Source: Dysgonomonas mossii DSM 22836
Lineage (GTDB): Bacteria; Bacteroidota; Bacteroidia; Bacteroidales; Dysgonomonadaceae
Direction: 5' to 3'
NCBI RefSeq assembly: GCF_000213575.1
Contig: NZ_GL892006.1
Coordinates: forward strand, 392,614 to 456,613
DNA: 64,000 nt
Below, one piece after another: positions 1-64,000 of the stretch. Position numbers and translations under genes: made by a program. Position 1 is the stretch's first letter. Every line of letters begins with the position of its first letter. Under the pieces are notes generated by a model. It was not told the DNA's origin, did not search any database, and saw only the letters and a list, made by a program, of their open reading frames with translations.

Positions 1-984
1 GGCGGAATGGCGGCAGAAGAATTCGACGGTTTTTGTGACGAAATAGTCCCACTTTCCATTATGTCGAAATACTGCTGGAGCAATAACGAGATATTTACAG
101 CCGAGATAAAACTAAGCAACTATTCGAAGGAAGCCCTCTCGAAAAAGAATTTGTCATGGACGCTAAGCAAGGCGCATAGCAATGTAAATGTAGCCAGAGG
201 AGAATTTCCTATCAATATTTCTCAAGGTCATTTAGGCGAAGTAGGAAAAATAAATGTACCTCTTCAAGATATAAATACGGCAACTCAACTCGTATTGACT
301 TTACAAACAGGTCCTCATGTAAATAAATACGATTTATGGGTATATCCCGACAAGGAGATCTCTGTAAAATCGGATATAAAAGAAACTTCGAGCCTGAAAC
401 AAGCTTTAGACTTGCTACAGCAGGGAAATAAAGTATTATATACTCCCGATCACAAAGAAGTAGAAAAACTTTCTGTGGGTGGATTGTTTACTCCCGACTA
501 TTGGAACTATGCCATGTTCAAGAATATTTCGGAATGGCTGAAAAGGGATGTCTCTCCGGGAACACTGTCTATATTGACAGACCCTTCGCACCCGCTATTT
601 AAGGAGTTTCCGACAGAAACACATAGCAACTGGCAATGGTGGATTATATCAAAAAATTCTCGACCATTTATTCTCGACAGAACCCCTAAGGACTATAAAC
701 CGTTGGTACAGGTAATTGACAATATAGAGCGTAACCACAAACTAGGATTGATATTCGAAATGCAGGTTGGCAAAGGAAAGTTGCTTGTTTGTATGTGCGA
801 CCTGAAAGCCATCAGCGACAAACCTGAAGGGAAACAGTTTGGGCAGGCAATTCTCGATTATATGAGTTCTGCCGACTTTGCTCCTACAAATGAGTACACA
901 GCAGAAGATATAAAAAGCCTGTTTAGTACTTCTATAAAAGAGAAGAAGATCGTAGGAGTAAAGAATATTACTACCTATAAGTAA
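1..984 (+). CDS. Glycoside hydrolase family 2, C-terminal part (5' end outside window)
   Basis: The reading frame is open from the first base, so this is the 3' end of a longer gene; the ATG at 7 is internal. The visible 327 residues are the C-terminal region of a large secreted family 2 glycosidase (beta-galactosidase/beta-glucuronidase superfamily). Recognisable are the beta-sandwich-like start (EEFDGFCDEIVPL), then a segment with GLFTPDYWNYAMFKNISE, DPSHPLFKEFPTETHSNWQWW and FILD, which is typical of the C-terminus of Bacteroidetes GH2 enzymes. The catalytic barrel is not in the window, so the substrate cannot be read. The convergent neighbour operon metabolises hexuronates, which makes a uronic-acid substrate possible but unproven. 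Confidence 0.75.
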   Translation, partial: GGMAAEEFDGFCDEIVPLSIMSKYCWSNNEIFTAEIKLSNYSKEALSKKNLSWTLSKAHSNVNVARGEFPINISQGHLGEVGKINVPLQDINTATQLVLTLQTGPHVNKYDLWVYPDKEISVKSDIKETSSLKQALDLLQQGNKVLYTPDHKEVEKLSVGGLFTPDYWNYAMFKNISEWLKRDVSPGTLSILTDPSHPLFKEFPTETHSNWQWWIISKNSRPFILDRTPKDYKPLVQVIDNIERNHKLGLIFEMQVGKGKLLVCMCDLKAISDKPEGKQFGQAILDYMSSADFAPTNEYTAEDIKSLFSTSIKEKKIVGVKNITTYK

Positions 985-988
985 ATAG

Positions 989-1062
989 AACTTATCATTC
1001 TGAATGAAGTCAGAGATCTCATATCCGATAGAGAATGTTCGTTACATTCAGAATGACAAGTT
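989..1062. terminator. Long imperfect hairpin between convergent genes (bidirectional terminator or dispersed repeat)
   Basis: Bases 989-1006 pair with 1045-1062 over 18 bp with one mismatch (core CATTCTGAATG / CATTCAGAATG). It lies between the stop of the GH2 gene and the stop of uxuA. The layout resembles the hairpin at 47224-47280. It may end transcription from both sides; there is no long T-run. Confidence 0.55.
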
Positions 1063-1069
1063 ATAATAG

Positions 1070-2242
1070 TTACTGATATAGCGTCTTAGCTATCCCCTGT
1101 TCCAAGCCGCGAAGCTCAGCCAAACCACGAAGGCGGCCAATGCAGGAATATCCCGGATTGGTTTTCTTGTTCAGATCGTCAATCATCTGATGTCCGTGAT
1201 CGGGACGGAAAGGGATAGATATATTACGTTGCTGTTGTATTTCCAGGAGTCCTTTCATTACACCATACATGTCCACATCGCCTTCGAGATGATTTGCCTC
1301 GTAAAAGTTACCCTCCGCATCACGCTGAGTAGAACGCAAATGCACGAAGTTGACTCTGTGACCCAAGCGTTTGATCATATTAGGCAAGTCGTTATCGGCA
1401 CGCACACCGAATGAACCTGTGCAAAAGCATAGTCCGTTAGACTTGTTAGGCACAGCCTCAACCAATTTATTAAAGTCTGATTCCGTGCTCAGAATGCGAG
1501 GTAATCCTAAAATCGGATAAGGCGGATCATCGGGATGGATAGCCAGCTTCACACCTGCCTCATCGGCAACAGGCGCAATCTCTTTTACGAACTCTATCAG
1601 GTTTTTTCGTAGCGTTTCAGCATCTATATCTTTATAGCGATCAAGCTGCGCTTGAAACTCTTCAAGGGTAAAACTTTCTTCTGCACCCGGTAGTCCGGCA
1701 ATCATATTACTGACTAATAGCTCTTTATCCTCCTGCGTCATTTCTTCGAAGCGTTTCTTCGCTTTAGCAATATCTTCCGATGAGTATTCTTGCTCTGCAC
1801 CGGGACGTTTTAGTATAAACAATTCGAATGCCATAAAAGCCGCACGCTCAAAACGTAACGCCTTCGACCCGTCGGGCATTGTATAAGCCAAGTCGGTACG
1901 TGTCCAATCCAGCACTGGCATAAAATTGTATGTAACAATCGTTATGCCGCATTTAGCTAGGTTACGAATGCTTTCTTTATAGTTATCAATGTACTTTCGG
2001 TAGTCTCCTTCCTGAGTTTTTATATGTTCATGCACAGGGATGCTTTCCACAACAGACCACCTGAGACCGGCACTTTCAATTATATCCTTGCGCTTTTGTA
2101 TTTCTTCCACTGTCCACACTTCACCATTCTTGATATGATGCAGTGCGGTTACAATGCCTGTTGCCCCTGCTTGCTTTATATCCAACAATGATACCGGGTC
2201 ATTTGGCCCGTACCATCTCCATGTTTGTTCGCTACGTATCAT
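1070..2242 (-). CDS. uxuA: Mannonate dehydratase
   Basis: 390 residues, full length for UxuA. It dehydrates D-mannonate to 2-keto-3-deoxy-D-gluconate in hexuronate breakdown in the cytoplasm. The N-terminus ([19 protein letters not shown], then [14 protein letters not shown]) and the metal-binding stretches AIHPDDPP and [12 protein letters not shown], followed by HLRST and FRPDHGHQM, are characteristic of this TIM-barrel family and supply the conserved His, Cys and Asp ligands. It is the last gene of a three-gene unit with the SDR gene 28 bp upstream and a LacI regulator before that. The start is ATG at 2242. Confidence 0.96.
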
Positions 2243-2270
2243 ATATTATTTTTTTTATATTCAGTATATA

Positions 2271-3086
2271 TCAAATAGTAAATGAATCAAACCCTCCGTC
2301 TACAACAAGAATAGAACCATTTACAAAACCCGACGCATCGCTTACCAAATAGTGAATAGAGCCTAACAGTTCATCTGATTCTCCAAATCGACGAAATGGC
2401 GTATGTGCTACAATTGATTTTGCCCGGTCGGTATACGAACCATCAGGATTAAGCAATAGCGAACGGTTTTGCTCGGTAATGAAGAAGCCTGGAGCAATGG
2501 CATTCACCCGAAAATTATCCCCAAATTTGAGAGACAGCTCTCCTGCCATATACTTTGTAAAGTTGGCTACAGCAGCTTTTGCCACACCATAGCCCATTAC
2601 ACGGGTTAACGGGCGAAACGAAGACTCGGAAGCAATATTGATTATGTTGCCTTTGCCATTGTCTACCATTGCCTTTGCAAAAACCAAAGTAGGTAATACC
2701 GTCCCAAAAAGATTAAGGTCTATCACATCCCGAAATGCACTAACATCTATATCGAAGATCGTTTTATCGGGCGGAATAGTAGCCCCCGCCATATTCCCTC
2801 CGGCTGCATTTATCAGCACATCGATTTTGCCATACTTGCGGACTATCGCTTCTCTATTTTCTTCAAGGTTGGCCTTATTCAGAACATCTGACACAAAGAA
2901 AACGGCCTCATTGCCCGATGATTTTATTTTCTCAGCAAGGGCTTCACCCTTTTCTTTAGAGCGCCCGAGAATAACAACTTTAGCACCTTGTTCTGCTAAG
3001 TATTCTGCCATCTGTGCGCCTAATATGCCATAGCCTCCTGTTATGGCTATAACTTTATCTTGGATATCGAATATGTTTTTTTTCAT
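2271..3086 (-). CDS. SDR-family D-mannonate oxidoreductase (fructuronate reductase)
   Basis: 271 residues. A classical short-chain dehydrogenase: glycine-rich NAD(P) site TGGYGILGAQMAEYL at about 17-31, NAAGG near residue 93, the catalytic Ser in NIASESSF and the YGVAK Tyr/Lys pair, ending FVNGSILVVDGGF. Placed between a LacI regulator and uxuA, it most likely reduces D-fructuronate to D-mannonate, the job done by UxuB in enterobacteria; SDR enzymes in this role are known in other bacteria. Its ATG overlaps the regulator stop codon (ATGA, 4 bp), so translation is probably coupled. The function rests on context; as an isolated SDR the substrate could not be named. Confidence 0.85.
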   Translation of the reverse strand: MKKNIFDIQDKVIAITGGYGILGAQMAEYLAEQGAKVVILGRSKEKGEALAEKIKSSGNEAVFFVSDVLNKANLEENREAIVRKYGKIDVLINAAGGNMAGATIPPDKTIFDIDVSAFRDVIDLNLFGTVLPTLVFAKAMVDNGKGNIINIASESSFRPLTRVMGYGVAKAAVANFTKYMAGELSLKFGDNFRVNAIAPGFFITEQNRSLLLNPDGSYTDRAKSIVAHTPFRRFGESDELLGSIHYLVSDASGFVNGSILVVDGGFDSFTI

Positions 3087-4147
3087 AGTTTATAATTACT
3101 GTAATAGTCAACGTTTTCTTTTATGAGTATATCGATCGGCATATAGTTTACTTTTTCGGGAGTTTGCTTGAATAAGAAATAGTTTCCCATTGCTTTCAAG
3201 GCATCATATCCTTGCAACTCGGGACGCTGCGATAGAATGAAAGATATACGCCCTTCTCTCAGTCCTTTTACATTCCGTTCTATGGCGTCATGCCCTACCA
3301 GCCTAATCTTATTTTGCTGATCGGCATCAAGTTTTTCCAAGAGGGTAACTAGTTCATATATCCGTGAATTGAGAACGATTCCCCCAACCAACCCCTGACT
3401 ATTATTGATGATGTCCTTCACTTGAAGAAGACTCATTGTATAGTCATCGGGATTGATTTCAATATGATGAATATTCCCCCTAAAGTTGTTGTTCTCGAGA
3501 TATTCCATAAATCCGTTTTCACGGGTTTTCATCTGTACAGAGATTTCCTTATACCTAAAACGTATATGGGCTATTATAATATCAGCGACCGTCCCTACCT
3601 CGTTCAATAAAAGCTTAGCGGCAATAACACCTGTACCGAATGAGTCGCCACCAAAGTAAGAAAGGTCTTTTTGCCCCGATATACCCGAATCTATATAAAT
3701 GTATGGCGTGCCTTTAGCATCCAGTTCTTTTGACAACTTGATAACATAATCACCAAACAGAGTAGCAATTAACACGCCATCAAACTCTTTCTCTTTAAAA
3801 GAATTAACGGCATTGATAAAGGAAAAGCGGTCATATTGATTGAAAAGGAAGTACTCTGTGCTTATATTGAATTTCTTTAATTCATCTGTAGCTTTATCGA
3901 TGCCTTCACAAACCAACTGCCAATAATCGCCGGAAGAATAAGTTGGTGCAAGAATAGCAAACCTGTAACTCTTCTTTGATGCCAGAAAACGGGCGACCAT
4001 ATTCGGTTCGTAGTTTATTTCTTTCAGAACCTTTTCTACTTTGGCTCTTTTCTCTTCTGATACTCTTCCCCTATTGTGCAGTACCCTGTCGACCGTGCCG
4101 GTGGAAACACCAGCCATGCGGGCTATATCTATAATTCGTATATTCAT
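3083..4147 (-). CDS. LacI-family transcriptional regulator of the hexuronate operon
   Basis: 354 residues from the ATG at 4147. The N-terminus (MNIRIIDIARMAGVSTGTVDRVLHNRGRVSE) is the LacI helix-turn-helix and hinge; the rest is a periplasmic-binding-protein-like sensor domain (FAILAPTY, FDGVLIATLF, YIYIDSG, RLVGHDAIERNVKGLREGRI). An in-frame ATG at 4180 would add 11 unconserved residues and sits almost on the predicted transcription start, so 4147 is preferred. It is first in the operon with the SDR and uxuA and probably responds to a hexuronate or its keto-acid product. A perfect 16-bp palindrome lies 75 bp upstream. Confidence 0.9.
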   Translation of the reverse strand: MNIRIIDIARMAGVSTGTVDRVLHNRGRVSEEKRAKVEKVLKEINYEPNMVARFLASKKSYRFAILAPTYSSGDYWQLVCEGIDKATDELKKFNISTEYFLFNQYDRFSFINAVNSFKEKEFDGVLIATLFGDYVIKLSKELDAKGTPYIYIDSGISGQKDLSYFGGDSFGTGVIAAKLLLNEVGTVADIIIAHIRFRYKEISVQMKTRENGFMEYLENNNFRGNIHHIEINPDDYTMSLLQVKDIINNSQGLVGGIVLNSRIYELVTLLEKLDADQQNKIRLVGHDAIERNVKGLREGRISFILSQRPELQGYDALKAMGNYFLFKQTPEKVNYMPIDILIKENVDYYSNYKL

Positions 4148-4190
4148 ATTTCGATAGAAACTGTATGTCTGTATACACATTACTTGATTG

Positions 4191-4237
4191 CAAAATTAAT
4201 CTTTTAAGATTAGCAAACAACATGTGTGCGCACACAT
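4191..4237 (-). promoter_or_regulatory. Promoter and candidate LacI-type operators of the hexuronate operon
   Basis: On the minus strand a -7 box TAATTTTG lies at 4198-4191. Two palindromes follow upstream: TAATCTT-TT-AAGATTA at 4197-4212 and the perfect ATGTGTGCGCACACAT at 4222-4237. LacI-family operators are typically 14-20 bp palindromes with a central CG or GC step, which fits the second. A TTTG sits only 15 nt from the -7 box, shorter than usual, so the -33 element is uncertain. Confidence 0.6.
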
Positions 4238-4327
4238 ATTTAGGGAGTAAAATATAAACAATTGATTACAAGCAGATAAATAATATCACTATGCTAAACA
4301 ACATATTTTAGATGAAAGGGTAATTAT

Positions 4328-5272
4328 TTAAAAATACAACAGCAAAAACAGATCGACACATACGGCAAAGACCATCAATATTTCCGTACGGGTATTGACC
4401 CGAACAGCAACTTTAAGGTCTGCTGAAGTCAGTTCTTTATCATTATATCCGATATAAGGCTTTTCGACCCGTTGTCCGAAATAGACATTCGATCCACCAA
4501 AGCGACAATTAAGAATACCGGCTAAAGCAGCCTCAGGATAGCCGGAGTTGGGACTTGCATGCTGAGAGCCAAACTTTCGGACAAAAGATAGTAATGAGAT
4601 TTTTCCACTTACGACTATCATCAGTAAAGATGTTAGACGTGCAGGAATATAATTTGCAACATCATCTATCCGTGCAGCCCAACACCCAAATTGCTTATAC
4701 CGATCGCTCTTATATCCAATCATAGAGTCTAGCGTATTGATCATCTTATAGGCAAACATGCCGGGTACACCCAGAAGTATAAACCAAAATAATGGAGCGA
4801 TAACTCCGTCACTAAGATTTTCGGATAATGTTTCTAACGCAGCCGTACGTATCTGCTGAGGCGACAGAGCAGAAGTATCACGTCCTACGATACGGGCAAC
4901 CTGTTTTCGTCCTTCTTCGACCGAAGAGTCGACAGCCACAAAAACATTTCTGACCTCATCTATCAAAGTCTTACCTGCAAGGCAAAAGAAAACCACGACA
5001 GAGGAAAAAAGTATAGATAAATATGGACTCAGGTAATCCAATCCTTTAATAATAAAGAAAATAATAAGGAAGCTCGATAATATCAGAATAATAGAGAATA
5101 AAGCTCCTTTCATCATTCGTTTATTTCCTTTGTTGAGTCGCTTTTCGCCCCATGCTATAACTTTACCCATAGCCACAACAGGATGGGGCAACCAGCGGGG
5201 GTCGCCAAACAATTTGTCGGCAGTCCAGCCTATCAGCAAAGGCAAAAGAGTATACAAGAGTTTTATATCCAT
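4328..5272 (-). CDS. cbiB: Adenosylcobinamide-phosphate synthase
   Basis: 314 residues, normal length. This membrane enzyme joins (R)-1-aminopropan-2-ol phosphate to adenosylcobyric acid in cobamide synthesis. Family signatures are WTADKLFGDPRWLPHPVVAMG near the N-terminus, SENLSDGVIAPLFW in the middle and GYPEAALAGILNCRFGG near the end; several hydrophobic segments (about 60-95, 160-180, 210-225, 295-314) are membrane-spanning candidates. Its start overlaps the end of the cobD-like gene by 10 bp, and that gene overlaps cobQ by 4 bp, so the three are cotranscribed. It supplies cofactor that could serve the B12-dependent mutase encoded at 31-37 kb. Confidence 0.94.
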   Translation of the reverse strand: MDIKLLYTLLPLLIGWTADKLFGDPRWLPHPVVAMGKVIAWGEKRLNKGNKRMMKGALFSIILILSSFLIIFFIIKGLDYLSPYLSILFSSVVVFFCLAGKTLIDEVRNVFVAVDSSVEEGRKQVARIVGRDTSALSPQQIRTAALETLSENLSDGVIAPLFWFILLGVPGMFAYKMINTLDSMIGYKSDRYKQFGCWAARIDDVANYIPARLTSLLMIVVSGKISLLSFVRKFGSQHASPNSGYPEAALAGILNCRFGGSNVYFGQRVEKPYIGYNDKELTSADLKVAVRVNTRTEILMVFAVCVDLFLLLYF

Positions 5273-6267
5273 TCTTTAATTGCTTTTACAAACGCATCGT
5301 TTTCTTTGGGCAACTGTGTTGCAACACGAAAATAATGTTCATTCAAACCATGAAAATTAGAAGCATCACGGATTAGTATGCCATGTTTCTGAATCAAATA
5401 TTCTTTTAGCTCCGAAGCTGTTTTATCCGTCAGCCGACATAAGAAAAAATGTGTATCAGTATCATACACCTCTAATCTTTCTATTTGTGATAATATCTTA
5501 TGAAACCGTTTTGCTTCTGCGATATATTCTTCAATCTTTATTATCTCAGCTCCATTCTCCAATAGGAATTTACCCGCCTCTATCGCCAATCCGTTAACCG
5601 ACCACGGCATACAATATCTAGAAATCAACGCCACTGTTTCTGAGCAGGCTGTTATATATCCTAATCTAAGTCCGGGAATAGCATAACGCTTTGTCATTGA
5701 ATGTAACAATATCACATTCTTGTATTGCATTGCTTCCGATACAGCAAAAAGTGATTTGGTTGTAAAATATTCATAAGACTGATCTATAACAATATATTTC
5801 TCAGGATGAGATATTATATATTCTTTCAATCTCTCTTTATCTGTCACCGTTCCTGTCGGATTGTTGGGGTTACAAAGCCAAACGATATCTGCTTGTTTTG
5901 GTATATCATCTATAGATTTTACCATACTGACAATATGGTCATTTACCAAACAGGCATCACCATATTCGCTAAAGGTAGGCTGAATAACAGCAGAATGCTT
6001 TCCTCTAAAAGCCTGAGCTATCATATAAATGGCTTCGGTAGCACCATTTGTTATGCAGATATTATTTGTAGCTACTTGATTCCGGTCTGCTATCAGTCTC
6101 GAAAGAGAGATTGCATCCGGCTCGGGATACGAGTGTATCGACGCTATACAAGAACACAAATAGTCATCCAATACAGACAAGTCTTGCCGGGTATATATAT
6201 TAGAACTGAAATTACTTACGATCTTCTTACCGTAGTTATATATATCGTCTCCGTGCCCGTTGATCAT
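5263..6267 (-). CDS. cobD: Threonine-phosphate decarboxylase (class I/II aminotransferase fold)
   Basis: 334 residues. A PLP enzyme of the histidinol-phosphate aminotransferase type: MINGHGDD at the start (common in CobD), ITNGATEAIY for the cofactor phosphate, WLCNPNNPTG, YIVIDQSYEYF, and the Schiff-base Lys in HSMTKRYAIPGLRLGY, with a C-terminal Arg in YFRVATQ. Placed between cobQ and cbiB, it should decarboxylate L-threonine phosphate to the aminopropanol phosphate that CbiB uses. From sequence alone an aminotransferase role would be possible; the operon decides. The start overlaps the stop of cobQ by 4 bp. Confidence 0.88.
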   Translation of the reverse strand: MINGHGDDIYNYGKKIVSNFSSNIYTRQDLSVLDDYLCSCIASIHSYPEPDAISLSRLIADRNQVATNNICITNGATEAIYMIAQAFRGKHSAVIQPTFSEYGDACLVNDHIVSMVKSIDDIPKQADIVWLCNPNNPTGTVTDKERLKEYIISHPEKYIVIDQSYEYFTTKSLFAVSEAMQYKNVILLHSMTKRYAIPGLRLGYITACSETVALISRYCMPWSVNGLAIEAGKFLLENGAEIIKIEEYIAEAKRFHKILSQIERLEVYDTDTHFFLCRLTDKTASELKEYLIQKHGILIRDASNFHGLNEHYFRVATQLPKENDAFVKAIKEWI

Positions 6268-7778
6268 GATAAGCCGTTGTTGTCTGTCATTATTTTATAA
6301 ACCAAATCCATATCCACATACTTACGAACATGGTCTGCCAACTTATTGTATTGTTCTTCCTTGAAAGCCTTGAAGTCGAAAGTCGTATCGGATAATTTAT
6401 CGGCATAAGGAGATAAAAGATAATCTATAACTATCCCATTGTCCAAAATACCATGTATATATGTGCCAAAACATTTCTCATTCACAAAACATCCGTCTTC
6501 TCTGCCATCTTCCAGCCTATTTAAAGAAGCTTGTTTTGCATTCTCCATCGGAGTCGTTGCTCCCATGTGTATTTCATAGCCTTCACATACAGATTGGGTA
6601 TTCATGAAAGAGAACTTCACCTGACGGGTTACTTTTTCGCCTTCCATTTGTGTTGTTACGGGTAGTAGTCCAAGCCCGGGTAAGCGTTCGATATTACTTT
6701 CCACGTGATTGGGATCGCAAACCTCCTGCCCCATTATCTGATAGCCGCCACAGATACCGACTACTGTCGCTCCGTTTTTATGGGCTTTTACAATACTTTG
6801 GGCTACACCGTTGCGACGAATCTCGTATAAGTCGGAAAGAGTACTCTTGCTGCCGGGTATGAGTACGATGTCCGCTTTTTCTATTTCATCTGTATTATTT
6901 GTGTAATAGAGATGTACACGTGGGTCGCGCTCCAACACATTAAAGTCGGTAAAGTTAGACAAGTGCCTTAGTAATACGACTGCAACATTCACCTTACCAT
7001 GTGTGGACTGAAGATTCTTTGTTTGCAGCATCACCGAGTCTTCCTCTTCTATATAAATATCCTTATAGTATGGCACAACGCCTATTACCGGTATTTGGCA
7101 AAGGTCTTCTATCATCTTAACACCCGATTCGAACAAGCGGATATCCCCCCTGAACTTATTGATAAGGATACCTTTTACATATTTTCTTTCTTCTTCTGTC
7201 AGCAACATAATAGAACCATAAACAGAAGCGAAAACACCACCCCGATCTATATCCGCCACCAATATTACATCGGCTTTAGCATGTATAGCCATCGGCATAT
7301 TTACCAAATCGACAGCCCGCAGATTTATCTCCGAAATACTGCCTGCACCTTCCATCACCACAGGATTGTATCGCTGTGCTAAACGATCGAATGCATCATT
7401 TACTTCTTTGCGGAGTTGCTCTCTACCTTCCACTCTAAAGTACTCATAAGCATGTTGATTACCCACCGGCTTTCCATTAAGCACAACTTGACAAACCTTG
7501 TCAGTCGTTGGCTTCAACAGCAAAGGATTCATATCCGTATGGCAAGGTACGCCCGCAGCTTCGGCCTGTACAGCCTGTGCACGCCCTATCTCCAGCCCTT
7601 CGGGTGTAGCATAGGAGTTTAACGCCATATTTTGTGCTTTGAAAGGTGCAGGACGATAACCATCCTGTAGAAAGATACGGCAGAACGCCGCAGTTATTAT
7701 ACTTTTTCCCACATCGCTGCCCGTTCCTGCAAACATGACAGGACGAAGCTGCTTTGAGGCTTTTTGAGAATGAGACAT
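6264..7778 (-). CDS. cobQ: Cobyric acid synthase
   Basis: 504 residues, full length. It amidates adenosylcobyrinic acid a,c-diamide at four side chains, taking nitrogen from glutamine. The N-terminal half is a dethiobiotin-synthetase-like P-loop domain (FAGTGSDVGKSIITAAFCR, KAQNMALNS, EGAGSISEINL, ADIDRGGVFAS); the C-terminal half is a class I glutaminase with the nucleophile Cys in GICGGYQIMG and a His in YIHGILDN. It heads the cobQ-cobD-cbiB unit. A loose -7-like box (TACCTTTA) lies upstream near 7812; no cobalamin riboswitch is visible in the 185 bp before the next gene. Confidence 0.95.
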   Translation of the reverse strand: MSHSQKASKQLRPVMFAGTGSDVGKSIITAAFCRIFLQDGYRPAPFKAQNMALNSYATPEGLEIGRAQAVQAEAAGVPCHTDMNPLLLKPTTDKVCQVVLNGKPVGNQHAYEYFRVEGREQLRKEVNDAFDRLAQRYNPVVMEGAGSISEINLRAVDLVNMPMAIHAKADVILVADIDRGGVFASVYGSIMLLTEEERKYVKGILINKFRGDIRLFESGVKMIEDLCQIPVIGVVPYYKDIYIEEEDSVMLQTKNLQSTHGKVNVAVVLLRHLSNFTDFNVLERDPRVHLYYTNNTDEIEKADIVLIPGSKSTLSDLYEIRRNGVAQSIVKAHKNGATVVGICGGYQIMGQEVCDPNHVESNIERLPGLGLLPVTTQMEGEKVTRQVKFSFMNTQSVCEGYEIHMGATTPMENAKQASLNRLEDGREDGCFVNEKCFGTYIHGILDNGIVIDYLLSPYADKLSDTTFDFKAFKEEQYNKLADHVRKYVDMDLVYKIMTDNNGLS

Positions 7779-7880
7779 GAAAAATGAACTATAATTTACG
7801 AGTCGTAAAGGTAGAACTTTTATCTGTGAAAAAGTGTATCTTTGAGTGTATCAATTTATCTATTATATATACGTGGAACG

Positions 7881-7943
7881 AAAAAGGTGACAGATCAGAA
7901 ACATACAAACGCCTGTTACTTTTGTTACTTTTGTCACCTTTTT
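7881..7943. repeat. Dispersed hairpin repeat, copy 1 (GTGACAAAAGTAAC family)
   Basis: A perfect 12-bp inverted repeat (AAAAAGGTGACA at 7881-7892, its complement at 7932-7943) encloses 39 nt. Read on the minus strand it begins AAAAAGGTGACAAAAGTAAC, matching the copies at 30916 and 38278. It sits between the divergent cobQ and B3/B4 genes and runs into the promoter of the latter. Confidence 0.6.
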
Positions 7944-7951
7944 CTCTAAAA

Positions 7952-7959
7952 TAACTTTG
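7952..7959 (+). promoter_or_regulatory. -7 promoter box right before a start codon
   Basis: TAACTTTG matches the Bacteroidetes TAnnTTTG element; a TTTG lies 18 nt upstream inside the hairpin repeat. The ATG of the next gene starts only 4 nt downstream, so transcription from here would give a leaderless or nearly leaderless mRNA. Confidence 0.5.
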
Positions 7960-7963
7960 TATC

Positions 7964-8626
7964 ATGGTAAGAATAAACATATCGGAAGAGATTAAGAACC
8001 TTTGGCCCGACTTTCACGGAGCTGCTATTTTTGCGAAGGTAAAAAACACTCCACACAATAAGGAGTTGTGGGATGAGATCAACATATTATCGGAAGAATA
8101 TAAAGCAAATCACGAGATAGAAGATATAAAAAAAAATCCGGCTATCGCAGCCACCCGAGAGGCATATAAGAAGTTTGGAAAAGACCCCAATCGCTATCGC
8201 CCGTCTGCGGAAGCCTTATGCCGTCGTATCTTGCGTGATTTACCATTATACCAGATCGATACATTGGTTGACCTCATCAACCTTGTTTCGATAAAGACCG
8301 GTTATTCGATAGGAGGATTCGATGCAGATAAAATACAAGGAAACAGCTTAACATTGGGTATAGGCAAAGAAAACGAACCTTACGAAGGCATCGGAAAAGG
8401 CATCTTAAATATAGAAGGTTTACCTGTATATCGTGACTCTTTGGGTGGCATCGGCACACCAACAAGCGACCACGAAAGAACAAAACTAAGCGAAGAAACA
8501 ACTAATTTCTTGGCTTTGATAAACGGATATAGCGGAACGAATGGTTTAAAAGAGGCTGCTGAATATATGCAGGCCTTATTGAAAAAATATACAGGCTCGG
8601 AAGATGATAAAATAGTTTATTATTAA
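7964..8626 (+). CDS. B3/B4 tRNA-binding domain protein
   Basis: 220 residues. The whole protein corresponds to the B3/B4 domain found in the phenylalanyl-tRNA synthetase beta chain, here free-standing: NPAIAATREAYKKFGKDPNRYRPSAEALCRRIL, then DLINLVSIKTGYSIGGFD, then YRDSLGGIGTPTSDHERTKLS. Free-standing B3/B4 proteins are thought to edit or bind mischarged amino acids or tRNA, but no exact role is established. The next gene (NAD(P)HX repair) starts 11 bp after the stop, so the two are probably cotranscribed. No alternative in-frame ATG exists nearby, so the ATG at 7964 is the start. Confidence 0.85.
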   Translation: MVRINISEEIKNLWPDFHGAAIFAKVKNTPHNKELWDEINILSEEYKANHEIEDIKKNPAIAATREAYKKFGKDPNRYRPSAEALCRRILRDLPLYQIDTLVDLINLVSIKTGYSIGGFDADKIQGNSLTLGIGKENEPYEGIGKGILNIEGLPVYRDSLGGIGTPTSDHERTKLSEETTNFLALINGYSGTNGLKEAAEYMQALLKKYTGSEDDKIVYY

Positions 8627-8637
8627 ACGGAACGATC

Positions 8638-10098
8638 ATGAAAATATTAACAGGCACTCAGATAAAAGAAGCGGATAGATATACAATCGAACATGAACCG
8701 ATAAGTTCTATCGACCTGATGGAAAGAGCTTCTAATACTATTGCTGAATGGATATGCAACAATATAAGTAAAGCCTCTCCCCTCTTATTCCTCATAGGAA
8801 AAGGAAATAACGGCGGCGATGGACTAGCTGTTGCCCGCATTTTGTTTCATGCAGGATATGACTGTTCGGTATATCTTCCGTTCGAGAAAGAGCAACTGAC
8901 GAGTGAATGTGCGGTCAACTTAGAACGACTCCCTTCTTATATTGAAAGGGTTACAGATATAAAACGAATTTCCAATAAACATATCCTTATAGATTCGCTT
9001 TTAGGAACAGGTGTAAAAGGTACTTTGAAAGAGCCTTTATTATCTATTATCAAAAAAGTTAACTCATTATCCAATGAGGTTATTTCTATCGATCTTCCAT
9101 CGGGTATGATGAGTGAATTCGGTAATACGGATCAGACGGTTATAAAAGCGGATATTACCCTTACCTTAGAGTTTCCCAAACTTGCTATGCTTTTGCCTGA
9201 AGCCGGAGAGTATTGCGGAGAAATAATTACCCTTCCAATTGGGCTTAACAGAGAATATATTGAGCACACCCCATCGCTATACCACTATATTACACTGGAC
9301 TATATACAAAGCATACGACTCAAACGAGAAAAATTCAGCCACAAAGGCACTTATGGTCATGCATTGCTTATTTGCGGATCGAAAGGAATGGCTGGTGCGG
9401 CCACCTTAGCTACAGGTGCGGCTCTACGTTCGGGATGCGGACTGGTGACCACACACATACCTTATAACGAGCGCTTTGCAATACAGGCAAACTACCCTTC
9501 GGCAATGATGAGCCTCGATGATGAAGATTACTTCTCTTCTGTACCCAAAGATTTATCTAAATATTCGGCAATAGGTATCGGCTGCGGACTTGGACAGGAA
9601 CACCAGACAGGTGAGGCATTCAAAGAACTACTGGCCGCCTCATACAAACAACCCTTTGTCATAGATGCTGATGCACTGAATATATTAGCAGACAATTACC
9701 ATATAAAGCAGCGAATCCCGGAAAACATTATTCTTACACCTCACCCGGGAGAGCTCAAGCGTTTGGTTGGAGAATGGCACAACGAGGAAGAAAAGATAAA
9801 CCTAGTGAAACGCTATGCAGCTGACATAAAATCGATCATTATCGTGAAAGGAGCACACACGATGATATGCTTACCCGATGGCAACTGCTATTTCAACTCT
9901 ACAGGAAACAGCGGCATGGCCAAAGGTGGTAGTGGTGACGTTCTCACAGGTTATATTACAGGATTATTGGCAAGAGGATACAGTAGTGCTCATGCTGCAA
10001 TACTGGGAGTATACGTACATGGACTTGCCGGAGATAAAGCTGCTGCCAGATGGGGGATTGAGAGTATGAATAGCAAGGATATTATCGACTTCCTTTAA
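8638..10098 (+). CDS. nnrD: Bifunctional NAD(P)H-hydrate epimerase / ADP-dependent dehydratase
   Basis: 486 residues, typical for the fused form (NnrE plus NnrD). It repairs hydrated NADH and NADPH. The N-terminal YjeF_N epimerase domain (about 1-210) has IGKGNNGGDGLAVARIL; the C-terminal ribokinase-like dehydratase (about 220-486) has HKGTYGHALLICGSKGMAGAA, VIDADALN, ILTPHPGEL, VKGAHT and the nucleotide loop GNSGMAKGGSGDVLTG. It follows the B3/B4 gene closely. The strand switches after it: a predicted small RNA on the minus strand ends 13 bp beyond its stop codon. Confidence 0.95.
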   Translation: MKILTGTQIKEADRYTIEHEPISSIDLMERASNTIAEWICNNISKASPLLFLIGKGNNGGDGLAVARILFHAGYDCSVYLPFEKEQLTSECAVNLERLPSYIERVTDIKRISNKHILIDSLLGTGVKGTLKEPLLSIIKKVNSLSNEVISIDLPSGMMSEFGNTDQTVIKADITLTLEFPKLAMLLPEAGEYCGEIITLPIGLNREYIEHTPSLYHYITLDYIQSIRLKREKFSHKGTYGHALLICGSKGMAGAATLATGAALRSGCGLVTTHIPYNERFAIQANYPSAMMSLDDEDYFSSVPKDLSKYSAIGIGCGLGQEHQTGEAFKELLAASYKQPFVIDADALNILADNYHIKQRIPENIILTPHPGELKRLVGEWHNEEEKINLVKRYAADIKSIIIVKGAHTMICLPDGNCYFNSTGNSGMAKGGSGDVLTGYITGLLARGYSSAHAAILGVYVHGLAGDKAAARWGIESMNSKDIIDFL

Positions 10099-10110
10099 CG
10101 AAGGAAACGG

Positions 10111-10249
10111 AAAAAAAGAAGCCCGCAAAATCACATCGCAGACTTCCTGTACCTTAACACAAACTTTACAAACTACACATTCTTATAACGATACGCAGAA
10201 TGAAAAAGTTCATGATTTCTAATTAATTAACAATATATCTATCTATTAT
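10111..10249 (-). ncRNA. Predicted small RNA, copy 1 of a repeated family
   Basis: No reading frame is present. On the minus strand a good promoter (10254-10286) is followed by about 140 nt, the conserved core GTAGTTTGTAAAGTTTGTG at about 10176-10158, then a hairpin (TCGCAG region 10136-10141 pairs with 10123-10128 when read as RNA CUGCGA/UUGCGG) and a T-run at 10117-10111. The core, the AATAGATA and GTTAATTAA stretches upstream, and the terminator layout recur at 27014-27165. Transcription is inferred, not shown. Confidence 0.6.
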
Positions 10250-10253
10250 TATT

Positions 10254-10286
10254 CAAAAATAGAAGAAATATTGTACGCTTATCAAA
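10254..10286 (-). promoter_or_regulatory. Promoter of the predicted small RNA
   Basis: Minus strand: TTTG at 10286-10283, 21 nt, then TATTTTTG at 10261-10254. Both boxes and the spacing fit the Bacteroidetes housekeeping promoter. Confidence 0.65.
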
Positions 10287-10450
10287 AGTTAATCCACACC
10301 AACGAAATAGAATAAATCTATATACGATAGACGCACCCAGAATTAGACATAAACAACTAATAATAAACAATATAAAAGACAATCGAAACAATCTACAACA
10401 AATTAGCCGAATAAAATTAGTTGCAAGTGCAATTGTTTCAATAATATTTA

Positions 10451-10458
10451 TATCTTTG
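10451..10458 (+). promoter_or_regulatory. -7 box of the sigma-factor gene
   Basis: TATCTTTG fits TAnnTTTG and lies 66 bp before the ATG of the sigma-factor gene. No convincing -33 TTTG is found at the usual distance, so the promoter may be weak or activator-dependent. Confidence 0.45.
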
Positions 10459-10524
10459 TTATACCAACCACAAAATTATTACTTACGCACGATAATAGCT
10501 CCTCATAATTAAAAGATTAAGATT

Positions 10525-11034
10525 ATGGAAGCTAAAAAACAAGCATTAGAAAAGAGTTTGATAAGTCTACAAAGCAACATGCTAAGTTTTGCTTTTAGAT
10601 TAACGTCGGATAAAGAAGATGCGAAGGACCTTACGCAGGAAGCAACCCTTAAAGTATTAAGCAACTTTGATAAATATTACGACAATATCAACTTCAAAGG
10701 ATGGGTTTTTACCATTATGCACAACATCTTTGTGAATAATTACCGCCAGACCGTTCGTAACCAAACCATAGTTGATCAGACTGAGAATTTATATTGGATA
10801 AATCTTGCCCAGAATTCAGCATCGGATTCTCCTGAAGATGCTTATTCATACTTAGAAATATATAAGGTATTGAATACATTTAATGAAGAACATCGGATTC
10901 CTTTTACAATGCATCTATCCGGATATAAATATGAAGAAATAGCTAAAAAGATGAATCTTCCATTAGGCACAATAAAAAGTCGTATCTTTTTTGCGAGAAA
11001 AAGATTACAGGAATTACTGAAAGATTATGACTAA
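10525..11034 (+). CDS. ECF-like RNA polymerase sigma factor
   Basis: 169 residues. Region 2 is at about 10-80 (MLSFAFRLTSDKEDAKDLTQEATLKVLSNFDKY, then FKGWVFTIMHNIFVNNYR) and region 4 at about 110-165 (HRIPFTMHLSGYKYEEIAKKMNLPLGTIKSRIFFARKRLQELL). This is a group 4 (ECF) sigma factor. No anti-sigma factor or transmembrane sensor gene follows; a terminator lies 40 bp after the stop. It stands alone between a divergent small RNA and sucC, so its signal and targets cannot be read from context. Confidence 0.92.
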   Translation: MEAKKQALEKSLISLQSNMLSFAFRLTSDKEDAKDLTQEATLKVLSNFDKYYDNINFKGWVFTIMHNIFVNNYRQTVRNQTIVDQTENLYWINLAQNSASDSPEDAYSYLEIYKVLNTFNEEHRIPFTMHLSGYKYEEIAKKMNLPLGTIKSRIFFARKRLQELLKDYD

Positions 11035-11075
11035 AAACGATTTATTCATATATTGAATTAATATCAATATATATA

Positions 11076-11112
11076 ACAAGGACATATTTTGTATAAGAGA
11101 ATGTGTCCTTGT
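11076..11112 (+). terminator. Terminator after the sigma-factor gene
   Basis: ACAAGGACA at 11076-11084 pairs with TGTCCTTGT at 11104-11112, followed by TTTATTATT. Confidence 0.75.
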
Positions 11113-11300
11113 TTTATTATTACAATTATTCTTCAGTAAAAGCAGAGATATGTCTCTTAAATGTAGAAAAACAAACACTTATAAATATTATCTATAGTTC
11201 ATATCCCTATAAAAAGTAAAAAATATATACCATTTATCAAAACTTCCTGCTAATTTTAGATTTTGTAGTTTGTAGTAGTGACCACTAAAAAATTATACCA

Positions 11301-12437
11301 ATGAAGATACACGAATACCAAGCTAAAGAATTATTCTCATCTTACGGTATCCCTGTTAAAGAACAAATACTATGCTATGAGCCTGGAGAGGCTGCAGTTG
11401 CATACGAAGAGTTGGACACGGAATGCGTAGTAATAAAAGCACAAGTACTAACCGGAGGTCGCGGCAAAGCCGGAGGAGTAAAACTCGCAAAAAGCAAAGA
11501 AGAAGCCAAAGATCACGCAAAGAATATTCTTGGACTAACCATCAAAGGCTACCCCGTTACGAAAGTCATAGTAACTGAAGCCGTAGACATAGCGTCGGAA
11601 TATTATATGAGTTTTATAATAGACCGGAATACAAAGTCAGTCATACTAATGATGTGTGCCGAAGGTGGAGTAGATATTGAAGAAGTAGCAGAAAAGACTC
11701 CTGAGAAAATTTATAAATTTGCCATAGACCCGTTAATTGGGTTACCTGACTATCTCGCCCGCAAATTTGCCTTTGTCTTGTTTCAAGACCTAAATCAAGT
11801 AAATCAATTGGCTTCTATACTACAGAAGCTATATAAATTATTCATAGATAAAGATGCATCATTGGCTGAAATTAATCCGCTGGTTACCACCAAAGACGGA
11901 AAACTACTGGCTGTGGATGCAAAAATGACATTCGACGATAACGCCTTATATCGTCAGCCAGAAATACTGAGCCTTTTTGAGCCTACGGAAGACGAAAAAG
12001 TAGAAACAGCGGCGAAAGAGAAAGGATTCAGCTTTGTTCGACTCGATGGTGAAATTGGCTGCATGGTAAACGGTGCCGGACTAGCTATGGCTACAATGGA
12101 TATGATAAAACTATATGGCGGTGCCCCTGCAAACTTTCTTGATATTGGAGGAAGCTCCAACCCCAACAAAGTAATAGATGCCATGACTCTGTTACTAAAA
12201 GATCCGAAAGTAAAAGTTGTGTTGATTAATATATTTGGCGGTATAACTCGCTGTGACGATGTTGCGTCGGGGTTACTTTCTGCCTTTGAGCAACTAAAAA
12301 CTGATATTCCTGTTATTGTGCGCCTTACAGGCACAAATGAGAAAGAGGGAAGAGAGATGTTGCTCGGAACTCGATTTAAGGTTGCAGAAACAATGAGCGA
12401 AGCCACCCGAATGGCAGTGGCAGCCTCCAAAGAATAA
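11301..12437 (+). CDS. sucC: Succinyl-CoA ligase (ADP-forming) beta subunit
   Basis: 378 residues. The ATP-grasp subunit begins MKIHEYQAKELFSSYGIPV and has AQVLTGGRGKAGGVKLA (nucleotide lysine and glycine loop), EINPLV and DAKMTFDDNA for metal and nucleotide, and the C-terminal CoA-ligase domain with NGAGLAMATMD, FLDIGGSS and NIFGGITRCD. With SucD it interconverts succinyl-CoA and succinate. In a propionate-forming Bacteroidales cell the enzyme feeds succinyl-CoA to methylmalonyl-CoA mutase, whose genes are at 31-37 kb. sucD starts 46 bp downstream and is cotranscribed. Confidence 0.96.
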   Translation: MKIHEYQAKELFSSYGIPVKEQILCYEPGEAAVAYEELDTECVVIKAQVLTGGRGKAGGVKLAKSKEEAKDHAKNILGLTIKGYPVTKVIVTEAVDIASEYYMSFIIDRNTKSVILMMCAEGGVDIEEVAEKTPEKIYKFAIDPLIGLPDYLARKFAFVLFQDLNQVNQLASILQKLYKLFIDKDASLAEINPLVTTKDGKLLAVDAKMTFDDNALYRQPEILSLFEPTEDEKVETAAKEKGFSFVRLDGEIGCMVNGAGLAMATMDMIKLYGGAPANFLDIGGSSNPNKVIDAMTLLLKDPKVKVVLINIFGGITRCDDVASGLLSAFEQLKTDIPVIVRLTGTNEKEGREMLLGTRFKVAETMSEATRMAVAASKE

Positions 12438-12483
12438 GCTTATTGCTGATATTAAGTAATGATCAAAGCTAAAAAAGAAAACT

Positions 12484-13356
12484 ATGAGTATACTTATAAA
12501 TGAATCAACACGATTGATAGTACAAGGAATTACCGGTAGAGACGGTAGCTTCCATACAAAAAAAATGTTAGAATACGGGACTAAAGTTGTAGGAGGAACT
12601 ACTCCGGGAAAAGGAGGAACTGATATTCTTGGCGTTCCTGTATTTAACACTGTCGCTGATGCTGTAAAAGCAACACAAGCAAACACATCTATTATATTCG
12701 TTCCGGCACGCTTCGCAGCAGATGCTATTATGGAGGCAGCAGATGCAGGTATAGAACTGATTATTTGCATATCGGAAGGTGTTCCTACATTAGATGTAGT
12801 GAAAGCGCACCGCTTTGTGCAAATGAAGGGAGCTATACTTATTGGCCCTAATTGCCCCGGATTAATGTCTCCCGAAAAAAGCTTGGTGGGAATATTACCC
12901 GGACAAATATTCAAGAAAGGAAATATCGGAGTTATCAGCCGCAGCGGGACTCTAACCTACGAAGTTGTATATCACTTAACAGCAAACAGTATGGGGCAAT
13001 CTTCAGCAATAGGAATGGGAGGAGACCCTGTTGTAGGATTATACTTCCGTGAATTACTGGAGATGCTTCAAAACGATCCCGATACAGATGCCATTGTTAT
13101 GATTGGAGAAATTGGCGGGAACGCAGAAGAACAAGCCGCGGAGTATATAAAGAAACATGTAACAAAACCTGTAGTTGGCTTTATTGCCGGACAATCGGCT
13201 CCTCCGGGAAAACAAATGGGACATGCGGGAGCTATTATATCGAGCGGATCGGGTACTGCTGCCGAAAAAATTGCAGCATTAGAGGCTGCGGGCGTCCAAG
13301 TAGCGAAAGAGCCGTCGGAAATACCGGGTATATTAAAAGAAAAGTTGAAGAAGTAA
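12484..13356 (+). CDS. sucD: Succinyl-CoA ligase (ADP-forming) alpha subunit
   Basis: 290 residues, normal length. CoA-binding Rossmann domain at the N-terminus ([31 protein letters not shown]), [10 protein letters not shown] in the middle, and the phosphorylated catalytic His247 in [12 protein letters not shown], preceded by GEIGG. It partners SucC directly upstream. A strong 15-bp hairpin follows the stop and ends the unit. Confidence 0.97.
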
Positions 13357-13376
13357 AGAAATCACAAGATAAAACA

Positions 13377-13408
13377 GAAAGAGGTTGCCAAGTTTGGCAA
13401 CCTCTTTC
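13377..13408. terminator. Bidirectional terminator between sucD and hsp20
   Basis: GAAAGAGGTTGCCAA at 13377-13391 pairs perfectly with 13394-13408 (outer part; the real loop must be wider than the 2-nt centre). It lies between two convergent genes, with A/T-rich flanks on both sides. Confidence 0.8.
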
Positions 13409-13434
13409 ATTAAAAACCCATCGATAAAACAAAG

Positions 13435-13872
13435 TTATTTAATTTCAATCTTTTTTACCTTATCCTCTAATGCCTTATTTAACTTCGGTAAAGTGATTTG
13501 CAATACTCCGTCTTTTTGTGAAGCTTCAATGCTTTCTGCATCAACGTTCTCAGGGATTGCAAAACTACGTGAGAATGAAGAGGCTCTGAACTCTTGACGT
13601 AAAACTTTTTCGTTTTCATCCTTTTCTTCACTCTGCGTTTCACTCTGAGCCGAAATTTTAAGAACACCCTTTTCTATCTCTATTCTTACATCCTCTTTCT
13701 TAAATCCGGGTATAGACAATTCAATATTGAATGATTTGTCATTTTCAGTAATATTTGTTGCCGGAAGATTTCCTTCAACAAAGCTGAATAAATCATCATT
13801 CAAATAATTGCTAAAGAATGTAGGGAAAAAGCTACCACTTCTGTCAAATTTTCTAATTAATTGATTTTTCAT
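13435..13872 (-). CDS. Small heat-shock protein (Hsp20/alpha-crystallin family)
   Basis: 145 residues. A cytoplasmic holdase chaperone. The N-terminus is short (MKNQLIRKFDRSGSFFPTFFSNYLNDDLF); the alpha-crystallin domain runs from about 35 to 135 with LPATNITENDKSFNIELSIPGFKKEDVRIEIEKGVLKISA and the closing LQITLPKLNK. It is a single gene convergent with sucD. Unusually for this phylum it has a full Shine-Dalgarno sequence 8 nt before the ATG. Confidence 0.95.
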   Translation of the reverse strand: MKNQLIRKFDRSGSFFPTFFSNYLNDDLFSFVEGNLPATNITENDKSFNIELSIPGFKKEDVRIEIEKGVLKISAQSETQSEEKDENEKVLRQEFRASSFSRSFAIPENVDAESIEASQKDGVLQITLPKLNKALEDKVKKIEIK

Positions 13873-13880
13873 TGCTGTAT

Positions 13881-13886
13881 CCTCCT
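13881..13886 (-). promoter_or_regulatory. Strong Shine-Dalgarno of hsp20
   Basis: AGGAGG on the minus strand, 8 nt before the ATG at 13872. Most genes in this window lack such a site. Confidence 0.7.
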
Positions 13887-14087
13887 TAATTTAATTAATC
13901 TTTATCTGTTATTACAGAATCTAATTTTATCTGTAAATACAAATGCAAAAAGCAGACCAAACTGCAATTATGTCACAAAAACAAATATAAAAACCAAACG
14001 AAAACAAATTAAAATATTAATAATCAAAACATAGACACAAAACAAACAAAAAATACAAAACAAGACATTATGTCACTAACAAGAAAA

Positions 14088-14112
14088 ACTTCTATATCCA
14101 ACATATAGAAGT
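14088..14112 (-). terminator. Terminator after rpsT
   Basis: ACTTCTATAT at 14088-14097 pairs with ATATAGAAGT at 14103-14112; on the minus strand it is followed by TTTTTC. The 310-bp gap that holds it (13873-14182) is otherwise very A-rich and shows no gene. Confidence 0.7.
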
Positions 14113-14182
14113 TTTTATAAATTAATAAAGGCTAAACTTATTAAAAGCCTAGCCTCTATCTATAATAGAATATTAGTATTAT

Positions 14183-14434
14183 TTACAGAGAATGAACGTG
14201 AGCAGCTAATTTTGACTTCAAGTTTCCTGCTTTATTCTTGTGAATTACATTCTTCTTTGCTAATCTGTCAAGCATAGAGCAAACTGAAGGATATTGCTTT
14301 TGAGCCTCTTCTTTATCAGTCAGTAAACGGAATTTACGAACTGCATTACGAGTTGTTCTAGCTACATATCTGTTTCTCAAGCGTCTTGTTTCTGCTTGTC
14401 TGATTCTTTTTTCTGCTGATTTATGATTTGCCAT
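14183..14434 (-). CDS. rpsT: 30S ribosomal protein S20
   Basis: 83 residues, basic, the usual length. [23 protein letters not shown] and the C-terminal [20 protein letters not shown] are characteristic. It binds 16S rRNA in the small subunit. A tRNA-Glu gene lies 40 bp upstream on the same strand behind a good promoter, and no other promoter is evident between them, so both may be read from one transcript. Confidence 0.97.
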
Positions 14435-14474
14435 ATCGACTAATCCTTATATTGTTATTTTATTTCTTATTAAG

Positions 14475-14546
14475 TAGCCCATAGGGGAGTCGAACCCCTC
14501 TTTCAAGAATGAAAATCTTGCGTCCTAACCGATAGACGAATGGGCC
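14475..14546 (-). tRNA. tRNA-Glu (anticodon TTC)
   Basis: 72 nt on the minus strand. The acceptor stem GGCCCAT pairs with ATGGGCT (first pair G-U), with discriminator A at 14475. The anticodon loop reads TTTTCAT with TTC at positions 34-36, and the T arm is GAGGGGTTCGACTCCCCT in part. CCA is not encoded. Confidence 0.95.
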
Positions 14547-14598
14547 ATCTTGTGGAGCTTCTCTGTTTTGCAGTATCATTCTCCCTTGATTGCGGATG

Positions 14599-14629
14599 CA
14601 AAGGTAAGGCATTTTTGGTTATGTGCAAA
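14599..14629 (-). promoter_or_regulatory. Promoter of tRNA-Glu and rpsT
   Basis: Minus strand: TTTG at 14629-14626, 19 nt, then TACCTTTG at 14606-14599, 52 nt before the tRNA. It is a full match to the Bacteroidetes consensus. Confidence 0.75.
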
Positions 14630-14764
14630 TATTTGCAGCTATTTTTTTCTAAAATATTTCACACAAAACGATAGACTCCTGATAGTCAACAATATTATTT
14701 AGCCAATAAATAGAGAAGAATATCCATTAACAAATAAAAACTTGTGAAGGTCTCCATATTCTCC

Positions 14765-14772
14765 TATTTTTG
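14765..14772 (+). promoter_or_regulatory. -7 box of the LytM peptidase gene
   Basis: TATTTTTG fits TAnnTTTG, with CTTG 20 nt upstream as a one-mismatch -33 box. The ATG is 21 nt downstream of the box. Confidence 0.55.
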
Positions 14773-14793
14773 TAATGAATTTATACAAAACAC

Positions 14794-16479
14794 ATGAAGA
14801 AAATTTTAATATTTTTATCCCTTATATATGCATTTAGCTCTGTAGCGCAGAATGCCTACAGGTCTCCGCTTGATATACCACTCATTCTCAGTGCCAATTT
14901 CGGAGAACTCAGACCAAACCATTTTCATTCCGGCATCGATCTTAAAACCGAAAGAGTGGTAAACAAGCCTGTGTATGCTATGGAAGACGGATATGTATCC
15001 CGTATCTCTGTTTCGGCATCGGGCTATGGACTTGCACTCTATATAGACTACCCTTCCACCGGACAAACAAGTGTATACGGACACCTCAATAAGTTTGCAC
15101 CCAAGATAGCAAAATATATAAAAGACAAACAGTATGAGCGTGAAAGCTTCCACATAGACATCGCATTAGGAAAAGAAGAAATGCCGGTAAAAAAAGGTGA
15201 ATTTGTTGCTTATAGTGGAAATACGGGATCTTCAGGAGGCCCACACGTACACTTTGAAATAAGAAACACTACGAATCAAATAGCTATCGACCCTTTGGAG
15301 TATTACAAAGATGCTATAACAGACACACAAGCACCTCAAATAAAAGGAATAGCGATATATCCTATAAATGAAAGAGGGGCAGTAGATTTTAGCCGCCACC
15401 CTTACCACAGAAATATTTCCATGCTAAAAAATGGAGCTTACGCCACATTAAAAGACACAGCAGAAGTATGGGGGAAGATTGGATTTGGAGTTTATGCGAA
15501 TGACAGAATGAATGGTACTTCAAATATATATGGCGTAAAAAAGGTCAGGCTGTTTTGTGACGACAAAGAAATATTTTCTTCTAATCTATCTCATGTGGAT
15601 TTCAAACAAACCCGGATGATTAATAGTATGACAGACTTCGATTTTTGGAGCCGGAGGAGAATTTTCTATCAAAAATCTTACATTGAACCGGGTAATAAAC
15701 TCCCTTTTTATAAATCGGTAAACAATGGTTATATTGATATAAAAGAAGAGCGAGTATACAATCTTCGCTACGAACTTGAAGATATGTATGGAAATCAAAC
15801 AAACTATTCGTTCAGCGTAAAAGGAAGAGAGCAAACGATCCCTCAGAAAAGAAATTGCACACAACGAATGACATGGAACGAGGAGAATAGCTATTCAACA
15901 GAATCATTCAGCATCAGCATTCCCAAAGAATATCTCTATAATGACCTGTGCTTTATGCTAAAAAAAATTCCATCAGCGAAACATCTTGCTGACTTATACA
16001 AAGTCAATGACACACATGTTCCTTTACATAATTATTGCAATATTACAATAAAATTAAAGAAAGACACCTTATCCAATAAATCTCAATATGGCATTGTACG
16101 CCTCAAGGGGAATAACGAAGTCTGGATAGGGGGAACATACAAAGATGGAAGAATCATTGGACGAATAAGAGAGCTTGGAAACACATACACCATTAATGCC
16201 GACACTAAAGCCCCTACAATCAATGCTATCCAACCCGAAAGATGGGCAAGACATGCTGCTATAAGAATCAAATTATCGGACAACCTCAGCGGGATAGCTT
16301 CATACAAAGGCACAATCAACGGCGCATTCGTATTGTTCGAAAACGATGTGAAATCTCCGATCTATTCTTATAAGCTCGATCCCTCGCGACTAAAAAAAGG
16401 ACAAATACAGAAATTAGTATTCACAGCAACAGATAAGTGCGGAAACACTTCAACATACCAGTATGAATTTAAATATTAG
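14794..16479 (+). CDS. Secreted M23 (LytM-type) metallopeptidase
   Basis: 561 residues. A signal peptide (about 1-18, KKILIFLSLIYAFSSVAQ) is followed by an M23 domain (about 25-175): HFHSGIDLKT gives the first zinc His and Asp, VYGHLNKF and GPHVHFEIRN the remaining His residues, so the active site looks complete. The remaining 380 residues include Ig-like stretches near the end (TKAPTINAIQPERW, KLSDNLSGIASYKGTINGAFV). It probably cuts peptide bridges of the cell wall in the periplasm. It is convergent with the aldolase gene, whose stop codon is only 10 bp away. Confidence 0.9.
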   Translation: MKKILIFLSLIYAFSSVAQNAYRSPLDIPLILSANFGELRPNHFHSGIDLKTERVVNKPVYAMEDGYVSRISVSASGYGLALYIDYPSTGQTSVYGHLNKFAPKIAKYIKDKQYERESFHIDIALGKEEMPVKKGEFVAYSGNTGSSGGPHVHFEIRNTTNQIAIDPLEYYKDAITDTQAPQIKGIAIYPINERGAVDFSRHPYHRNISMLKNGAYATLKDTAEVWGKIGFGVYANDRMNGTSNIYGVKKVRLFCDDKEIFSSNLSHVDFKQTRMINSMTDFDFWSRRRIFYQKSYIEPGNKLPFYKSVNNGYIDIKEERVYNLRYELEDMYGNQTNYSFSVKGREQTIPQKRNCTQRMTWNEENSYSTESFSISIPKEYLYNDLCFMLKKIPSAKHLADLYKVNDTHVPLHNYCNITIKLKKDTLSNKSQYGIVRLKGNNEVWIGGTYKDGRIIGRIRELGNTYTINADTKAPTINAIQPERWARHAAIRIKLSDNLSGIASYKGTINGAFVLFENDVKSPIYSYKLDPSRLKKGQIQKLVFTATDKCGNTSTYQYEFKY

Positions 16480-16489
16480 AAATCGTCAT

Positions 16490-17515
16490 TTATAACTTCT
16501 TCAGATCTTCGATAAACTCATCTATTATAATCTCCGGAGTAGCCCAAGATGTAATAAATCTCATTGCCGAATGATTATCATCAACAACACTCCATGTAAG
16601 AAAAGAATAGTCTTTTTGCAGACGACTTATCACTTCATTCGTTAATATTGGGAATATTTGGTTGGTATCAGAGTCTATCAGCATAGTATAGCCTAAGGAT
16701 TTGAATGCAAAAGCCATTTTCACAGCCATTCTGTTTGCATGCGCTGCCAAGTCAAAGATCAGGTTATTCCGGAGCAGTTGATCAAATTGCACCCCCATCA
16801 CCCTACCCTTTGCAGTAAGAGCGCCTCGCTGCTTGAGGTGAAATTTGAAATCTTTGTCTAACTCTGGGGTTGTTATAACAACCGCCTCTCCTAACAGTGC
16901 TCCACATTTTGTACCACCAATATAAAACACATCAGTAAAAGCTGCAATATCGACTAAAGTCATATCGTTAGATTCAGCAGCCAAAGCCATAGGCAAACGA
17001 GCTCCGTCCATAAACAAAATCAAATCGTTTTCTTTGCAGAAAGAATAAAGGTCAGATAACTCTTGCTTTGTATATATAGTTCCCAATTCGGTAGAATTAG
17101 ATATATAAACGGCTCTTGTACGAACAACATGATGTCCACGAAGCTTATTCAAGAAGGGTTTGATATCCTGCGGACGCAACTTTCCGTCGGCAGTTGGTGC
17201 TGCTTCTACTTTATGCCCGGTTGCCTCTATTGCTCCTGTTTCATTTACGTAAATATGCCCGGTTGTAGCAGCCACAACTGATTCAAAAGGACGCAGAATA
17301 GAAGATAAAACGACTAGGTTAGCCAAAGTTCCACCAGCTATCAGATGCACCCCCACATTCGGTTTGTGTGTTAATTCCGCAATCATCTTAGCTGCACGCT
17401 GCGTATATTCATCATCTCCATATCCCGATTGTTGTACGAGATTACTTTCCACGAGAGCTTCTAAAACAGAAGGATGGCAACCCTCAGAGTAATCATTAGC
17501 AAAACTATACTTCAT
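16490..17515 (-). CDS. ltaE: Low-specificity L-threonine aldolase
   Basis: 341 residues. A PLP enzyme that splits threonine and related beta-hydroxy amino acids to glycine and an aldehyde. It begins MKYSFANDYSEGCHPSVLEAL, has HLIAGGTLANLVVL for cofactor phosphate, LFMDGARLPMAL (Asp for the pyridine nitrogen) and Lys203 in YIGGTKCGALLGE as the Schiff-base residue. It is a single gene; the hairpin at 17613-17635 separates it from the gene upstream on the same strand. Confidence 0.9.
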   Translation of the reverse strand: MKYSFANDYSEGCHPSVLEALVESNLVQQSGYGDDEYTQRAAKMIAELTHKPNVGVHLIAGGTLANLVVLSSILRPFESVVAATTGHIYVNETGAIEATGHKVEAAPTADGKLRPQDIKPFLNKLRGHHVVRTRAVYISNSTELGTIYTKQELSDLYSFCKENDLILFMDGARLPMALAAESNDMTLVDIAAFTDVFYIGGTKCGALLGEAVVITTPELDKDFKFHLKQRGALTAKGRVMGVQFDQLLRNNLIFDLAAHANRMAVKMAFAFKSLGYTMLIDSDTNQIFPILTNEVISRLQKDYSFLTWSVVDDNHSAMRFITSWATPEIIIDEFIEDLKKL

Positions 17516-17612
17516 TTTATTTTTTTATTATTTTTCGGGTGTAAATTTAAGTATAAAGAGAGAATATTGATTAGAATATATAGAAGGAAATATAAGGTCC
17601 TTACAAATAAAA

Positions 17613-17635
17613 AAACATCCTAAATTAGGATGTTT
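17613..17635. terminator. Terminator hairpin
   Basis: AAACATCCTAA and its complement TTAGGATGTTT meet around a single central base, flanked by A- and T-runs. On the minus strand it follows the stop of the 136-aa gene. Confidence 0.7.
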
Positions 17636-17646
17636 ATAATTTATTT

Positions 17647-18057
17647 TCAAACTCTTATATCTCGAACAGGAACTTCCCTAACATTAACCTTAGGGATAGG
17701 AATTTTCAAATCCAAATCGCGAACCACTTTCTGCTCTTTCACCACCGGAGTATCGGTATTTTCTACTCCAAAATCAGCGATAGTACTTTCAACGAAACTA
17801 TCTATCTTATGGAAAGGAAGTGGCAGAAGCTCATGCTTATATAGCTTCTCTATCTCTATGACCCTTGTTTCTTTATTCTTTATCCAAACAAGAACCTTTT
17901 TTATCTTTGTAAATAAGCTTTTAACAGTGAGATCTGTAATTAATATTTCGTAGCAACCAACGCATTTAGATATATGACTCCCACTATCGTTGACAGTATA
18001 TCCGGCTTCAGTTATCTCCCTGATATACTTTTTTATATATGGTGAATATCTTTTCAT
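17647..18057 (-). CDS. Hypothetical protein, 136 aa
   Basis: No family is recognised. The first 35 residues are basic (MKRYSPYIKKYIREI) and contain CVGC; the middle has KKVLVWIKNKETRVIEIEKLY; the tail is rich in Val, Pro and charged residues (EQKVVRDLDLKIPIPKVNVREVPVRDIRV). No signal peptide or membrane segment is seen. A second unknown gene ends 51 bp upstream on the same strand, and a terminator follows, which supports a small two-gene unit. Confidence 0.6.
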   Translation of the reverse strand: MKRYSPYIKKYIREITEAGYTVNDSGSHISKCVGCYEILITDLTVKSLFTKIKKVLVWIKNKETRVIEIEKLYKHELLPLPFHKIDSFVESTIADFGVENTDTPVVKEQKVVRDLDLKIPIPKVNVREVPVRDIRV

Positions 18058-18108
18058 GAGTTATTATAAAATGTGAGTTAATAGTTAAATTTTAAGGAAT
18101 CGGACTTC

Positions 18109-18582
18109 CTATACAATCATCAGGGTAGATTTATTTGCTATCCCTACCGCATAATCTTCAAAAACGGGCGAAATTTCATTCGGTTTTCCATTTTCGAAAC
18201 ATCCCCTGACTTTCTCATACGCTAAGAATGACATTTCAAATTCGGGTTGACCTGTAACTAATATAGGTTGATCTAAACGATTATACCAATAGTATTGTCC
18301 TCCAAACTTTTTTCTTGCCACTTCAAATACGTAGGCTCCAATTTTTATTATCATCTTCCTTTTAGTCTCTGGGTCAGCTTTTTTATAGAAGCCAATACTA
18401 TCCTTTATTATCAGGTCAACTTCACGTAAGCTTTCGATTGTAAAATCAAGCTTAGCATCATCTTTAAACTGTTTGACTAATAGGTTTGCATTTGCAGACA
18501 TGTCATCAGTAAATTGCTGTCGATCATTATCCGTTATTTGTGCTATCTCTTTCTTTTTTCGCAGAAAATCAAATAATCCCAT
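18109..18582 (-). CDS. Hypothetical protein, 157 aa
   Basis: Not recognised. It begins MGLFDFLRKKKEIAQITDNDRQQF, a short amphipathic basic start of a kind often seen in proteins next to membranes or in contact-dependent systems. Later parts are VDLIIKDSIGFYKKADPETKRKMIIKIGAYVFEVARKKFGGQYYW, then PVFEDYAVGIANKS. It is a soluble protein of mixed helices and strands. The 136-aa gene downstream is probably in the same unit. An immunity-type or stress role would be a guess. Confidence 0.6.
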   Translation of the reverse strand: MGLFDFLRKKKEIAQITDNDRQQFTDDMSANANLLVKQFKDDAKLDFTIESLREVDLIIKDSIGFYKKADPETKRKMIIKIGAYVFEVARKKFGGQYYWYNRLDQPILVTGQPEFEMSFLAYEKVRGCFENGKPNEISPVFEDYAVGIANKSTLMIV

Positions 18583-19165
18583 ATCTTCGGTGTTTATGTT
18601 CTACCTCTAAAAAAGAAAATATAAACAAACGCATACCCTAAAAACAACTATACAAGCCATAATGTTTAAAAGATACAACCTTTGAAAAATATTTTATAAA
18701 ACAACAGCTGAGTAAAAACAGAGAAAGATTCTCTTGTTTTTACACTAACGTCCGGCAAAACATAATTATATATTAAAGCTTTACAGCTCTTTTCTCAATC
18801 TCTTGGCTTTTTTCGAAACAAACATCATACGTTAATTTTATATTAAAGAATAATGCTGCAAGTATATAATGAGTATAAAAAAGCCTATATAAAACAACTA
18901 ATATTGCAAAAGAGACTAAATACAAAACATATTTTTAGTTTTTATAAGAGAAAAATCAAGTTCTATATAAGGTCCTTAACAGCTAATATCAGTTTGTCTT
19001 CTGCAAATTTAATGTATTATACTAACGAAACAAACTTTATTGATGAAATTTGTTAAAAAAACATAGTCACCTATCCTAGAAGCAGCAATGAGAGGAGGAA
19101 AAGTTAACAATTGGTGAAAAAGATCTATATTTACATACTATAATTCAAACATGAAAATATAAAAT
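18583..19165. other. AT-rich gap of 583 bp
   Basis: No gene is supported. A 67-codon frame at 18853-19056 has no coding character. The 13-mer TATAAGGTCCTTA at 18966-18978 also occurs at 17591-17603. The 3' part should hold the promoter of the gene at 19166; TATATTTA near 19126 is a weak -7 candidate. Confidence 0.5.
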
Positions 19166-20302
19166 ATGAAAAAGGTTTTTGTAAGTGGATGCTATGATAT
19201 GCTCCATAGCGGCCATGTTGCATTTTTTGAAGAAGCTGCCGGTTACGGAGATTTATATGTGGGGATAGGTTCCGACAAAACAGTAAATGAACTAAAAGCC
19301 CGAAAAACCATAAACAGTGAGCAGGAACGCCTATATATGATAAAGTCCCTCCGGTTTGTAAAAGATGCCTGGATCAATAAAGGAAGTGGCATATTAGACT
19401 TTATTGATGATCTGAAGGAGCTGAAACCCGATATTTTCTTTGTTAATAGTGACGGACACAGTGCTTTAAAAGAACAGCTATGCAAAGAACTTCATATAGA
19501 ATACATCGTAAGTAAAAGAATTCCTCATGCCGGACTACCAACCCGATCCACAACGGCTTTACGTGAAGAATGTAGAATTCCCTATCGGATAGATTTAGCT
19601 GGGGGCTGGTTAGACCAACCAAATGTTAGCAGTTTATATCCGGGAGCTGTACTAACAATATCTATTGAGCCCGACTATGACTTCAACGACAGGAGTGGTA
19701 TGTCAACCAGCTCACGCAAAAAAGCCATAGAACTATGGCAAGTAGATATTCCGACGGGAGATAAAGAAAAACTCGCTAAAACGTTGTTCTGCTTCGAGAA
19801 TCCTCCGGGAACAAAATATGTGAGCGGCTCGCAGGATTCATTGGGAATCGTTCTGCCCGGGCTAAACAAACTATATTATGAGGGGGATTTCTGGCCATCG
19901 CATATAGAGAAGGTATTGGATGATGAGATATTGTTGTGGCTAGAAAAACATTTGTGGCTTGTACCATTATATCCACGCCACCAAGACTATGATGTCCTAT
20001 CAAACACAAATATTACACTTGAAAATGCAAAAAGATTAAGCGATGCCGCTGATAATGCATGGAAGTCACTAAAAGAAAAAGATATAAAAAAACTAGGTGA
20101 AGCCATCAGAGAAAGCTTCGAAGCTCAAATCGTGATGTATCCGCACATGGTATCGGACGATATTCTTGAAGTTTTAAACAAATATAAATCATCTGCTTTA
20201 GGCTGGAAGTTAAGTGGAGCCGGAGGTGGTGGTTATCTAATTTTCGTCAGCGAAACGCCTATAGAAAATGCAATTCAGATAAGAATAAGAAAAGCCGAAT
20301 AA
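19166..20302 (+). CDS. Fused nucleotidyltransferase and GHMP-type sugar kinase
   Basis: 378 residues, two domains. Residues 1-130 are a cytidylyltransferase-like domain with the nucleotide motif MLHSGHVAF and the second signature GLPTRSTTALRE. Residues 135-378 look like a GHMP sugar kinase of the fucokinase/heptose-kinase type: RIPYRIDLAGGWLDQP (motif 1) and GWKLSGAGGGGYLIF (motif 3). The central ATP loop, normally GLGSSAA, reads SGMSTSSRKKA and is degenerate. The natural reading is phosphorylation and then nucleotide activation of a sugar, but the sugar is unknown and no glycan genes adjoin. It is a single gene ended by a terminator. Confidence 0.75.
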   Translation: MKKVFVSGCYDMLHSGHVAFFEEAAGYGDLYVGIGSDKTVNELKARKTINSEQERLYMIKSLRFVKDAWINKGSGILDFIDDLKELKPDIFFVNSDGHSALKEQLCKELHIEYIVSKRIPHAGLPTRSTTALREECRIPYRIDLAGGWLDQPNVSSLYPGAVLTISIEPDYDFNDRSGMSTSSRKKAIELWQVDIPTGDKEKLAKTLFCFENPPGTKYVSGSQDSLGIVLPGLNKLYYEGDFWPSHIEKVLDDEILLWLEKHLWLVPLYPRHQDYDVLSNTNITLENAKRLSDAADNAWKSLKEKDIKKLGEAIRESFEAQIVMYPHMVSDDILEVLNKYKSSALGWKLSGAGGGGYLIFVSETPIENAIQIRIRKAE

Positions 20303-20320
20303 GAAATATAGAATGATTAA

Positions 20321-20351
20321 AGGGACAGATACTTAATTGATATCTGTCCCT
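20321..20351 (+). terminator. Terminator after the fusion gene
   Basis: AGGGACAGATA at 20321-20331 pairs with TATCTGTCCCT at 20341-20351, followed by CTCTATTTT. Confidence 0.75.
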
Positions 20352-20421
20352 CTCTATTTTAATAAAACCTATCAAGCTCAAGCCACTAGCTCAAACAGGT
20401 CAGATGATATTTAATTCGTAT

Positions 20422-21516
20422 TTACTGAAGTTTAACAGCCTTACCCGTAGCATTACTCTTTATAGCTGCCTCCAGTATTTCAACAACAATCAGGTTATTT
20501 TCTAAAGAAGACAAGTCTGTTGATTTTACTTTGATATCTCCTCGCACAGCAGCTTTTAGGTAATAGAAAGAATCATTATAAGGTTCGGGCAAAGCATCTG
20601 CAACCATTTTAGTCTCTTTGTTTCCTGAAAAGAAACGCATATCCTTTGCATTATCCTGATATAGGGCTCCTTTATTTCCATAAATATGCATATCCTTTCT
20701 GCCAAACGGCCAGTTCCATGAAGCCATAATAATGGTAGTTACCCCCGGATATTCGAGAACTATGGTAGCATCATCGTCCACTTTTGGATACACATCGGGC
20801 TTCTGATGCTGCAATACGGCTGACACACTCACAGGCTTTTTCCCACCCATAAGCCATGTGCTCAGATTCGCACCATAGCATCCAAAATCTATAACAGCTC
20901 CTCCTCCATTTTTCACAGGATCGGTCAACCATTCCAAAAACTCAGGACCACATCCAATCTCTACGGGTCCGGAATGTCCATCATATACATTTATTCGAGA
21001 CACCTTCCCAACAGCACCATCTTTCTGAATCATATCGTATGCCTTATGATTGGCAGGATACCATGTAGTTTCATAATTGGTAAGAACCATAATATGATAT
21101 TTTTGTGCTAGTTCAGCCATTCGCTTAGCCTGCTGTACAGTAGTAGCTAGGGGCTTCTCTACCATCACATGAACACCTCTAGGGGCACACGCTTCTACCA
21201 CACGAAGGTGGTCATATATAGGCTCATAGACTATTACGGCTTCCGGCTTTGTTTTTTCAAGCATTTCGTCCAAATTCTGAAAGAAAAGCTTTTCGTCAAC
21301 TTTAGCCCGCAGCATTTTATTATTCCATAGCTGCGTGGTTTTTTCGGCAACTCCCACAACCTGAAAATCACCTCTATCCAGACGTGACAGCACTTCCCAC
21401 AGATGTCCATGAGACAGACCTACTACACCAAGTCGCAATGGCTTGTCTTTTTGGGCAAAAAATGGTAAAGCAAGGGAAAAGAGAATAGTAAACAGAAAAA
21501 TCTTTGTTAGTTTCAT
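20422..21516 (-). CDS. Secreted Gfo/Idh/MocA-family oxidoreductase
   Basis: 364 residues. A signal peptide (MKLTKIFLFTILFSLALPFFAQ) precedes an NAD(P)-binding Rossmann domain (LRLGVVGLSHGHLWEVLSRL), the conserved MVEKPLATT motif, and a C-terminal substrate domain (GGGAVIDFGCYGANLSTWLMGG, then TTIIMASWNWPFGR). Exported members of this family are common in Bacteroidetes and act on glycans or sugar derivatives with tightly bound cofactor; the substrate is not predictable here. It is a single gene, downstream of the epimerase-like gene on the same strand with an 89-bp gap. Confidence 0.85.
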   Translation of the reverse strand: MKLTKIFLFTILFSLALPFFAQKDKPLRLGVVGLSHGHLWEVLSRLDRGDFQVVGVAEKTTQLWNNKMLRAKVDEKLFFQNLDEMLEKTKPEAVIVYEPIYDHLRVVEACAPRGVHVMVEKPLATTVQQAKRMAELAQKYHIMVLTNYETTWYPANHKAYDMIQKDGAVGKVSRINVYDGHSGPVEIGCGPEFLEWLTDPVKNGGGAVIDFGCYGANLSTWLMGGKKPVSVSAVLQHQKPDVYPKVDDDATIVLEYPGVTTIIMASWNWPFGRKDMHIYGNKGALYQDNAKDMRFFSGNKETKMVADALPEPYNDSFYYLKAAVRGDIKVKSTDLSSLENNLIVVEILEAAIKSNATGKAVKLQ

Positions 21517-21605
21517 TATTCAAGGGCATTATTATAAAAGATAAAAAGAACTATCGATCAATCAGACAATTGTACTCAACTCGGCTCCTACCGTCAATTG
21601 ACGAG

Positions 21606-22511
21606 TTATATTTTCTTGACTAATATATCAGCCAAAGCCTCATCAATATGTTCGAAGGCAAAACGGTAATGCTTATCCAATAAATGCTGAGGGATAGCAC
21701 GTTGCCCATCTATAAGCAATGTTGCACTCTCACCCATCATCATTTTTATCACAAATGATGGTATTTTAAACAAGCATGGACGGAATAAGGTTCGTGAAAG
21801 CACTTTAGCAAAACGCCTATTGGTAATCGGATTAGGTGAAGTAAAATTGAAAGCTCCTCTTGCTTCGGGTGTGTCTATCAGGAATAATATACCGTTGACC
21901 ATATCCTGAATATGGATCCATGATATATACTGGCTTCCGGATGCTAATACAGCACCAAGCCCCAGCTTGAAAGGAAGAACCAACTTGGGCAACATTCCCC
22001 CATCCTTAGACAAAACGATACCAGTTCGTAGAATACAAACACGCGTATGTCTGTTGTCTGCAGCCATTGCCAAAGCCTCCCATTTTTTGCATAGCAAATG
22101 AGTAAAGCCTTCTCCCGGTTCTGAATTTTCATTTAGTGTATCATCATCCTGAAGTCCGTAATAACCAACAGCAGACCCTGAAATAAATACAGAAGGAGGT
22201 GTGTTGCTCAATTTGATCAGTTCGGTCAAACGACGGGTTGTATCCCAACGGCTATCACACATGCGTTCCTTTTGCTTTGCTGTCCATCGTTTACCGGCAA
22301 TAGATTCGCCCGCCAAATTTATGATCACATCGTAACCATCCAACGAATCTAATGCATCCAATGATTGACAATATTCAATCCCTGCTCCCAGTTTTTGTTC
22401 TGCTTTGACTTTATCTCTGCTCAAAACTGTGATCTTATGATTTTGTACTAATAAAGCTTTGACTAATACCGTACCGATTAACCCTGTACCTCCTGTAATA
22501 AAAACCCGCAT
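21606..22511 (-). CDS. TIGR01777-family NAD-dependent epimerase-like protein
   Basis: 301 residues. An extended SDR protein of the YfcH/SulA-like group: MRVFITGGTGLIGTVLVKALL at the start, INLAGESIAGKRWTAKQKERMCDSRWDTTRRL, SGSAVGYYG, FTHLLCKKWEALAM (the usual active-site Lys region), RTGIVLSKDGGMLPK and a C-terminal DUF1731-like end. The family is widespread but has no agreed substrate; a role in cell division or nucleotide-sugar metabolism has been suggested. Confidence 0.88.
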   Translation of the reverse strand: MRVFITGGTGLIGTVLVKALLVQNHKITVLSRDKVKAEQKLGAGIEYCQSLDALDSLDGYDVIINLAGESIAGKRWTAKQKERMCDSRWDTTRRLTELIKLSNTPPSVFISGSAVGYYGLQDDDTLNENSEPGEGFTHLLCKKWEALAMAADNRHTRVCILRTGIVLSKDGGMLPKLVLPFKLGLGAVLASGSQYISWIHIQDMVNGILFLIDTPEARGAFNFTSPNPITNRRFAKVLSRTLFRPCLFKIPSFVIKMMMGESATLLIDGQRAIPQHLLDKHYRFAFEHIDEALADILVKKI

Positions 22512-22787
22512 ATATATTTATTTAATACTAGAATGTTTATTGGATACAAACAACCCGGATCAACACACTATACAGAATGCATAGTTATGCAAATCTACAT
22601 ATTTATTCTTATTATTTTTTAATATCACTCTTTATAAAAATAATATTTTTGTAACTAAATGAAATTATTTACTGCGGTGGAGTATATCAGTAAAATGTTA
22701 TCATGTTTTTCATCCAAAGCCATATTTATTTGGTGATCTCAGTTAATATCAATAATTTTATAGACTGTTTGTTAATAAACCATTCTT

Positions 22788-23255
22788 ATGAGTAAAGTTA
22801 TCATTAATTCGTATCAAGACTTTGAACAATATGTAGGTAAAGAACTTGGTGTTTCTGATTACCTTAAAATTACACAAGAACGTATCAACCTGTTCGCAGA
22901 AGCTACACTAGACTACCAATGGATTCACGTAGATGTAGAAAGAGCTAAAGTAGAGAGCCCTTTTAAAAGTACTATCGCACATGGCTATCTGATGGTTTCG
23001 ATATTACCTTATCTATGGGATCAGATCATAGAAGTAAATAATATAAAAATGCTGATCAACTATGGCATTGAAAAACTAAAATTCAATCAACCCGTAGTAG
23101 CAGGTAACGAAGTTCGCCTAAGAGTAAAATTAGACTCACTAGTTAACTTAAGGGGTATTGCCAAAGCTGAGATAAAAGTTGTATTGGAGATAAAAGATTC
23201 TCCTAAAAGTGCATTGGAAGAAACTGTTATATTTCTATATCACTTCAATAGTTAA
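22788..23255 (+). CDS. MaoC-like (R)-enoyl-CoA hydratase
   Basis: 155 residues with a hot-dog fold. The catalytic Asp-x4-His pair is present in ATLDYQWIHVDVERA, and the next signature PFKSTIAHGYL follows; INYGIEKLKFNQPVVAGNEVRLRVKL is also typical. Such enzymes hydrate trans-2-enoyl-CoA to (R)-3-hydroxyacyl-CoA. The acyl chain length is not known. It is a single gene between two minus-strand genes with its own terminator. Confidence 0.9.
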   Translation: MSKVIINSYQDFEQYVGKELGVSDYLKITQERINLFAEATLDYQWIHVDVERAKVESPFKSTIAHGYLMVSILPYLWDQIIEVNNIKMLINYGIEKLKFNQPVVAGNEVRLRVKLDSLVNLRGIAKAEIKVVLEIKDSPKSALEETVIFLYHFNS

Positions 23256-23282
23256 GAACAAACATCGTTTTGGAATAAAATA

Positions 23283-23316
23283 AAGGAAGGTATTTGAAAA
23301 CTCAAACATCTTCCTT
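23283..23316. terminator. Hairpin between convergent genes
   Basis: AAGGAAG at 23283-23289 pairs with CTTCCTT at 23310-23316, with an inner TTTGA/TCAAA pair. It is followed by ATTTCTTT on the plus strand. Confidence 0.65.
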
Positions 23317-23336
23317 ATTTCTTTATAATCTTAGCT

Positions 23337-24017
23337 TTAATAATCTCCAAAAGTATTATAACCACTATAAACTGATGTGTTGGCCGACTTCACTTCATGC
23401 TCAACCTCACTGAGTATAGCTCCGGAATTAGCATCAATCTGAAGCATTCTATACTTAGAACCTTTTTGCAGCTTAACACCCCACTGTTGGGAATTATCAT
23501 TGTACCACACAATAAAAGACCAGTTATCGCTTCCTGCCAGAGTATTTATGTAGCCTTTATCTTCTAGAGTTTTAAGCAGACTGTTATAACCAAAAGCTCC
23601 TCTGTATAGATCATAATTGACGACACTACAGTTTCCCCGCTCGTCACATTCAAGCCATTTACCGATAGGAAACTGATGAGGCAAATAGATTCCTTTTCGT
23701 TTTAAATTCCCACTAGGATAAAACTCTTTGAATATACGATATACAGCAGGCAAGGGCGGCACTTCATACACCTCTATAGGCAATCCTTTGCGGAGGTTTG
23801 ATATACGTTTCAGAGTACCGTCCGGCTCGGTATAAACATAATCAAGGCTACCTGATTGCGCTACTTGACTTCGGAAAGCATTCATATCGAATTTTTCGTA
23901 GCTAAGAATCACTTGCTGACGAGGATATATCTCTACTTGTACACTATTTTGGCTATACAGTGCACTATGGGCACAAAACATGGAGAGGAAGAAAAATGAT
24001 ATTCCTATTTTTTTCAT
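23337..24017 (-). CDS. Secreted hypothetical protein with MORN-like stretch
   Basis: About 226 residues from the ATG at 24017, which gives a clean signal peptide (KKIGISFFFLSMFCAHSALYSQ). An in-frame start at 24062 would place 15 extra residues before it and is less likely. The stretch RIFKEFYPSGNLKRKGIYLPHQFPIGKW resembles MORN/YwqK repeats. The C-terminal part (WSFIVWYNDNSQQWGVKLQKGSKYRMLQID) may be a small beta domain. It is probably periplasmic or cell-surface; the function is unknown. Confidence 0.65.
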   Translation of the reverse strand: MKKIGISFFFLSMFCAHSALYSQNSVQVEIYPRQQVILSYEKFDMNAFRSQVAQSGSLDYVYTEPDGTLKRISNLRKGLPIEVYEVPPLPAVYRIFKEFYPSGNLKRKGIYLPHQFPIGKWLECDERGNCSVVNYDLYRGAFGYNSLLKTLEDKGYINTLAGSDNWSFIVWYNDNSQQWGVKLQKGSKYRMLQIDANSGAILSEVEHEVKSANTSVYSGYNTFGDY

Positions 24018-24187
24018 TTTAAGTATGTGTTTTAGTTCAGTTTGTGTTGTATATTTCTTCAAATATATAAAATTTACAATTAAAAAAAGAAGCTCTTGTT
24101 GAAAATTAGAATATCTTTATACTGATAAAAAGCTAGTTAAAGATATATCTGATATAAAACTTAGAATATCGTTTTCAATAGAATATC

Positions 24188-24877
24188 ATGTCTATATCTC
24201 AAAAGAATAAAATTATGCTAAAAGAAGATACGCTAAAATTCCTTCTAGAATTAAAAAAGAATAACAATCGGGAATGGTTTGCTGAAAATAAATCGTGGTA
24301 CGAACGTGCCCGCAAGGATGTTGAATCATTAATAGGCGAAATGGCATTAAAAATAGCAACATTCGATCCTGAGATTGGGCATATCGATCCAAAGAAATCT
24401 CTTTTCCGCATCTATAGGGATGTTCGTTTTTCACAAGACAAATCACCATACAAAACACATTTTGGAGCTATATTTCGCGCTCGCACAGCAGACCAGGCAT
24501 CGGGCTATTATATGCATATCGATCCCGACGAGCTATTCCTATCTTTAGGATATTACATGCTTGATAGTACCCAACTAAAGAATATCAGACGTGGTATCTA
24601 TGAAGATTTTGACACATTCAATGATATACTAAACGAAAAAAGCTTTAAACAAGAAATAGGAGATCTATATCGTGACGAGGATACGCTCCAACGTGTACCA
24701 AATGGGTTTGACAAAAACCATCCTGCAGCAGAATATCTAAAGCTCAAACGCTTCTATGTATGCAAACCTATATCGAAGGAACAATTATTGAGTGAAGATT
24801 TTGCAGAATACGCAGCTAAAATATATAAGATAATGCATCCGTTAGGCGAATTTCTGAGCGATATTGTAAACGAATAA
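24188..24877 (+). CDS. DUF2461-family protein
   Basis: 229 residues, or 220 if the second ATG at 24215 is used; family members usually begin close to that point. The signatures are LELKKNNNREWFAENKSWYE, LFRIYRDVRFSQDKSPYKTHFGAIF, YYMHIDPDELFLSLGYYML and GFDKNHPAAEYLKLKRFYV. The family (TIGR02453) is common in Bacteroidetes, cytoplasmic, and has no assigned function. It ends 14 bp before the stop of the convergent lipoprotein gene. Confidence 0.88.
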   Translation: MSISQKNKIMLKEDTLKFLLELKKNNNREWFAENKSWYERARKDVESLIGEMALKIATFDPEIGHIDPKKSLFRIYRDVRFSQDKSPYKTHFGAIFRARTADQASGYYMHIDPDELFLSLGYYMLDSTQLKNIRRGIYEDFDTFNDILNEKSFKQEIGDLYRDEDTLQRVPNGFDKNHPAAEYLKLKRFYVCKPISKEQLLSEDFAEYAAKIYKIMHPLGEFLSDIVNE

Positions 24878-24891
24878 GCGGGGCAAAGGTA

Positions 24892-25536
24892 TTATTCTAG
24901 TACAACATTTGAGAAGTATGCTGTTTCTAAAATATTTTCTTCATGCGAACAAATAAATATCCCGATGTAACATTTAGCAGGCAGTTGCATTTCTATCTCA
25001 TTGTCGGCTATTTGAGGAGTTAAGCTTGTTCCGATCTTCATACTGAAGAGGTTCCCTTTACGCTCAAATTGTATTTGACTAGGAGCTCTATTGGCTGAAA
25101 CAAGCTCTTCTGTAACGCCACCTTTAACCATTCGGTATTGCAATGAAGTAAGTCCGTCTCCATGAACAGCAATATCAGCATAGCGAGAATCGGCATCTAA
25201 CGTCTCACGAACTTGTATCCCAATCTTGCGATGCGTATTTACTCCTTCACTTTCGAACATAATATTTGCCCGTAAAACAAAGTCTCCTTCTTTCTCAAGC
25301 CAGGCAAAATGAAAAGCATCTAGTCCGCCCCACATATTCGCTCCTGCTCCCTTTAGTGTATAAATACCTTTCAGAGAATCATAAGACATTGAACCTTTGA
25401 GCTTACAATCACCGATATCTGTAGATTGAATAAACAACTGTACTCTTTCGCTATCTTGACTTCCTTTACAGCCTAACAACATTACAGTGTATATCAAAAG
25501 AGACATTGAAAGTATAGACAATGTAGATATTTTCAT
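24892..25536 (-). CDS. Lipoprotein with DUF1349/concanavalin-like domain
   Basis: 214 residues. A lipoprotein signal (MKISTLSILSMSLLIYTVMLLGC, lipobox LLGC) precedes a single beta-sandwich: GAGANMWGGLDAFHFAWLEKEGDFVLRANI, HRKIGIQVRETLDADSRYADIAVHGDG, LQYRM, and a closing strand with GIFICSHEENILETAYFSNVVL. This pattern is that of DUF1349 or laminin-G-like domains attached to secreted sugar-active proteins in Bacteroidetes. Here it stands alone. Binding of a carbohydrate at the outer or periplasmic membrane is possible but unproven. Confidence 0.75.
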   Translation of the reverse strand: MKISTLSILSMSLLIYTVMLLGCKGSQDSERVQLFIQSTDIGDCKLKGSMSYDSLKGIYTLKGAGANMWGGLDAFHFAWLEKEGDFVLRANIMFESEGVNTHRKIGIQVRETLDADSRYADIAVHGDGLTSLQYRMVKGGVTEELVSANRAPSQIQFERKGNLFSMKIGTSLTPQIADNEIEMQLPAKCYIGIFICSHEENILETAYFSNVVLE

Positions 25537-25746
25537 CGTATTATGAATTCGTATTTTAGGTTACAATGGTATATTACAGAATAAATATATTATTCTTTTG
25601 TAAACAAGAAGGATTGGTTTTTCTTTATTTTTCTGGTACTGTATACTACTTAATCATAAATATAATACAATCCTCAAATATATCCAAACAAAACCCTTTT
25701 ATATAATTTTATCTATTTTCAGACAATGCACTTACCCTTTTATCAA

Positions 25747-26130
25747 TCACAGAACTAATTCGTTGTATAACCTCTCGAAAGTGTCATCCAAATCGTCTGA
25801 GAATCCCGAACGAGAAGTAGATGTTTGTATAGAAGTGCTACGAACGGCAGTAAGCCAACGATACCGATCCGATATTTCGTAAGATGCAATCTTGCCCCCC
25901 ACTTTCGTTCCGGAGCATATTTTATCAAATACTTCTAAATTGATATATAATGATTCTAAGTCCAACTCAGACGAAAATAAACACAACTTCTGCTCGTCCA
26001 ATACATAACGAGCCTTTATATATTTAGCCCTTTTGCAGTACATAATAAGCCCAACATTGATAAACTCTTCGCGTTCTACCCTTGGCACAACACGAATAAC
26101 AGCATATTCATAGAAGTGTTTCCCTGGCAT
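25747..26130 (-). CDS. DUF3037 protein, partner of the HipA-like kinase
   Basis: 127 residues. FYEYAVIRVVPRVEREEFINVGLIMYCK and the following KYIKARYVLDEQKL are diagnostic of DUF3037. The gene overlaps the end of the HipA-like gene by 23 bp, so the two are translated together. DUF3037 proteins occur next to HipA-like kinases in many bacteria, but no activity is established. It is likely a partner or regulator of the kinase. Confidence 0.88.
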   Translation of the reverse strand: MPGKHFYEYAVIRVVPRVEREEFINVGLIMYCKRAKYIKARYVLDEQKLCLFSSELDLESLYINLEVFDKICSGTKVGGKIASYEISDRYRWLTAVRSTSIQTSTSRSGFSDDLDDTFERLYNELVL

Positions 26131-26890
26131 GTTGTGCTTCTTTTATAAATATTTCTGAATGTGTCAATCTCTCCTTCAGGAAGTTTACATATACCTGACG
26201 TATATCCGCCGGAGTTTCACCTTCCTCTCCCCAATGCAACCAATCGTCCGGCAGCAAAGCGACAATCTCTTCTATTTTCTCCGGTACAAGAATCTCTTTA
26301 AAGACCTTATCAACCTCCTCCAATTCTGAAGCATAAGGCAACAATACATGATCTTTAACCTGAGTAAATGGGCTTAGCGCATATTTCTCCCAATTTACCC
26401 ACGAATGGTGAAAATAAAGCGACGCTCCATGATCGATAAGCCATAGCTCTTTATGCCACATCAGCATATTCGTATTTTTGGTTGTGCGGTCTACATTTGT
26501 CAATAGGGTATCCATCCATACTATCTGAGAGGCTGTTTTACTATCAATCTGCACTGCTACGGGATCGAAAGTTAACGCCCCTGACAAAAAATGCAGCCCC
26601 ATATTTAAGCCACGACTAGCTTGCAAGAGGTCTTGTATCTCTTCGTCACCCTCGGTACGACCAAAAGCCTCATCCAGATTGATAAATACTATTTCAGGGA
26701 CACGAAAGCCTAGCGTTTGAGCAATGAGACTACCGACCAATTCACTAACCAGCATTTTTGTACCATGTCCGGCTCCTCTGAATTTGACAACATATTTGAA
26801 TCCATCGTCTCCTTCTGCCAATGCAGGCAAGGAACCTCCTTCCCGTAAAGGAGTTATATAGCGTATAACATTTACTGTTCGTAATTCCAT
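26108..26890 (-). CDS. HipA-like kinase (HipA_2 type)
   Basis: 260 residues from the ATG at 26890; a TTG two codons earlier is less likely. The kinase features are FKYVVKFRGAGHGTKMLVSELVGSLIAQTLG (nucleotide Lys and helix), WMDTLLTNVDRTTKNTNMLMW (catalytic loop Asp/Asn) and LWLIDHGASLYF (metal Asp). It is shorter than the 440-aa E. coli HipA and lacks the N-terminal HipA domain; no HipB-type DNA-binding antitoxin adjoins, so this is not a classical hipBA pair. The DUF3037 gene overlaps its end. The target is unknown. Confidence 0.85.
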   Translation of the reverse strand: MELRTVNVIRYITPLREGGSLPALAEGDDGFKYVVKFRGAGHGTKMLVSELVGSLIAQTLGFRVPEIVFINLDEAFGRTEGDEEIQDLLQASRGLNMGLHFLSGALTFDPVAVQIDSKTASQIVWMDTLLTNVDRTTKNTNMLMWHKELWLIDHGASLYFHHSWVNWEKYALSPFTQVKDHVLLPYASELEEVDKVFKEILVPEKIEEIVALLPDDWLHWGEEGETPADIRQVYVNFLKERLTHSEIFIKEAQHARETLL

Positions 26891-27013
26891 TTCCAATAGC
26901 GCCCTTTCCTTTTTTATTATTGACTTCGTTCGTGTTGATAAAGATAAAAAATAGTCAGCGATTATGCCCTATTATTGCATATTATTAATGCCTGTAGATC
27001 GCTTGTATACTAA

Positions 27014-27165
27014 TAAAAAAAGCCCACAACATCACGTCGTAGGACTTTCTCATGCCTTAACACAAACTTTACAAAACTACATGTTATATAACCATAACTA
27101 GTAGAATAAAGTTCAATCTATTTTGTTAATTAACTATATTTCCTTATCTATTTTTAGAACATAAA
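27014..27165 (-). ncRNA. Predicted small RNA, copy 2 of the repeated family
   Basis: On the minus strand the core GTAGTTTTGTAAAGTTTGTG (about 27081-27062) matches copy 1 at 10158-10176. A hairpin follows (GTCGTAGG 27036-27043 with CCCACAAC 27023-27030, including G-U pairs) and then a T-run (27021-27015). Upstream stretches AATAGATA and GTTAATTAA also match copy 1. No clear -7 box is seen, so the 5' end is approximate. It lies upstream of the HipA-like gene on the same strand, in a 404-bp gap that has no reading frame. Confidence 0.55.
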
Positions 27166-27300
27166 CATTTCAAAAGAAACTGAATTCCGCAACTTCCACA
27201 AATACATAAATGATATGAAAACAAGAGTTTACAATATACTTTTTATGTTATAATTTAAATTTTCAGGATTTCAGAAAGTGGTTCATCTTCCGATCAGACA

Positions 27301-27951
27301 TTATAAGGATTGGGTCATGTTTTGCAAATATATAATTGAAATGTTTTCTTCGATAACATACCTAATCTTGATAAAAGCGTGCAGCAGCTCCAGATGGTTT
27401 ATCTCCAACCGAGGTTTATCCTTCTGATTATATTGTTCTTTGATCTTATAATTTGATGATTGAATATATTGATCGTAGTACTTACATACCATGCTTATAT
27501 ATTTATTATTAAGTTCTCTTTCATAGAGAAGATTATCATTCGACTGATAAACAAAATCTCCAAATAAATTAACAAAGCCTATTAATTGAGTTATTGACTC
27601 ATCATAGAAATCATTCCCTCGTATATTATTTTCTATTTGTCCTACATTATAAGACTCAGCATATTCGGGCAAGAGATCTCCAAAGCATGCCAACCAATTC
27701 ATCAAATTGTTTGGTTGTTGAAGTTTATCTACATTTCTCAGAAGAATCTCTTTTATCTTCACTAAATCAGTAACAGCAAAAATACATCCTGATTTATCAA
27801 GCATGAAGGAATGACGTCCTTCTACATTTGGATCACTATACCAAACCATATACAATGGAAAAGTATAGTTCTGCGAACAATACTTGATAATCCAAATACT
27901 AAATGATGAACAGATATCATCAAATGAATCTATTTTTACTTCACGAATCAT
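27301..27951 (-). CDS. Hypothetical protein, 216 aa
   Basis: Not recognised. It is soluble, AT-rich and mostly helical in look: MIREVKIDSFDDICSSFSIWIIKYCSQNY, then MVWYSDPNVEGRHSFMLDKSGCIFAVTDLVKIKEIL, then a long C-terminal helical part ending IRYVIEENISIIYLQNMTQSL. The first third has the strand pattern seen in some immunity-protein families, but that is only an impression. Base composition is lower in GC than most neighbours. It stands alone, with no partner gene visible. Confidence 0.6.
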   Translation of the reverse strand: MIREVKIDSFDDICSSFSIWIIKYCSQNYTFPLYMVWYSDPNVEGRHSFMLDKSGCIFAVTDLVKIKEILLRNVDKLQQPNNLMNWLACFGDLLPEYAESYNVGQIENNIRGNDFYDESITQLIGFVNLFGDFVYQSNDNLLYERELNNKYISMVCKYYDQYIQSSNYKIKEQYNQKDKPRLEINHLELLHAFIKIRYVIEENISIIYLQNMTQSL

Positions 27952-28326
27952 CTCAGAGTAGATAATCTAAAATCCTTAGAAAATGTAAAAGCTCCTATCT
28001 TAACTGACTCGGCTTTATTATAAATAATTTATAATAAACCCAATCACTTTGATAAACAACAGTTTTTTATAGTATTTTACTTCTTATAATACAAATATAA
28101 GAGATCATTTTACCTTTTACAACTTTTTGAGAGAATCCTGGATATAAGAGTATCATTTTTAACGATAATAACCTTCAAAGGCTTAATAGAGAATGACAAT
28201 AAAAATGCCTAACCATATCTGATATGATTAAACATAATTCTTAAATATAAAAAGGAAAGGACGAAAGTCTTTTTAAAGCATTTTTTACACCAAAGACCTA
28301 AAGTCCCTTGTATCGGAAATATTTAA
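27952..28326. other. AT-rich gap of 375 bp with one hairpin
   Basis: No gene is seen. A hairpin (28256-28262 with 28267-28273, GAAA centre) followed on the minus strand by CCTTTTTAT probably terminates the 77-aa gene that ends at 28327. Confidence 0.5.
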
Positions 28327-28560
28327 TTAGCCCTGAACTAATGATATAAAATCATTAAATTTAAGAACAACATCCGGATATTCTGTATCTTTAATATAGT
28401 GCGAAATTTTCACCTCTTTTTTATTGAAATCAAAATCCAAATCCGATAAGTTCAATGTAATCTCGGTATCAGTTTGCCTATCAATATTTTTCACAAGTCT
28501 CTCTCTTACTTTTTGCGATTTTGCTATTCCCTCTTTAAATATTAGAAGTGTTTTAGTCAT
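28327..28560 (-). CDS. Small hypothetical protein, 77 aa
   Basis: MTKTLLIFKEGIAKSQKVRERLVKNIDRQTD at the start, then alternating charged/hydrophobic strands (ITLNLSDLDFDFNKKEVKISHYI, DVVLKFNDFISLVQG). No family is recognised. Coding is supported by a normal amino-acid mix, an ATG start and a terminator-like hairpin 54 bp after the stop. It could be a regulator or antitoxin-sized protein, but there is no partner. Confidence 0.45.
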   Translation of the reverse strand: MTKTLLIFKEGIAKSQKVRERLVKNIDRQTDTEITLNLSDLDFDFNKKEVKISHYIKDTEYPDVVLKFNDFISLVQG

Positions 28561-29102
28561 CGTCTATTATTTTTATTTAAAATCTTCCGATGGCAAAAAT
28601 AATTTTTTTAAATAAAAATAAAAAACATGCTACTAATTAGTTATTAACAATATAACGCTTTTAACCAAATTGAATATTCTCCTATCCTATTTTATTTCGT
28701 ATTCAAGAATTACATTGTTCTATATACATTACACACAGAATAGGCCTAACTATCAATCATAGCACAATATAGAACGATTAAAAACAAGGATTATTTTTCT
28801 CTTTTTTATATCAAATCACTTGATAATATAAAAATAAAAGTTACTTTTGTTTTTAATTACACGAGGTATTGAAGATTAAAACATAAGGGAAACTTTTACA
28901 TAAATTTATTAAAACTGCATAACTCTTTATTTTCCTACCAAGAAAAGATTTGTTATTCACAGTAAATAAGAAAAACTATAATTCCCTCTTAAAAAAAATA
29001 TACAATTTTACATCTATAGTATAGATAAAATTGGAATAAGTCAAAAAGCAAAATGTTTTTTGGAGTAGGAATATATACGAAAGTAATTTATGTATATGCA
29101 GA

Positions 29103-29169
29103 CGCCTGACATTAACACAGACAATTTATCAAACTGCAGGCGCAGCCTCCTTGATTATTCAAGGAGGCT
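29103..29169. ncRNA. Diverged third copy of the small-RNA core with a strong hairpin
   Basis: CGCCTG (29103-29108) pairs with CAGGCG (29137-29142), enclosing a sequence whose complement (TGTGTTAATG, CAGTTTGATAAATT) resembles the core at 10158 and 27062. Directly after it, AGCCTCCTTGA and its exact complement (29144-29154 and 29159-29169) form an 11-bp stem followed by TATTT on the plus strand. The strand is uncertain. The surrounding gap 28561-29281 has no reading frame. Confidence 0.4.
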
Positions 29170-29227
29170 TATTTAATGCTCATTTCATTTAGTTACTACA
29201 TCATAGTTGATATATACTTTTTTACTG

Positions 29228-29235
29228 TAATTTTG
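29228..29235 (+). promoter_or_regulatory. -7 box of the glycosyltransferase gene
   Basis: TAATTTTG fits TAnnTTTG, 46 bp before the ATG. The -33 region is weak. Confidence 0.4.
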
Positions 29236-29281
29236 TCTTACTAAAAAGTCTTACTAAAATCTACAGGCTATATATTATAAG

Positions 29282-30112
29282 ATGAGAAATATAAAACCTC
29301 AAAGTATAGGGATTGTCATATCAACTTACAATAATCCCGAATGGTTAGAAAAAACCTTATGGGGATATACCCTACAGACTCACAATACATTTGAATTAAT
29401 CCTTGCAGATGATGGCTCGGGTGAAGACACCAAGGAATTAATAGATAAATTCAGGAATAAATATTTCCCGAATATAAAGCACATCTGGCACCCGGATGAA
29501 GGTTTCAGAAAGTGCAAAATACTAAACGATGCCATAGTAGCTGCAGAATCAGAATACCTTATATTTACAGACCACGACTGTATCCCTCGGAAGGATTTCA
29601 TCGAGACTCATTTAAGATATGCCGAAAAAGGATATTTCTTATCGGGCGGATATCCCAAATTACCGATGGAGACCAGCAAAGCTATTACTTATGAAGATAT
29701 CATCTCCGAAAATGCATTCGACATTAAATGGCTAAGACAACACGGCCTGAAGAGTTCTTTCAAGAATACCAAACTCTTAAAGTCAAAAGTCTTTGCTTCA
29801 TTTATGAATTTCATCACGCCCGCAAAAGCCTCATGGAATGGCTGCAACTCATCAGGCTGGAAAGAAGACATGCTGGCTATAAATGGATTTAACGAGTCTA
29901 TGCAATATGGAGGATTAGACAGGGAGTTTGGCGAACGAATGGTTAACATGGGAATACGATCGAAGCAAATCAGATATTCAGCCATTTGCGTACACCTCGA
30001 TCATTCTCGCCCCTACAAGAACAAGGAACTAATAGAGAGAAATAAAGAAATACGCGGAAACGTAAAAGCTAACAGAATTATAAGAACTCCGAACGGAATA
30101 GAAAAGCTTTAA
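29282..30112 (+). CDS. Family 2 glycosyltransferase
   Basis: 276 residues. A GT-A fold: IGIVISTYNNPEWLEKTLWGYTLQTH at the start, ILADDGSGEDT (nucleotide-sugar Asp pair), HIWHPDEGFRKCKILNDAI, and FTDHDCIPRKDFI as the metal-binding DxD-like motif, then WNGCNSSGWKEDMLAINGFNES and GLDREFGERM. The C-terminal part is of the galactosyltransferase-like type often found in enzymes that build lipopolysaccharide core. No transmembrane segment is seen. It stands alone, so the acceptor and donor are not known. Confidence 0.88.
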   Translation: MRNIKPQSIGIVISTYNNPEWLEKTLWGYTLQTHNTFELILADDGSGEDTKELIDKFRNKYFPNIKHIWHPDEGFRKCKILNDAIVAAESEYLIFTDHDCIPRKDFIETHLRYAEKGYFLSGGYPKLPMETSKAITYEDIISENAFDIKWLRQHGLKSSFKNTKLLKSKVFASFMNFITPAKASWNGCNSSGWKEDMLAINGFNESMQYGGLDREFGERMVNMGIRSKQIRYSAICVHLDHSRPYKNKELIERNKEIRGNVKANRIIRTPNGIEKL

Positions 30113-30139
30113 TTCTTAGTGCAAAATATAAAGTACATC

Positions 30140-30643
30140 TTATTTATAGGCAACCACCTGCTTTAGGACATCGGCAATGCTATTATCTGAACCGAAAACA
30201 AAAAGATAGCGATAGCTGCCATTGTATTTAGTAGGAGCCTGAGACAAATCCTTATTCAATCCGAAGCGATAAAAATATTCGGCAAACAAGACGTTATCCG
30301 AGATTTTAGAAAAGTATAAGTTTGGCGTTTCCTCAACAGAACCAAAGAGCTTTACCAATTCACGAGAGTATTCTTTTGTATATCTATTTATATTATCAAT
30401 GCTATCAATACGAGTTATGCAGTCAAACGAAGATTCGCCATTCTTCTGAAAATATTTCCAAAAAGGGCTTCTTTCCATAAACATAAGTGTATCTGAAACT
30501 ATATAGTTACGCTCTGAATTCTTAGAGTCTGATAGCAAATAATCATAAGCAATCTTATATCTTTCGCCATTATCACCTAAAGCATTCTGAGCCATTAAAT
30601 TTACACTCGAACAAAATATAAATAAAAGTATAGCAAATCTCAT
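30140..30643 (-). CDS. Secreted hypothetical protein, 167 aa
   Basis: A signal peptide (MRFAILLFIFCSSVNLMAQ) precedes about 148 residues with no known family: NGERYKIAYDYLLSDSKNSERNYIVSDTLMFMERSPFW, then FAEYFYRFGLNKDLSQAPTKYNGSYRYLFVFGSDNSIADVLKQVVAYK. The final stretch looks like a small beta domain. It is probably periplasmic. It is convergent with the glycosyltransferase gene (27 bp apart). Confidence 0.6.
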   Translation of the reverse strand: MRFAILLFIFCSSVNLMAQNALGDNGERYKIAYDYLLSDSKNSERNYIVSDTLMFMERSPFWKYFQKNGESSFDCITRIDSIDNINRYTKEYSRELVKLFGSVEETPNLYFSKISDNVLFAEYFYRFGLNKDLSQAPTKYNGSYRYLFVFGSDNSIADVLKQVVAYK

Positions 30644-30915
30644 TTTTCAACAAAAATCATCACAAATAAAACTCATTAATCGACTGTTTAGATACCAAAT
30701 AAGCATAAAAAGCATCAAATTAACACATAACACAAAGGCAAATTTATAAAAATTATTTATAAATCCTAGTCATTTCTATTCTACAATTATATTTTCTTTA
30801 TGCTAACTCCAGCTATCCATCCCACCAATATACTGCAAAACACATTATAACGTACATTATACATCAACTCTATAAAAGATCGCTATTTTCTATAGAGACT
30901 AAAACTAGATAATAT

Positions 30916-30972
30916 AAAAAGGTGACAAAAGTAACAGTTGTTATACTATTTTATTCTTGTCACTTTTGTTTA
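30916..30972. repeat. Dispersed hairpin repeat, copy 2
   Basis: It begins AAAAAGGTGACAAAAGTAAC and ends TTGTCACTTTTGTTTA, so the ends are near inverted repeats. From CAAAAGTAACAG onward it shares CTATTTTATTC and TGTCACTTTT with the copy at 38278. No gene lies in the 30644-31071 gap. Confidence 0.6.
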
Positions 30973-31012
30973 CTCTCTATTATAAGATAAATAAAATGAT
31001 ATATTATAAAAG

Positions 31013-31039
31013 AAGAGCTGCCTTATTCAAGCAGCTCTT
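31013..31039 (-). terminator. Terminator of the mut operon
   Basis: AAGAGCTGC at 31013-31021 pairs with GCAGCTCTT at 31031-31039; on the minus strand CTTTTAT follows. It lies 33 bp after the mutB stop. Confidence 0.8.
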
Positions 31040-31071
31040 CCATATAATTAGAGTTTGGTTAAAAAACCAAA

Positions 31072-33219
31072 TTATTCAGCTAACAAAATATGTAGAATCT
31101 GTACAGCCGCTTTGGTTACTGATGTACCGGGACCAAAAATAGCAGCTACACCCGACTTGTACAAGAAGTCATAGTCTTGAGCAGGAATTACACCTCCTGC
31201 AATAACGATGATATCTTCTCTACCTAGCTTCTTAAGCTCATCTATTACTTGAGGCACAAGAGTTTTGTGGCCGGCAGCAAGAGACGAAACACCAAGTACA
31301 TTCACGTCGTTTTCTACAGCCTGACGGGCAGCTTCTTCCGGAGTTTGGAACAATGGTCCCATATCCACGTCGAATCCGCAGTCAGCATAACCTGTAGCTA
31401 CAACTTTTGCACCACGGTCGTGTCCGTCCTGACCCATCTTGGCAATCATGATACGTGGTTGACGACCTTCTTTCTTTGCAAACTCTTCCACAAGTGCCTT
31501 CGCCTCATGGAATGTTGGGTCTTTTTTACTTTCTGATGAATACACGCCTGATATAGTTCTGATTACTGCTTTATAACGTCCAACAACCTCTTCGCAAGCA
31601 TCGGAGATTTCACCTAAAGTAGCACGCAAGCGCGCAGCTTCAACAGCAAGCTCCAACAGGTTGCCTTTCTTCGTTTTCACACATTCTGTGATAGCAGCTA
31701 ATGCTTTTTTCACAGCTTCGTTGTCACGTTTAGACTTCAAGTCGTTCAAACGTTCGATCTGTTGACGACGTACTTCGGTATTGTCAACATCAAGAATATC
31801 AATAGGATCTTCTTTTTCGAGACGATACTTGTTGATACCTATAATTGCTTGCTGACCAGAGTCAATCCTTGCCTGAGTACGAGCAGCAGCTTCTTCGATA
31901 CGCATCTTAGGAAGACCTGTTTCGATAGCCTTAGCCATACCACCCAGTTTTTGAACTTCCTGAATCAAATCCCAAGCCTTATGCACAAGTTCGTTGGTTA
32001 GTGTTTCCACATAATAAGAACCAGCCCAAGGATCGATCTCTTTACATATTTGAGTTTCTTCCTGGATATATATCTGAGTATTACGTGCAATACGAGCAGA
32101 GAAGTCGGTTGGCAATGCGATAGCCTCATCCAATGCATTTGTGTGCAAAGACTGAGTGTGTCCCAAAGCAGAAGCCATAGCTTCGATACAAGTACGTCCG
32201 ACGTTGTTGAAAGGATCTTGCTCTGTCAACGACCATCCTGATGTCTGAGAGTGAGTACGCAATGCTAGAGACTTCGGATTTTTAGCCCCAAAGCTTTTCA
32301 CAATCTTAGCCCACAAAAGACGTCCGGCACGCATTTTGGCAATCTCCATAAAGTGATTCATACCAATAGCCCAGAAGAATGACAAACGAGGAGCAAAAGC
32401 ATCTACGTCGATACCTGCATCGATACCTGCTTTAAGGTATTCCATACCGTCGGCAAGCGTATAAGCTAGCTCGATATCGGCAGTAGCTCCCGCTTCCTGC
32501 ATGTGATAACCCGAGATAGATATAGAGTTGAACTTAGGCATCTTCTGAGATGTATATTCGAAGATGTCAGCAATAATTTTCATTGAGAATTCCGGTGGAT
32601 AAATATATGTATTACGCACCATAAATTCTTTAAGAATATCATTTTGTATAGTACCCGCCATTTCTTCCAGCTTAGCACCTTGCTCCAATCCTGCATTGAT
32701 ATAAAATGCAAGAACAGGAAGTACCGCACCGTTCATTGTCATAGATACTGACATCTGATTCAATGGAATACCTTCAAACAAAACTTTCATATCTTCTACC
32801 GAGCAAATAGACACCCCGGCTTTACCCACGTCACCTACTACACGAGGATGGTCGGCATCGTATCCACGGTGTGTGGCAAGGTCAAACGCAACAGAAAGTC
32901 CTTTTTGACCCGAAGCCAAGTTGCGGCGATAGAATGCATTCGACTCAGCAGCAGTAGAGAACCCGGCGTACTGACGGATTGTCCAAGGACGCATAGCGTA
33001 CATACCCGAGTATGGTCCACGCAAGAATGGAGGAATACCTGAAGCATAGTTAAGATGCTCCATCCCTTCCAAATCTTCTTTTGTATAAACAGACTTAACC
33101 GGAATGAGTTCGGGTGTCATCCAGTCAGCTTCTATACCATTATCAGCAGCCCATTTTGTAGCGTCTGTAGCAACAAAACCCGAACTGTTGATATCAATGT
33201 TTTTGAAATTAGGTTTCAT
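31072..33219 (-). CDS. mutB: Methylmalonyl-CoA mutase, large (cobalamin-binding) subunit
   Basis: 715 residues. It rearranges succinyl-CoA to (R)-methylmalonyl-CoA with adenosylcobalamin, in the propionate branch. The N-terminal TIM barrel has [27 protein letters not shown] and [25 protein letters not shown]. The C-terminal B12 domain has the axial-ligand motif DGHDRG at 598-603 (His600), then GVSSLAAGH and IAGGVIP, so it is complete. It is the last gene of the operon mutA-menA-CPBP-mutB, 21 bp after the CPBP stop. Heterodimer with MutA is expected. Confidence 0.97.
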
Positions 33220-33240
33220 ATTTATTTTTTATTTGATTAT

Positions 33241-33858
33241 TTACGATATAGGAAATAAAATGAAAACAGCCACATCCCAAATAGCATGGGATATAAGCAC
33301 TGTCAGCAAGTTTCTGTTTTTCATATATATGAATCCCCAAAAAGCCCCACAGATAAAGGCAGCCATAAAAAGCATAAAATTGAACGCCCATATATGCACA
33401 AAGGCATAGATAAGTGTTGTTATAATATATGCTTTCATACTTCCGAGTTTGCTTTCGCTCAATGAACGTTGAACATATCCACGCCAAAAGATTTCTTCGG
33501 CAGGACCTATCCAAAACAATAGAGCCAATGCAAGAAACAATTTGCTTTGCCCATCTTTCATGGCATACACATCGCTTACTTGCGGATGAGCAAAATCGAA
33601 AAGCATTCCGGAGATTGCATTACCTAAATAGAAAACTCCCCATAATACGATTGCAGAGCCAACACCCAAAGCAACATCTTTTATATTAAAAGAAAACTCG
33701 GCTTTCCAGTCTTTTCTAAATAGAAAACTCAAGGCTGTGAGTGTTCCTGCGGCGGCAAGCATTACATACCAAAAATTGATATGCGGGCTTGTCCATTGCG
33801 AAAACATCACAAACCAGAAGACTATTGCTACTAGGATTGCACCTGCAAGTTTTTTCAT
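33241..33858 (-). CDS. CPBP-family intramembrane protease
   Basis: 205 residues with about six hydrophobic segments. Glutamates of the Abi/CPBP motif are in IGPAEEIFWRGYVQ (Glu121, Glu122, Arg126), followed by a His in YAFVHIW (His155) and in LISHAIWD (His191), so the predicted active site is intact. The substrate is unknown. It overlaps the end of the prenyltransferase gene by 4 bp and lies between it and mutB, an unusual place for a protease gene. Confidence 0.88.
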   Translation of the reverse strand: MKKLAGAILVAIVFWFVMFSQWTSPHINFWYVMLAAAGTLTALSFLFRKDWKAEFSFNIKDVALGVGSAIVLWGVFYLGNAISGMLFDFAHPQVSDVYAMKDGQSKLFLALALLFWIGPAEEIFWRGYVQRSLSESKLGSMKAYIITTLIYAFVHIWAFNFMLFMAAFICGAFWGFIYMKNRNLLTVLISHAIWDVAVFILFPIS

Positions 33859-34757
33859 ATCAGGATAGCTAAAATTAGGGCTAACGACAATGATGCGCTA
33901 AACATCAATTGTAGTTGAGCAGTTCCTTTGTCCAATTCATTAATAGGAGTAACATCATCTTCTGTTATCTGCGACATGGCTTTACAGTTCTTATATGCTA
34001 CCGGTACTGTTATCAGAGTGATAAGAGCCGTTACCGGCAAAACATTAAGAACCACCATTACTATTATGGACACATAAGCCAATATAGTCAACAGATAATA
34101 ATGTATCACAGAGGCCTTCATCCCGATCAGCATTGCATATGTTTTGATTTCCGCATAACGGTCGCTTCTGATGTCTCGTGTATTATTTGCATGCAACACG
34201 TTGACAGTAATAAACGCCATAGGGAAAGAAACAAAGAGCAACGACCAATCGAAGTGCCCAAGCATTACATATCCTGTACCCAGCATAATAGAGGGTCCAT
34301 AAACCAGAAAGATAAGAAGATCTCCCAATGCTTTGAACTTGAAACGATAATAAAACACAGCGCCGATAGTACCAAATAAACCAACCCACAACAAGTCTAT
34401 ACCTGCTTGCGAAACCAAAAATAAACCAAGTGTTATCCCCAAAGCAATAAATGCCCATCCGTAAATAAACACCTGTTTAGGAGTAAACAGTTTGCTGGTA
34501 AGAATATCTGTTCCTACCTTGCCTTCTCTGTCTACACCATATTTATAGTCGTAATAATCACTGATCAGGTTACCACCTGCCTGAAAAACAACTGCGCCAA
34601 TGATTGCAATTACACCCAATATCCAGTTAGCAGAGCTTTCGGGGTAAACGTGTATTGTATACATCATTGCAATAAGAGCAGGAAGAGATGATACCGGAAA
34701 CGACCATGGTCGCGTAGCAATCACCCAGTTTTTTAGTGTTGGTTTTTTTGTTTCCAT
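33855..34757 (-). CDS. menA: UbiA-family prenyltransferase, probable 1,4-dihydroxy-2-naphthoate polyprenyltransferase
   Basis: 300 residues, mostly membrane. The first Asp motif is NLISDYYDYKYGVDRE and the second NNTRDIRSDRYAEIKT; NWVIATRPWSFPVSSLPAL is the usual MenA-type start. MenA attaches the polyprenyl tail in menaquinone synthesis, needed for the anaerobic electron chain (fumarate respiration) that yields succinate. It lies between mutA and the CPBP gene. Another UbiA substrate cannot be excluded from sequence. Confidence 0.85.
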   Translation of the reverse strand: METKKPTLKNWVIATRPWSFPVSSLPALIAMMYTIHVYPESSANWILGVIAIIGAVVFQAGGNLISDYYDYKYGVDREGKVGTDILTSKLFTPKQVFIYGWAFIALGITLGLFLVSQAGIDLLWVGLFGTIGAVFYYRFKFKALGDLLIFLVYGPSIMLGTGYVMLGHFDWSLLFVSFPMAFITVNVLHANNTRDIRSDRYAEIKTYAMLIGMKASVIHYYLLTILAYVSIIVMVVLNVLPVTALITLITVPVAYKNCKAMSQITEDDVTPINELDKGTAQLQLMFSASLSLALILAILI

Positions 34758-34778
34758 TTTTATCCGAATTATAAAATA

Positions 34779-36665
34779 TTATTCGATGCCCAGTTTAGCA
34801 TTGAACATTTTCAGAGTCTCAAGGACGTTGCTCTTCACATTAATGAAGTGTTCTATACCTTGCGCTTTCAAATCTTCCATGCATGCAGGAGCTCCGGCAA
34901 CAACAAAATGTTCTTTGCCTTCGATCAACTTATGAGCTTCAGGAGCGTATGTTGCGTACTCATCGTCACTAGAACAAAGTACAATAACATCTGCTTTTTT
35001 CTCACGAGCAGCTTTGATTCCTGCTTCAACTGTTTCGAAACCTAAATTGTCGATAATCTTGTATCCGGCACAAGCAAAGAAGTTACTTGAGAACTGTGCA
35101 CGTGCAAGACGCATACCCAGATTACCAATTGTTAGCATAAATACTGTAGGAGCACCATGTTTCTCTGTAGCCAGGCGAAGTGTTTCGAATGCTGTACCTA
35201 AGCGGCTGGTAGGTAACGGCATACATTCTCCTTTTTCGGAAGAACATCCGCAATTACAACCTTCTTTAACGATTTTGCTTTCAGCCTTCTCCGTAAAGTT
35301 AGGATATTGATTAGTACCCAATAATACTTCCCGGCGAGTAGCCAATGCTTTGAAACGGGTATCAGCTGAAGTCTTAACGGCAGTTTGTACTGTTGCCGCT
35401 TTCAATGCTTCATAAAATCCTTTTTCGTCTACTTCAAGGAACAATTTCCAAGCTTGTTCAGCTATAGATTTAGTAAGGTTCTCGATATAATATGAACCCG
35501 CTGAAGGGTCAGTTATCTTATCGAAATGACATTCTTCTTTCAACAATAATTGTTGGTTACGTGCGATACGTTCAGAGAAGTCATCCGGAGTTTTATATGT
35601 TTCGTCGAAAGGACGTACTGTCAACGAATTAATTCCGGCAATAGTGGCCGACATTGATTCTGTTTGTGTACGAAGCAAGTTCACGTGGGCATCGTAAACA
35701 GTCTTGTTGAAAGTAGATGTTTGTGCATGAACATATATTTTTGCAGCACAACGACAGATTCCTTCAGGAGATTTGTTCGGGCATTCGTTAGCACAAATAG
35801 GTTTGTAAGCTTCTACTATTTCGGCCCATAACCAGCGTGCAGCACGGAACTTAGCGATCTCCATAAAATAGTTACCGCCAATACCAAAGTTAAATTTGAT
35901 CTTCTTAGCAACCAATGTCGCGTCTAGTCCTGCTTCAACAAGAGCAGACATCAACTGATTACCATTAGCCAATGCATACCCAAGTTCTTGATAGATGTAA
36001 GCACCGCCATCATTCAATGCATAGGCATTAACAGCCAACACTCTGAAACGAGGTAGCGGAGCCGCAGCTTTAACTATCTCTGCTGCTTTATCTACCCATC
36101 CGTCTGCATTACGTCCCTTTTTCAAAAGTGGTTTGAAAGGATCGTAGTTTACAGAACCAAAGCACTTCATCACATCTGCACCCGATTCTTTGATGTATTC
36201 AACTAAGATCTTAGTTAATTCCAAAGATTTGCGATGACATGTACTAAAGTTAAGCTCTACAGCTTCAGGGTGAATGTCTTTCAACAATGTCTTGATGTTG
36301 TCGGCATTTACGTCATCTCCTTCGATATGAAATCCTAGAGATGTGATACCTTTGTAAAGTACGTCAAGAGCTTTTGCGTTTGCTGCCTTGAAATCTCGGA
36401 CGTCAATATCCTGACGAGTATACCAGTCGTTATCTTTCTTGGTACCACGCACGTAAGGAAATTCACCCGGAAGTGATACAGCCGTGTTAAGGCCTTCAAG
36501 GTCCTCACTTCTGTAAAAAGGGTTTACATTGAACCCTTCGTTTGTTTTCCAAACAAGTTTTTTCTCAAAATCAGCCCCTTTCAGGTCTGCTACTATTTTT
36601 GCCATCCACTCTTCAGTAGATATCGGCGGAAAATTTGAGAAAAGCTTTTCTTTCTGATTAGCCAT
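34779..36665 (-). CDS. mutA: Methylmalonyl-CoA mutase, small subunit
   Basis: 628 residues. It pairs with MutB in a heterodimer. The barrel part shows RKSLELTKIL, FGIGGNYFMEIAKFRAARWLWAEIVEA and DPSAGSYYIENLT; the C-terminal domain lacks DxHxxG (it reads LTIGNLGMRLARAQFSSNFFACAGY), as expected of the non-B12-binding subunit. Two Cys groups stand out: Cys291, 295, 304, 306 and Cys470, 472, 474, 481. It is the first gene of the operon; the next gene starts 21 bp downstream. Confidence 0.96.
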   Translation of the reverse strand: MANQKEKLFSNFPPISTEEWMAKIVADLKGADFEKKLVWKTNEGFNVNPFYRSEDLEGLNTAVSLPGEFPYVRGTKKDNDWYTRQDIDVRDFKAANAKALDVLYKGITSLGFHIEGDDVNADNIKTLLKDIHPEAVELNFSTCHRKSLELTKILVEYIKESGADVMKCFGSVNYDPFKPLLKKGRNADGWVDKAAEIVKAAAPLPRFRVLAVNAYALNDGGAYIYQELGYALANGNQLMSALVEAGLDATLVAKKIKFNFGIGGNYFMEIAKFRAARWLWAEIVEAYKPICANECPNKSPEGICRCAAKIYVHAQTSTFNKTVYDAHVNLLRTQTESMSATIAGINSLTVRPFDETYKTPDDFSERIARNQQLLLKEECHFDKITDPSAGSYYIENLTKSIAEQAWKLFLEVDEKGFYEALKAATVQTAVKTSADTRFKALATRREVLLGTNQYPNFTEKAESKIVKEGCNCGCSSEKGECMPLPTSRLGTAFETLRLATEKHGAPTVFMLTIGNLGMRLARAQFSSNFFACAGYKIIDNLGFETVEAGIKAAREKKADVIVLCSSDDEYATYAPEAHKLIEGKEHFVVAGAPACMEDLKAQGIEHFINVKSNVLETLKMFNAKLGIE

Positions 36666-36800
36666 GATTAATAAAATTGTTTAATATATAGGTTATATTT
36701 TATTGATTCTTAAAAGATTATAAATGGCCTATCTATATTTACATAAATGTTATTTATAGGTGCTTAAATTCAAACAGTTATCCTTATTAAAAATGCACCA

Positions 36801-36808
36801 CAAAAGTA
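36801..36808 (-). promoter_or_regulatory. -7 box of the mutA operon
   Basis: TACTTTTG on the minus strand, 135 bp before the ATG; the -33 region is poor. The leader is too short for a usual cobalamin riboswitch and shows none of its conserved boxes. Between this box and 37041 no gene is seen. Confidence 0.45.
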
Positions 36809-37041
36809 ATCCTTTTTGTTTGGTTGGTAAAGTTTTCGAGCCTAAAAAAACTTAGGATTGGCAGTTTATATGTTAATAATGAAAAGGACTTTAGCATTTT
36901 CATACCATTTGGTTCTTCCATCGGGCAGCTTGTTTAAGAGAAATTTAAAATACCAAATCCCAATTTTAAGACTTCAAAAAAACATCAGAAGTTTGGCTAT
37001 TCTATCACCCCCTGAACAGAGTGATATAACAAAGAAGAAGA

Positions 37042-37059
37042 ATAGAACCTGAGTTCTAT
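37042..37059 (-). terminator. Terminator at the 3' end of the mannan locus
   Basis: ATAGAAC (37042-37048) pairs with GTTCTAT (37053-37059); on the minus strand it is followed by TCTTCTTCTTT. It lies just after the last GH26 stop codon. Confidence 0.6.
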
Positions 37060-37089
37060 CCTTCAGCATATTAAGACATAAGAAAGTCT

Positions 37090-38214
37090 TTACTTTACAT
37101 CTGCATTCATCAGAATATTGGGCTTAGCCACAAATTCCCTGAAATCATCTGCGGACGAATGTCCTTTGAACGGCGCATAAAAATGTTCCGGCTTATCGCT
37201 CTCCCAGGCATTGCGCCAGAATAATACCCATGCTATTTTATATTGGTTTATAACAGGATATATAGCTTGTGTAAAATATATAGAATCCGGTATAGATTCC
37301 ATTCCCGTTTCCCCGATAGTCGGTATTTTACCCGACTTAGCGGCATAACCGGTTACAATCTTAAGATTGAGATCCATCGCTTCTTTGTATTTTGCTACGG
37401 CTTCACTGTCTTTACCCGGCACATAGCAATCATAACCCACTATATCAACATATTCATCACCGGGATAACGCTCAAGATAATCGGCTTCATTTTTTGTTTC
37501 TGATGGAGAATAGGCATAAAGAAGATTGTGTACGTTTTTCTTATCACGCAGATACTCTACGGTCATAACCCACAATTGTTTATACTCCTCGGGCGTACAC
37601 TGTTTACTACCCCACCAAAACCACGCTCCTGTATGTTCATGGTACATACGGAACACAACGGGAATCAGGTTACCTTTATCATCCTTCAGGTCGAGAAAGA
37701 AATCTGCAACACGATCGAGCCATGTGAGGTACTTTGCATGATTAGAGCCATTAGGCAGTATCGTTCTTACAACCGAATCCTGCGCACAGTCCCAAGCGGT
37801 ATTTCCTGTTACGATATTATCTCCATGCCAACTGGCTGTTGTTATACCTCCTCTATCGTAGGTTTCTTTGATATAGTGCTTCATATCCGAAAAGTAGACA
37901 GAATCGAGATTAAATTGAGCCCCGATTTCGACATGACCTAACTCCCACCCTACCACTGCAGGATAATCGCCCGTCACATCTTTCACATCCGACCGCCCGG
38001 CTTCTTTATACCAGCCATGACCATACGCCAAAGCATCTTGATGACCAACCATTATACCCTTATCTAACGACTTGAATAATCGGTTGTACAGCTCCACAGT
38101 TTCTTTTGTGGCATTTTTATCAATAGGCAATTTCATATCTGCTATCGTTTCTTTTTGCTTACATGATACGAGTGCCATAGCTACAGACATTAGTAATACA
38201 AATGTTTTCTTCAT
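37090..38214 (-). CDS. GH26 beta-mannanase, lipoprotein
   Basis: 374 residues from the ATG at 38214; this start gives a clean lipoprotein signal (KKTFVLLMSVAMALVSCKQKE, Cys18), while an ATG at 38295 would put 27 odd residues before it. A single GH26 domain follows: GHQDALAYGHGW, acid/base Glu193 in RMYHEHTGAWFWWG, YPGDEYVDIVGYDCY, and nucleophile Glu302 in PTIGETGMES. It hydrolyses beta-1,4-mannosidic links, probably as a membrane-anchored enzyme. It is the last gene of the locus and paralogous to the next GH26 gene. Confidence 0.92.
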   Translation of the reverse strand: MKKTFVLLMSVAMALVSCKQKETIADMKLPIDKNATKETVELYNRLFKSLDKGIMVGHQDALAYGHGWYKEAGRSDVKDVTGDYPAVVGWELGHVEIGAQFNLDSVYFSDMKHYIKETYDRGGITTASWHGDNIVTGNTAWDCAQDSVVRTILPNGSNHAKYLTWLDRVADFFLDLKDDKGNLIPVVFRMYHEHTGAWFWWGSKQCTPEEYKQLWVMTVEYLRDKKNVHNLLYAYSPSETKNEADYLERYPGDEYVDIVGYDCYVPGKDSEAVAKYKEAMDLNLKIVTGYAAKSGKIPTIGETGMESIPDSIYFTQAIYPVINQYKIAWVLFWRNAWESDKPEHFYAPFKGHSSADDFREFVAKPNILMNADVK

Positions 38215-38277
38215 TATATATTCATTTTTCAGTTTGTTAAAAAGTAACAACCAACGGCCATAGGAGCGAAGTGTATG

Positions 38278-38321
38278 CAAAAGTAACAGGTTCAAGCTAT
38301 TTTATTCGTGTCACTTTTTTG
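38278..38321. repeat. Dispersed hairpin repeat, copy 3
   Basis: CAAAAGTAACAG, then CTATTTTATTC and TGTCACTTTTTT match copy 2 at 30927-30970 over about 43 bp. It lies between the two GH26 genes. Confidence 0.55.
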
Positions 38322-38372
38322 TACGATATATAGCATTTCTGGTTCTAATCATTAAATAGATAATTAACTGTC

Positions 38373-39482
38373 TCAATTATATATATCAGTCACATCATTC
38401 TCCATCAATATGGTTTCAGACTGAGTGAACTCCTTAAAATCGTCAGCGGCAGGATGCCCTACAGTTGGTGCATAATAATGATGCTCCATATCACTGGCAT
38501 TGCGCCATACAAGAACATAGCAAATCTTCACCTGTTGCAGAATAGGCAGTAATGTTGCCGTAAACCAATCCGATTGAGGTATCCCCTCCAATCCTGTCTC
38601 GGTGAAGGCTGCCAGTTTACCTTTGCTTTCGGCTATATCTGACACTATTTTAAGCTTTTTTGCAGTAAGCTGAGGATTATTCGCTCCATCGGGACGAAAA
38701 TCCCAATAGTTGTCCATACCCAGCATATCCACATATTCATCACCCGGATAGTATTCCAAGAATTCCTCTTCTGTAGGAAACCTACAATCGGGCGAAAACG
38801 CATATATGAAGTTGTGTACCCCTAAATCATTCCGTAAATAGTCGATCGTAAACCGCCACAAAGCAATGAATTCATCTTTGGTACAATGTCCCTTTCCCCA
38901 CCAGAACCAATCGCCATCATATTCATGAAACGGACGAAATATAACAGGAATAAGCACTCCCTCTTTATCCTTGAATTCTGAAACTACATCAGCAATAGAT
39001 TGCAAGTATTTCTTATATTTATCGTGTAATTTTCCTCCGGGAAGAATATCAGGAACAACTTCTATAGGGTCTTTCTCCCAATAAAAACTCCCATCGTTAG
39101 CAGGATTACTTGCATGCCAAGCGAAGGTGGAAATACCGCCCCTATTGTAAGTATCAACAACGGAAGTAATCAACTCATACTTAGCTTTCTCAAACTGCTC
39201 TGAATCGGAGGTGGTCACATTGGCAAAATCGAGCCCAATAACGGCTGGATGGCTGCCCGTAACATCTTTGACATCACTCCTATTCTTATCTCCAACCCAA
39301 GTACGTCCGTAGCTGGTAGCTTCCTGATGCCCGAAAAGAACTTTACCGCTCTTCTGTATATCTTTCAAGTTCTGATATAGGATTTTTGTTCGCTCTGTAG
39401 CTTGCCTGTCAACCAATATATCAGAAGCTTTGACAGGAACAATAATAGATACGAATAGAAAAAAGAGGATATGCCTCATCAT
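38373..39482 (-). CDS. GH26 beta-mannanase, secreted
   Basis: 369 residues from the ATG at 39482 (a GTG one codon earlier is possible). The signal peptide (RHILFFLFVSIIVPVKASD) has no lipobox, so this enzyme should be free in the periplasm. GH26 features are GHQEATSYGRTW, the acid/base Glu187 in FRPFHEYDGDWFWWG, YPGDEYVDMLGMDNYW, and the nucleophile Glu295 in AAFTETGLEG. It likely acts on manno-oligosaccharides after import. It is paralogous to the lipoprotein GH26 downstream. Confidence 0.92.
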   Translation of the reverse strand: MMRHILFFLFVSIIVPVKASDILVDRQATERTKILYQNLKDIQKSGKVLFGHQEATSYGRTWVGDKNRSDVKDVTGSHPAVIGLDFANVTTSDSEQFEKAKYELITSVVDTYNRGGISTFAWHASNPANDGSFYWEKDPIEVVPDILPGGKLHDKYKKYLQSIADVVSEFKDKEGVLIPVIFRPFHEYDGDWFWWGKGHCTKDEFIALWRFTIDYLRNDLGVHNFIYAFSPDCRFPTEEEFLEYYPGDEYVDMLGMDNYWDFRPDGANNPQLTAKKLKIVSDIAESKGKLAAFTETGLEGIPQSDWFTATLLPILQQVKICYVLVWRNASDMEHHYYAPTVGHPAADDFKEFTQSETILMENDVTDIYN

Positions 39483-39500
39483 CACGGTAAAGGTTAATAA

Positions 39501-39585
39501 TCAACAGTCTCCCGGACTGGCCGGAAAACTGTTGAAATAATAATACTTAATTTAATTCCATACTCTATACTCTGGGTAAGTATGG
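39501..39585. other. Two tandem hairpins between GH3 and GH26 genes
   Basis: TCAACAGT at 39501-39508 pairs with ACTGTTGA at 39528-39535, with an inner CCGG/CCGG; CCATACT at 39558-39564 pairs with AGTATGG at 39579-39585. There is no clear T-run; they may stabilise or reduce the transcript within the operon. Confidence 0.45.
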
Positions 39586-39625
39586 AGTCTCTCACCTAAA
39601 AAAACCAACCTATATTGAAAAACAA

Positions 39626-41938
39626 TTATTTTACAGTAAACAACACCTTGCCTTTTATATCATTAGAGGAAGAACCCACCTGAAATTCAAAATCTCCGGG
39701 CTCTACCACTCGTTTATTTTCGAGATTGATAAAAGAAAGATCGTTTAGCTTCAACTTAAATGTTACAGTCTTTGTTTCACCTGCTTTTAATGCTACCTTC
39801 TCAAAACGGCGTAATCTTTTCACATCCGGAACCAGTGATGCAACCAAGTCGCTTGTATAAAGTTGCACAACCTCTTTTCCATCACGGCTACCTGTATTTT
39901 TTATATCTACAGATATAGTTACTTCTTCGTTCGAATGAAGAGGCAACTGAGACTTATCTAGTTTGATATTTGAATATGCGAAAGTTGTGTAACTCAAGCC
40001 ATACCCGAACGGATATTCAAAGTTATAGTCTCCTTCGTAATTGTATGCTGCATCGGTATTTACCTGCTCATCAGAATATTTATGGAAATACGGCACTAAT
40101 GAATTCGGATATGCCGGATATGTATAAGGCAATTTACCTGAAGGGTTTACATCTCCCGCCAAAATATCTGCCAATGCATCGGCTCCGTAAATTCCCGGTA
40201 GATATGTCTGTACTATACCATCTACTTTGGATGAGAACTTAGAGATCAGACGAGGACGACCTTCGCTCAATACCAAAATCACTTTCTTCCCCAGCTTGAG
40301 CATTTCCTGAGCCAGCTCTGTTTGTAAGTCATTCAGATATAAATCGTTCAAATCACCCGGTTTCTCGCAATATGAATTTTCGCCCAAACACAATATTATA
40401 TAGTCTACATTCTTAGCGGCAGCAATAGCCTCATCGAAACGATCTTTATGCTCTGTATCCCATTTTGTTTCTTTTGTGTAGCTCACACCCGGAACATAAG
40501 AAACATTTGCTTTGCCGAATTTTTGTTGTACCGCATCAAGAATGTTATGATACAAGTCTCCAAACTCGTCTATTTTTTCACCTTGCCAAGAGAATGTCCA
40601 TCCTCCGTTCAATGCACGTCTACTAACAGCATTAGGGCCTGTCACCAGAATTTTTGCACTTTTAGTCAACGGCAATACATTGTTGTTGTTTTTGAGCAAT
40701 GTGATACCGTCAGCTGCTGCATTGTAAGAAGCTTGTTGGAATGCCTTAGAATTAAACTCCGGATAATCTTTTGCATACGTATTCGGCGTTTCAAACAATC
40801 CAAGCTTTATTTTCACAGTCAATACCCTTGTTGCAGCGTCATCGATGCGTGACATCGGCACTTGACCTTCATTGACAAGCTCTGTCAACAAATCGCAGAA
40901 TTCTTTATAGTTATAAGGGATCATCGACATGTCGATTCCTGCGTTAATACCGGCTTTGATCGCTTCTTTGATAGAAGGAACCATTTTGTCACGGTTATAC
41001 AACTTGTTTATATCTTCCCAGTCTGTAACAATCATACCCTGAAAGCCTAAATCTTCACGTAGCAATTTAGTCATCAGCTCATAGCTGGCATGTACAGGTA
41101 CATTGTTTATAATACCCGAGTTGATCATTATAGTATGTGCACCGGCATCGATAGCCGCCTTAAAAGCAGGAACATGATATTCGAGTAATACATTCTCGGG
41201 AATATAAGCAGGGGTGCGGTCTTTTCCACTGATTGGTGCCGAATAGCCTATAAAGTGCTTGATACATGAAGCCACCTTTGTTGGGTTTGCAATGTTATTA
41301 TCATCGCCTTCATATCCTTTCACCAATTCGTATCCGAAAACCGAACCGATATAAGGGTCTTCTCCAAATCCTTCGTACTGACGAGGGAAACGTGGATCTA
41401 GCCCTAGGTCCAGTACAGGAGAGAAGTTCCAAGGTACATTACTTGCACGTGTTTCGTAAGCCGTGATTTCTCCCATCTTGCGGGCATGTGCCGGATTCCA
41501 TGTAGCGGCAATACCTATTTCCTGAGGGAACATAGTAGAACCTGCCGTATAAGTAGCTCCATGTATCTGGTCGAGACCATAGATAACAGGAATTTTCATA
41601 CGGGTTTCCTTCGTTGCTACTTCCTGAATCTGCTCTACAGCTTTAGTCCACCACTGAGGCGTACGCGCACGTGTACCGGGAGCGTTAAGAATAGATCCTA
41701 CATGGTATTTAACAACAGCTTCGCGCACTTTGTCTGCATCTATCTCCAATGTGCTGGTAGGAGGAGTGTCCTGACCTTTACAAACCAGATCAACCGTTAT
41801 CTGAGACATCTGCCCTATTTTCTCTGCCAATGTCATTTTCGACACCATCTCGGCTGCTCTTTTCTCAGCATCACCCTTTTGTGCATACATGCCGCAGGCA
41901 ATGCCCAATACAACTACTAATACTGCTAATTTTCTCAT
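39626..41938 (-). CDS. GH3 beta-glucosidase
   Basis: 770 residues, signal peptide without lipobox (RKLAVLVVVLGIACGMYAQ). GH3 N-terminal barrel with YGLDQIHGATY, FGEDPYIGS and KHFIGY; the nucleophile Asp306 lies in GMIVTDWEDI. The C-terminal domain has GPNAVSRRALNGGWTFSWQG and ends in a fibronectin type III-like domain. It should remove beta-linked glucose from the non-reducing end of oligosaccharides in the periplasm, here glucomannan fragments. It follows the GH94 gene after a 178-bp gap that has a possible internal -7 box (TATATTTG) but no clear terminator. Confidence 0.93.
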   Translation of the reverse strand: MRKLAVLVVVLGIACGMYAQKGDAEKRAAEMVSKMTLAEKIGQMSQITVDLVCKGQDTPPTSTLEIDADKVREAVVKYHVGSILNAPGTRARTPQWWTKAVEQIQEVATKETRMKIPVIYGLDQIHGATYTAGSTMFPQEIGIAATWNPAHARKMGEITAYETRASNVPWNFSPVLDLGLDPRFPRQYEGFGEDPYIGSVFGYELVKGYEGDDNNIANPTKVASCIKHFIGYSAPISGKDRTPAYIPENVLLEYHVPAFKAAIDAGAHTIMINSGIINNVPVHASYELMTKLLREDLGFQGMIVTDWEDINKLYNRDKMVPSIKEAIKAGINAGIDMSMIPYNYKEFCDLLTELVNEGQVPMSRIDDAATRVLTVKIKLGLFETPNTYAKDYPEFNSKAFQQASYNAAADGITLLKNNNNVLPLTKSAKILVTGPNAVSRRALNGGWTFSWQGEKIDEFGDLYHNILDAVQQKFGKANVSYVPGVSYTKETKWDTEHKDRFDEAIAAAKNVDYIILCLGENSYCEKPGDLNDLYLNDLQTELAQEMLKLGKKVILVLSEGRPRLISKFSSKVDGIVQTYLPGIYGADALADILAGDVNPSGKLPYTYPAYPNSLVPYFHKYSDEQVNTDAAYNYEGDYNFEYPFGYGLSYTTFAYSNIKLDKSQLPLHSNEEVTISVDIKNTGSRDGKEVVQLYTSDLVASLVPDVKRLRRFEKVALKAGETKTVTFKLKLNDLSFINLENKRVVEPGDFEFQVGSSSNDIKGKVLFTVK

Positions 41939-42116
41939 ATAAAATATTTAAGTTCTACAAATAAACTATTCGTATACATTGTCATCCTGAATTTCACAGT
42001 AAACAATTTCTACTCTAGCGGTAAGGTGTTTTCTGTTCTCAATAAGACAATATATGTCAAATATACCTCAAAAAACACGATCTCCGAAACAAAGAGTTTA
42101 TAATTCAAACTAAAAA

Positions 42117-44555
42117 TTAACCTAATACTACCTCTATTTTATTCACCGAACCGGCAGGCTGTAGCGGAATAATGTTTCCAGACAAAGCCTTTCCGTTAAC
42201 TGTTATACTTTTTACTCCTCGATTCACTCCTGTATTTTTAATATAGATGAGATAAGTTGCATCTCTAAATTTGCGTGTTACCTCAAAGCCTTTCCAATCG
42301 GAAGGGATACAAGGATTTACTTCCAATCCATTATAATCCGGTTTGATACCCAGAATAAATTGGGTGATCGCATAATAATTCCATGCTGCCGTACCGGTTA
42401 ACCAAGAGTTCTTAGCTTCACCCGGTTTGAAGGCATCTTTCCCGGCAATCATCTGAGAATATACATAAGGCTCTACTTTATGCAATTCTGATATTTCTTC
42501 GGTATAAGAAGGGCATATCTTACGGTAATATTCCCATGCATAGTCGCCTCGTCCCAAGATGGTTTCGGCAATCATGATCCAGGGATTATTGTGGCAGAAA
42601 ATACCTGCATTTTCTTTATAGCCGGCAGGATAAGAAGAAATCTCTCCGTATTCGACTACATATTCTGTAAACGCCGGATTATTCAAGACAATACCATTGG
42701 GTGTATCCAGATATTTTTTGACAGAATCCAGCGATTTCTCTACCATACCTTCTTCTAGTCCAACCTTTGCCATCGCACACCAACCTTGCGACTCGATAAA
42801 TATCTTTCCTTCCTTATTTTCATTACTACCGATTTTCTTTCCGTAATAATCATAGGCACGAAGATACCAATCGCCATCCCATCCATGTTTCTTAACGGCT
42901 TCGATCATAGAGTCGATATAACCCTGTGCACGGTCAGCTTCCTGATTATTTCCTATCTGGCGGCAAAGCGTTACATAGTCCTGACCACAAACAATAAACA
43001 GTCCGGCGATCATCAAAGATTCGGCTTTAGATCCTTCCGTTTTGTTTTCAGTCGTCTGGAATGACTCATTCGGATCCCACGAAAAACAATTTAGATTCAA
43101 ACAATCGTTCCAGTCGGCACGCCCGATAAGAGGCAGTAAGTGAGGTCCCAAGTTTTCGATCACGTGATTGAATGAAACAGTCAAGTGGTGAAACAGAGAT
43201 TTCTCTGTTCCCGCCTGATTGTCGAAAGGAACAGCCTCGTCTAATATAGAGAAGTCTCCCGTCTCTTTCAGATAGGCGATTGTTCCGAAAATGAGCCACA
43301 TCGGATCGTCGTTAAAACCACCGCCGATATCATTGTTCCCTCGCTTGGTGAGTGGCTGATACTGGTGATAACAACCGCCATCACTAAACTGTGTAGACGC
43401 AATATCGATGATACGCTGACGGGCACGTGCGGGAATTTGGTGAACGAAACCAACCAAGTCCTGATTGGAATCGCGAAACCCCATGCCTCGCCCGATTCCC
43501 GATTCGAAAAAAGATGCGGAGCGAGAAAAATTAAACGTAACCATACATTGGTATTGGTTCCAAATATTGACCATGCGGTCTAATTTTTCTTCGTTGCTCT
43601 TTAGCACATAGCTGCTTAACAAATTATCCCAATAGGTTTTTAATTCATCAAATGCAGCCTGTACTTTTGCAACCGTATCGAACTTAGCAATAGTCTCCTT
43701 TGCTTTGCTCTTATTGATAACACCTTTCGATTCCCATTTATCCTCGCGGTTTTCGTATTCTACATAACCCAATACGAATATCAGTTCTTTCGTTTCGCCC
43801 GGTTGTAATTCTATTTCGAGGTAATGCGATGCTATAGGCGACCAACCGTGAGCCACAGAGTTGGAAGGCTTTCCCGCCATCACCGCTTGCGGATCACGAA
43901 ACTCATTATACAAACCTATAAATGATTCCCTGTCGGTATCAAACCCTTGTATCGGAGCATTTACGCTATAGTAAGCATAATGGTTTCTACGCTCTTTGTA
44001 TTCTGTTTTATGATAAATGACAGAGTCTTCTATTTCTACTTCTCCTGTAGAGAAATTACGCTGAAAGTTTTCCATGTCGGTAGCAGCATTCCACAAGCAC
44101 CACTCGGCAAAAGAAAATAGTTTGAATCTTTTGGTCTCCGTCGACTTGTTTGTCAACTTCACCTTCTGAACTTCCGCCCATGTCTTCAGCGGTACAAAGA
44201 AAAGTACCTCTGCTTCTATTCCGTTTTTCTCCCCGGTAATGGTCGTATAACTCATTCCGTGGCGGCATTCATATTTATCGAGTTCGGTCTTGCAAGGCTT
44301 CCACCCCGGCGACCAAACAGTTCCGCCATCGTTGATATAAAAATAGCGTCCGCCATTATCCATAGGGACATTATTGTAGCGATAACGAGTAATACGGCGA
44401 AACTTAGCATCTTTATAAAAAGAGTAACCTCCGGCAGTATTTGATATCAAAGAGAAGAAATCTTCATTACCCAGATAGTTGATCCATGGCCATGGCGTCT
44501 GAGGATTTGTAATCACATATTCCCGACGCTGATCGTCAAAATATCCAAACTTCAT
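42117..44555 (-). CDS. Cellobiose phosphorylase (GH94)
   Basis: 812 residues, typical length, no signal peptide, so cytoplasmic. The N-terminus ([33 protein letters not shown]) is strongly cellobiose-phosphorylase-like, with [15 protein letters not shown] and the DWND motif (481-484) that supplies the catalytic Asp, and [17 protein letters not shown] near the end. It splits cellobiose with phosphate to alpha-glucose 1-phosphate and glucose. It lies 16 bp after the epimerase stop in the same operon as the GH130 phosphorylase. Chitobiose or laminaribiose activity is less likely given the match at the N-terminus. Confidence 0.92.
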
Positions 44556-44571
44556 ATTTTAATTTTAAGCA

Positions 44572-45738
44572 TTATTTTAAATCGAAATGTTCTATCATCT
44601 CCATACACATACGTCCATTATGATACGGGCATTTCCAGAACCCTGCCTTATCATCTTTTTGATTGATTGTTCCGTCTTCTTTTCGGCTCCAATACCATTC
44701 GCCATTCTCTTGGTCGACGATCTGATTGCGGATATAATTCCATATCCGTGCAGCTTTTTCTTTATATGCTATGTCTTTAGAGTTTTTGTACGCATACATA
44801 TATCCTACTACAGATTCTGCCTGTACCCACCAATGACGATCGCCATCTATGTGATTCCCATCCTTTTCGTATATCATACTGCCTTCGGCCTGCAAACCTT
44901 CGGATGCAGCATCTGCTATATCCAATGATATATTTTTTATTTCGGCAAGTAAGTCTCTATCGCCCAATACATCAGCAGCTTCGAACAACAACCATGAAGC
45001 TTCGATATCGTGTCCGTAGGATATGGCTGTAGACTTCACATTCCACTCTTCGTCGAAAAAGAGATTCAGATGGTTTGTTTTCTTATCCAATATACGCTCG
45101 GTGAAAATACCAATCAATCTTTTCTGAGCTGCTTTAAGCTGCTCATTGTCCCACACCCGCCACAGATTGGTATATGGTTCCAAAACGTGCAAATGTGTAT
45201 TCATTGTTTTCTTTTCATTGGCATCCTTATCACTCAGGCGCATATCTTCGATAGGCTTCCAATCCTGAGTATAGGCTTCGAGATAGCCGCCCAATTTATC
45301 ATCATGACATTTCTCTATCAGATAGAAGAATTCTTTTGCCAATTCAAGAGCCTGCTTGTTTCCTGTTGCGCGATAAAACTCCGAGAAACCGTATAGCATA
45401 AACCCTTGCACATAGGTTTGTTTTTTTGTACTTACAGGATTTCCTTTATAATCGAGCTCCCAATATACTCCGCCGTATTCCCTATCAAGAAAATATGCAG
45501 TAATATAATCGAAAGCCCGTTGAGCCATATCGAGGTATTCCTTCTTCTTCAATATGCGGTATGCAGAAGAGAAAGTCCATAGGATACGGGCATTTAGTAT
45601 AGCACCCTTATTTGCTTCGGAGTGCAGTGCATTGTTTCCGTCTATCTGGCCGTAAAATCCTCCATGCTCTGTATCCTGCATCTTATCGATCCAGAAAGCC
45701 AATATATTATTCTCCAGTTCGTTTTTGAAACCGTTCAT
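44572..45738 (-). CDS. Cellobiose 2-epimerase
   Basis: 388 residues, no signal peptide. An N-acylglucosamine 2-epimerase-like (alpha/alpha)6 barrel. Catalytic residues known from this family are in place: Arg51 in LNARILWTF, His243 and Glu246 in YGHDIEASW, His373 in KCPYHNGRMCMEM. It epimerises the reducing-end sugar of beta-1,4-disaccharides, such as mannobiose to mannosylglucose or glucosylmannose to cellobiose. It lies between the transporter (3 bp gap) and the GH94 gene, which fits the known mannan pathway. Confidence 0.94.
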   Translation of the reverse strand: MNGFKNELENNILAFWIDKMQDTEHGGFYGQIDGNNALHSEANKGAILNARILWTFSSAYRILKKKEYLDMAQRAFDYITAYFLDREYGGVYWELDYKGNPVSTKKQTYVQGFMLYGFSEFYRATGNKQALELAKEFFYLIEKCHDDKLGGYLEAYTQDWKPIEDMRLSDKDANEKKTMNTHLHVLEPYTNLWRVWDNEQLKAAQKRLIGIFTERILDKKTNHLNLFFDEEWNVKSTAISYGHDIEASWLLFEAADVLGDRDLLAEIKNISLDIADAASEGLQAEGSMIYEKDGNHIDGDRHWWVQAESVVGYMYAYKNSKDIAYKEKAARIWNYIRNQIVDQENGEWYWSRKEDGTINQKDDKAGFWKCPYHNGRMCMEMIEHFDLK

Positions 45739-45741
45739 AGA

Positions 45742-47172
45742 TCAATCTTTTTGGGCACGTTTAGCATCCAGTTCGGCAGTTATTTCTTTTACTTTCTTTT
45801 CAGAAAGGGGATAAGCCATCATTCCAAGGAAAGCAATAATACAACAAATAGCAGGAAGGATACTTATCATAAGTCGCTCTCCAAAGATCGTTTCCATACT
45901 TTGCTGAGCAATATGCGGATTGTATTTGAATATGGATAAAATCCATCCGGTAAGAGCTGCACCTAATGCCCAGCCTAATTTTTGGGACATAGAAGACGAT
46001 GAGAAAATCAGCCCTGAAGCACGACGGTTCGTTTTCAGTTCCTGATAATCTACAATATCAGCAAACATGCTCCAAAGAAGAGGTAGAACATAACCTGCAC
46101 AAAGAGAGATTAATGTTTGTAACAATAATATCCAGCCTAACTCATTAGGTATAAAATAGAACACTACACTTAACACTGCGGCTCCCGCCATCGCTAACAT
46201 ATATGTTCTTTTCTTTCCGTATTTAGAAGATAAGACAGGAGCTAGAATAACACCTACAAGATTGGCCGCCTGACCAACAAGGAAGTAAATAGTAGTCATG
46301 TCCCAACCTGTAACCGGCATTCTGTATGCAAACTGTACGTAGTCTCTGAAATAGTAGATAGCGACCCCATCACGAACTGCATTAAACAACAAAGCAGCAA
46401 GCCCTGTACCTACCAATATCCACCAAGGCGCATTATGAAACAGATTTTTTAAATCCTGCTTTACAGAAGTATTTTCATCTTCATTAACAGGTTCTACACG
46501 TTCGCGCGTCCATCTGAAACAAAAGATGAACAGAATAGTACATAACACCCCTATAGAAGCTACAGCTAACGTCCAACCAATAGGAGATGTACTTACAGAT
46601 GTTTCAGTTACCGCTTTTGTAACATCCACAGCCGCTTCACCCTCCAGACTAGCAAACATATCAACCAACGGCTGCAACAACATAAAGGTTATAAAGCTAC
46701 CAATGAAAGCAAAAGACATACGGTACGAAGAAAGGATATTCCGTTCTTGCGGATTGGATGACATCACACCTAATAATGAAGCATAAGGCACATTTATCAG
46801 TGAGTATACAATCATCATCAGGGAATAAGTGATATAAGCATAAACGAGTTTCCCTGTTGATCCGAAATCGGGAACAAAGAATGTTATAACTCCCATTACG
46901 GAGAATGGCACAGCAAACCAAAGTAAATATGGGCGATATCTTCCCCAACGGGTCTTAGTACGGTCGGCTGCTATACCAACGAATAAGTCAAATACCGAAT
47001 CCCACAGGCGGGCAACCAGAAACATAGTTCCTGCCGCTGCTGCTGTTATACCAAAAACATCTGTGTAAAAGAACAAGGAGTACATGCCGAATATCTTCCA
47101 AAACATGGAAGAAGCCATATCTCCAAATCCGTAGCCGATTTTCTCTTTTAAAGTAACTGTTGTTGTTTTCAT
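45742..47172 (-). CDS. MFS/GPH-type disaccharide symporter
   Basis: 476 residues with about 12 membrane segments. The start LKEKIGYGFGDMASSMFWKIFGMYSLFFYTDVFGI and FVGIAADRTKTRWGRYRPYLLW are typical of the glycoside-pentoside-hexuronide:cation symporter family; YVLPLLWSMFADIVDYQELKTNRRASGLIFSSSSMSQKLGWALG closes it. It should carry mannobiose, cellobiose or mixed disaccharides across the inner membrane. It sits 143 bp after the GH130 gene and 3 bp before the epimerase. Confidence 0.92.
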   Translation of the reverse strand: MKTTTVTLKEKIGYGFGDMASSMFWKIFGMYSLFFYTDVFGITAAAAGTMFLVARLWDSVFDLFVGIAADRTKTRWGRYRPYLLWFAVPFSVMGVITFFVPDFGSTGKLVYAYITYSLMMIVYSLINVPYASLLGVMSSNPQERNILSSYRMSFAFIGSFITFMLLQPLVDMFASLEGEAAVDVTKAVTETSVSTSPIGWTLAVASIGVLCTILFIFCFRWTRERVEPVNEDENTSVKQDLKNLFHNAPWWILVGTGLAALLFNAVRDGVAIYYFRDYVQFAYRMPVTGWDMTTIYFLVGQAANLVGVILAPVLSSKYGKKRTYMLAMAGAAVLSVVFYFIPNELGWILLLQTLISLCAGYVLPLLWSMFADIVDYQELKTNRRASGLIFSSSSMSQKLGWALGAALTGWILSIFKYNPHIAQQSMETIFGERLMISILPAICCIIAFLGMMAYPLSEKKVKEITAELDAKRAQKD

Positions 47173-47223
47173 GGTGGATAATAGGTTGTCTCAAAAGTAA
47201 AAACACTATATCAGAGTGTTATC

Positions 47224-47280
47224 CTCTTTGTCACGCCGGACAAGTCGGAAGTCCTCCATTACATCCGGCATGACAAAGAG
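47224..47280. other. 17-bp imperfect hairpin between GH130 and transporter genes
   Basis: 47224-47240 (CTCTTTGTCACGCCGGA) pairs with 47264-47280 with one mismatch, loop 23 nt. There is no T-run. Its layout resembles the hairpin at 989-1062. It may be a dispersed repeat or an mRNA element between the two genes. Confidence 0.5.
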
Positions 47281-47314
47281 ATAGTGAAAAATACCCTCAA
47301 AACATTTAGTATTA

Positions 47315-48487
47315 TTATTTTAATTCTAGATTTTTCTTAATCAAGGCCGACAATGTCTGCACCGATGTAGCCGAACGATAACCGTCAGGCGCTGTATTGA
47401 AACAATAATCAACCAAGCGATCTACAGAAGATACAGCCACATGCATACGTGTGTCGCATGAAGCATAATACAGATATACCGTACCATCGTCATCAGCTAT
47501 CCAGCCATTCGTAAACAATACATTAGACACGTCTCCTACCCTTTCTTCATCCATCGGAGCCATTAAGTGTCCTGCAGGTTCTGCTATCAACTTATCGGGT
47601 TGCTCCAAGTCTGTCATGTAAAGATACAATACATATCTTAATCCCGCAGCACAGGCACGCACTCCATGTGCAAGGTGAAGCCAGCCTTTTGATGTTTTTA
47701 TAGGATGTGGCCCTTCTCCATTTTTGAGTTCCTTGATGGTATGATAGTAACGAAAATTGATTATCTTTTCTTCTTTTACCTCTGCATTGGTAATATCATC
47801 TATCAGTGCCCAACCAATTCCACCACCACTACCGGCATCAATAAATCCGTCTTGAGGGCGTGTATAAAGTGCATATTTTCCGTTTACAAATTCGGGATGT
47901 AAAACAACATTACGCTGTTGACTCTTTGTTTTCAGATCAGGCAAACGCTCCCAATTGATCAGATCTTTTGTACGCGCAATACCTGCTGCAGCTACAGCTG
48001 AAGACAAATCTCCGGCTGGCACTTTCGGGTCTTTCCTTTCGGAACAGAACACACCATAGACCCAACCATCTTGGTGAGCAGTAAGGCGCATGTCGTAAAC
48101 GTTTGTGTCGGGGTTGTCAGTCTCGGGCATTACAATAGGATAATCCCAAAAACGGAAATTATCTATGCCATTGGGACTTTCGGCTATTGCAAAGAACGAT
48201 TTACGATCATTACCTTCTACACGTACAGCCATTATATATTTTCCATTCCACTTGATTGCTCCTGCATTGAATGTTCCGTTTATCCCGAAACGTTCCATAA
48301 AATAAGGATTGGTTTGGGGATTGAGATCATAACGCCAAAAGACAGGTGCATGACCGGCTGTTAATACAGGATTCTTATATCGTTCGAAAATACCATTTCC
48401 CGGTAATATTGGTTCATTTTTTAATGTAACTAAATTCTCATATTCAGCTGTAACAGCGTTAAGACGGGTATTGAAAATATTGCTCAT
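47315..48487 (-). CDS. 4-O-beta-D-mannosyl-D-glucose phosphorylase (GH130)
   Basis: 390 residues from the ATG at 48487; a GTG one codon earlier is possible. No signal peptide. The five-bladed propeller has [23 protein letters not shown], then the catalytic Asp132 in [12 protein letters not shown] and [22 protein letters not shown], and ends [25 protein letters not shown]. It cleaves mannosyl-beta-1,4-glucose with phosphate to mannose 1-phosphate and glucose, using the product of the epimerase. GH130 subgroup 1 is indicated by the surrounding genes and close match; mannobiose phosphorylase is the alternative. Confidence 0.93.
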
Positions 48488-48556
48488 CACTTGATTTTTA
48501 AGGGGTTCAACCTGATTAAGTTTATTAGAATTACTTTATAATTTGTGTTTTAGCTT

Positions 48557-49852
48557 CTATTTAGTATTTAACTTATCTGCATATTCTTTTATTAATTTGA
48601 TTGTTGAATCTGTATCAAACACAGAGTTCAAACCTTGCTCTTCTTGCGCCGGATCTCCTACATAGTCGTCCCACGGTTTCCAGAATTCATGAGTCGGACG
48701 TCCCAGTCCACCCCATGCCCAGAAATTACACCCTGCAATATTCCCTTTTTCCTTAGAAGCTGTTACTACGTGTTTAAAGATATTGGCATAGTATTTATCA
48801 CGGGCTGTAACAGGGTCATCCAGAGTATATTTATGATTATCGCGAGGAAAGCCAAATTCTTCGATTGTCATCGGCTTATTCAGTTTTTTTGCCACAGCCA
48901 GATGCTCAGAGATATATTTATCTGTTCTCACGATTGCCGTATCTACCGATTCTTTAATCTTGGTTATATCAATCCAACTCCAGTTTTTAGGCCAGATATG
49001 TATTGTCAGATAATCAACATTCGGATCTGCATGTATCTCTTCATAAAGAGTCATATCTCCTTCCGAACCCATAAGGCCTTCGTTTCCTATAGAAATCAGA
49101 TGATTAGAGTCTAGGGAACGTATCAATGCTGTTGTTTCTTTGAGCCATTTCTTAAAAGCAGGCTTACCTTCGTCACTAAACACACGCGGCTCGTTTCCCA
49201 CCTGCCACGACATAAGGGCTGTATCTTCTGCATATTTTTTCCCTGTATATTTATTTGTACGAGAAACAACATGCTTTACATGATTGAGAAACATTGTATG
49301 GCAACTGTCGCAATCGGCATATTGTGCCACATGCTTAACAAATACAGGCCAGTCATAAACTCCTTTTTCGGGAACATTTCCTTTTCCTGACCATTCGAGA
49401 TACTGACCATAACCGCCACTCCATTCCCAGCTATTATTGAGATAGAGAACAGCATGCATATTGCGTTTGCCCAGCTCTGCCATGAAGAAGTCTAGTCCAT
49501 CGAAGATAGTATCGTTGTATACCCCGGGTGCTGTTTGCAACGTTGGCCTCACTTTTACTGCTTGTCCGGCAACACCATCTGCCCCCACCAGTACACGTAA
49601 GTTATTGATGCCATTTTCTTTCATGAAGTCGAGTTCTTTCAACAAGCGTTCACGATTCCCGCCTTCTCCTGTAGAGCCTAATATTGCGCCATACCAGTAG
49701 TTTGTACCAATAAAATAATACGGATTGTCGCCTATTACAAAGTGACCATCTTTTTGTTTTACAAAAGCAGATTCCGACATGGTTGTACTTTTCTTACTGT
49801 TACAAGAAAAAAGACTTAGAACTGTGATCGTAAAAAGAATTAGTTTCTTCAT
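48557..49852 (-). CDS. GH5_7-type endo-beta-1,4-mannanase, lipoprotein
   Basis: 431 residues with a lipoprotein signal (MKKLILFTITVLSLFSCNS). The barrel shows YYFIGTNYWYGAILGS, acid/base Glu221 in MSWQVGNEPR, HIWPKNWSW and nucleophile Glu332 in MTIEEFGFPRDNH; these fit GH5 subfamily 7 mannanases. It probably cuts polymer or long oligosaccharides at the membrane surface. The CE7 esterase stop lies 2 bp upstream, so the two are translated together; GH130 follows after 69 bp. Confidence 0.92.
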   Translation of the reverse strand: MKKLILFTITVLSLFSCNSKKSTTMSESAFVKQKDGHFVIGDNPYYFIGTNYWYGAILGSTGEGGNRERLLKELDFMKENGINNLRVLVGADGVAGQAVKVRPTLQTAPGVYNDTIFDGLDFFMAELGKRNMHAVLYLNNSWEWSGGYGQYLEWSGKGNVPEKGVYDWPVFVKHVAQYADCDSCHTMFLNHVKHVVSRTNKYTGKKYAEDTALMSWQVGNEPRVFSDEGKPAFKKWLKETTALIRSLDSNHLISIGNEGLMGSEGDMTLYEEIHADPNVDYLTIHIWPKNWSWIDITKIKESVDTAIVRTDKYISEHLAVAKKLNKPMTIEEFGFPRDNHKYTLDDPVTARDKYYANIFKHVVTASKEKGNIAGCNFWAWGGLGRPTHEFWKPWDDYVGDPAQEEQGLNSVFDTDSTIKLIKEYADKLNTK

Positions 49853-49854
49853 TA

Positions 49855-51624
49855 TTATTTTATGTTTAATTTTTCTTTGATAAACGCTTTCGAAGCATCA
49901 TTATACTCTTTACCAACACTGTGGGCAAACTCAGGGAATGCCATCCAACGTTTTTCAGATTTTACCTGATTGTAAGCCGCAAAATTTATGTGTGGCGGAC
50001 AAACATTATCCTGAACTCCAATTCCCATGATAAGAGGACAGTCAATCCATTGAGTCAAATTCTTGATATCAAAATAAGTAAGAAGTGAATAAATATCTTC
50101 CCATTTAGCCTCAGGATGCGTTTTCATATAATTATCAAAATCACTTTTAGGCCAAGGGGCTATTTTGAAATAATCTGGATAATCGGATAAGAAAGGAATA
50201 CTGGGTGCTGCTACTTTTACGCGTTTGTCGAGGGCCGCAGCCACAAATGAAAGTGCTCCACCTTGGCTACCACCTCTTACAGCAATCTTTTCCGCATCTA
50301 CTTCTGGTCGGCTGCAAACAAAATCAAGTGCCCTGACTACATCCAAAAATGCCCCACGATAATAGTAATTATCTTTATTGTCGAGCCCGTATGTAATCCA
50401 TGTTCCAAAACGATTTGTAGGTTGATTCAATGCTTGCCCCCTGATCGATAAAACAAAGTATGCAAATCCATCCCACCACTGATTTGGCGGATAAGGTTGT
50501 GAGCCATAGCCCATATACTCTACAATTACGGGATGCTTGCCTTCTCTCTTAGGCTTGGCATAATATCCCCTTATCAGCTCATTACCAAAAGAGCGCATCT
50601 CAACCAAATAAACATCGTAATCTATCTTCGAATATTCGGGAACGAGTGTCAATTTATAGTCCGGAGCAACTTTTGCAAGCCCTTTCAAGTTCTTATCCCA
50701 GAATGCTTTGAAATCATCTTTTGCATCGAGAGGCGAGTGAATCTTTTCGGGTTCGAAGCCAATATTAAACTTTTTCTCACAGGCTATTGTGGCGTTGCGG
50801 CGAAACTGAACGGTATATCTATAAAACCCGGGATTTGGATTATCGAAGCTAAAGGACTTGGATATTGAAGCTTTTCCATCTATTTCTATATTCATAGAGT
50901 CAGCCTTTAGCGGTTGATAATCGTCTGTTGTGAGTGTTACGAACAGTTGTCCCTGCACTGCCCATTTGTTCTTATTATCGAGACTTACTTTTATCTGAAC
51001 AGGATTAGGAGCCATAAATATATAGTCGGAATCTGCCACCTGAACATTTAAAGCTAACTTATCTTTTGTTTCAGCAGTAGAAATCGATAGAGCAGCTCCT
51101 TGAAGAAAACCACCGACATTCCAACCATCATGAAACTTAATTGCAATCAGATTTTCTCCTGTGAGATTAATATCTTCTTCGGGAACAAAATAGTTTCGTT
51201 CATTATCAAAGTAGCCTCTATAGTCTTGCGGAAATTCACCCGTTTTACCGACAAGCTTACCATTAAAATAAACCTCATCGGTAGCAGCTAAACGTCCGAG
51301 ATGAAGTATAATTCCACCTTTATTCTTTATGGCATTACCCAAGACATCCGACATCTGTATTCTTTTACGATACCAACCAAAGCCGTTATCCAGTTTGATG
51401 TTTTGATCTTTTAAGGATTTAGATGACAACACTTCTTGCCATGCAGCATCATTGTAGTCTACGTTCATCCAAAGGCTATCGACACCTTCTCCTGCATGGA
51501 ATTTCCAATCGGCAGAAAATGATTCGGAAACAGTGGGGGCGAGATTTTCTTTTACCGCTTGTTTACAGGATAAAACAAGAAAGAAAGTGATTACGGATAA
51601 GAGATATATCGTATATTTTTTCAT
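49855..51624 (-). CDS. CE7 acetyl esterase with N-terminal beta-sandwich domain, lipoprotein
   Basis: 589 residues. A lipoprotein signal (Cys20, FFLVLSCKQ) precedes a GH2-like sugar-binding sandwich (about 35-185: WKFHAGEGVDSLWMNVDYND, GWYRKRIQ, FNGKLVGKTGEFP), a linker sandwich, and the CE7 (AXE1) hydrolase domain from about 295. The triad is Ser453 in RGGSQGGALS, Asp539 in GVQDNVCPP and His568 in EFAHSVGKE. It should remove acetyl groups from mannan or glucomannan before enzyme attack. It opens the second transcription unit of the locus, 39 bp downstream of a full promoter with an operator repeat. Confidence 0.9.
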   Translation of the reverse strand: MKKYTIYLLSVITFFLVLSCKQAVKENLAPTVSESFSADWKFHAGEGVDSLWMNVDYNDAAWQEVLSSKSLKDQNIKLDNGFGWYRKRIQMSDVLGNAIKNKGGIILHLGRLAATDEVYFNGKLVGKTGEFPQDYRGYFDNERNYFVPEEDINLTGENLIAIKFHDGWNVGGFLQGAALSISTAETKDKLALNVQVADSDYIFMAPNPVQIKVSLDNKNKWAVQGQLFVTLTTDDYQPLKADSMNIEIDGKASISKSFSFDNPNPGFYRYTVQFRRNATIACEKKFNIGFEPEKIHSPLDAKDDFKAFWDKNLKGLAKVAPDYKLTLVPEYSKIDYDVYLVEMRSFGNELIRGYYAKPKREGKHPVIVEYMGYGSQPYPPNQWWDGFAYFVLSIRGQALNQPTNRFGTWITYGLDNKDNYYYRGAFLDVVRALDFVCSRPEVDAEKIAVRGGSQGGALSFVAAALDKRVKVAAPSIPFLSDYPDYFKIAPWPKSDFDNYMKTHPEAKWEDIYSLLTYFDIKNLTQWIDCPLIMGIGVQDNVCPPHINFAAYNQVKSEKRWMAFPEFAHSVGKEYNDASKAFIKEKLNIK

Positions 51625-51662
51625 GGTCTTTTAGCTATGATTCTATTTAATGATAGATAGTA

Positions 51663-51721
51663 CAAATTTATAATTGTCGGCATCTTATTACAAATACTTT
51701 TTTAATCAATTATAATACTTT
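51663..51721 (-). promoter_or_regulatory. Second promoter of the mannan locus with AraC-type direct repeat
   Basis: Minus strand: AAAGTATTA (51721-51713), 14 nt, AGTATTTG (51698-51691), whose TTTG is the -33 box, then 20 nt and TAAATTTG (51670-51663) as the -7 box. The same repeat and spacing occur at the susC promoter. A further single AAAAAAGTATTAT lies near 51829-51841. Confidence 0.75.
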
Positions 51722-51868
51722 TTTTGGCATTTTCCAGTATCTACAAACTAAACACTATTGGCTTATTATACATATAAATAAGAATATTCAACAGACAGTA
51801 TGGAGAATACCGACATCTACACAAAGAATAATACTTTTTTAATCTTTCGTTACAACTCACTGTTCTTT

Positions 51869-52840
51869 TCACTGTAGTGCGGCCTTTACTATTTTACCCC
51901 ATTCTTTCAAATCGGTATCCTTCCAGCCGGTAGCAGGAGATGTAGAATCTTTAATCATCGAACATGTTTCGTTTTTATCTGCGATAGACCATGCAACCCA
52001 ACTTATCTGATGTTGTTTCATCCAGTTCAACCAATTGTTCCATTCTGTTTTGTTTATAGCACCATCACCCGATGCTTCCATTCCTGCACACTCCGACACA
52101 AAAATCGGAAGCCCTTTTCCGATGGCATAATCAGCCCTATCTCGTAAATATTGCTTATGTGTTGCAGCATAGAAGTGTAATGTATACATGATATTATCAT
52201 AGCCTTTGATCGGATTATCTGCAGCCAAATGTATATCTTGATCCCAATGAGGCGTTCCTACCAATATTACATTTTTAGCATCTATCGCTCGAATTGTTTT
52301 AATTATTTCTTCCGAGTATGCTTTTACTGTTTCCCATGAATCTTCTACCGGCTCATTGAATATCTCGTATATTATATTCGGGTAGCCTTTGTATTTATTG
52401 GCAGCTCTGGTAAAGAACTCTTTAGCTTCCTGTGTCTTTATCCCATGACTATGCCAATCTATAATAACATACATTCCGTTTTCGATAGCCGCATCAACAA
52501 CGTTATCGAGGCATTCGTTCGCTTTTTGAGGGTTGGTTAGGTATGCTCCTTCAGGTTCAACTCCGATGGCTGCACGCACCAGATTACAGTTCCAATCTGA
52601 TTTGAGCCATGCTACTGTAGACTTATTATAGAAGCGCGGCCACCAATTATGCCACCCAAAACTTACCCCCTTGAGAGCTATTGTCTTGCCGTCCTTATCT
52701 ACCAATGAAGTACCTTTTACTGAAAGTTGACCATGCCGCTCTACAAAAGTCTGAGCAATTATTTGATCTGCATTGTCTCCGCTACATCCGACAAACAGGA
52801 AAAACAGTAGAATGTAAGCCTTGTAAAAATTCTTAATCAT
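51869..52840 (-). CDS. GH5_2-type endo-beta-1,4-glucanase, lipoprotein
   Basis: 323 residues, lipoprotein signal (LLFFLFVGCSGD, Cys19). VERHGQLSVKGTSLVDKDGKTIALKGVSFGWHNWWPRFY is typical of GH5_2 cellulases; acid/base Glu163 is in YEIFNEP and nucleophile Glu250 in PIFVSECAG. It cuts beta-1,4-glucosyl links, which in this locus would be those in glucomannan. It is the last gene of the first transcription unit (susC to here), 71 bp after the multidomain GH26. Its presence argues for a mixed glucomannan rather than a pure mannan. Confidence 0.93.
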   Translation of the reverse strand: MIKNFYKAYILLFFLFVGCSGDNADQIIAQTFVERHGQLSVKGTSLVDKDGKTIALKGVSFGWHNWWPRFYNKSTVAWLKSDWNCNLVRAAIGVEPEGAYLTNPQKANECLDNVVDAAIENGMYVIIDWHSHGIKTQEAKEFFTRAANKYKGYPNIIYEIFNEPVEDSWETVKAYSEEIIKTIRAIDAKNVILVGTPHWDQDIHLAADNPIKGYDNIMYTLHFYAATHKQYLRDRADYAIGKGLPIFVSECAGMEASGDGAINKTEWNNWLNWMKQHQISWVAWSIADKNETCSMIKDSTSPATGWKDTDLKEWGKIVKAALQ

Positions 52841-52911
52841 AACTCTCTATATTTTGTGAAAAAACTCTCCTTGCCCTAAAACAAGGAGAGAGTTAATATT
52901 CATTCTTTATA

Positions 52912-54570
52912 TTATTTCATGCTCGGAACCTGGTCACGAGTAATCACATAAGTTTGATTCATGGCATCTTTCCACCATTCGTCAGTAGCATGTTTGCTAC
53001 CACTATCAGCTTTTTCATACCATGGCATAAACCACGCCCAGCGAGCTCCCGCAGTCCATTGTTCGGATAGGAGACCAACTGTTCCACATTCGGAAAGTGC
53101 AATAACCTTATGTCCATAGCGAGCAAACTCCGATTGGTATATAGATACACAATCGCTTGTATTCTTATTATATAAATCACGACCAATGATATCTACATAC
53201 TCATCACCCGGATACCAGCTACTATCGTCAGACTCGCTTGTCCACACCCAGATCAGATTGTTTACACCTTGCGATTTGAAATAGTCGAACATGGCAATCC
53301 AAAGTTTTTTGCAAGAACCGGCATCTTTACCCCACCAGAACCAGCCTCCGGCAGCTTCATGGAATGGACGCCAGATCACAGCAATCCCTTCCGATTGCAA
53401 TTGTTTCAATGAAGTAGCCACCTTTGCAAGATCGGCCTTAAAGACTTCATTTTCGCGTGTTCCTTCAACTGTAGCCTTGGCTGCATCGAAGTAAGTATCA
53501 GCTTTGTAAAAAGCATAATCTCCATTTGAATCGGCAGGTATCAGATAAACAGCTGTTACTGTGTAATCATGTCCGCTTATAATGAGACCCGAAGACTTTA
53601 ATTTGGTTAGGATACCATCTGTTATTTTCATCTCATAATAATCGCCGCTGATAGAGAAATATTCGTAACCCTCGGCAATCTGTCCCCAGTCGCTACCTTT
53701 TAGTGAGCCTTGAGCGCCTGATGCCACGTCTTTGATTGCAACACGGATAATGTCGTTAACCTTCGCTGATGCAAACCCCTCAAGAGCTGACGCATCTGTA
53801 AGCTGTACATTGCCCGACCAATCGGAAGGCATAGCTACATTACCATTCCATAACCTAGCCGATACGGGCACATTCCAATGCCACATAATAGAAACCAATC
53901 CACCTGCATCCCACCAGTTTTTTACAGGCGAAATATCACTATAGTCAATCCAGTTGCTAGGAGAATATGGTAAATGCACATAATCGAAAGTATTTAATGC
54001 GGGGTATTTTCCTGTTAGTGCATGAACGGCTTCTGCCTCTTCTACATTCCAGTTTACATTAGCCATCGCACCGGAGATAACTTTTTGTTTATAGCTTTCT
54101 ACCAAAAACTGATACACCTTCTTTGCCTGAGCTGTAGCATTCGGATTACAAAGCGTAGCTGTTATAACAGGATCGGCCTTTGTTGTAAAGCTGATCGTTG
54201 TTTCGGGTGCTTCTTTATAAGTAGGCCCAAGTACAACGCCTGCAGGAACAACTAGTTTGTAAGTTTTTCCTTTTTCCAATCCGGTAGCTTTAATTGTTAC
54301 CTGACTTAACTTGAATGAAACATCCGTTATAGCAGCCCCCTCTAAAGTAATCTTTTCGTGCCCGACTTTAGGGCAGAATATATTTTGATCATAGGTCAGG
54401 ACAATAGTTATGTCAGCTTCAGGCAAATCTGTTGTTCCATCAGCAGGTGTACTACTTGCTAATTGGGGAATGCCCGGATCGCCGATAACCGGATCATCAA
54501 CATCGGAACAGGCAGTCATTAGGATAACCCCCAATAGGATATAAAAAATATTTAGTGCTATTTTTTTCAT
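52912..54570 (-). CDS. Multidomain GH26 mannanase, lipoprotein, with inserted beta-sandwich
   Basis: 552 residues. Lipoprotein signal (LMTACSDV, Cys21), an Ig-like Big_5 domain (about 35-132), then GH26 from about 140. The barrel is interrupted at about 243-346 by a beta-sandwich-like module (WSGNVQLTDASALEGF, SLKGSDWGQIAEGYEYF, YYEMKITDGILTKL) and continues with acid/base Glu405 in WRPFHEAAGGWFWWG and nucleophile Glu494 in ALSECG. The inserted module resembles the C-terminal domain of the neighbouring IPT/TIG lipoprotein. It is probably on the cell surface, where the first cuts of the polymer are made. Confidence 0.92.
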   Translation of the reverse strand: MKKIALNIFYILLGVILMTACSDVDDPVIGDPGIPQLASSTPADGTTDLPEADITIVLTYDQNIFCPKVGHEKITLEGAAITDVSFKLSQVTIKATGLEKGKTYKLVVPAGVVLGPTYKEAPETTISFTTKADPVITATLCNPNATAQAKKVYQFLVESYKQKVISGAMANVNWNVEEAEAVHALTGKYPALNTFDYVHLPYSPSNWIDYSDISPVKNWWDAGGLVSIMWHWNVPVSARLWNGNVAMPSDWSGNVQLTDASALEGFASAKVNDIIRVAIKDVASGAQGSLKGSDWGQIAEGYEYFSISGDYYEMKITDGILTKLKSSGLIISGHDYTVTAVYLIPADSNGDYAFYKADTYFDAAKATVEGTRENEVFKADLAKVATSLKQLQSEGIAVIWRPFHEAAGGWFWWGKDAGSCKKLWIAMFDYFKSQGVNNLIWVWTSESDDSSWYPGDEYVDIIGRDLYNKNTSDCVSIYQSEFARYGHKVIALSECGTVGLLSEQWTAGARWAWFMPWYEKADSGSKHATDEWWKDAMNQTYVITRDQVPSMK

Positions 54571-54636
54571 AATATATCTTTTTGTAAAGAGCTTGCCTAA
54601 TGTAAATTCAGATTAGGCAAGCCTTTATTTATAATA

Positions 54637-56574
54637 TTACCGACCAGTTATAATAGAAACCTTAGAAATTACAAGATGCTCTCCTTGAATAATAATTGCT
54701 GTAGTTGACCAACCATCGTTAGCCCCTAATATATTGTCAAGGAATGGTTGAGTTAATTCCATCTCATAATATGTTAAACTTGTATCAGTAAACACCGGTG
54801 TATCCCACGTTGCCCAGTTTGCATTATTAATCTGCAACTGTCCATATCCAGTAACTGTAAAATAGAATTTAAGAATTGCTCCGGCTTTTATTCCATCAAA
54901 AGATTCCTTATACAGACGGAACGCACCTCCAGCACCTTCACCCGCCCAAGATCCAAGGTCACGAGTTTCATTCATTATCACAGTTTCTACTATTCCCGAA
55001 GAGATAATACGTATTGTATAAGTCACTTCCCCATTAGATGATATCAGCTTAAACGCTGTATTTCCATTAGCATTAGTTGGAACAAGTATGCTGAGGGTGG
55101 ACCCCTGTAAGATATACTGTGTATTATTTCCGTTCACTTGAACATTGGTCAGTTTATCTCCATTCTGAACATCTACTTTCAAAATAGTACCTGACTTAAT
55201 TTCTTCATCAGAACCTGGAAGAACAGGAATATAACAGAAGTCTGGTTTAGTCACTGTCAAAACCGAGCCCTTTACAGTCTCTCCATTTTTCATTGTTAAT
55301 GTCAGTTCTCCAGTCTCTGCATCTACCGGGGCTTTTACCACCAAGTCTGTGGAAGATGCGGGAGTAACTTCTACAACTTTGTTCCCTCCGAATGTTACAG
55401 ATGCTACAAGATCAAGATTCTTACCTTTTATTGTGAATTCATTACCGGCAGCTACAGAAGATGGATTGTATGACAATATCTCCGGTTTTAGTGTAGTAAT
55501 TTTTACTGACACAGTTTTTCCACTAGCTGTATTTAGGATAAGATCTCCTGTTTTAGCATTAGCCGGAGTAGTTACTTTTATCTCCGTAGCACTCTTTGAT
55601 GTAGGCGTTACAGCCTCTGATACACCCGGAAATAACGCTGTAGTAACCAAATCCATATTTACACCTTTGATAGAAATCTCGCTCCCATCTTTTATACCTG
55701 TAGCAGGAGTAGCCACCAAATCCGTTGGCACAGCGACACCTATATTGGCTATAGCTACATGCACACCCGAGTAGGCAACCATCACTACAGCGCCATCGGT
55801 GATACCTTCAGGCAGAGTAAATGCCAATACATTATCTTTTATAGCATGAGCGGCAGGCGTTCCATTAGGAAGCTGTACAGACTCTACCAGATCAAGATCC
55901 TGGCCTATTGTAGAGACTACATCTCCCGGTTTTTTATTGGTAAGATCCAATACCTTTTCTACAGAAGGAAGAACTACTTGCAATTCTGTCTCTGATTTCA
56001 GTTCTACCGGAATAGCCGCTGTATCAGCCAAAATAATAATTCCGGTCTGTGCTTCGCGAGGGACAACAACTTCAATCTTTTTACGCTCCCATGTCAAGAA
56101 ATCTTTATAAGAAACTTCCACATTATCAGAAAACACTACTTTCTGAATCAAATTCAGATAATCACCTTCTATTGTAAGTGTCTGACCTGCCTTTACAGGA
56201 GACGGTGCAAACCTGGTAATAGAAATAGGCTCTGTATATGTTAGCAATGTTTTAGTCGTAACTTCTGTACCTGAAGCAACAAGTTTAACATAGCCTTCTT
56301 TAGCATCCTGAGGAATGGTAATCTTTATTTTTTCTTTACTTACCACTTCTATATCAGTAACCTCAATACCTTCGGGAAGGATTACACTTGTTACTTTATC
56401 AAGATTTTTCCCGATAAAGGTCAGCTCGCTACCACGTAGAGCCGGACTTGGGCCAAAGGCTTCAAGGACTACAGCACCCGAGCCATTATCATCATCGTTA
56501 CTACAACTCGACACGCATGCTAAAGCTGTAATAATAAGACATAAAGAACAATATTTTAATATATTTATTTTCAT
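54637..56574 (-). CDS. Surface glycan-binding lipoprotein with tandem IPT/TIG domains
   Basis: 645 residues, lipoprotein signal with Cys24 (ALACVSSCSNDDDN). About six IPT/TIG-like repeats of 75-85 residues (GPSPALRGSELTFIGKNLDKV, APSPVKAGQTLTIEGDYLNL, KKPGDVVSTIGQDLDLV, PATGIKDGSEISIKGVNMDLV, PSSVAAGNEFTIKGKNLDLV and a weaker sixth) are followed by a C-terminal module (about 525-645) with SWAGEGAGGAFRLY and YYEMELTQPFLDNIL. It takes the SusE position: a long stalk carrying a glycan-binding head on the outer membrane. The gene lies 12 bp after the next SGBP gene. Confidence 0.85.
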   Translation of the reverse strand: MKINILKYCSLCLIITALACVSSCSNDDDNGSGAVVLEAFGPSPALRGSELTFIGKNLDKVTSVILPEGIEVTDIEVVSKEKIKITIPQDAKEGYVKLVASGTEVTTKTLLTYTEPISITRFAPSPVKAGQTLTIEGDYLNLIQKVVFSDNVEVSYKDFLTWERKKIEVVVPREAQTGIIILADTAAIPVELKSETELQVVLPSVEKVLDLTNKKPGDVVSTIGQDLDLVESVQLPNGTPAAHAIKDNVLAFTLPEGITDGAVVMVAYSGVHVAIANIGVAVPTDLVATPATGIKDGSEISIKGVNMDLVTTALFPGVSEAVTPTSKSATEIKVTTPANAKTGDLILNTASGKTVSVKITTLKPEILSYNPSSVAAGNEFTIKGKNLDLVASVTFGGNKVVEVTPASSTDLVVKAPVDAETGELTLTMKNGETVKGSVLTVTKPDFCYIPVLPGSDEEIKSGTILKVDVQNGDKLTNVQVNGNNTQYILQGSTLSILVPTNANGNTAFKLISSNGEVTYTIRIISSGIVETVIMNETRDLGSWAGEGAGGAFRLYKESFDGIKAGAILKFYFTVTGYGQLQINNANWATWDTPVFTDTSLTYYEMELTQPFLDNILGANDGWSTTAIIIQGEHLVISKVSIITGR

Positions 56575-56586
56575 AATAATACAGAC

Positions 56587-57792
56587 TTATTTATATTTTA
56601 CAATACGCACATTGTCAATCCATAGCTTCACATTCGATTCACCATCAGCCGGACCAAAGAACATAGCATGAAGATCAACCAAATCACTAAGTTTTGTTAT
56701 AGCACGTTTATCATCTGATTCATCTTTGCTGTATTTAAAATCTGTCAATGGAATGGTTATTGTAACCCATCCGTCAGTTACATAGTTTGATTTAACACCA
56801 TTATTCAAATACGGTTTCCAATGAGCTTGAGCCTGATTTCCATCTACATCATGAGTATCTACCAAGTTCGAAAACCATAATAACAATGGAACATCATGCC
56901 ATTCATGAGAATATACTTCAAAACGAAGTGCCAAATCCGCAATCTCACTTTGCCCTTCGGGTACAATTGATTGGCGAACAGGATTATTATAATAAATCTG
57001 CAAGGCATTAGCAGGCCAAGCCCAAGAGGCTAGCTGACCTTCTAGAACAAGATATCGGTCGGAAGGACCTCCACCATTACCAAAAGCACTCAAGCCCCAA
57101 GTGTTCCAGCTTGTATCTTCATTATCCATAAGAATGTGTGTTGTTGACGTTTGCTTGTTATTATCTCTGAAACAGAATAAAGAACGAGCTGGACCATACA
57201 CAGATTCTATAGCTAAAGGCCCCGGTTTTGCTCCAACAGGAACTCTAACGGAAATGTTATTCATATCAGAACTAATAATCTCCGCTTCAAAACCTCCTTC
57301 AAAAGTAACTTTCAATGGACTATTTTCCTCATTGATAAAATACAAGCCCTGAATTTGTGCAATGTCTCCATCTTTAACATATTCACAAGTCATAGTTTTA
57401 GCTATAGGAGTAGGAACTTTTGTTTCGAAAGTATAATAGCAAGAGTCATTATTTGTATATAATTTAATCAAATCTTGCTTTTCGCTCGGAATACCTGATG
57501 GTATATTGACAATGATAGCATTATCTGTCACAAAATTCGGGTTTAACTTCGCTTTCTGATCATTAAAGTAAATCTTATTAACTTTCGACAAGTTTTCCCC
57601 AATAATAGCAATCTGAGTACCCAAATATCCACTTGTCAATAAAGAGTCTGAAACAGTAGCGTCGCATGGACGTATGTATCTGACTACCGGAGTACCTCCC
57701 CCCGAGCCACCTTTATCATCATCATCCGAGCACGAATTAAATGAGACAAGAGCAAGTAATACAATAGCTATATTTAAAATATATTTTTTCAT
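56587..57792 (-). CDS. Surface glycan-binding lipoprotein (SGBP-B-like) with IPT/TIG domain
   Basis: 401 residues, lipoprotein signal (LLALVSFNSCSDDDDKGG). IPT/TIG-like domains come first (VRYIRPCDATVSDSLLTSGYLGTQIAIIGENLSKV; then IAQIQGLYFIN). From about 195 a C-terminal beta-sandwich follows (HILMDNEDTSWNTWGLS, DLALRFEVYSHEWHDVPLLLWFSN, WVTITIPLTDF, VKLWIDNVRIVKYK), as in SGBP-B proteins that bind polysaccharide. Its aromatic residues are probable binding-site residues. The gene directly follows susD (20 bp). Confidence 0.86.
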   Translation of the reverse strand: MKKYILNIAIVLLALVSFNSCSDDDDKGGSGGGTPVVRYIRPCDATVSDSLLTSGYLGTQIAIIGENLSKVNKIYFNDQKAKLNPNFVTDNAIIVNIPSGIPSEKQDLIKLYTNNDSCYYTFETKVPTPIAKTMTCEYVKDGDIAQIQGLYFINEENSPLKVTFEGGFEAEIISSDMNNISVRVPVGAKPGPLAIESVYGPARSLFCFRDNNKQTSTTHILMDNEDTSWNTWGLSAFGNGGGPSDRYLVLEGQLASWAWPANALQIYYNNPVRQSIVPEGQSEIADLALRFEVYSHEWHDVPLLLWFSNLVDTHDVDGNQAQAHWKPYLNNGVKSNYVTDGWVTITIPLTDFKYSKDESDDKRAITKLSDLVDLHAMFFGPADGESNVKLWIDNVRIVKYK

Positions 57793-57812
57793 AATCTAGT
57801 CTTACTTAAAAG

Positions 57813-59507
57813 TTAAAATGCATAATCAACAGGTTCCTGGGTTATACTTGGTGTTTTTGTTACAGTTTCGGCAGGAACAGGCAACACAAGATTTTTTTCT
57901 GTAATAGTTATAGTTCCTACATTTTTATCAAGATAAAATATAGAGCCTTTACCTGACGAATCATCACTCGGATCTATAGAAGTAAATCCTCCATGATGCG
58001 CATTGCTGGCATTCCGTTCTTGCCATGTATAACTACCATTAGAAATATATTGACGTTCACGCTTCATTCCGTTCAAATAAGAAAGAGCCTTAGTTATATC
58101 CCTGTAGCTCATCCTTTTGATATCAAGGTAATTGATACCTTCAAGAGCGAATTCGAGACGACGTTCTTTGATCAACTGATCGTAAGTAATAGAAGTGGCT
58201 TTTGTAGAAAATCCGGCACGTTCACGTACCTTATCATATACGGTCAATGCCAAAGCGTCAGTAGTAGATGTACCCGAGCCGATACATGCCTCAACATAAC
58301 ACAGATATACATCTGCCAAACGGAGTAAATAAATATTATTACCTGCATCCTGATTGGATGTTCCTGCAACTCCGTCACAATCGGAATTAGCTCCGATTAC
58401 ATATTTCCTTACATGTGCCAACATACCATTTGATGTTTCGGTAGACTCATCTTGCGAAAAATTATGATAAGTATATCCACCGCCACCCAGATTTGAGTAG
58501 CTGTCTCCGTTGCGCATGTATGTATAATAACGGCGGGCATCATTCGAATCAAAAGCTTCTTGCAAGCTAAGAGTCGGGCCCTTACCTGCACCCCATGATG
58601 AACCAAGGGTAATGAGTGCATTACGTGATAAAGAGACATTACGTCCGTTACCGTATCCATAACCATCGTTTGTACACTGAATTGCAAACAAAGACTCTGA
58701 AGAGTTATTTCCTTTTGGATAAAACATGGTAGAAAGGTCTGAATATAATTTCAATCCACTATCATTAATTACCTCAGCTGCATAAGATTTAGCTTTAGCA
58801 AAATTATCGGATGATGATGCATCAGAAAGGTGAGAAGCCATCGTTAGATGAAGCTTTGCCAACATACCGATAGCGGTATATTTAGAGCATCTACCAGTCT
58901 GAAATGGAGTTGAAGGAAGATTATCTTTAGCAAATTCGAGATCCTGACGGATAAACTCGTAAACGCTTGCTTGTTTGTGACGAATCACCTGACCTCCGGA
59001 GATATTATTATTTGTAATAATCGGAACATCCTGCCAATACTCCGTTAACCAATAATAAGCAATACCACGAATACAACGAGCCTCGCCAAGAGCACGGTTT
59101 ATTACCGTTTCGGAAACACCATTAGATCTTGCTGCGGCAGGCATACCATTGATAATGTTATTACAGTACGAAACTACACGGTAAAGTCCATTCCAGCCCT
59201 GCGTAAGGAAAGAATTCCCATTCTGAAAAGTCATATAATAGAATTGACCTTCCTGATCGTACGTATAATAAAGGTCTCCGGCAAGCTCATCTCCTGCCAT
59301 CCACATAAAATTCATTCCAAAGTCTTGCCATACGAACGCAGCATATAGAGAAGCAGAGTTGGCATTAACGGCAGACTCTGATGTGTAATATGTCTCCAGC
59401 ACCTGCTCTGACTCAGGAACTATAGTCAAGAAATCATTACAAGATGTAGCACCCAGAATAATGGATGAAAGACAAATTGATTTGATTATATTTTTAATAT
59501 TCTTCAT
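57813..59507 (-). CDS. SusD/RagB-family nutrient-binding lipoprotein
   Basis: 564 residues from the ATG at 59507, which places the lipoprotein signal at the start (MKNIKNIIKSICLSSIILGATSC); an ATG 12 codons earlier is less likely. SusD features are DFLTIVPESEQVLETYYTSESAVNANSASLYAAF, EARCIRGIAYYWLTEYWQDVPII, LRLADVYLCYVEACIGSG, YDQLIKERRLEFALEGINYLDIKR and a C-terminal YLDKNVGTITITEKNLVLPVPA. It is the lid over the SusC channel. It begins 16 bp after the SusC stop codon. Confidence 0.95.
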   Translation of the reverse strand: MKNIKNIIKSICLSSIILGATSCNDFLTIVPESEQVLETYYTSESAVNANSASLYAAFVWQDFGMNFMWMAGDELAGDLYYTYDQEGQFYYMTFQNGNSFLTQGWNGLYRVVSYCNNIINGMPAAARSNGVSETVINRALGEARCIRGIAYYWLTEYWQDVPIITNNNISGGQVIRHKQASVYEFIRQDLEFAKDNLPSTPFQTGRCSKYTAIGMLAKLHLTMASHLSDASSSDNFAKAKSYAAEVINDSGLKLYSDLSTMFYPKGNNSSESLFAIQCTNDGYGYGNGRNVSLSRNALITLGSSWGAGKGPTLSLQEAFDSNDARRYYTYMRNGDSYSNLGGGGYTYHNFSQDESTETSNGMLAHVRKYVIGANSDCDGVAGTSNQDAGNNIYLLRLADVYLCYVEACIGSGTSTTDALALTVYDKVRERAGFSTKATSITYDQLIKERRLEFALEGINYLDIKRMSYRDITKALSYLNGMKRERQYISNGSYTWQERNASNAHHGGFTSIDPSDDSSGKGSIFYLDKNVGTITITEKNLVLPVPAETVTKTPSITQEPVDYAF

Positions 59508-59523
59508 GTTTTTATCTTTAAAA

Positions 59524-62500
59524 TTAGAAAGTAACATTTGCACCTAAAGTAAATACACGAGGTGATGGATAACGTCCCATATCCACGTTAGAAAGACCTG
59601 CCTGCTGGTTGTAAGAACCAATTTCAGGATCTAAACCTGAATAACCTGTAAACGTATACACATTCTGAACGTTGAAATAAAGTTTACAGTTAGATATGCC
59701 TGTCTTCTTCAACCAAATCTTTGGCAAGTTGTATGCCAATGATATATTTTGAATGCGTAAATAGCTTCCATCTTCTATCCAACGATCACTCATACGGTTG
59801 TTACCATTGATATCATTGCCACTCCAACGAGGCAGTGTTGCATTCGGATTGATTATATAGCTATTATCTACATTTGACACATCATAGTTATTTCCATTAA
59901 CGTATCCCAATTGTGCACGATTAAGTACTGTAGTTGATTGATTGTCCCACTGAGACATTACACCTTCTGTTTTTACACGTACATAGTTCAGAATATCACC
60001 TCCTACCGATCCGGTGAGACCAATGCCCAGTTCCCAATCTTTGTAGCTAAACGTATTGGAAAAGCCAAAAGTAAAGTCCGGATTAGGATCTCCAATAACC
60101 GTTTGGTCATATTCGTTGATGATGCCATCGGGAACACCATTCGGTCCACTGATATCTTTAAACTTAACATCACCAACCCAAGCACCGGTAGTGCGATGAA
60201 TCTCTACACCTTCGGGCTTCGCTGAATTTCTCAAATCTTCCGCATCTTTATAAAGTCCGTCGGTTTTGTATCCATAAAATACACCGATAGGTTGTCCTAC
60301 CGAAATCATCGATACTGTTTGGAAAGCTGCATACCAGTCTAACCTTCCATAAAAAGGTGTACCTAAGTCATCCAGTTCTTTTACTTTATTGCGATTCAAA
60401 GAGAATGATAAGGCTGAAGTCCAGTTAAAATCTTTACCTGCTATATTGTGTGTATTCAATGATATATCTATCCCCTTATTATCCACTTTTCCGATATTCA
60501 TATAAGGAGTTTGAATATCTGTCCAACCAGATCCACCCAGAACAGGCGATACAGATGGCTGAAGCAACAAGTCTTTTGTTGTTTTATGATATAAGTCTAC
60601 AACTAAACTTATACGATTATTAAACAATCCCAAATCAACGCCGGCATTATACTGTACCGAGGCTTCCCATTTTAGGTCAGGGTTAGCATTATTTGTCATA
60701 CGATATGCTGTACCAAACACTGTTTGAAAAGCTTGCATAGTTGATCCATAACGATAGGTAGGTAAGTTGTCGTTACCATTCATACCATAGCTTAAACGCA
60801 ATTTTAAGTTTGACAACCAGTCTTGCGTATTTTCCATAAATTTCTCACTGGAAACACGCCATGCCGTAGAAAATGAAGGAAAATATCCCCAACGATGATT
60901 TGCACCAAACTTAGAAGAACCATCGGCACGCAATGTAGCCGTCAATAAATAACGATTGTCAAAATTATAGTTGGCACGCCCAAACACAGAAACCTTCGAC
61001 TGAGCATCTTTAGAACCGCTACTTGCCACAAACTTACCATCAGAGCCAATCACATGAATATCATTTGACGACAATTGATCTTTTTGCAGTTGCAGGCTTT
61101 CCCATGATGACTTAGAAGCTTCTGTTCCGGCCATAAAATTAATACTGTGCTTATCAAAAGTCTGATTGTACGTAGCATAGTTCATCCAGTTCCAATATAA
61201 GCTATGCGCTTCGTTTTGCATAATCATTATATTGGTATTCTTCAACTGTCCATATTCATAACTTGGTTTGAATCCCTTATTTGTACTATTGGAACCATCA
61301 ATACCCACTTCTGAACGAAAATTGAGATATTGATTAAGGGTGAACTGCCCATAAATGTTAGCTATAATCCTCTCGCGGCGCAATGTATTGATCTGATCTT
61401 TGGTCAATGCCACAGGATTGTATATCGAAGACCCGTTTACGGTCTCAGGCCCTGCATAATTTCCATCAAAATCATAAACAGGAACTGCCGGAGACATCAA
61501 TGCTGCTTGCATTACCACACCATTGATACCATCGTTATTGATGATCGATTCATCTGTACGCGAATAGGAAAGAGATGCTCCTACCTTTATATATTTATTA
61601 AATTCATTATCAACATTCACCCTACCGGTAAATCGTTCGAAATCGGAGTTTAGTAATATACCATCTTGATTTGTATAACTTATAGATGCCAGATACTGAG
61701 TTTTATCTGTTCCTCCATTTAGGGAAAGGCTATGGTTTTGCATCCATGCATTGTCCATTACGGCATCTTGCCAGTTTGTACCTTTACCCAACAAAGAAGG
61801 ATCAAGATAAGCTTGATCAACATTCGGCAAGAAGCCTTCCTTATAAAGCTGTTGTTGGTAAGTTCCATACTGACTGAGGTTCATCATATCCAACTTATTG
61901 ATAGGAGATTGAAGAGAGATACTTCCATCATACGTAATATTGGTACGCCCTTTGTTTCCTCTTTTAGTTGTGACGATCACAACCCCGTTAGCTCCGGCAG
62001 AACCATAAATTGCGGCTGCAGACGCATCCTTCAATACATCTATAGATAGGATATCGCTTGGAGCAATAGCTGATAATGGGTTTACTACGTTTTGACCGTT
62101 AGAACCTCCCGACCAAGAAAACCCCACTGTAGATGAACCGGCACCACTCATCGGTACTCCGTCAATCACATACAGAGGTTCATTTGTCAAATTAATAGAG
62201 GAAGCCCCACGAATACGTATCGAGGTCGCTGCTCCCGGTGCTCCCGAATTGGAAGCGACCTGTACTCCGGCCACACGTCCTTGGAGTGCCTGGTCGAGGT
62301 TTGTGATAACGGACTCTTTAAGCCTATCGGCCGATAAGCTACTAACAGAACCCGTAAGGTCACTTTTTTTCATTGTACCATACCCCACAACAACGACTTC
62401 TTCCAAAGCCACATTGTCTTCTTGGAGGGCTACATTAATAGGTTTGTCTGATTCTACTTTTACTGATTGAGGCGTCATACCTATAAAAGAATACGTAAGG

Positions 62501-62703
62501 ACATCGCCCTTATTCGCTTTTATAGTATAATTTCCGTCAAAGTCAGTCATCACACCGACTTTGGTCTGTGTTTGAACTGTCACACCCGGCATCGGTGAGC
62601 CGTCTTTAGCATCTGTTACCTTCCCTGAAATTTGATAGCTCTGTGCATACATAGCACATGGCATCAGACATATCAGGAGCAATAAAAAAAGGATTTTTCT
62701 CAT
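59524..62703 (-). CDS. SusC/RagA-family TonB-dependent outer-membrane transporter
   Basis: 1059 residues. Signal peptide (about 1-20, ending CAMYAQ), a carboxypeptidase-regulatory-like domain (about 22-95: ISGKVTDAKDGSPMPGVTV), the TonB-box region EEVVVVGYGTMKKSDLTGSVSSL, a plug with LQGRVAGVQVASNSGAPGA and IRIRGASSINLTNEPLYVIDGVP, and a long beta-barrel ending FTLGANVTF. It imports large oligosaccharides together with SusD. There is no N-terminal STN domain, so it does not signal to an anti-sigma factor; control is by the AraC-type regulator. It is first in the operon. Confidence 0.96.
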   Translation of the reverse strand: MRKILFLLLLICLMPCAMYAQSYQISGKVTDAKDGSPMPGVTVQTQTKVGVMTDFDGNYTIKANKGDVLTYSFIGMTPQSVKVESDKPINVALQEDNVALEEVVVVGYGTMKKSDLTGSVSSLSADRLKESVITNLDQALQGRVAGVQVASNSGAPGAATSIRIRGASSINLTNEPLYVIDGVPMSGAGSSTVGFSWSGGSNGQNVVNPLSAIAPSDILSIDVLKDASAAAIYGSAGANGVVIVTTKRGNKGRTNITYDGSISLQSPINKLDMMNLSQYGTYQQQLYKEGFLPNVDQAYLDPSLLGKGTNWQDAVMDNAWMQNHSLSLNGGTDKTQYLASISYTNQDGILLNSDFERFTGRVNVDNEFNKYIKVGASLSYSRTDESIINNDGINGVVMQAALMSPAVPVYDFDGNYAGPETVNGSSIYNPVALTKDQINTLRRERIIANIYGQFTLNQYLNFRSEVGIDGSNSTNKGFKPSYEYGQLKNTNIMIMQNEAHSLYWNWMNYATYNQTFDKHSINFMAGTEASKSSWESLQLQKDQLSSNDIHVIGSDGKFVASSGSKDAQSKVSVFGRANYNFDNRYLLTATLRADGSSKFGANHRWGYFPSFSTAWRVSSEKFMENTQDWLSNLKLRLSYGMNGNDNLPTYRYGSTMQAFQTVFGTAYRMTNNANPDLKWEASVQYNAGVDLGLFNNRISLVVDLYHKTTKDLLLQPSVSPVLGGSGWTDIQTPYMNIGKVDNKGIDISLNTHNIAGKDFNWTSALSFSLNRNKVKELDDLGTPFYGRLDWYAAFQTVSMISVGQPIGVFYGYKTDGLYKDAEDLRNSAKPEGVEIHRTTGAWVGDVKFKDISGPNGVPDGIINEYDQTVIGDPNPDFTFGFSNTFSYKDWELGIGLTGSVGGDILNYVRVKTEGVMSQWDNQSTTVLNRAQLGYVNGNNYDVSNVDNSYIINPNATLPRWSGNDINGNNRMSDRWIEDGSYLRIQNISLAYNLPKIWLKKTGISNCKLYFNVQNVYTFTGYSGLDPEIGSYNQQAGLSNVDMGRYPSPRVFTLGANVTF

Positions 62704-62784
62704 AATTTAAGGCTTCGATAATGATTAGTAATATTTTTACACGGTTAGATTTGCTTTATTCTCATATTGCTTCTTAGCGTAATA

Positions 62785-62843
62785 CAAATGTATTTATGAT
62801 AATAAAATATAACAAATACTATATTATCACATAGTAATACTTT
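62785..62843 (-). promoter_or_regulatory. susC promoter with AraC-type direct repeat
   Basis: Minus strand: AAAGTATTA (62843-62835), 14 nt, AGTATTTG (62820-62813) whose TTTG is the -33 box, 20 nt, then TACATTTG (62792-62785) as -7 box, 81 nt before the susC ATG. The half-sites are 21 bp apart, two helical turns, as usual for AraC-family activators. Confidence 0.8.
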
Positions 62844-62857
62844 ATTATCAAAAACAA

Positions 62858-62896
62858 AAAGTAGACTCTTAGGCTTGCAAGCTCAGAATCTACTTT
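62858..62896 (-). terminator. Terminator of the araC-type gene
   Basis: AAAGTAGA at 62858-62865 pairs with TCTACTTT at 62889-62896, with an inner GCTTGCAAGC. On the minus strand TTGTTTTTG follows. It separates the regulator from susC. Confidence 0.7.
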
Positions 62897-63034
62897 ATCA
62901 TCTAATTATAAGGTATATATTACATAAATAAGGGTTATCAACAAAGGATAATAGTAATATTTTTCAGCCGATACATACGCAGAAAGGATTAAATCGAAAT
63001 CAAAAAAACATCATAAATTGACAAAAAAGTATTA

Positions 63035-63913
63035 TCATACAAAAAACTTAGACTCTTTATAGTTTTCTCTAAATTCGCGCGGAGTACATCCTTTTTTCTT
63101 TTTGAATATACGATTAAAGTTGGATAGATTATTAAACCCGCACACGATGCTAATCTCAGCAACACTATGGGTCGTATCAACCAGCATACGCGTAGCATGT
63201 CCCAAGCGTATATCATTTAACGAGTCTATGAAATTACGTCCTGTACGCTGTTTTATAAAACGACTGAAAGCAACCTCGGTCATCCCGACCAAATTAGCAA
63301 CATCCGAAAGGCGGACTTCTTTACTATAATTTTCTAACATGTAATTATAAGCTCGTTCTATTCGTCTGCTATCATAATTTTGTGTATGCTCATTAAACGA
63401 TCGGCTGGATAGTTCCCGCATAGGCGACAAAGACAAATCGGATAGGATACCAAACAGATTTAAAACAGAATGCGCTCCCTCATGTTCCGAAGCAAGAGAA
63501 TAAAGCCTATCTTTTATTTGTTTTATGGTTTCTTTCGAAAAGGTAACCCCGTAGATAGCTTTCTCAAACATCTCTTTTACAGATCTGAATTGATTTTTCT
63601 GCAAAAGCTGTTCATTAAGCAGATCTCCATGAAACTGAATTGTTATTTCTTTTATCTCTTTCGATTGGCATCTATGATCGAGCCAACCATGCTCAAGGCT
63701 CGATCCGGTAATTAAGGTTAATTCTAAATCTTCAATTTCCTCTATACTATCTCCGACGACCCTCCTTGCCCCAGCTCCATTTTCTATAAAATTCAGTTCA
63801 AACTCAGCATGAACATGGATAGGAAATGTAAAATGCTCTTTTATACGGGAAAAAATCATGAAACAGTCACGTTGCGATAGAGGTGTGACCTCTCTCAATA
63901 TCGAGTCCTTCAT
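63035..63913 (-). CDS. AraC-family transcriptional regulator of the mannan locus
   Basis: 292 residues. The N-terminal cupin-like sensor (about 25-110: FTFPIHVHAEFELNFIENGAGARRVVGD, LTLITGSSLEHGWLDH) should bind a sugar; the C-terminal double helix-turn-helix (about 195-285) reads YMLENYSKEVRLSDVANLVGMTEVAFSRFIKQRTGR and ISIVCGFNNLSNFNRIFKKKKGCTPREFREN. It lies directly upstream of susC on the same strand but has its own terminator. It most likely activates the two promoters with the 21-bp direct repeat. Its own promoter would lie in or beyond 63914-64000. Confidence 0.93.
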   Translation of the reverse strand: MKDSILREVTPLSQRDCFMIFSRIKEHFTFPIHVHAEFELNFIENGAGARRVVGDSIEEIEDLELTLITGSSLEHGWLDHRCQSKEIKEITIQFHGDLLNEQLLQKNQFRSVKEMFEKAIYGVTFSKETIKQIKDRLYSLASEHEGAHSVLNLFGILSDLSLSPMRELSSRSFNEHTQNYDSRRIERAYNYMLENYSKEVRLSDVANLVGMTEVAFSRFIKQRTGRNFIDSLNDIRLGHATRMLVDTTHSVAEISIVCGFNNLSNFNRIFKKKKGCTPREFRENYKESKFFV

Positions 63914-64000
63914 TGTATCTTAATGTTAGAATATTCATATTTTTCTCAAAAGAAAACATTGTTTCCGAAAAAACAAATACATTTATGCAAAAAATATAAC

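Follow-up and report, generated by a model that had tools for sequence, protein, structure and literature searches.

Tandem half-sites at two promoters of a probable beta-mannan locus of Dysgonomonas mossii as a candidate operator of its AraC-type regulator

Results

Gene content of the locus

The window analyzed in this study, a stretch of 64,000 bp from the genome of Dysgonomonas mossii DSM 22836, contains a gene cluster on the minus strand that starts with the gene for an AraC-type regulator, followed by genes for a SusC-like TonB-dependent receptor, SusD, an SGBP-B-like protein, a TIG-domain protein, GH26 and GH5 enzymes, and an AXE1/CE7 esterase (Table 1). Downstream of the esterase gene, the same strand continues with genes for GH5, GH130, an MFS transporter, a 2-epimerase, GH94, GH3, and two GH26 enzymes. 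Judged from this gene content, the substrate is a plant polysaccharide, probably beta-mannan. A preliminary description of the sequence had named the gene in front of the esterase GH5_2; Pfam gives a match to Cellulase, and the subfamily name remains that of the earlier description. Compared with G015, the closest relative, the SGBP-B-like surface glycan-binding gene (56587-57792) shows just 53% identity, as opposed to 93 to 100% for the other locus genes; this points to local replacement of the gene or to fast divergence of the protein that binds the glycan.

Table 1. Genes, candidate operators, and promoter elements of the locus
Feature	Position	Strand	Basis or remark
AraC-type regulator, 292 aa, proposed binder of the sites	63035-63913	-	Pfam HTH_18, HTH_AraC; model and fold search
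Inverted third tandem site, one strong and one weak half-site, by the regulator stop codon	62999-63033	+	Matrix
Candidate susC operator	62815-62849	-	Distal half-site 62836-62849, proximal 62815-62828; 21-bp period
-33 TTTG, susC promoter	62813-62816	-	Supplied by AGTATTTG, overlaps proximal half-site
-7 element TACATTTG, susC promoter	62785-62792	-	20 nt after -33 TTTG
susC-like TonB-dependent receptor gene, first of unit 1	59524-62703	-	ORF list and Pfam
Rest of unit 1: susD, SGBP-B-like, TIG-domain, GH26 genes	52912-59543	-	ORFs and Pfam
Terminator-like hairpin and T tract, between GH26 and GH5	52865-52890	-	-15.7 kcal/mol, z -4.46
GH5 gene (Pfam Cellulase), between hairpin and CE7 promoter	51869-52840	-	ORFs and Pfam
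Extra single half-site ATTAAAAAAGTATT	51830-51843	-	116 bp upstream of CE7 operator, same orientation
Candidate CE7 esterase operator	51693-51727	-	Distal half-site 51714-51727, proximal 51693-51706
-33 TTTG, CE7 promoter	51691-51694	-	Supplied by AGTATTTG
-7 element TAAATTTG, CE7 promoter	51663-51670	-	20 nt after -33 TTTG
CE7-type esterase gene (Pfam AXE1), first of unit 2	49855-51624	-	ORFs and Pfam
Rest of unit 2: GH5, GH130, MFS transporter, 2-epimerase, GH94, GH3, two GH26 genes	37090-49852	-	ORFs and Pfam
Terminator-like hairpin after last GH26	37037-37064	-	9 such matches in region, 9.9 expected from shuffles

The locus had been proposed to consist of two units, one from susC to the GH5_2 gene and one from the esterase gene to the last GH26 gene. 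The two separate promoters described below speak for this division. The end of the first unit is uncertain, as the terminator-like hairpin between the GH26 and GH5 genes implies that unit 1 may end at GH26 or depend on read-through. It is also possible that this hairpin serves as an attenuator or transcript stabilizer. A similar inverted repeat with a T run is present in G018 (L034), its stem differing in sequence.

Domains and predicted fold of the regulator

When the 16 genes of the locus were scanned with Pfam, the regulator gave matches to HTH_18 (8.3e-22) and HTH_AraC (3.9e-11), and its N-terminal half gave no Pfam hit. Profile hits in the PDB covered the DNA-binding half only and included XylR, AraC, RamA, SoxS, and MarA. 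In an AlphaFold model with a mean pLDDT of 85.2 and a pTM of 0.69, the DNA-binding half matched AraC-type domains (6swi, rmsd 1.4; AraC 2k9s, rmsd 2.3) and the sensor half matched RhaR (5u93, E value 1.8e-4, rmsd 3.5) and AraC (2arc, E value 4.9e-4, rmsd 4.3). Comparison with full-length AraC-family proteins yielded TM values of just 0.34 to 0.39, which we ascribe, from rmsd values above 10, to the domains being turned differently. A C-terminal domain with two HTH motifs and, as predicted by the model, an N-terminal sensor fold of the AraC/RhaR type are the features of the AraC/XylS family. Hybrid two-component system (HTCS) regulators are long membrane proteins with a histidine kinase and a receiver, neither of which was found in the 292 residues, where HTH families were the only ones identified; the regulator is not an HTCS. 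A paralogue with 42% identity is encoded elsewhere in the genome. Autoregulation through a site in the regulator's own promoter was considered and discarded, since no site with a score of at least 12 was found upstream of the regulator gene in L068.

Two exact copies of a tandem element

The sequence AAAGTATTA-N14-AGTATTTG occurs in two exact copies in the window, at 51691-51721 and 62813-62843, both on the minus strand, and was found in none of 100 dinucleotide shuffles of the window. The complete genome of 3.95 Mb contains no third copy, and a reversed control pattern matched once. When AGTATT-N9-TAA-N3-AGTATTTG-N20-TAnnTTTG was searched with 3 mismatches in its 23 fixed positions, no further site was obtained in the genome, and the reversed control gave none. 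The operator-only pattern with 3 mismatches again yielded just the two sites, but here the reversed control gave three, showing that the promoter part matters for the specificity of that search. Three matches to AGTATT-N15-AGTATTTG at 2 mismatches, compared to 1.35 expected, are not unusual; the strength of the case lies in the exact copies and the relatives, not in the stripped-down pattern. A collection of plasmids contained no match to the operator. The proposed search of the rest of the genome has ended with two sites only, both in the mannan-type locus, and the direct regulon in D. mossii appears to comprise just the susC and esterase promoters.

The element had been introduced as the same 21-bp direct repeat at two promoters, with a spacer of 14 bp. 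Both copies are exact and share this spacer; 21 bp is the period rather than the repeat unit, which is a half-site of 14 bp, and the spacer hides a second GATAA. Written as half-sites, the susC operator corresponds to GATAATAAAGTATT-N7-GATAATATAGTATT (matrix score 42.9, the highest in the window, and conserved in relatives) and the CE7 esterase operator to CCAAAAAAAGTATT-N7-ATTAAAAAAGTATT, a weaker copy (score 30.3) with counterparts in L033, L034, and L037. These scores derive from a matrix of 24 sites of the own family and are not independent for the window and its near relatives. Both operator regions are very AT-rich. Between the two promoters, the 20-nt spacers are identical at just 8 of 20 positions, so the promoters do not look like a recent duplication.

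That the second half-site holds the -33 TTTG and that TAnnTTTG follows 20 nt further was exactly true for both copies. TTTG at -33 and TAnnTTTG at -7 represent the consensus of Bacteroidota primary-sigma promoters as quoted in an excerpt of PMC7366714. On the coding strand of the locus (37090-63913), TTTG-N18-23-TAnnTTTG has three exact matches, namely, the susC promoter, the CE7 promoter, and 43911-43943, which is located inside the GH94 gene; the first two are the only exact matches on this strand outside coding sequence. None of the seven other -33/-7 matches in the window is accompanied by an operator site with a score of at least 12.

Half-site consensus in related genomes

In an alignment of relatives, the operator block was conserved while the flanks had diverged. 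To obtain distinct sites, those with at least 90% identity over 97 bp were collapsed to one, which left 51 sites, including three (L179, L183, L185) from the order sample that are devoid of GATAA and may be due to chance. In columns outside the search pattern, A was found at +19 in 51 of 51 sites and at -2 in 50, A or T at -1 and +20 in all 51, and G at +13 in 47. In the outer half-site, whose GATAA is absent from the search pattern, G occurred at -8 in 29 of 51 sites and A at -4 in 40 of 51. From the near-fixed unsearched columns and the G and A of the outer copy, we infer that the unit is GATAAnAWAGTATT, present twice at a distance of 21 bp. Eight Sphingobacterium loci (L113-L119, L121) have kept AGTATT but not the TG of TTTG, which suggests that the -33 TTTG should be assigned to the promoter and not to the operator. 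In relatives, the full element consists of two GATAAnAWAGTATT half-sites at a distance of 21 bp, the inner one reaching into the -33 TTTG, which is followed after 20 nt by TAnnTTTG.

Two half-sites in the same direction with a period of 21 bp, the inner one lying over the -33/-35 region, are the arrangement of AraC-type tandem operators. The araI1 and araI2 sites of Escherichia coli are likewise spaced by 21 bp, and the 21-bp period fits AraC-type sites.

Distribution of the element and linkage to the regulator

A search of 101 genomes of the family at 2 mismatches yielded 30 places in 23 genomes and none with the reversed pattern. In a sample of 295 genomes of the order, 12 places in 10 genomes were found at 2 mismatches, and the reversed control matched in 2 genomes. 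With regulator positions taken as rounded midpoints, a regulator orthologue was located no more than 15 kb away from 24 of the 30 family sites; the remaining six are G018:C98, two in G020, and one each in G066, G084, and G085, the last two at 27 kb. A regulator of at least 45% identity is encoded in 22 of the 23 site-bearing genomes, compared to 53 of 101 overall (Fisher P of 7e-7, related species not being independent), and the single exception is the incomplete genome G020. Inheritance of the locus as a unit could also account for this co-occurrence. Using tblastn with 16 window proteins, 28 of the 30 family places were located upstream of locus-type genes. The other two precede a protein with a sub-threshold GH43 hit (L070) and, by about 570 bp, a DUF4925 protein (L075).

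No site at 2 mismatches was present in 31 of the 53 regulator-bearing family genomes. A relaxed matrix recovered sites in the regulator-bearing loci L040, L043, L044, L051, and L063, and also in L059, but there with TACTTTTA in place of TAnnTTTG. This matrix found no site in L042, L045, L046, L047, L064, and L065 (contig end), nor in L049, which is from another family. In G012 (L066, 10945-12104) the regulator gene is cut and continues into the middle of susD, and in G016 (L067, 9319-9952) it is in pieces with several stops. Sites with a score of at least 12 were sought in these two stretches and not found; since the susC region of G012 is also lost, this says little and was not used further.

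The gap between the GH5 and CE7 genes exceeds 100 bp in G000, G015, G018, and G009, and all four carry an operator site there. According to tblastn, the two genes are about 15 to 36 bp apart in G024, G029, and G012, with no site between them. The CE7 gene of G009 is a short remnant (L037, 7172-7393; residues 17 to 91 by tblastn), the operator and promoter being kept.

Transfer beyond the family was assessed with a matrix of 35 operator columns from 24 own-family sites, run on 80 named loci with regulator orthologues, which ranked highest among at least 580 relatives. Of these, 22 were sorted as own family and 58 as outside, including L140 and L154, for which no family is named. The 58 outside loci contained 47 sites with a score of at least 12, of which 37, in 28 loci, were in phase with TAnnTTTG; the reversed control gave 5 sites and five shuffles gave 0 to 1, none of them in phase. 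An in-phase site was present in 16 of the 22 own-family loci and in none of the reversed control. At a stricter threshold set by the best reversed score (19.1), 39 of the 80 loci passed, 38 of them in phase. The genes downstream of the sites encode SusC, GH130, GH5, CE7, GH26, GH3, or MFS proteins, and some sites lack a window-protein match. Upstream of GH130 genes, three or four half-sites in tandem were seen in Dysgonomonas sp. 520 (L108, ~1359-1492) and Coprobacter secundus (L111, ~14063-14148). No in-phase site was found in 30 of the 58 outside loci, which include Paludibacter, Puia, and B. fragilis loci; in the six Paludibacter loci, the regulator is placed after the enzyme genes. Some siteless loci are truncated, and elsewhere a different sequence may serve the regulator.

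Additional sites in the window and in relatives

The inverted tandem site at the regulator stop codon had a score of 18.4, compared to a 95th percentile of 7.3 and a maximum of 19.2 in 200 shuffles. With the own-family matrix it reached 20.6 and was the third and last site of the window with a score of at least 12. It has no in-phase TAnnTTTG. The copy of AAAGTATTA at 63026-63034 had been taken for a lone chance occurrence and was re-read as half of this weak site. The corresponding scores in relatives were 22.7 (G015), 14.6 (G018), and 35.1 (G024, period 22); G009 has no tandem inverted site, only a half-site of 9.8. The distance to the susC operator is 182 to 184 bp in four related genomes, two of which (G000 and G015) are near-identical. 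Shuffles of four regions gave 95th percentiles of 7.3 to 9.9 and maxima of 19.2, 13.8, 16.9, and 12.8; the inverted copies of the window and G018 alone are therefore not decisive. A back-to-back pair of operators is found at divergent genes in G019 and G021 (L102 and L103), and the inverted site may be what is left of such a pair.

The single half-site upstream of the CE7 operator has counterparts in L033, L034, and L037, at 102 bp in G018 and 45 bp in G009, and in G013 a same-direction half-site lies 90 bp from the GH5-side site. In a survey of all 51 distinct sites, extra half-sites in the same orientation accompanied 8 operators, those in opposite orientation 6, and tandem ones 7, compared to shuffle means of 0.35, 0.20, and 0.05. 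The survey of inverted sites covered 11 chosen intergenic regions, and the matrix used for both surveys includes the sites being described. A common helical phase of the extra half-sites was considered and dropped: 116 bp corresponds to roughly 11 turns, whereas distances of 102, 90, and 45 bp each leave a fraction of a turn.

Discussion

Proposed mechanism

The repeats are very probably tandem operators of the AraC-type regulator, which would act by class II activation upon inducer binding. Their description as a candidate operator of this protein finds strong comparative support in the uniqueness in the genome, the co-occurrence with the regulator, the phasing at outside loci, the regulator domains, and the 21-bp period. 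Each regulator monomer would engage a 14-bp half-site through both of its HTH motifs, with GATAA in one major groove and AGTATT about one turn on, and a dimer would occupy two half-sites on the same DNA face, 21 bp apart. As the inner half-site overlaps the -33 element, the regulator could contact RNA polymerase as a class II activator, with TAnnTTTG at a fixed phase downstream of the operator. A manno-oligosaccharide recognized by the N-terminal domain is the presumed inducer, and its binding would start transcription of susC and the esterase gene together. Binding mode, activation, inducer, and start sites are inferred; activation rather than repression is suggested by a single feature, the position of the operator.

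Alternative explanations

Compatible with the operator reading is the idea that the regulator also represses in the absence of inducer, by AraC-like looping via extra sites, which we consider rather unlikely. The inverted site, the extra half-site, and the enrichment of such sites over shuffles point to it. Against it, 11 of the 14 cases of extra half-sites fall into g6 or the genus group of the window (g1), the same-orientation distances vary (29, 45, 68, 90, 102, 107, 116, and 117 bp) with no common helical phase, and the inverted copies of G000 and G018 are weak, with no tandem form found in G009. The more specific idea of a multi-site loop, in which 62999-63033 and 51830-51843 act like araO2 and keep both promoters off until manno-oligosaccharide is sensed, is equally tentative. 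Among the papers listed on AraC and polysaccharide utilization in Bacteroides, none showed the term DNA looping.

It is improbable that the sites belong to another regulator, such as an unlinked HTCS. HTCS motifs in Bacteroides take the form of direct repeats spaced by 21 bp on average, according to an excerpt of PMC3878776, but the AraC-type protein was the sole regulator identified in the Pfam scan of 16 locus genes, 24 of the 30 family sites are at most 15 kb away from an orthologue of the linked regulator, and sites are also adjacent to it in Sphingobacterium loci. Still less credible is an extended element of AT-rich Bacteroidota promoters in place of an operator. The overlap with -33 and the fixed phase with TAnnTTTG would agree with it, but such an element should not be confined to two genome places at up to 3 mismatches and to 10 of 295 order genomes at 2 mismatches (2 for the reversed control), nor be missing, at scores of at least 12, from the seven other -33/-7 matches in the window. 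Finally, chance similarity of two AT-rich promoters, which the preliminary description had already called unlikely, is practically negligible in view of 0 of 100 shuffles, the empty reversed control in 101 family genomes, the conservation above diverged flanks, the 51-site columns, and the outside-locus test.

Implications and comparison with known systems

The tandem operator reading provides a rule for sequence searches, namely, two copies of GATAAnAWAGTATT with a period of 21 bp and 20 to 21 nt from the TTTG position to TAnnTTTG. This rule finds promoters of mannan-type loci in Dysgonomonas, Proteiniphilum, Bacteroides, Coprobacter, and Sphingobacterium, would tie them to one cytoplasmic regulator, and predicts the regulon, the transcription starts, and the key bases of an inducible promoter. 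The architecture as such is known from AraC and HTCS motifs; the operator sequence was not found described within the literature searched, which mostly excluded subscription papers, nor in the excerpts of PMC12704710 and PMC12125979.

AraC of E. coli, a sugar-responsive regulator, binds as a dimer to two proximal sites, recruits RNA polymerase directly, and has a distal looping site, as outlined in part of PMC4760080. The system described here resembles the araI1-araI2/araO2 arrangement in its two proximal sites and, by predicted fold, in its sensor and DNA-binding halves. It differs in the operator sequence and in the Bacteroidota promoter TTTG/TAnnTTTG, which replaces the sigma-70 type. In B. 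thetaiotaomicron, three alpha-mannan motifs of HTCS regulators consist of two 16-bp sites with a 5-bp spacer, according to an excerpt of Ravcheev et al. 2013 (PMC3878776). Compared by description, these operators are also direct repeats in regulated promoters with a mean of 21 bp, whereas the HTCS are membrane-bound hybrid two-component proteins and the regulator studied here is a one-component protein of 292 residues at a beta-mannan-type locus.

Another comparable system is the locus that is reportedly induced by beta-mannans in B. cellulosilyticus DSM 14838. When growth on beta-mannans was set against growth on glucose, 14 of the top 40 most abundant proteins of this strain came from one locus, which encodes CE7, SusC/SusD-like proteins, GH130_1, GH5_2, GH3, GH26A, GH26B, and a transcriptional protein, for which the accessible part of the paper names no operator (PMC13276840). 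From strain and gene content, we take L156 to be this locus; it shows the gene row regulator, CE7, a match to the window GH5 gene at 48557-49852, GH5, and susC. With its related regulator, it carries the in-phase operator before the same two genes as in D. mossii, CE7 (13.3, weak) and susC (21.9).
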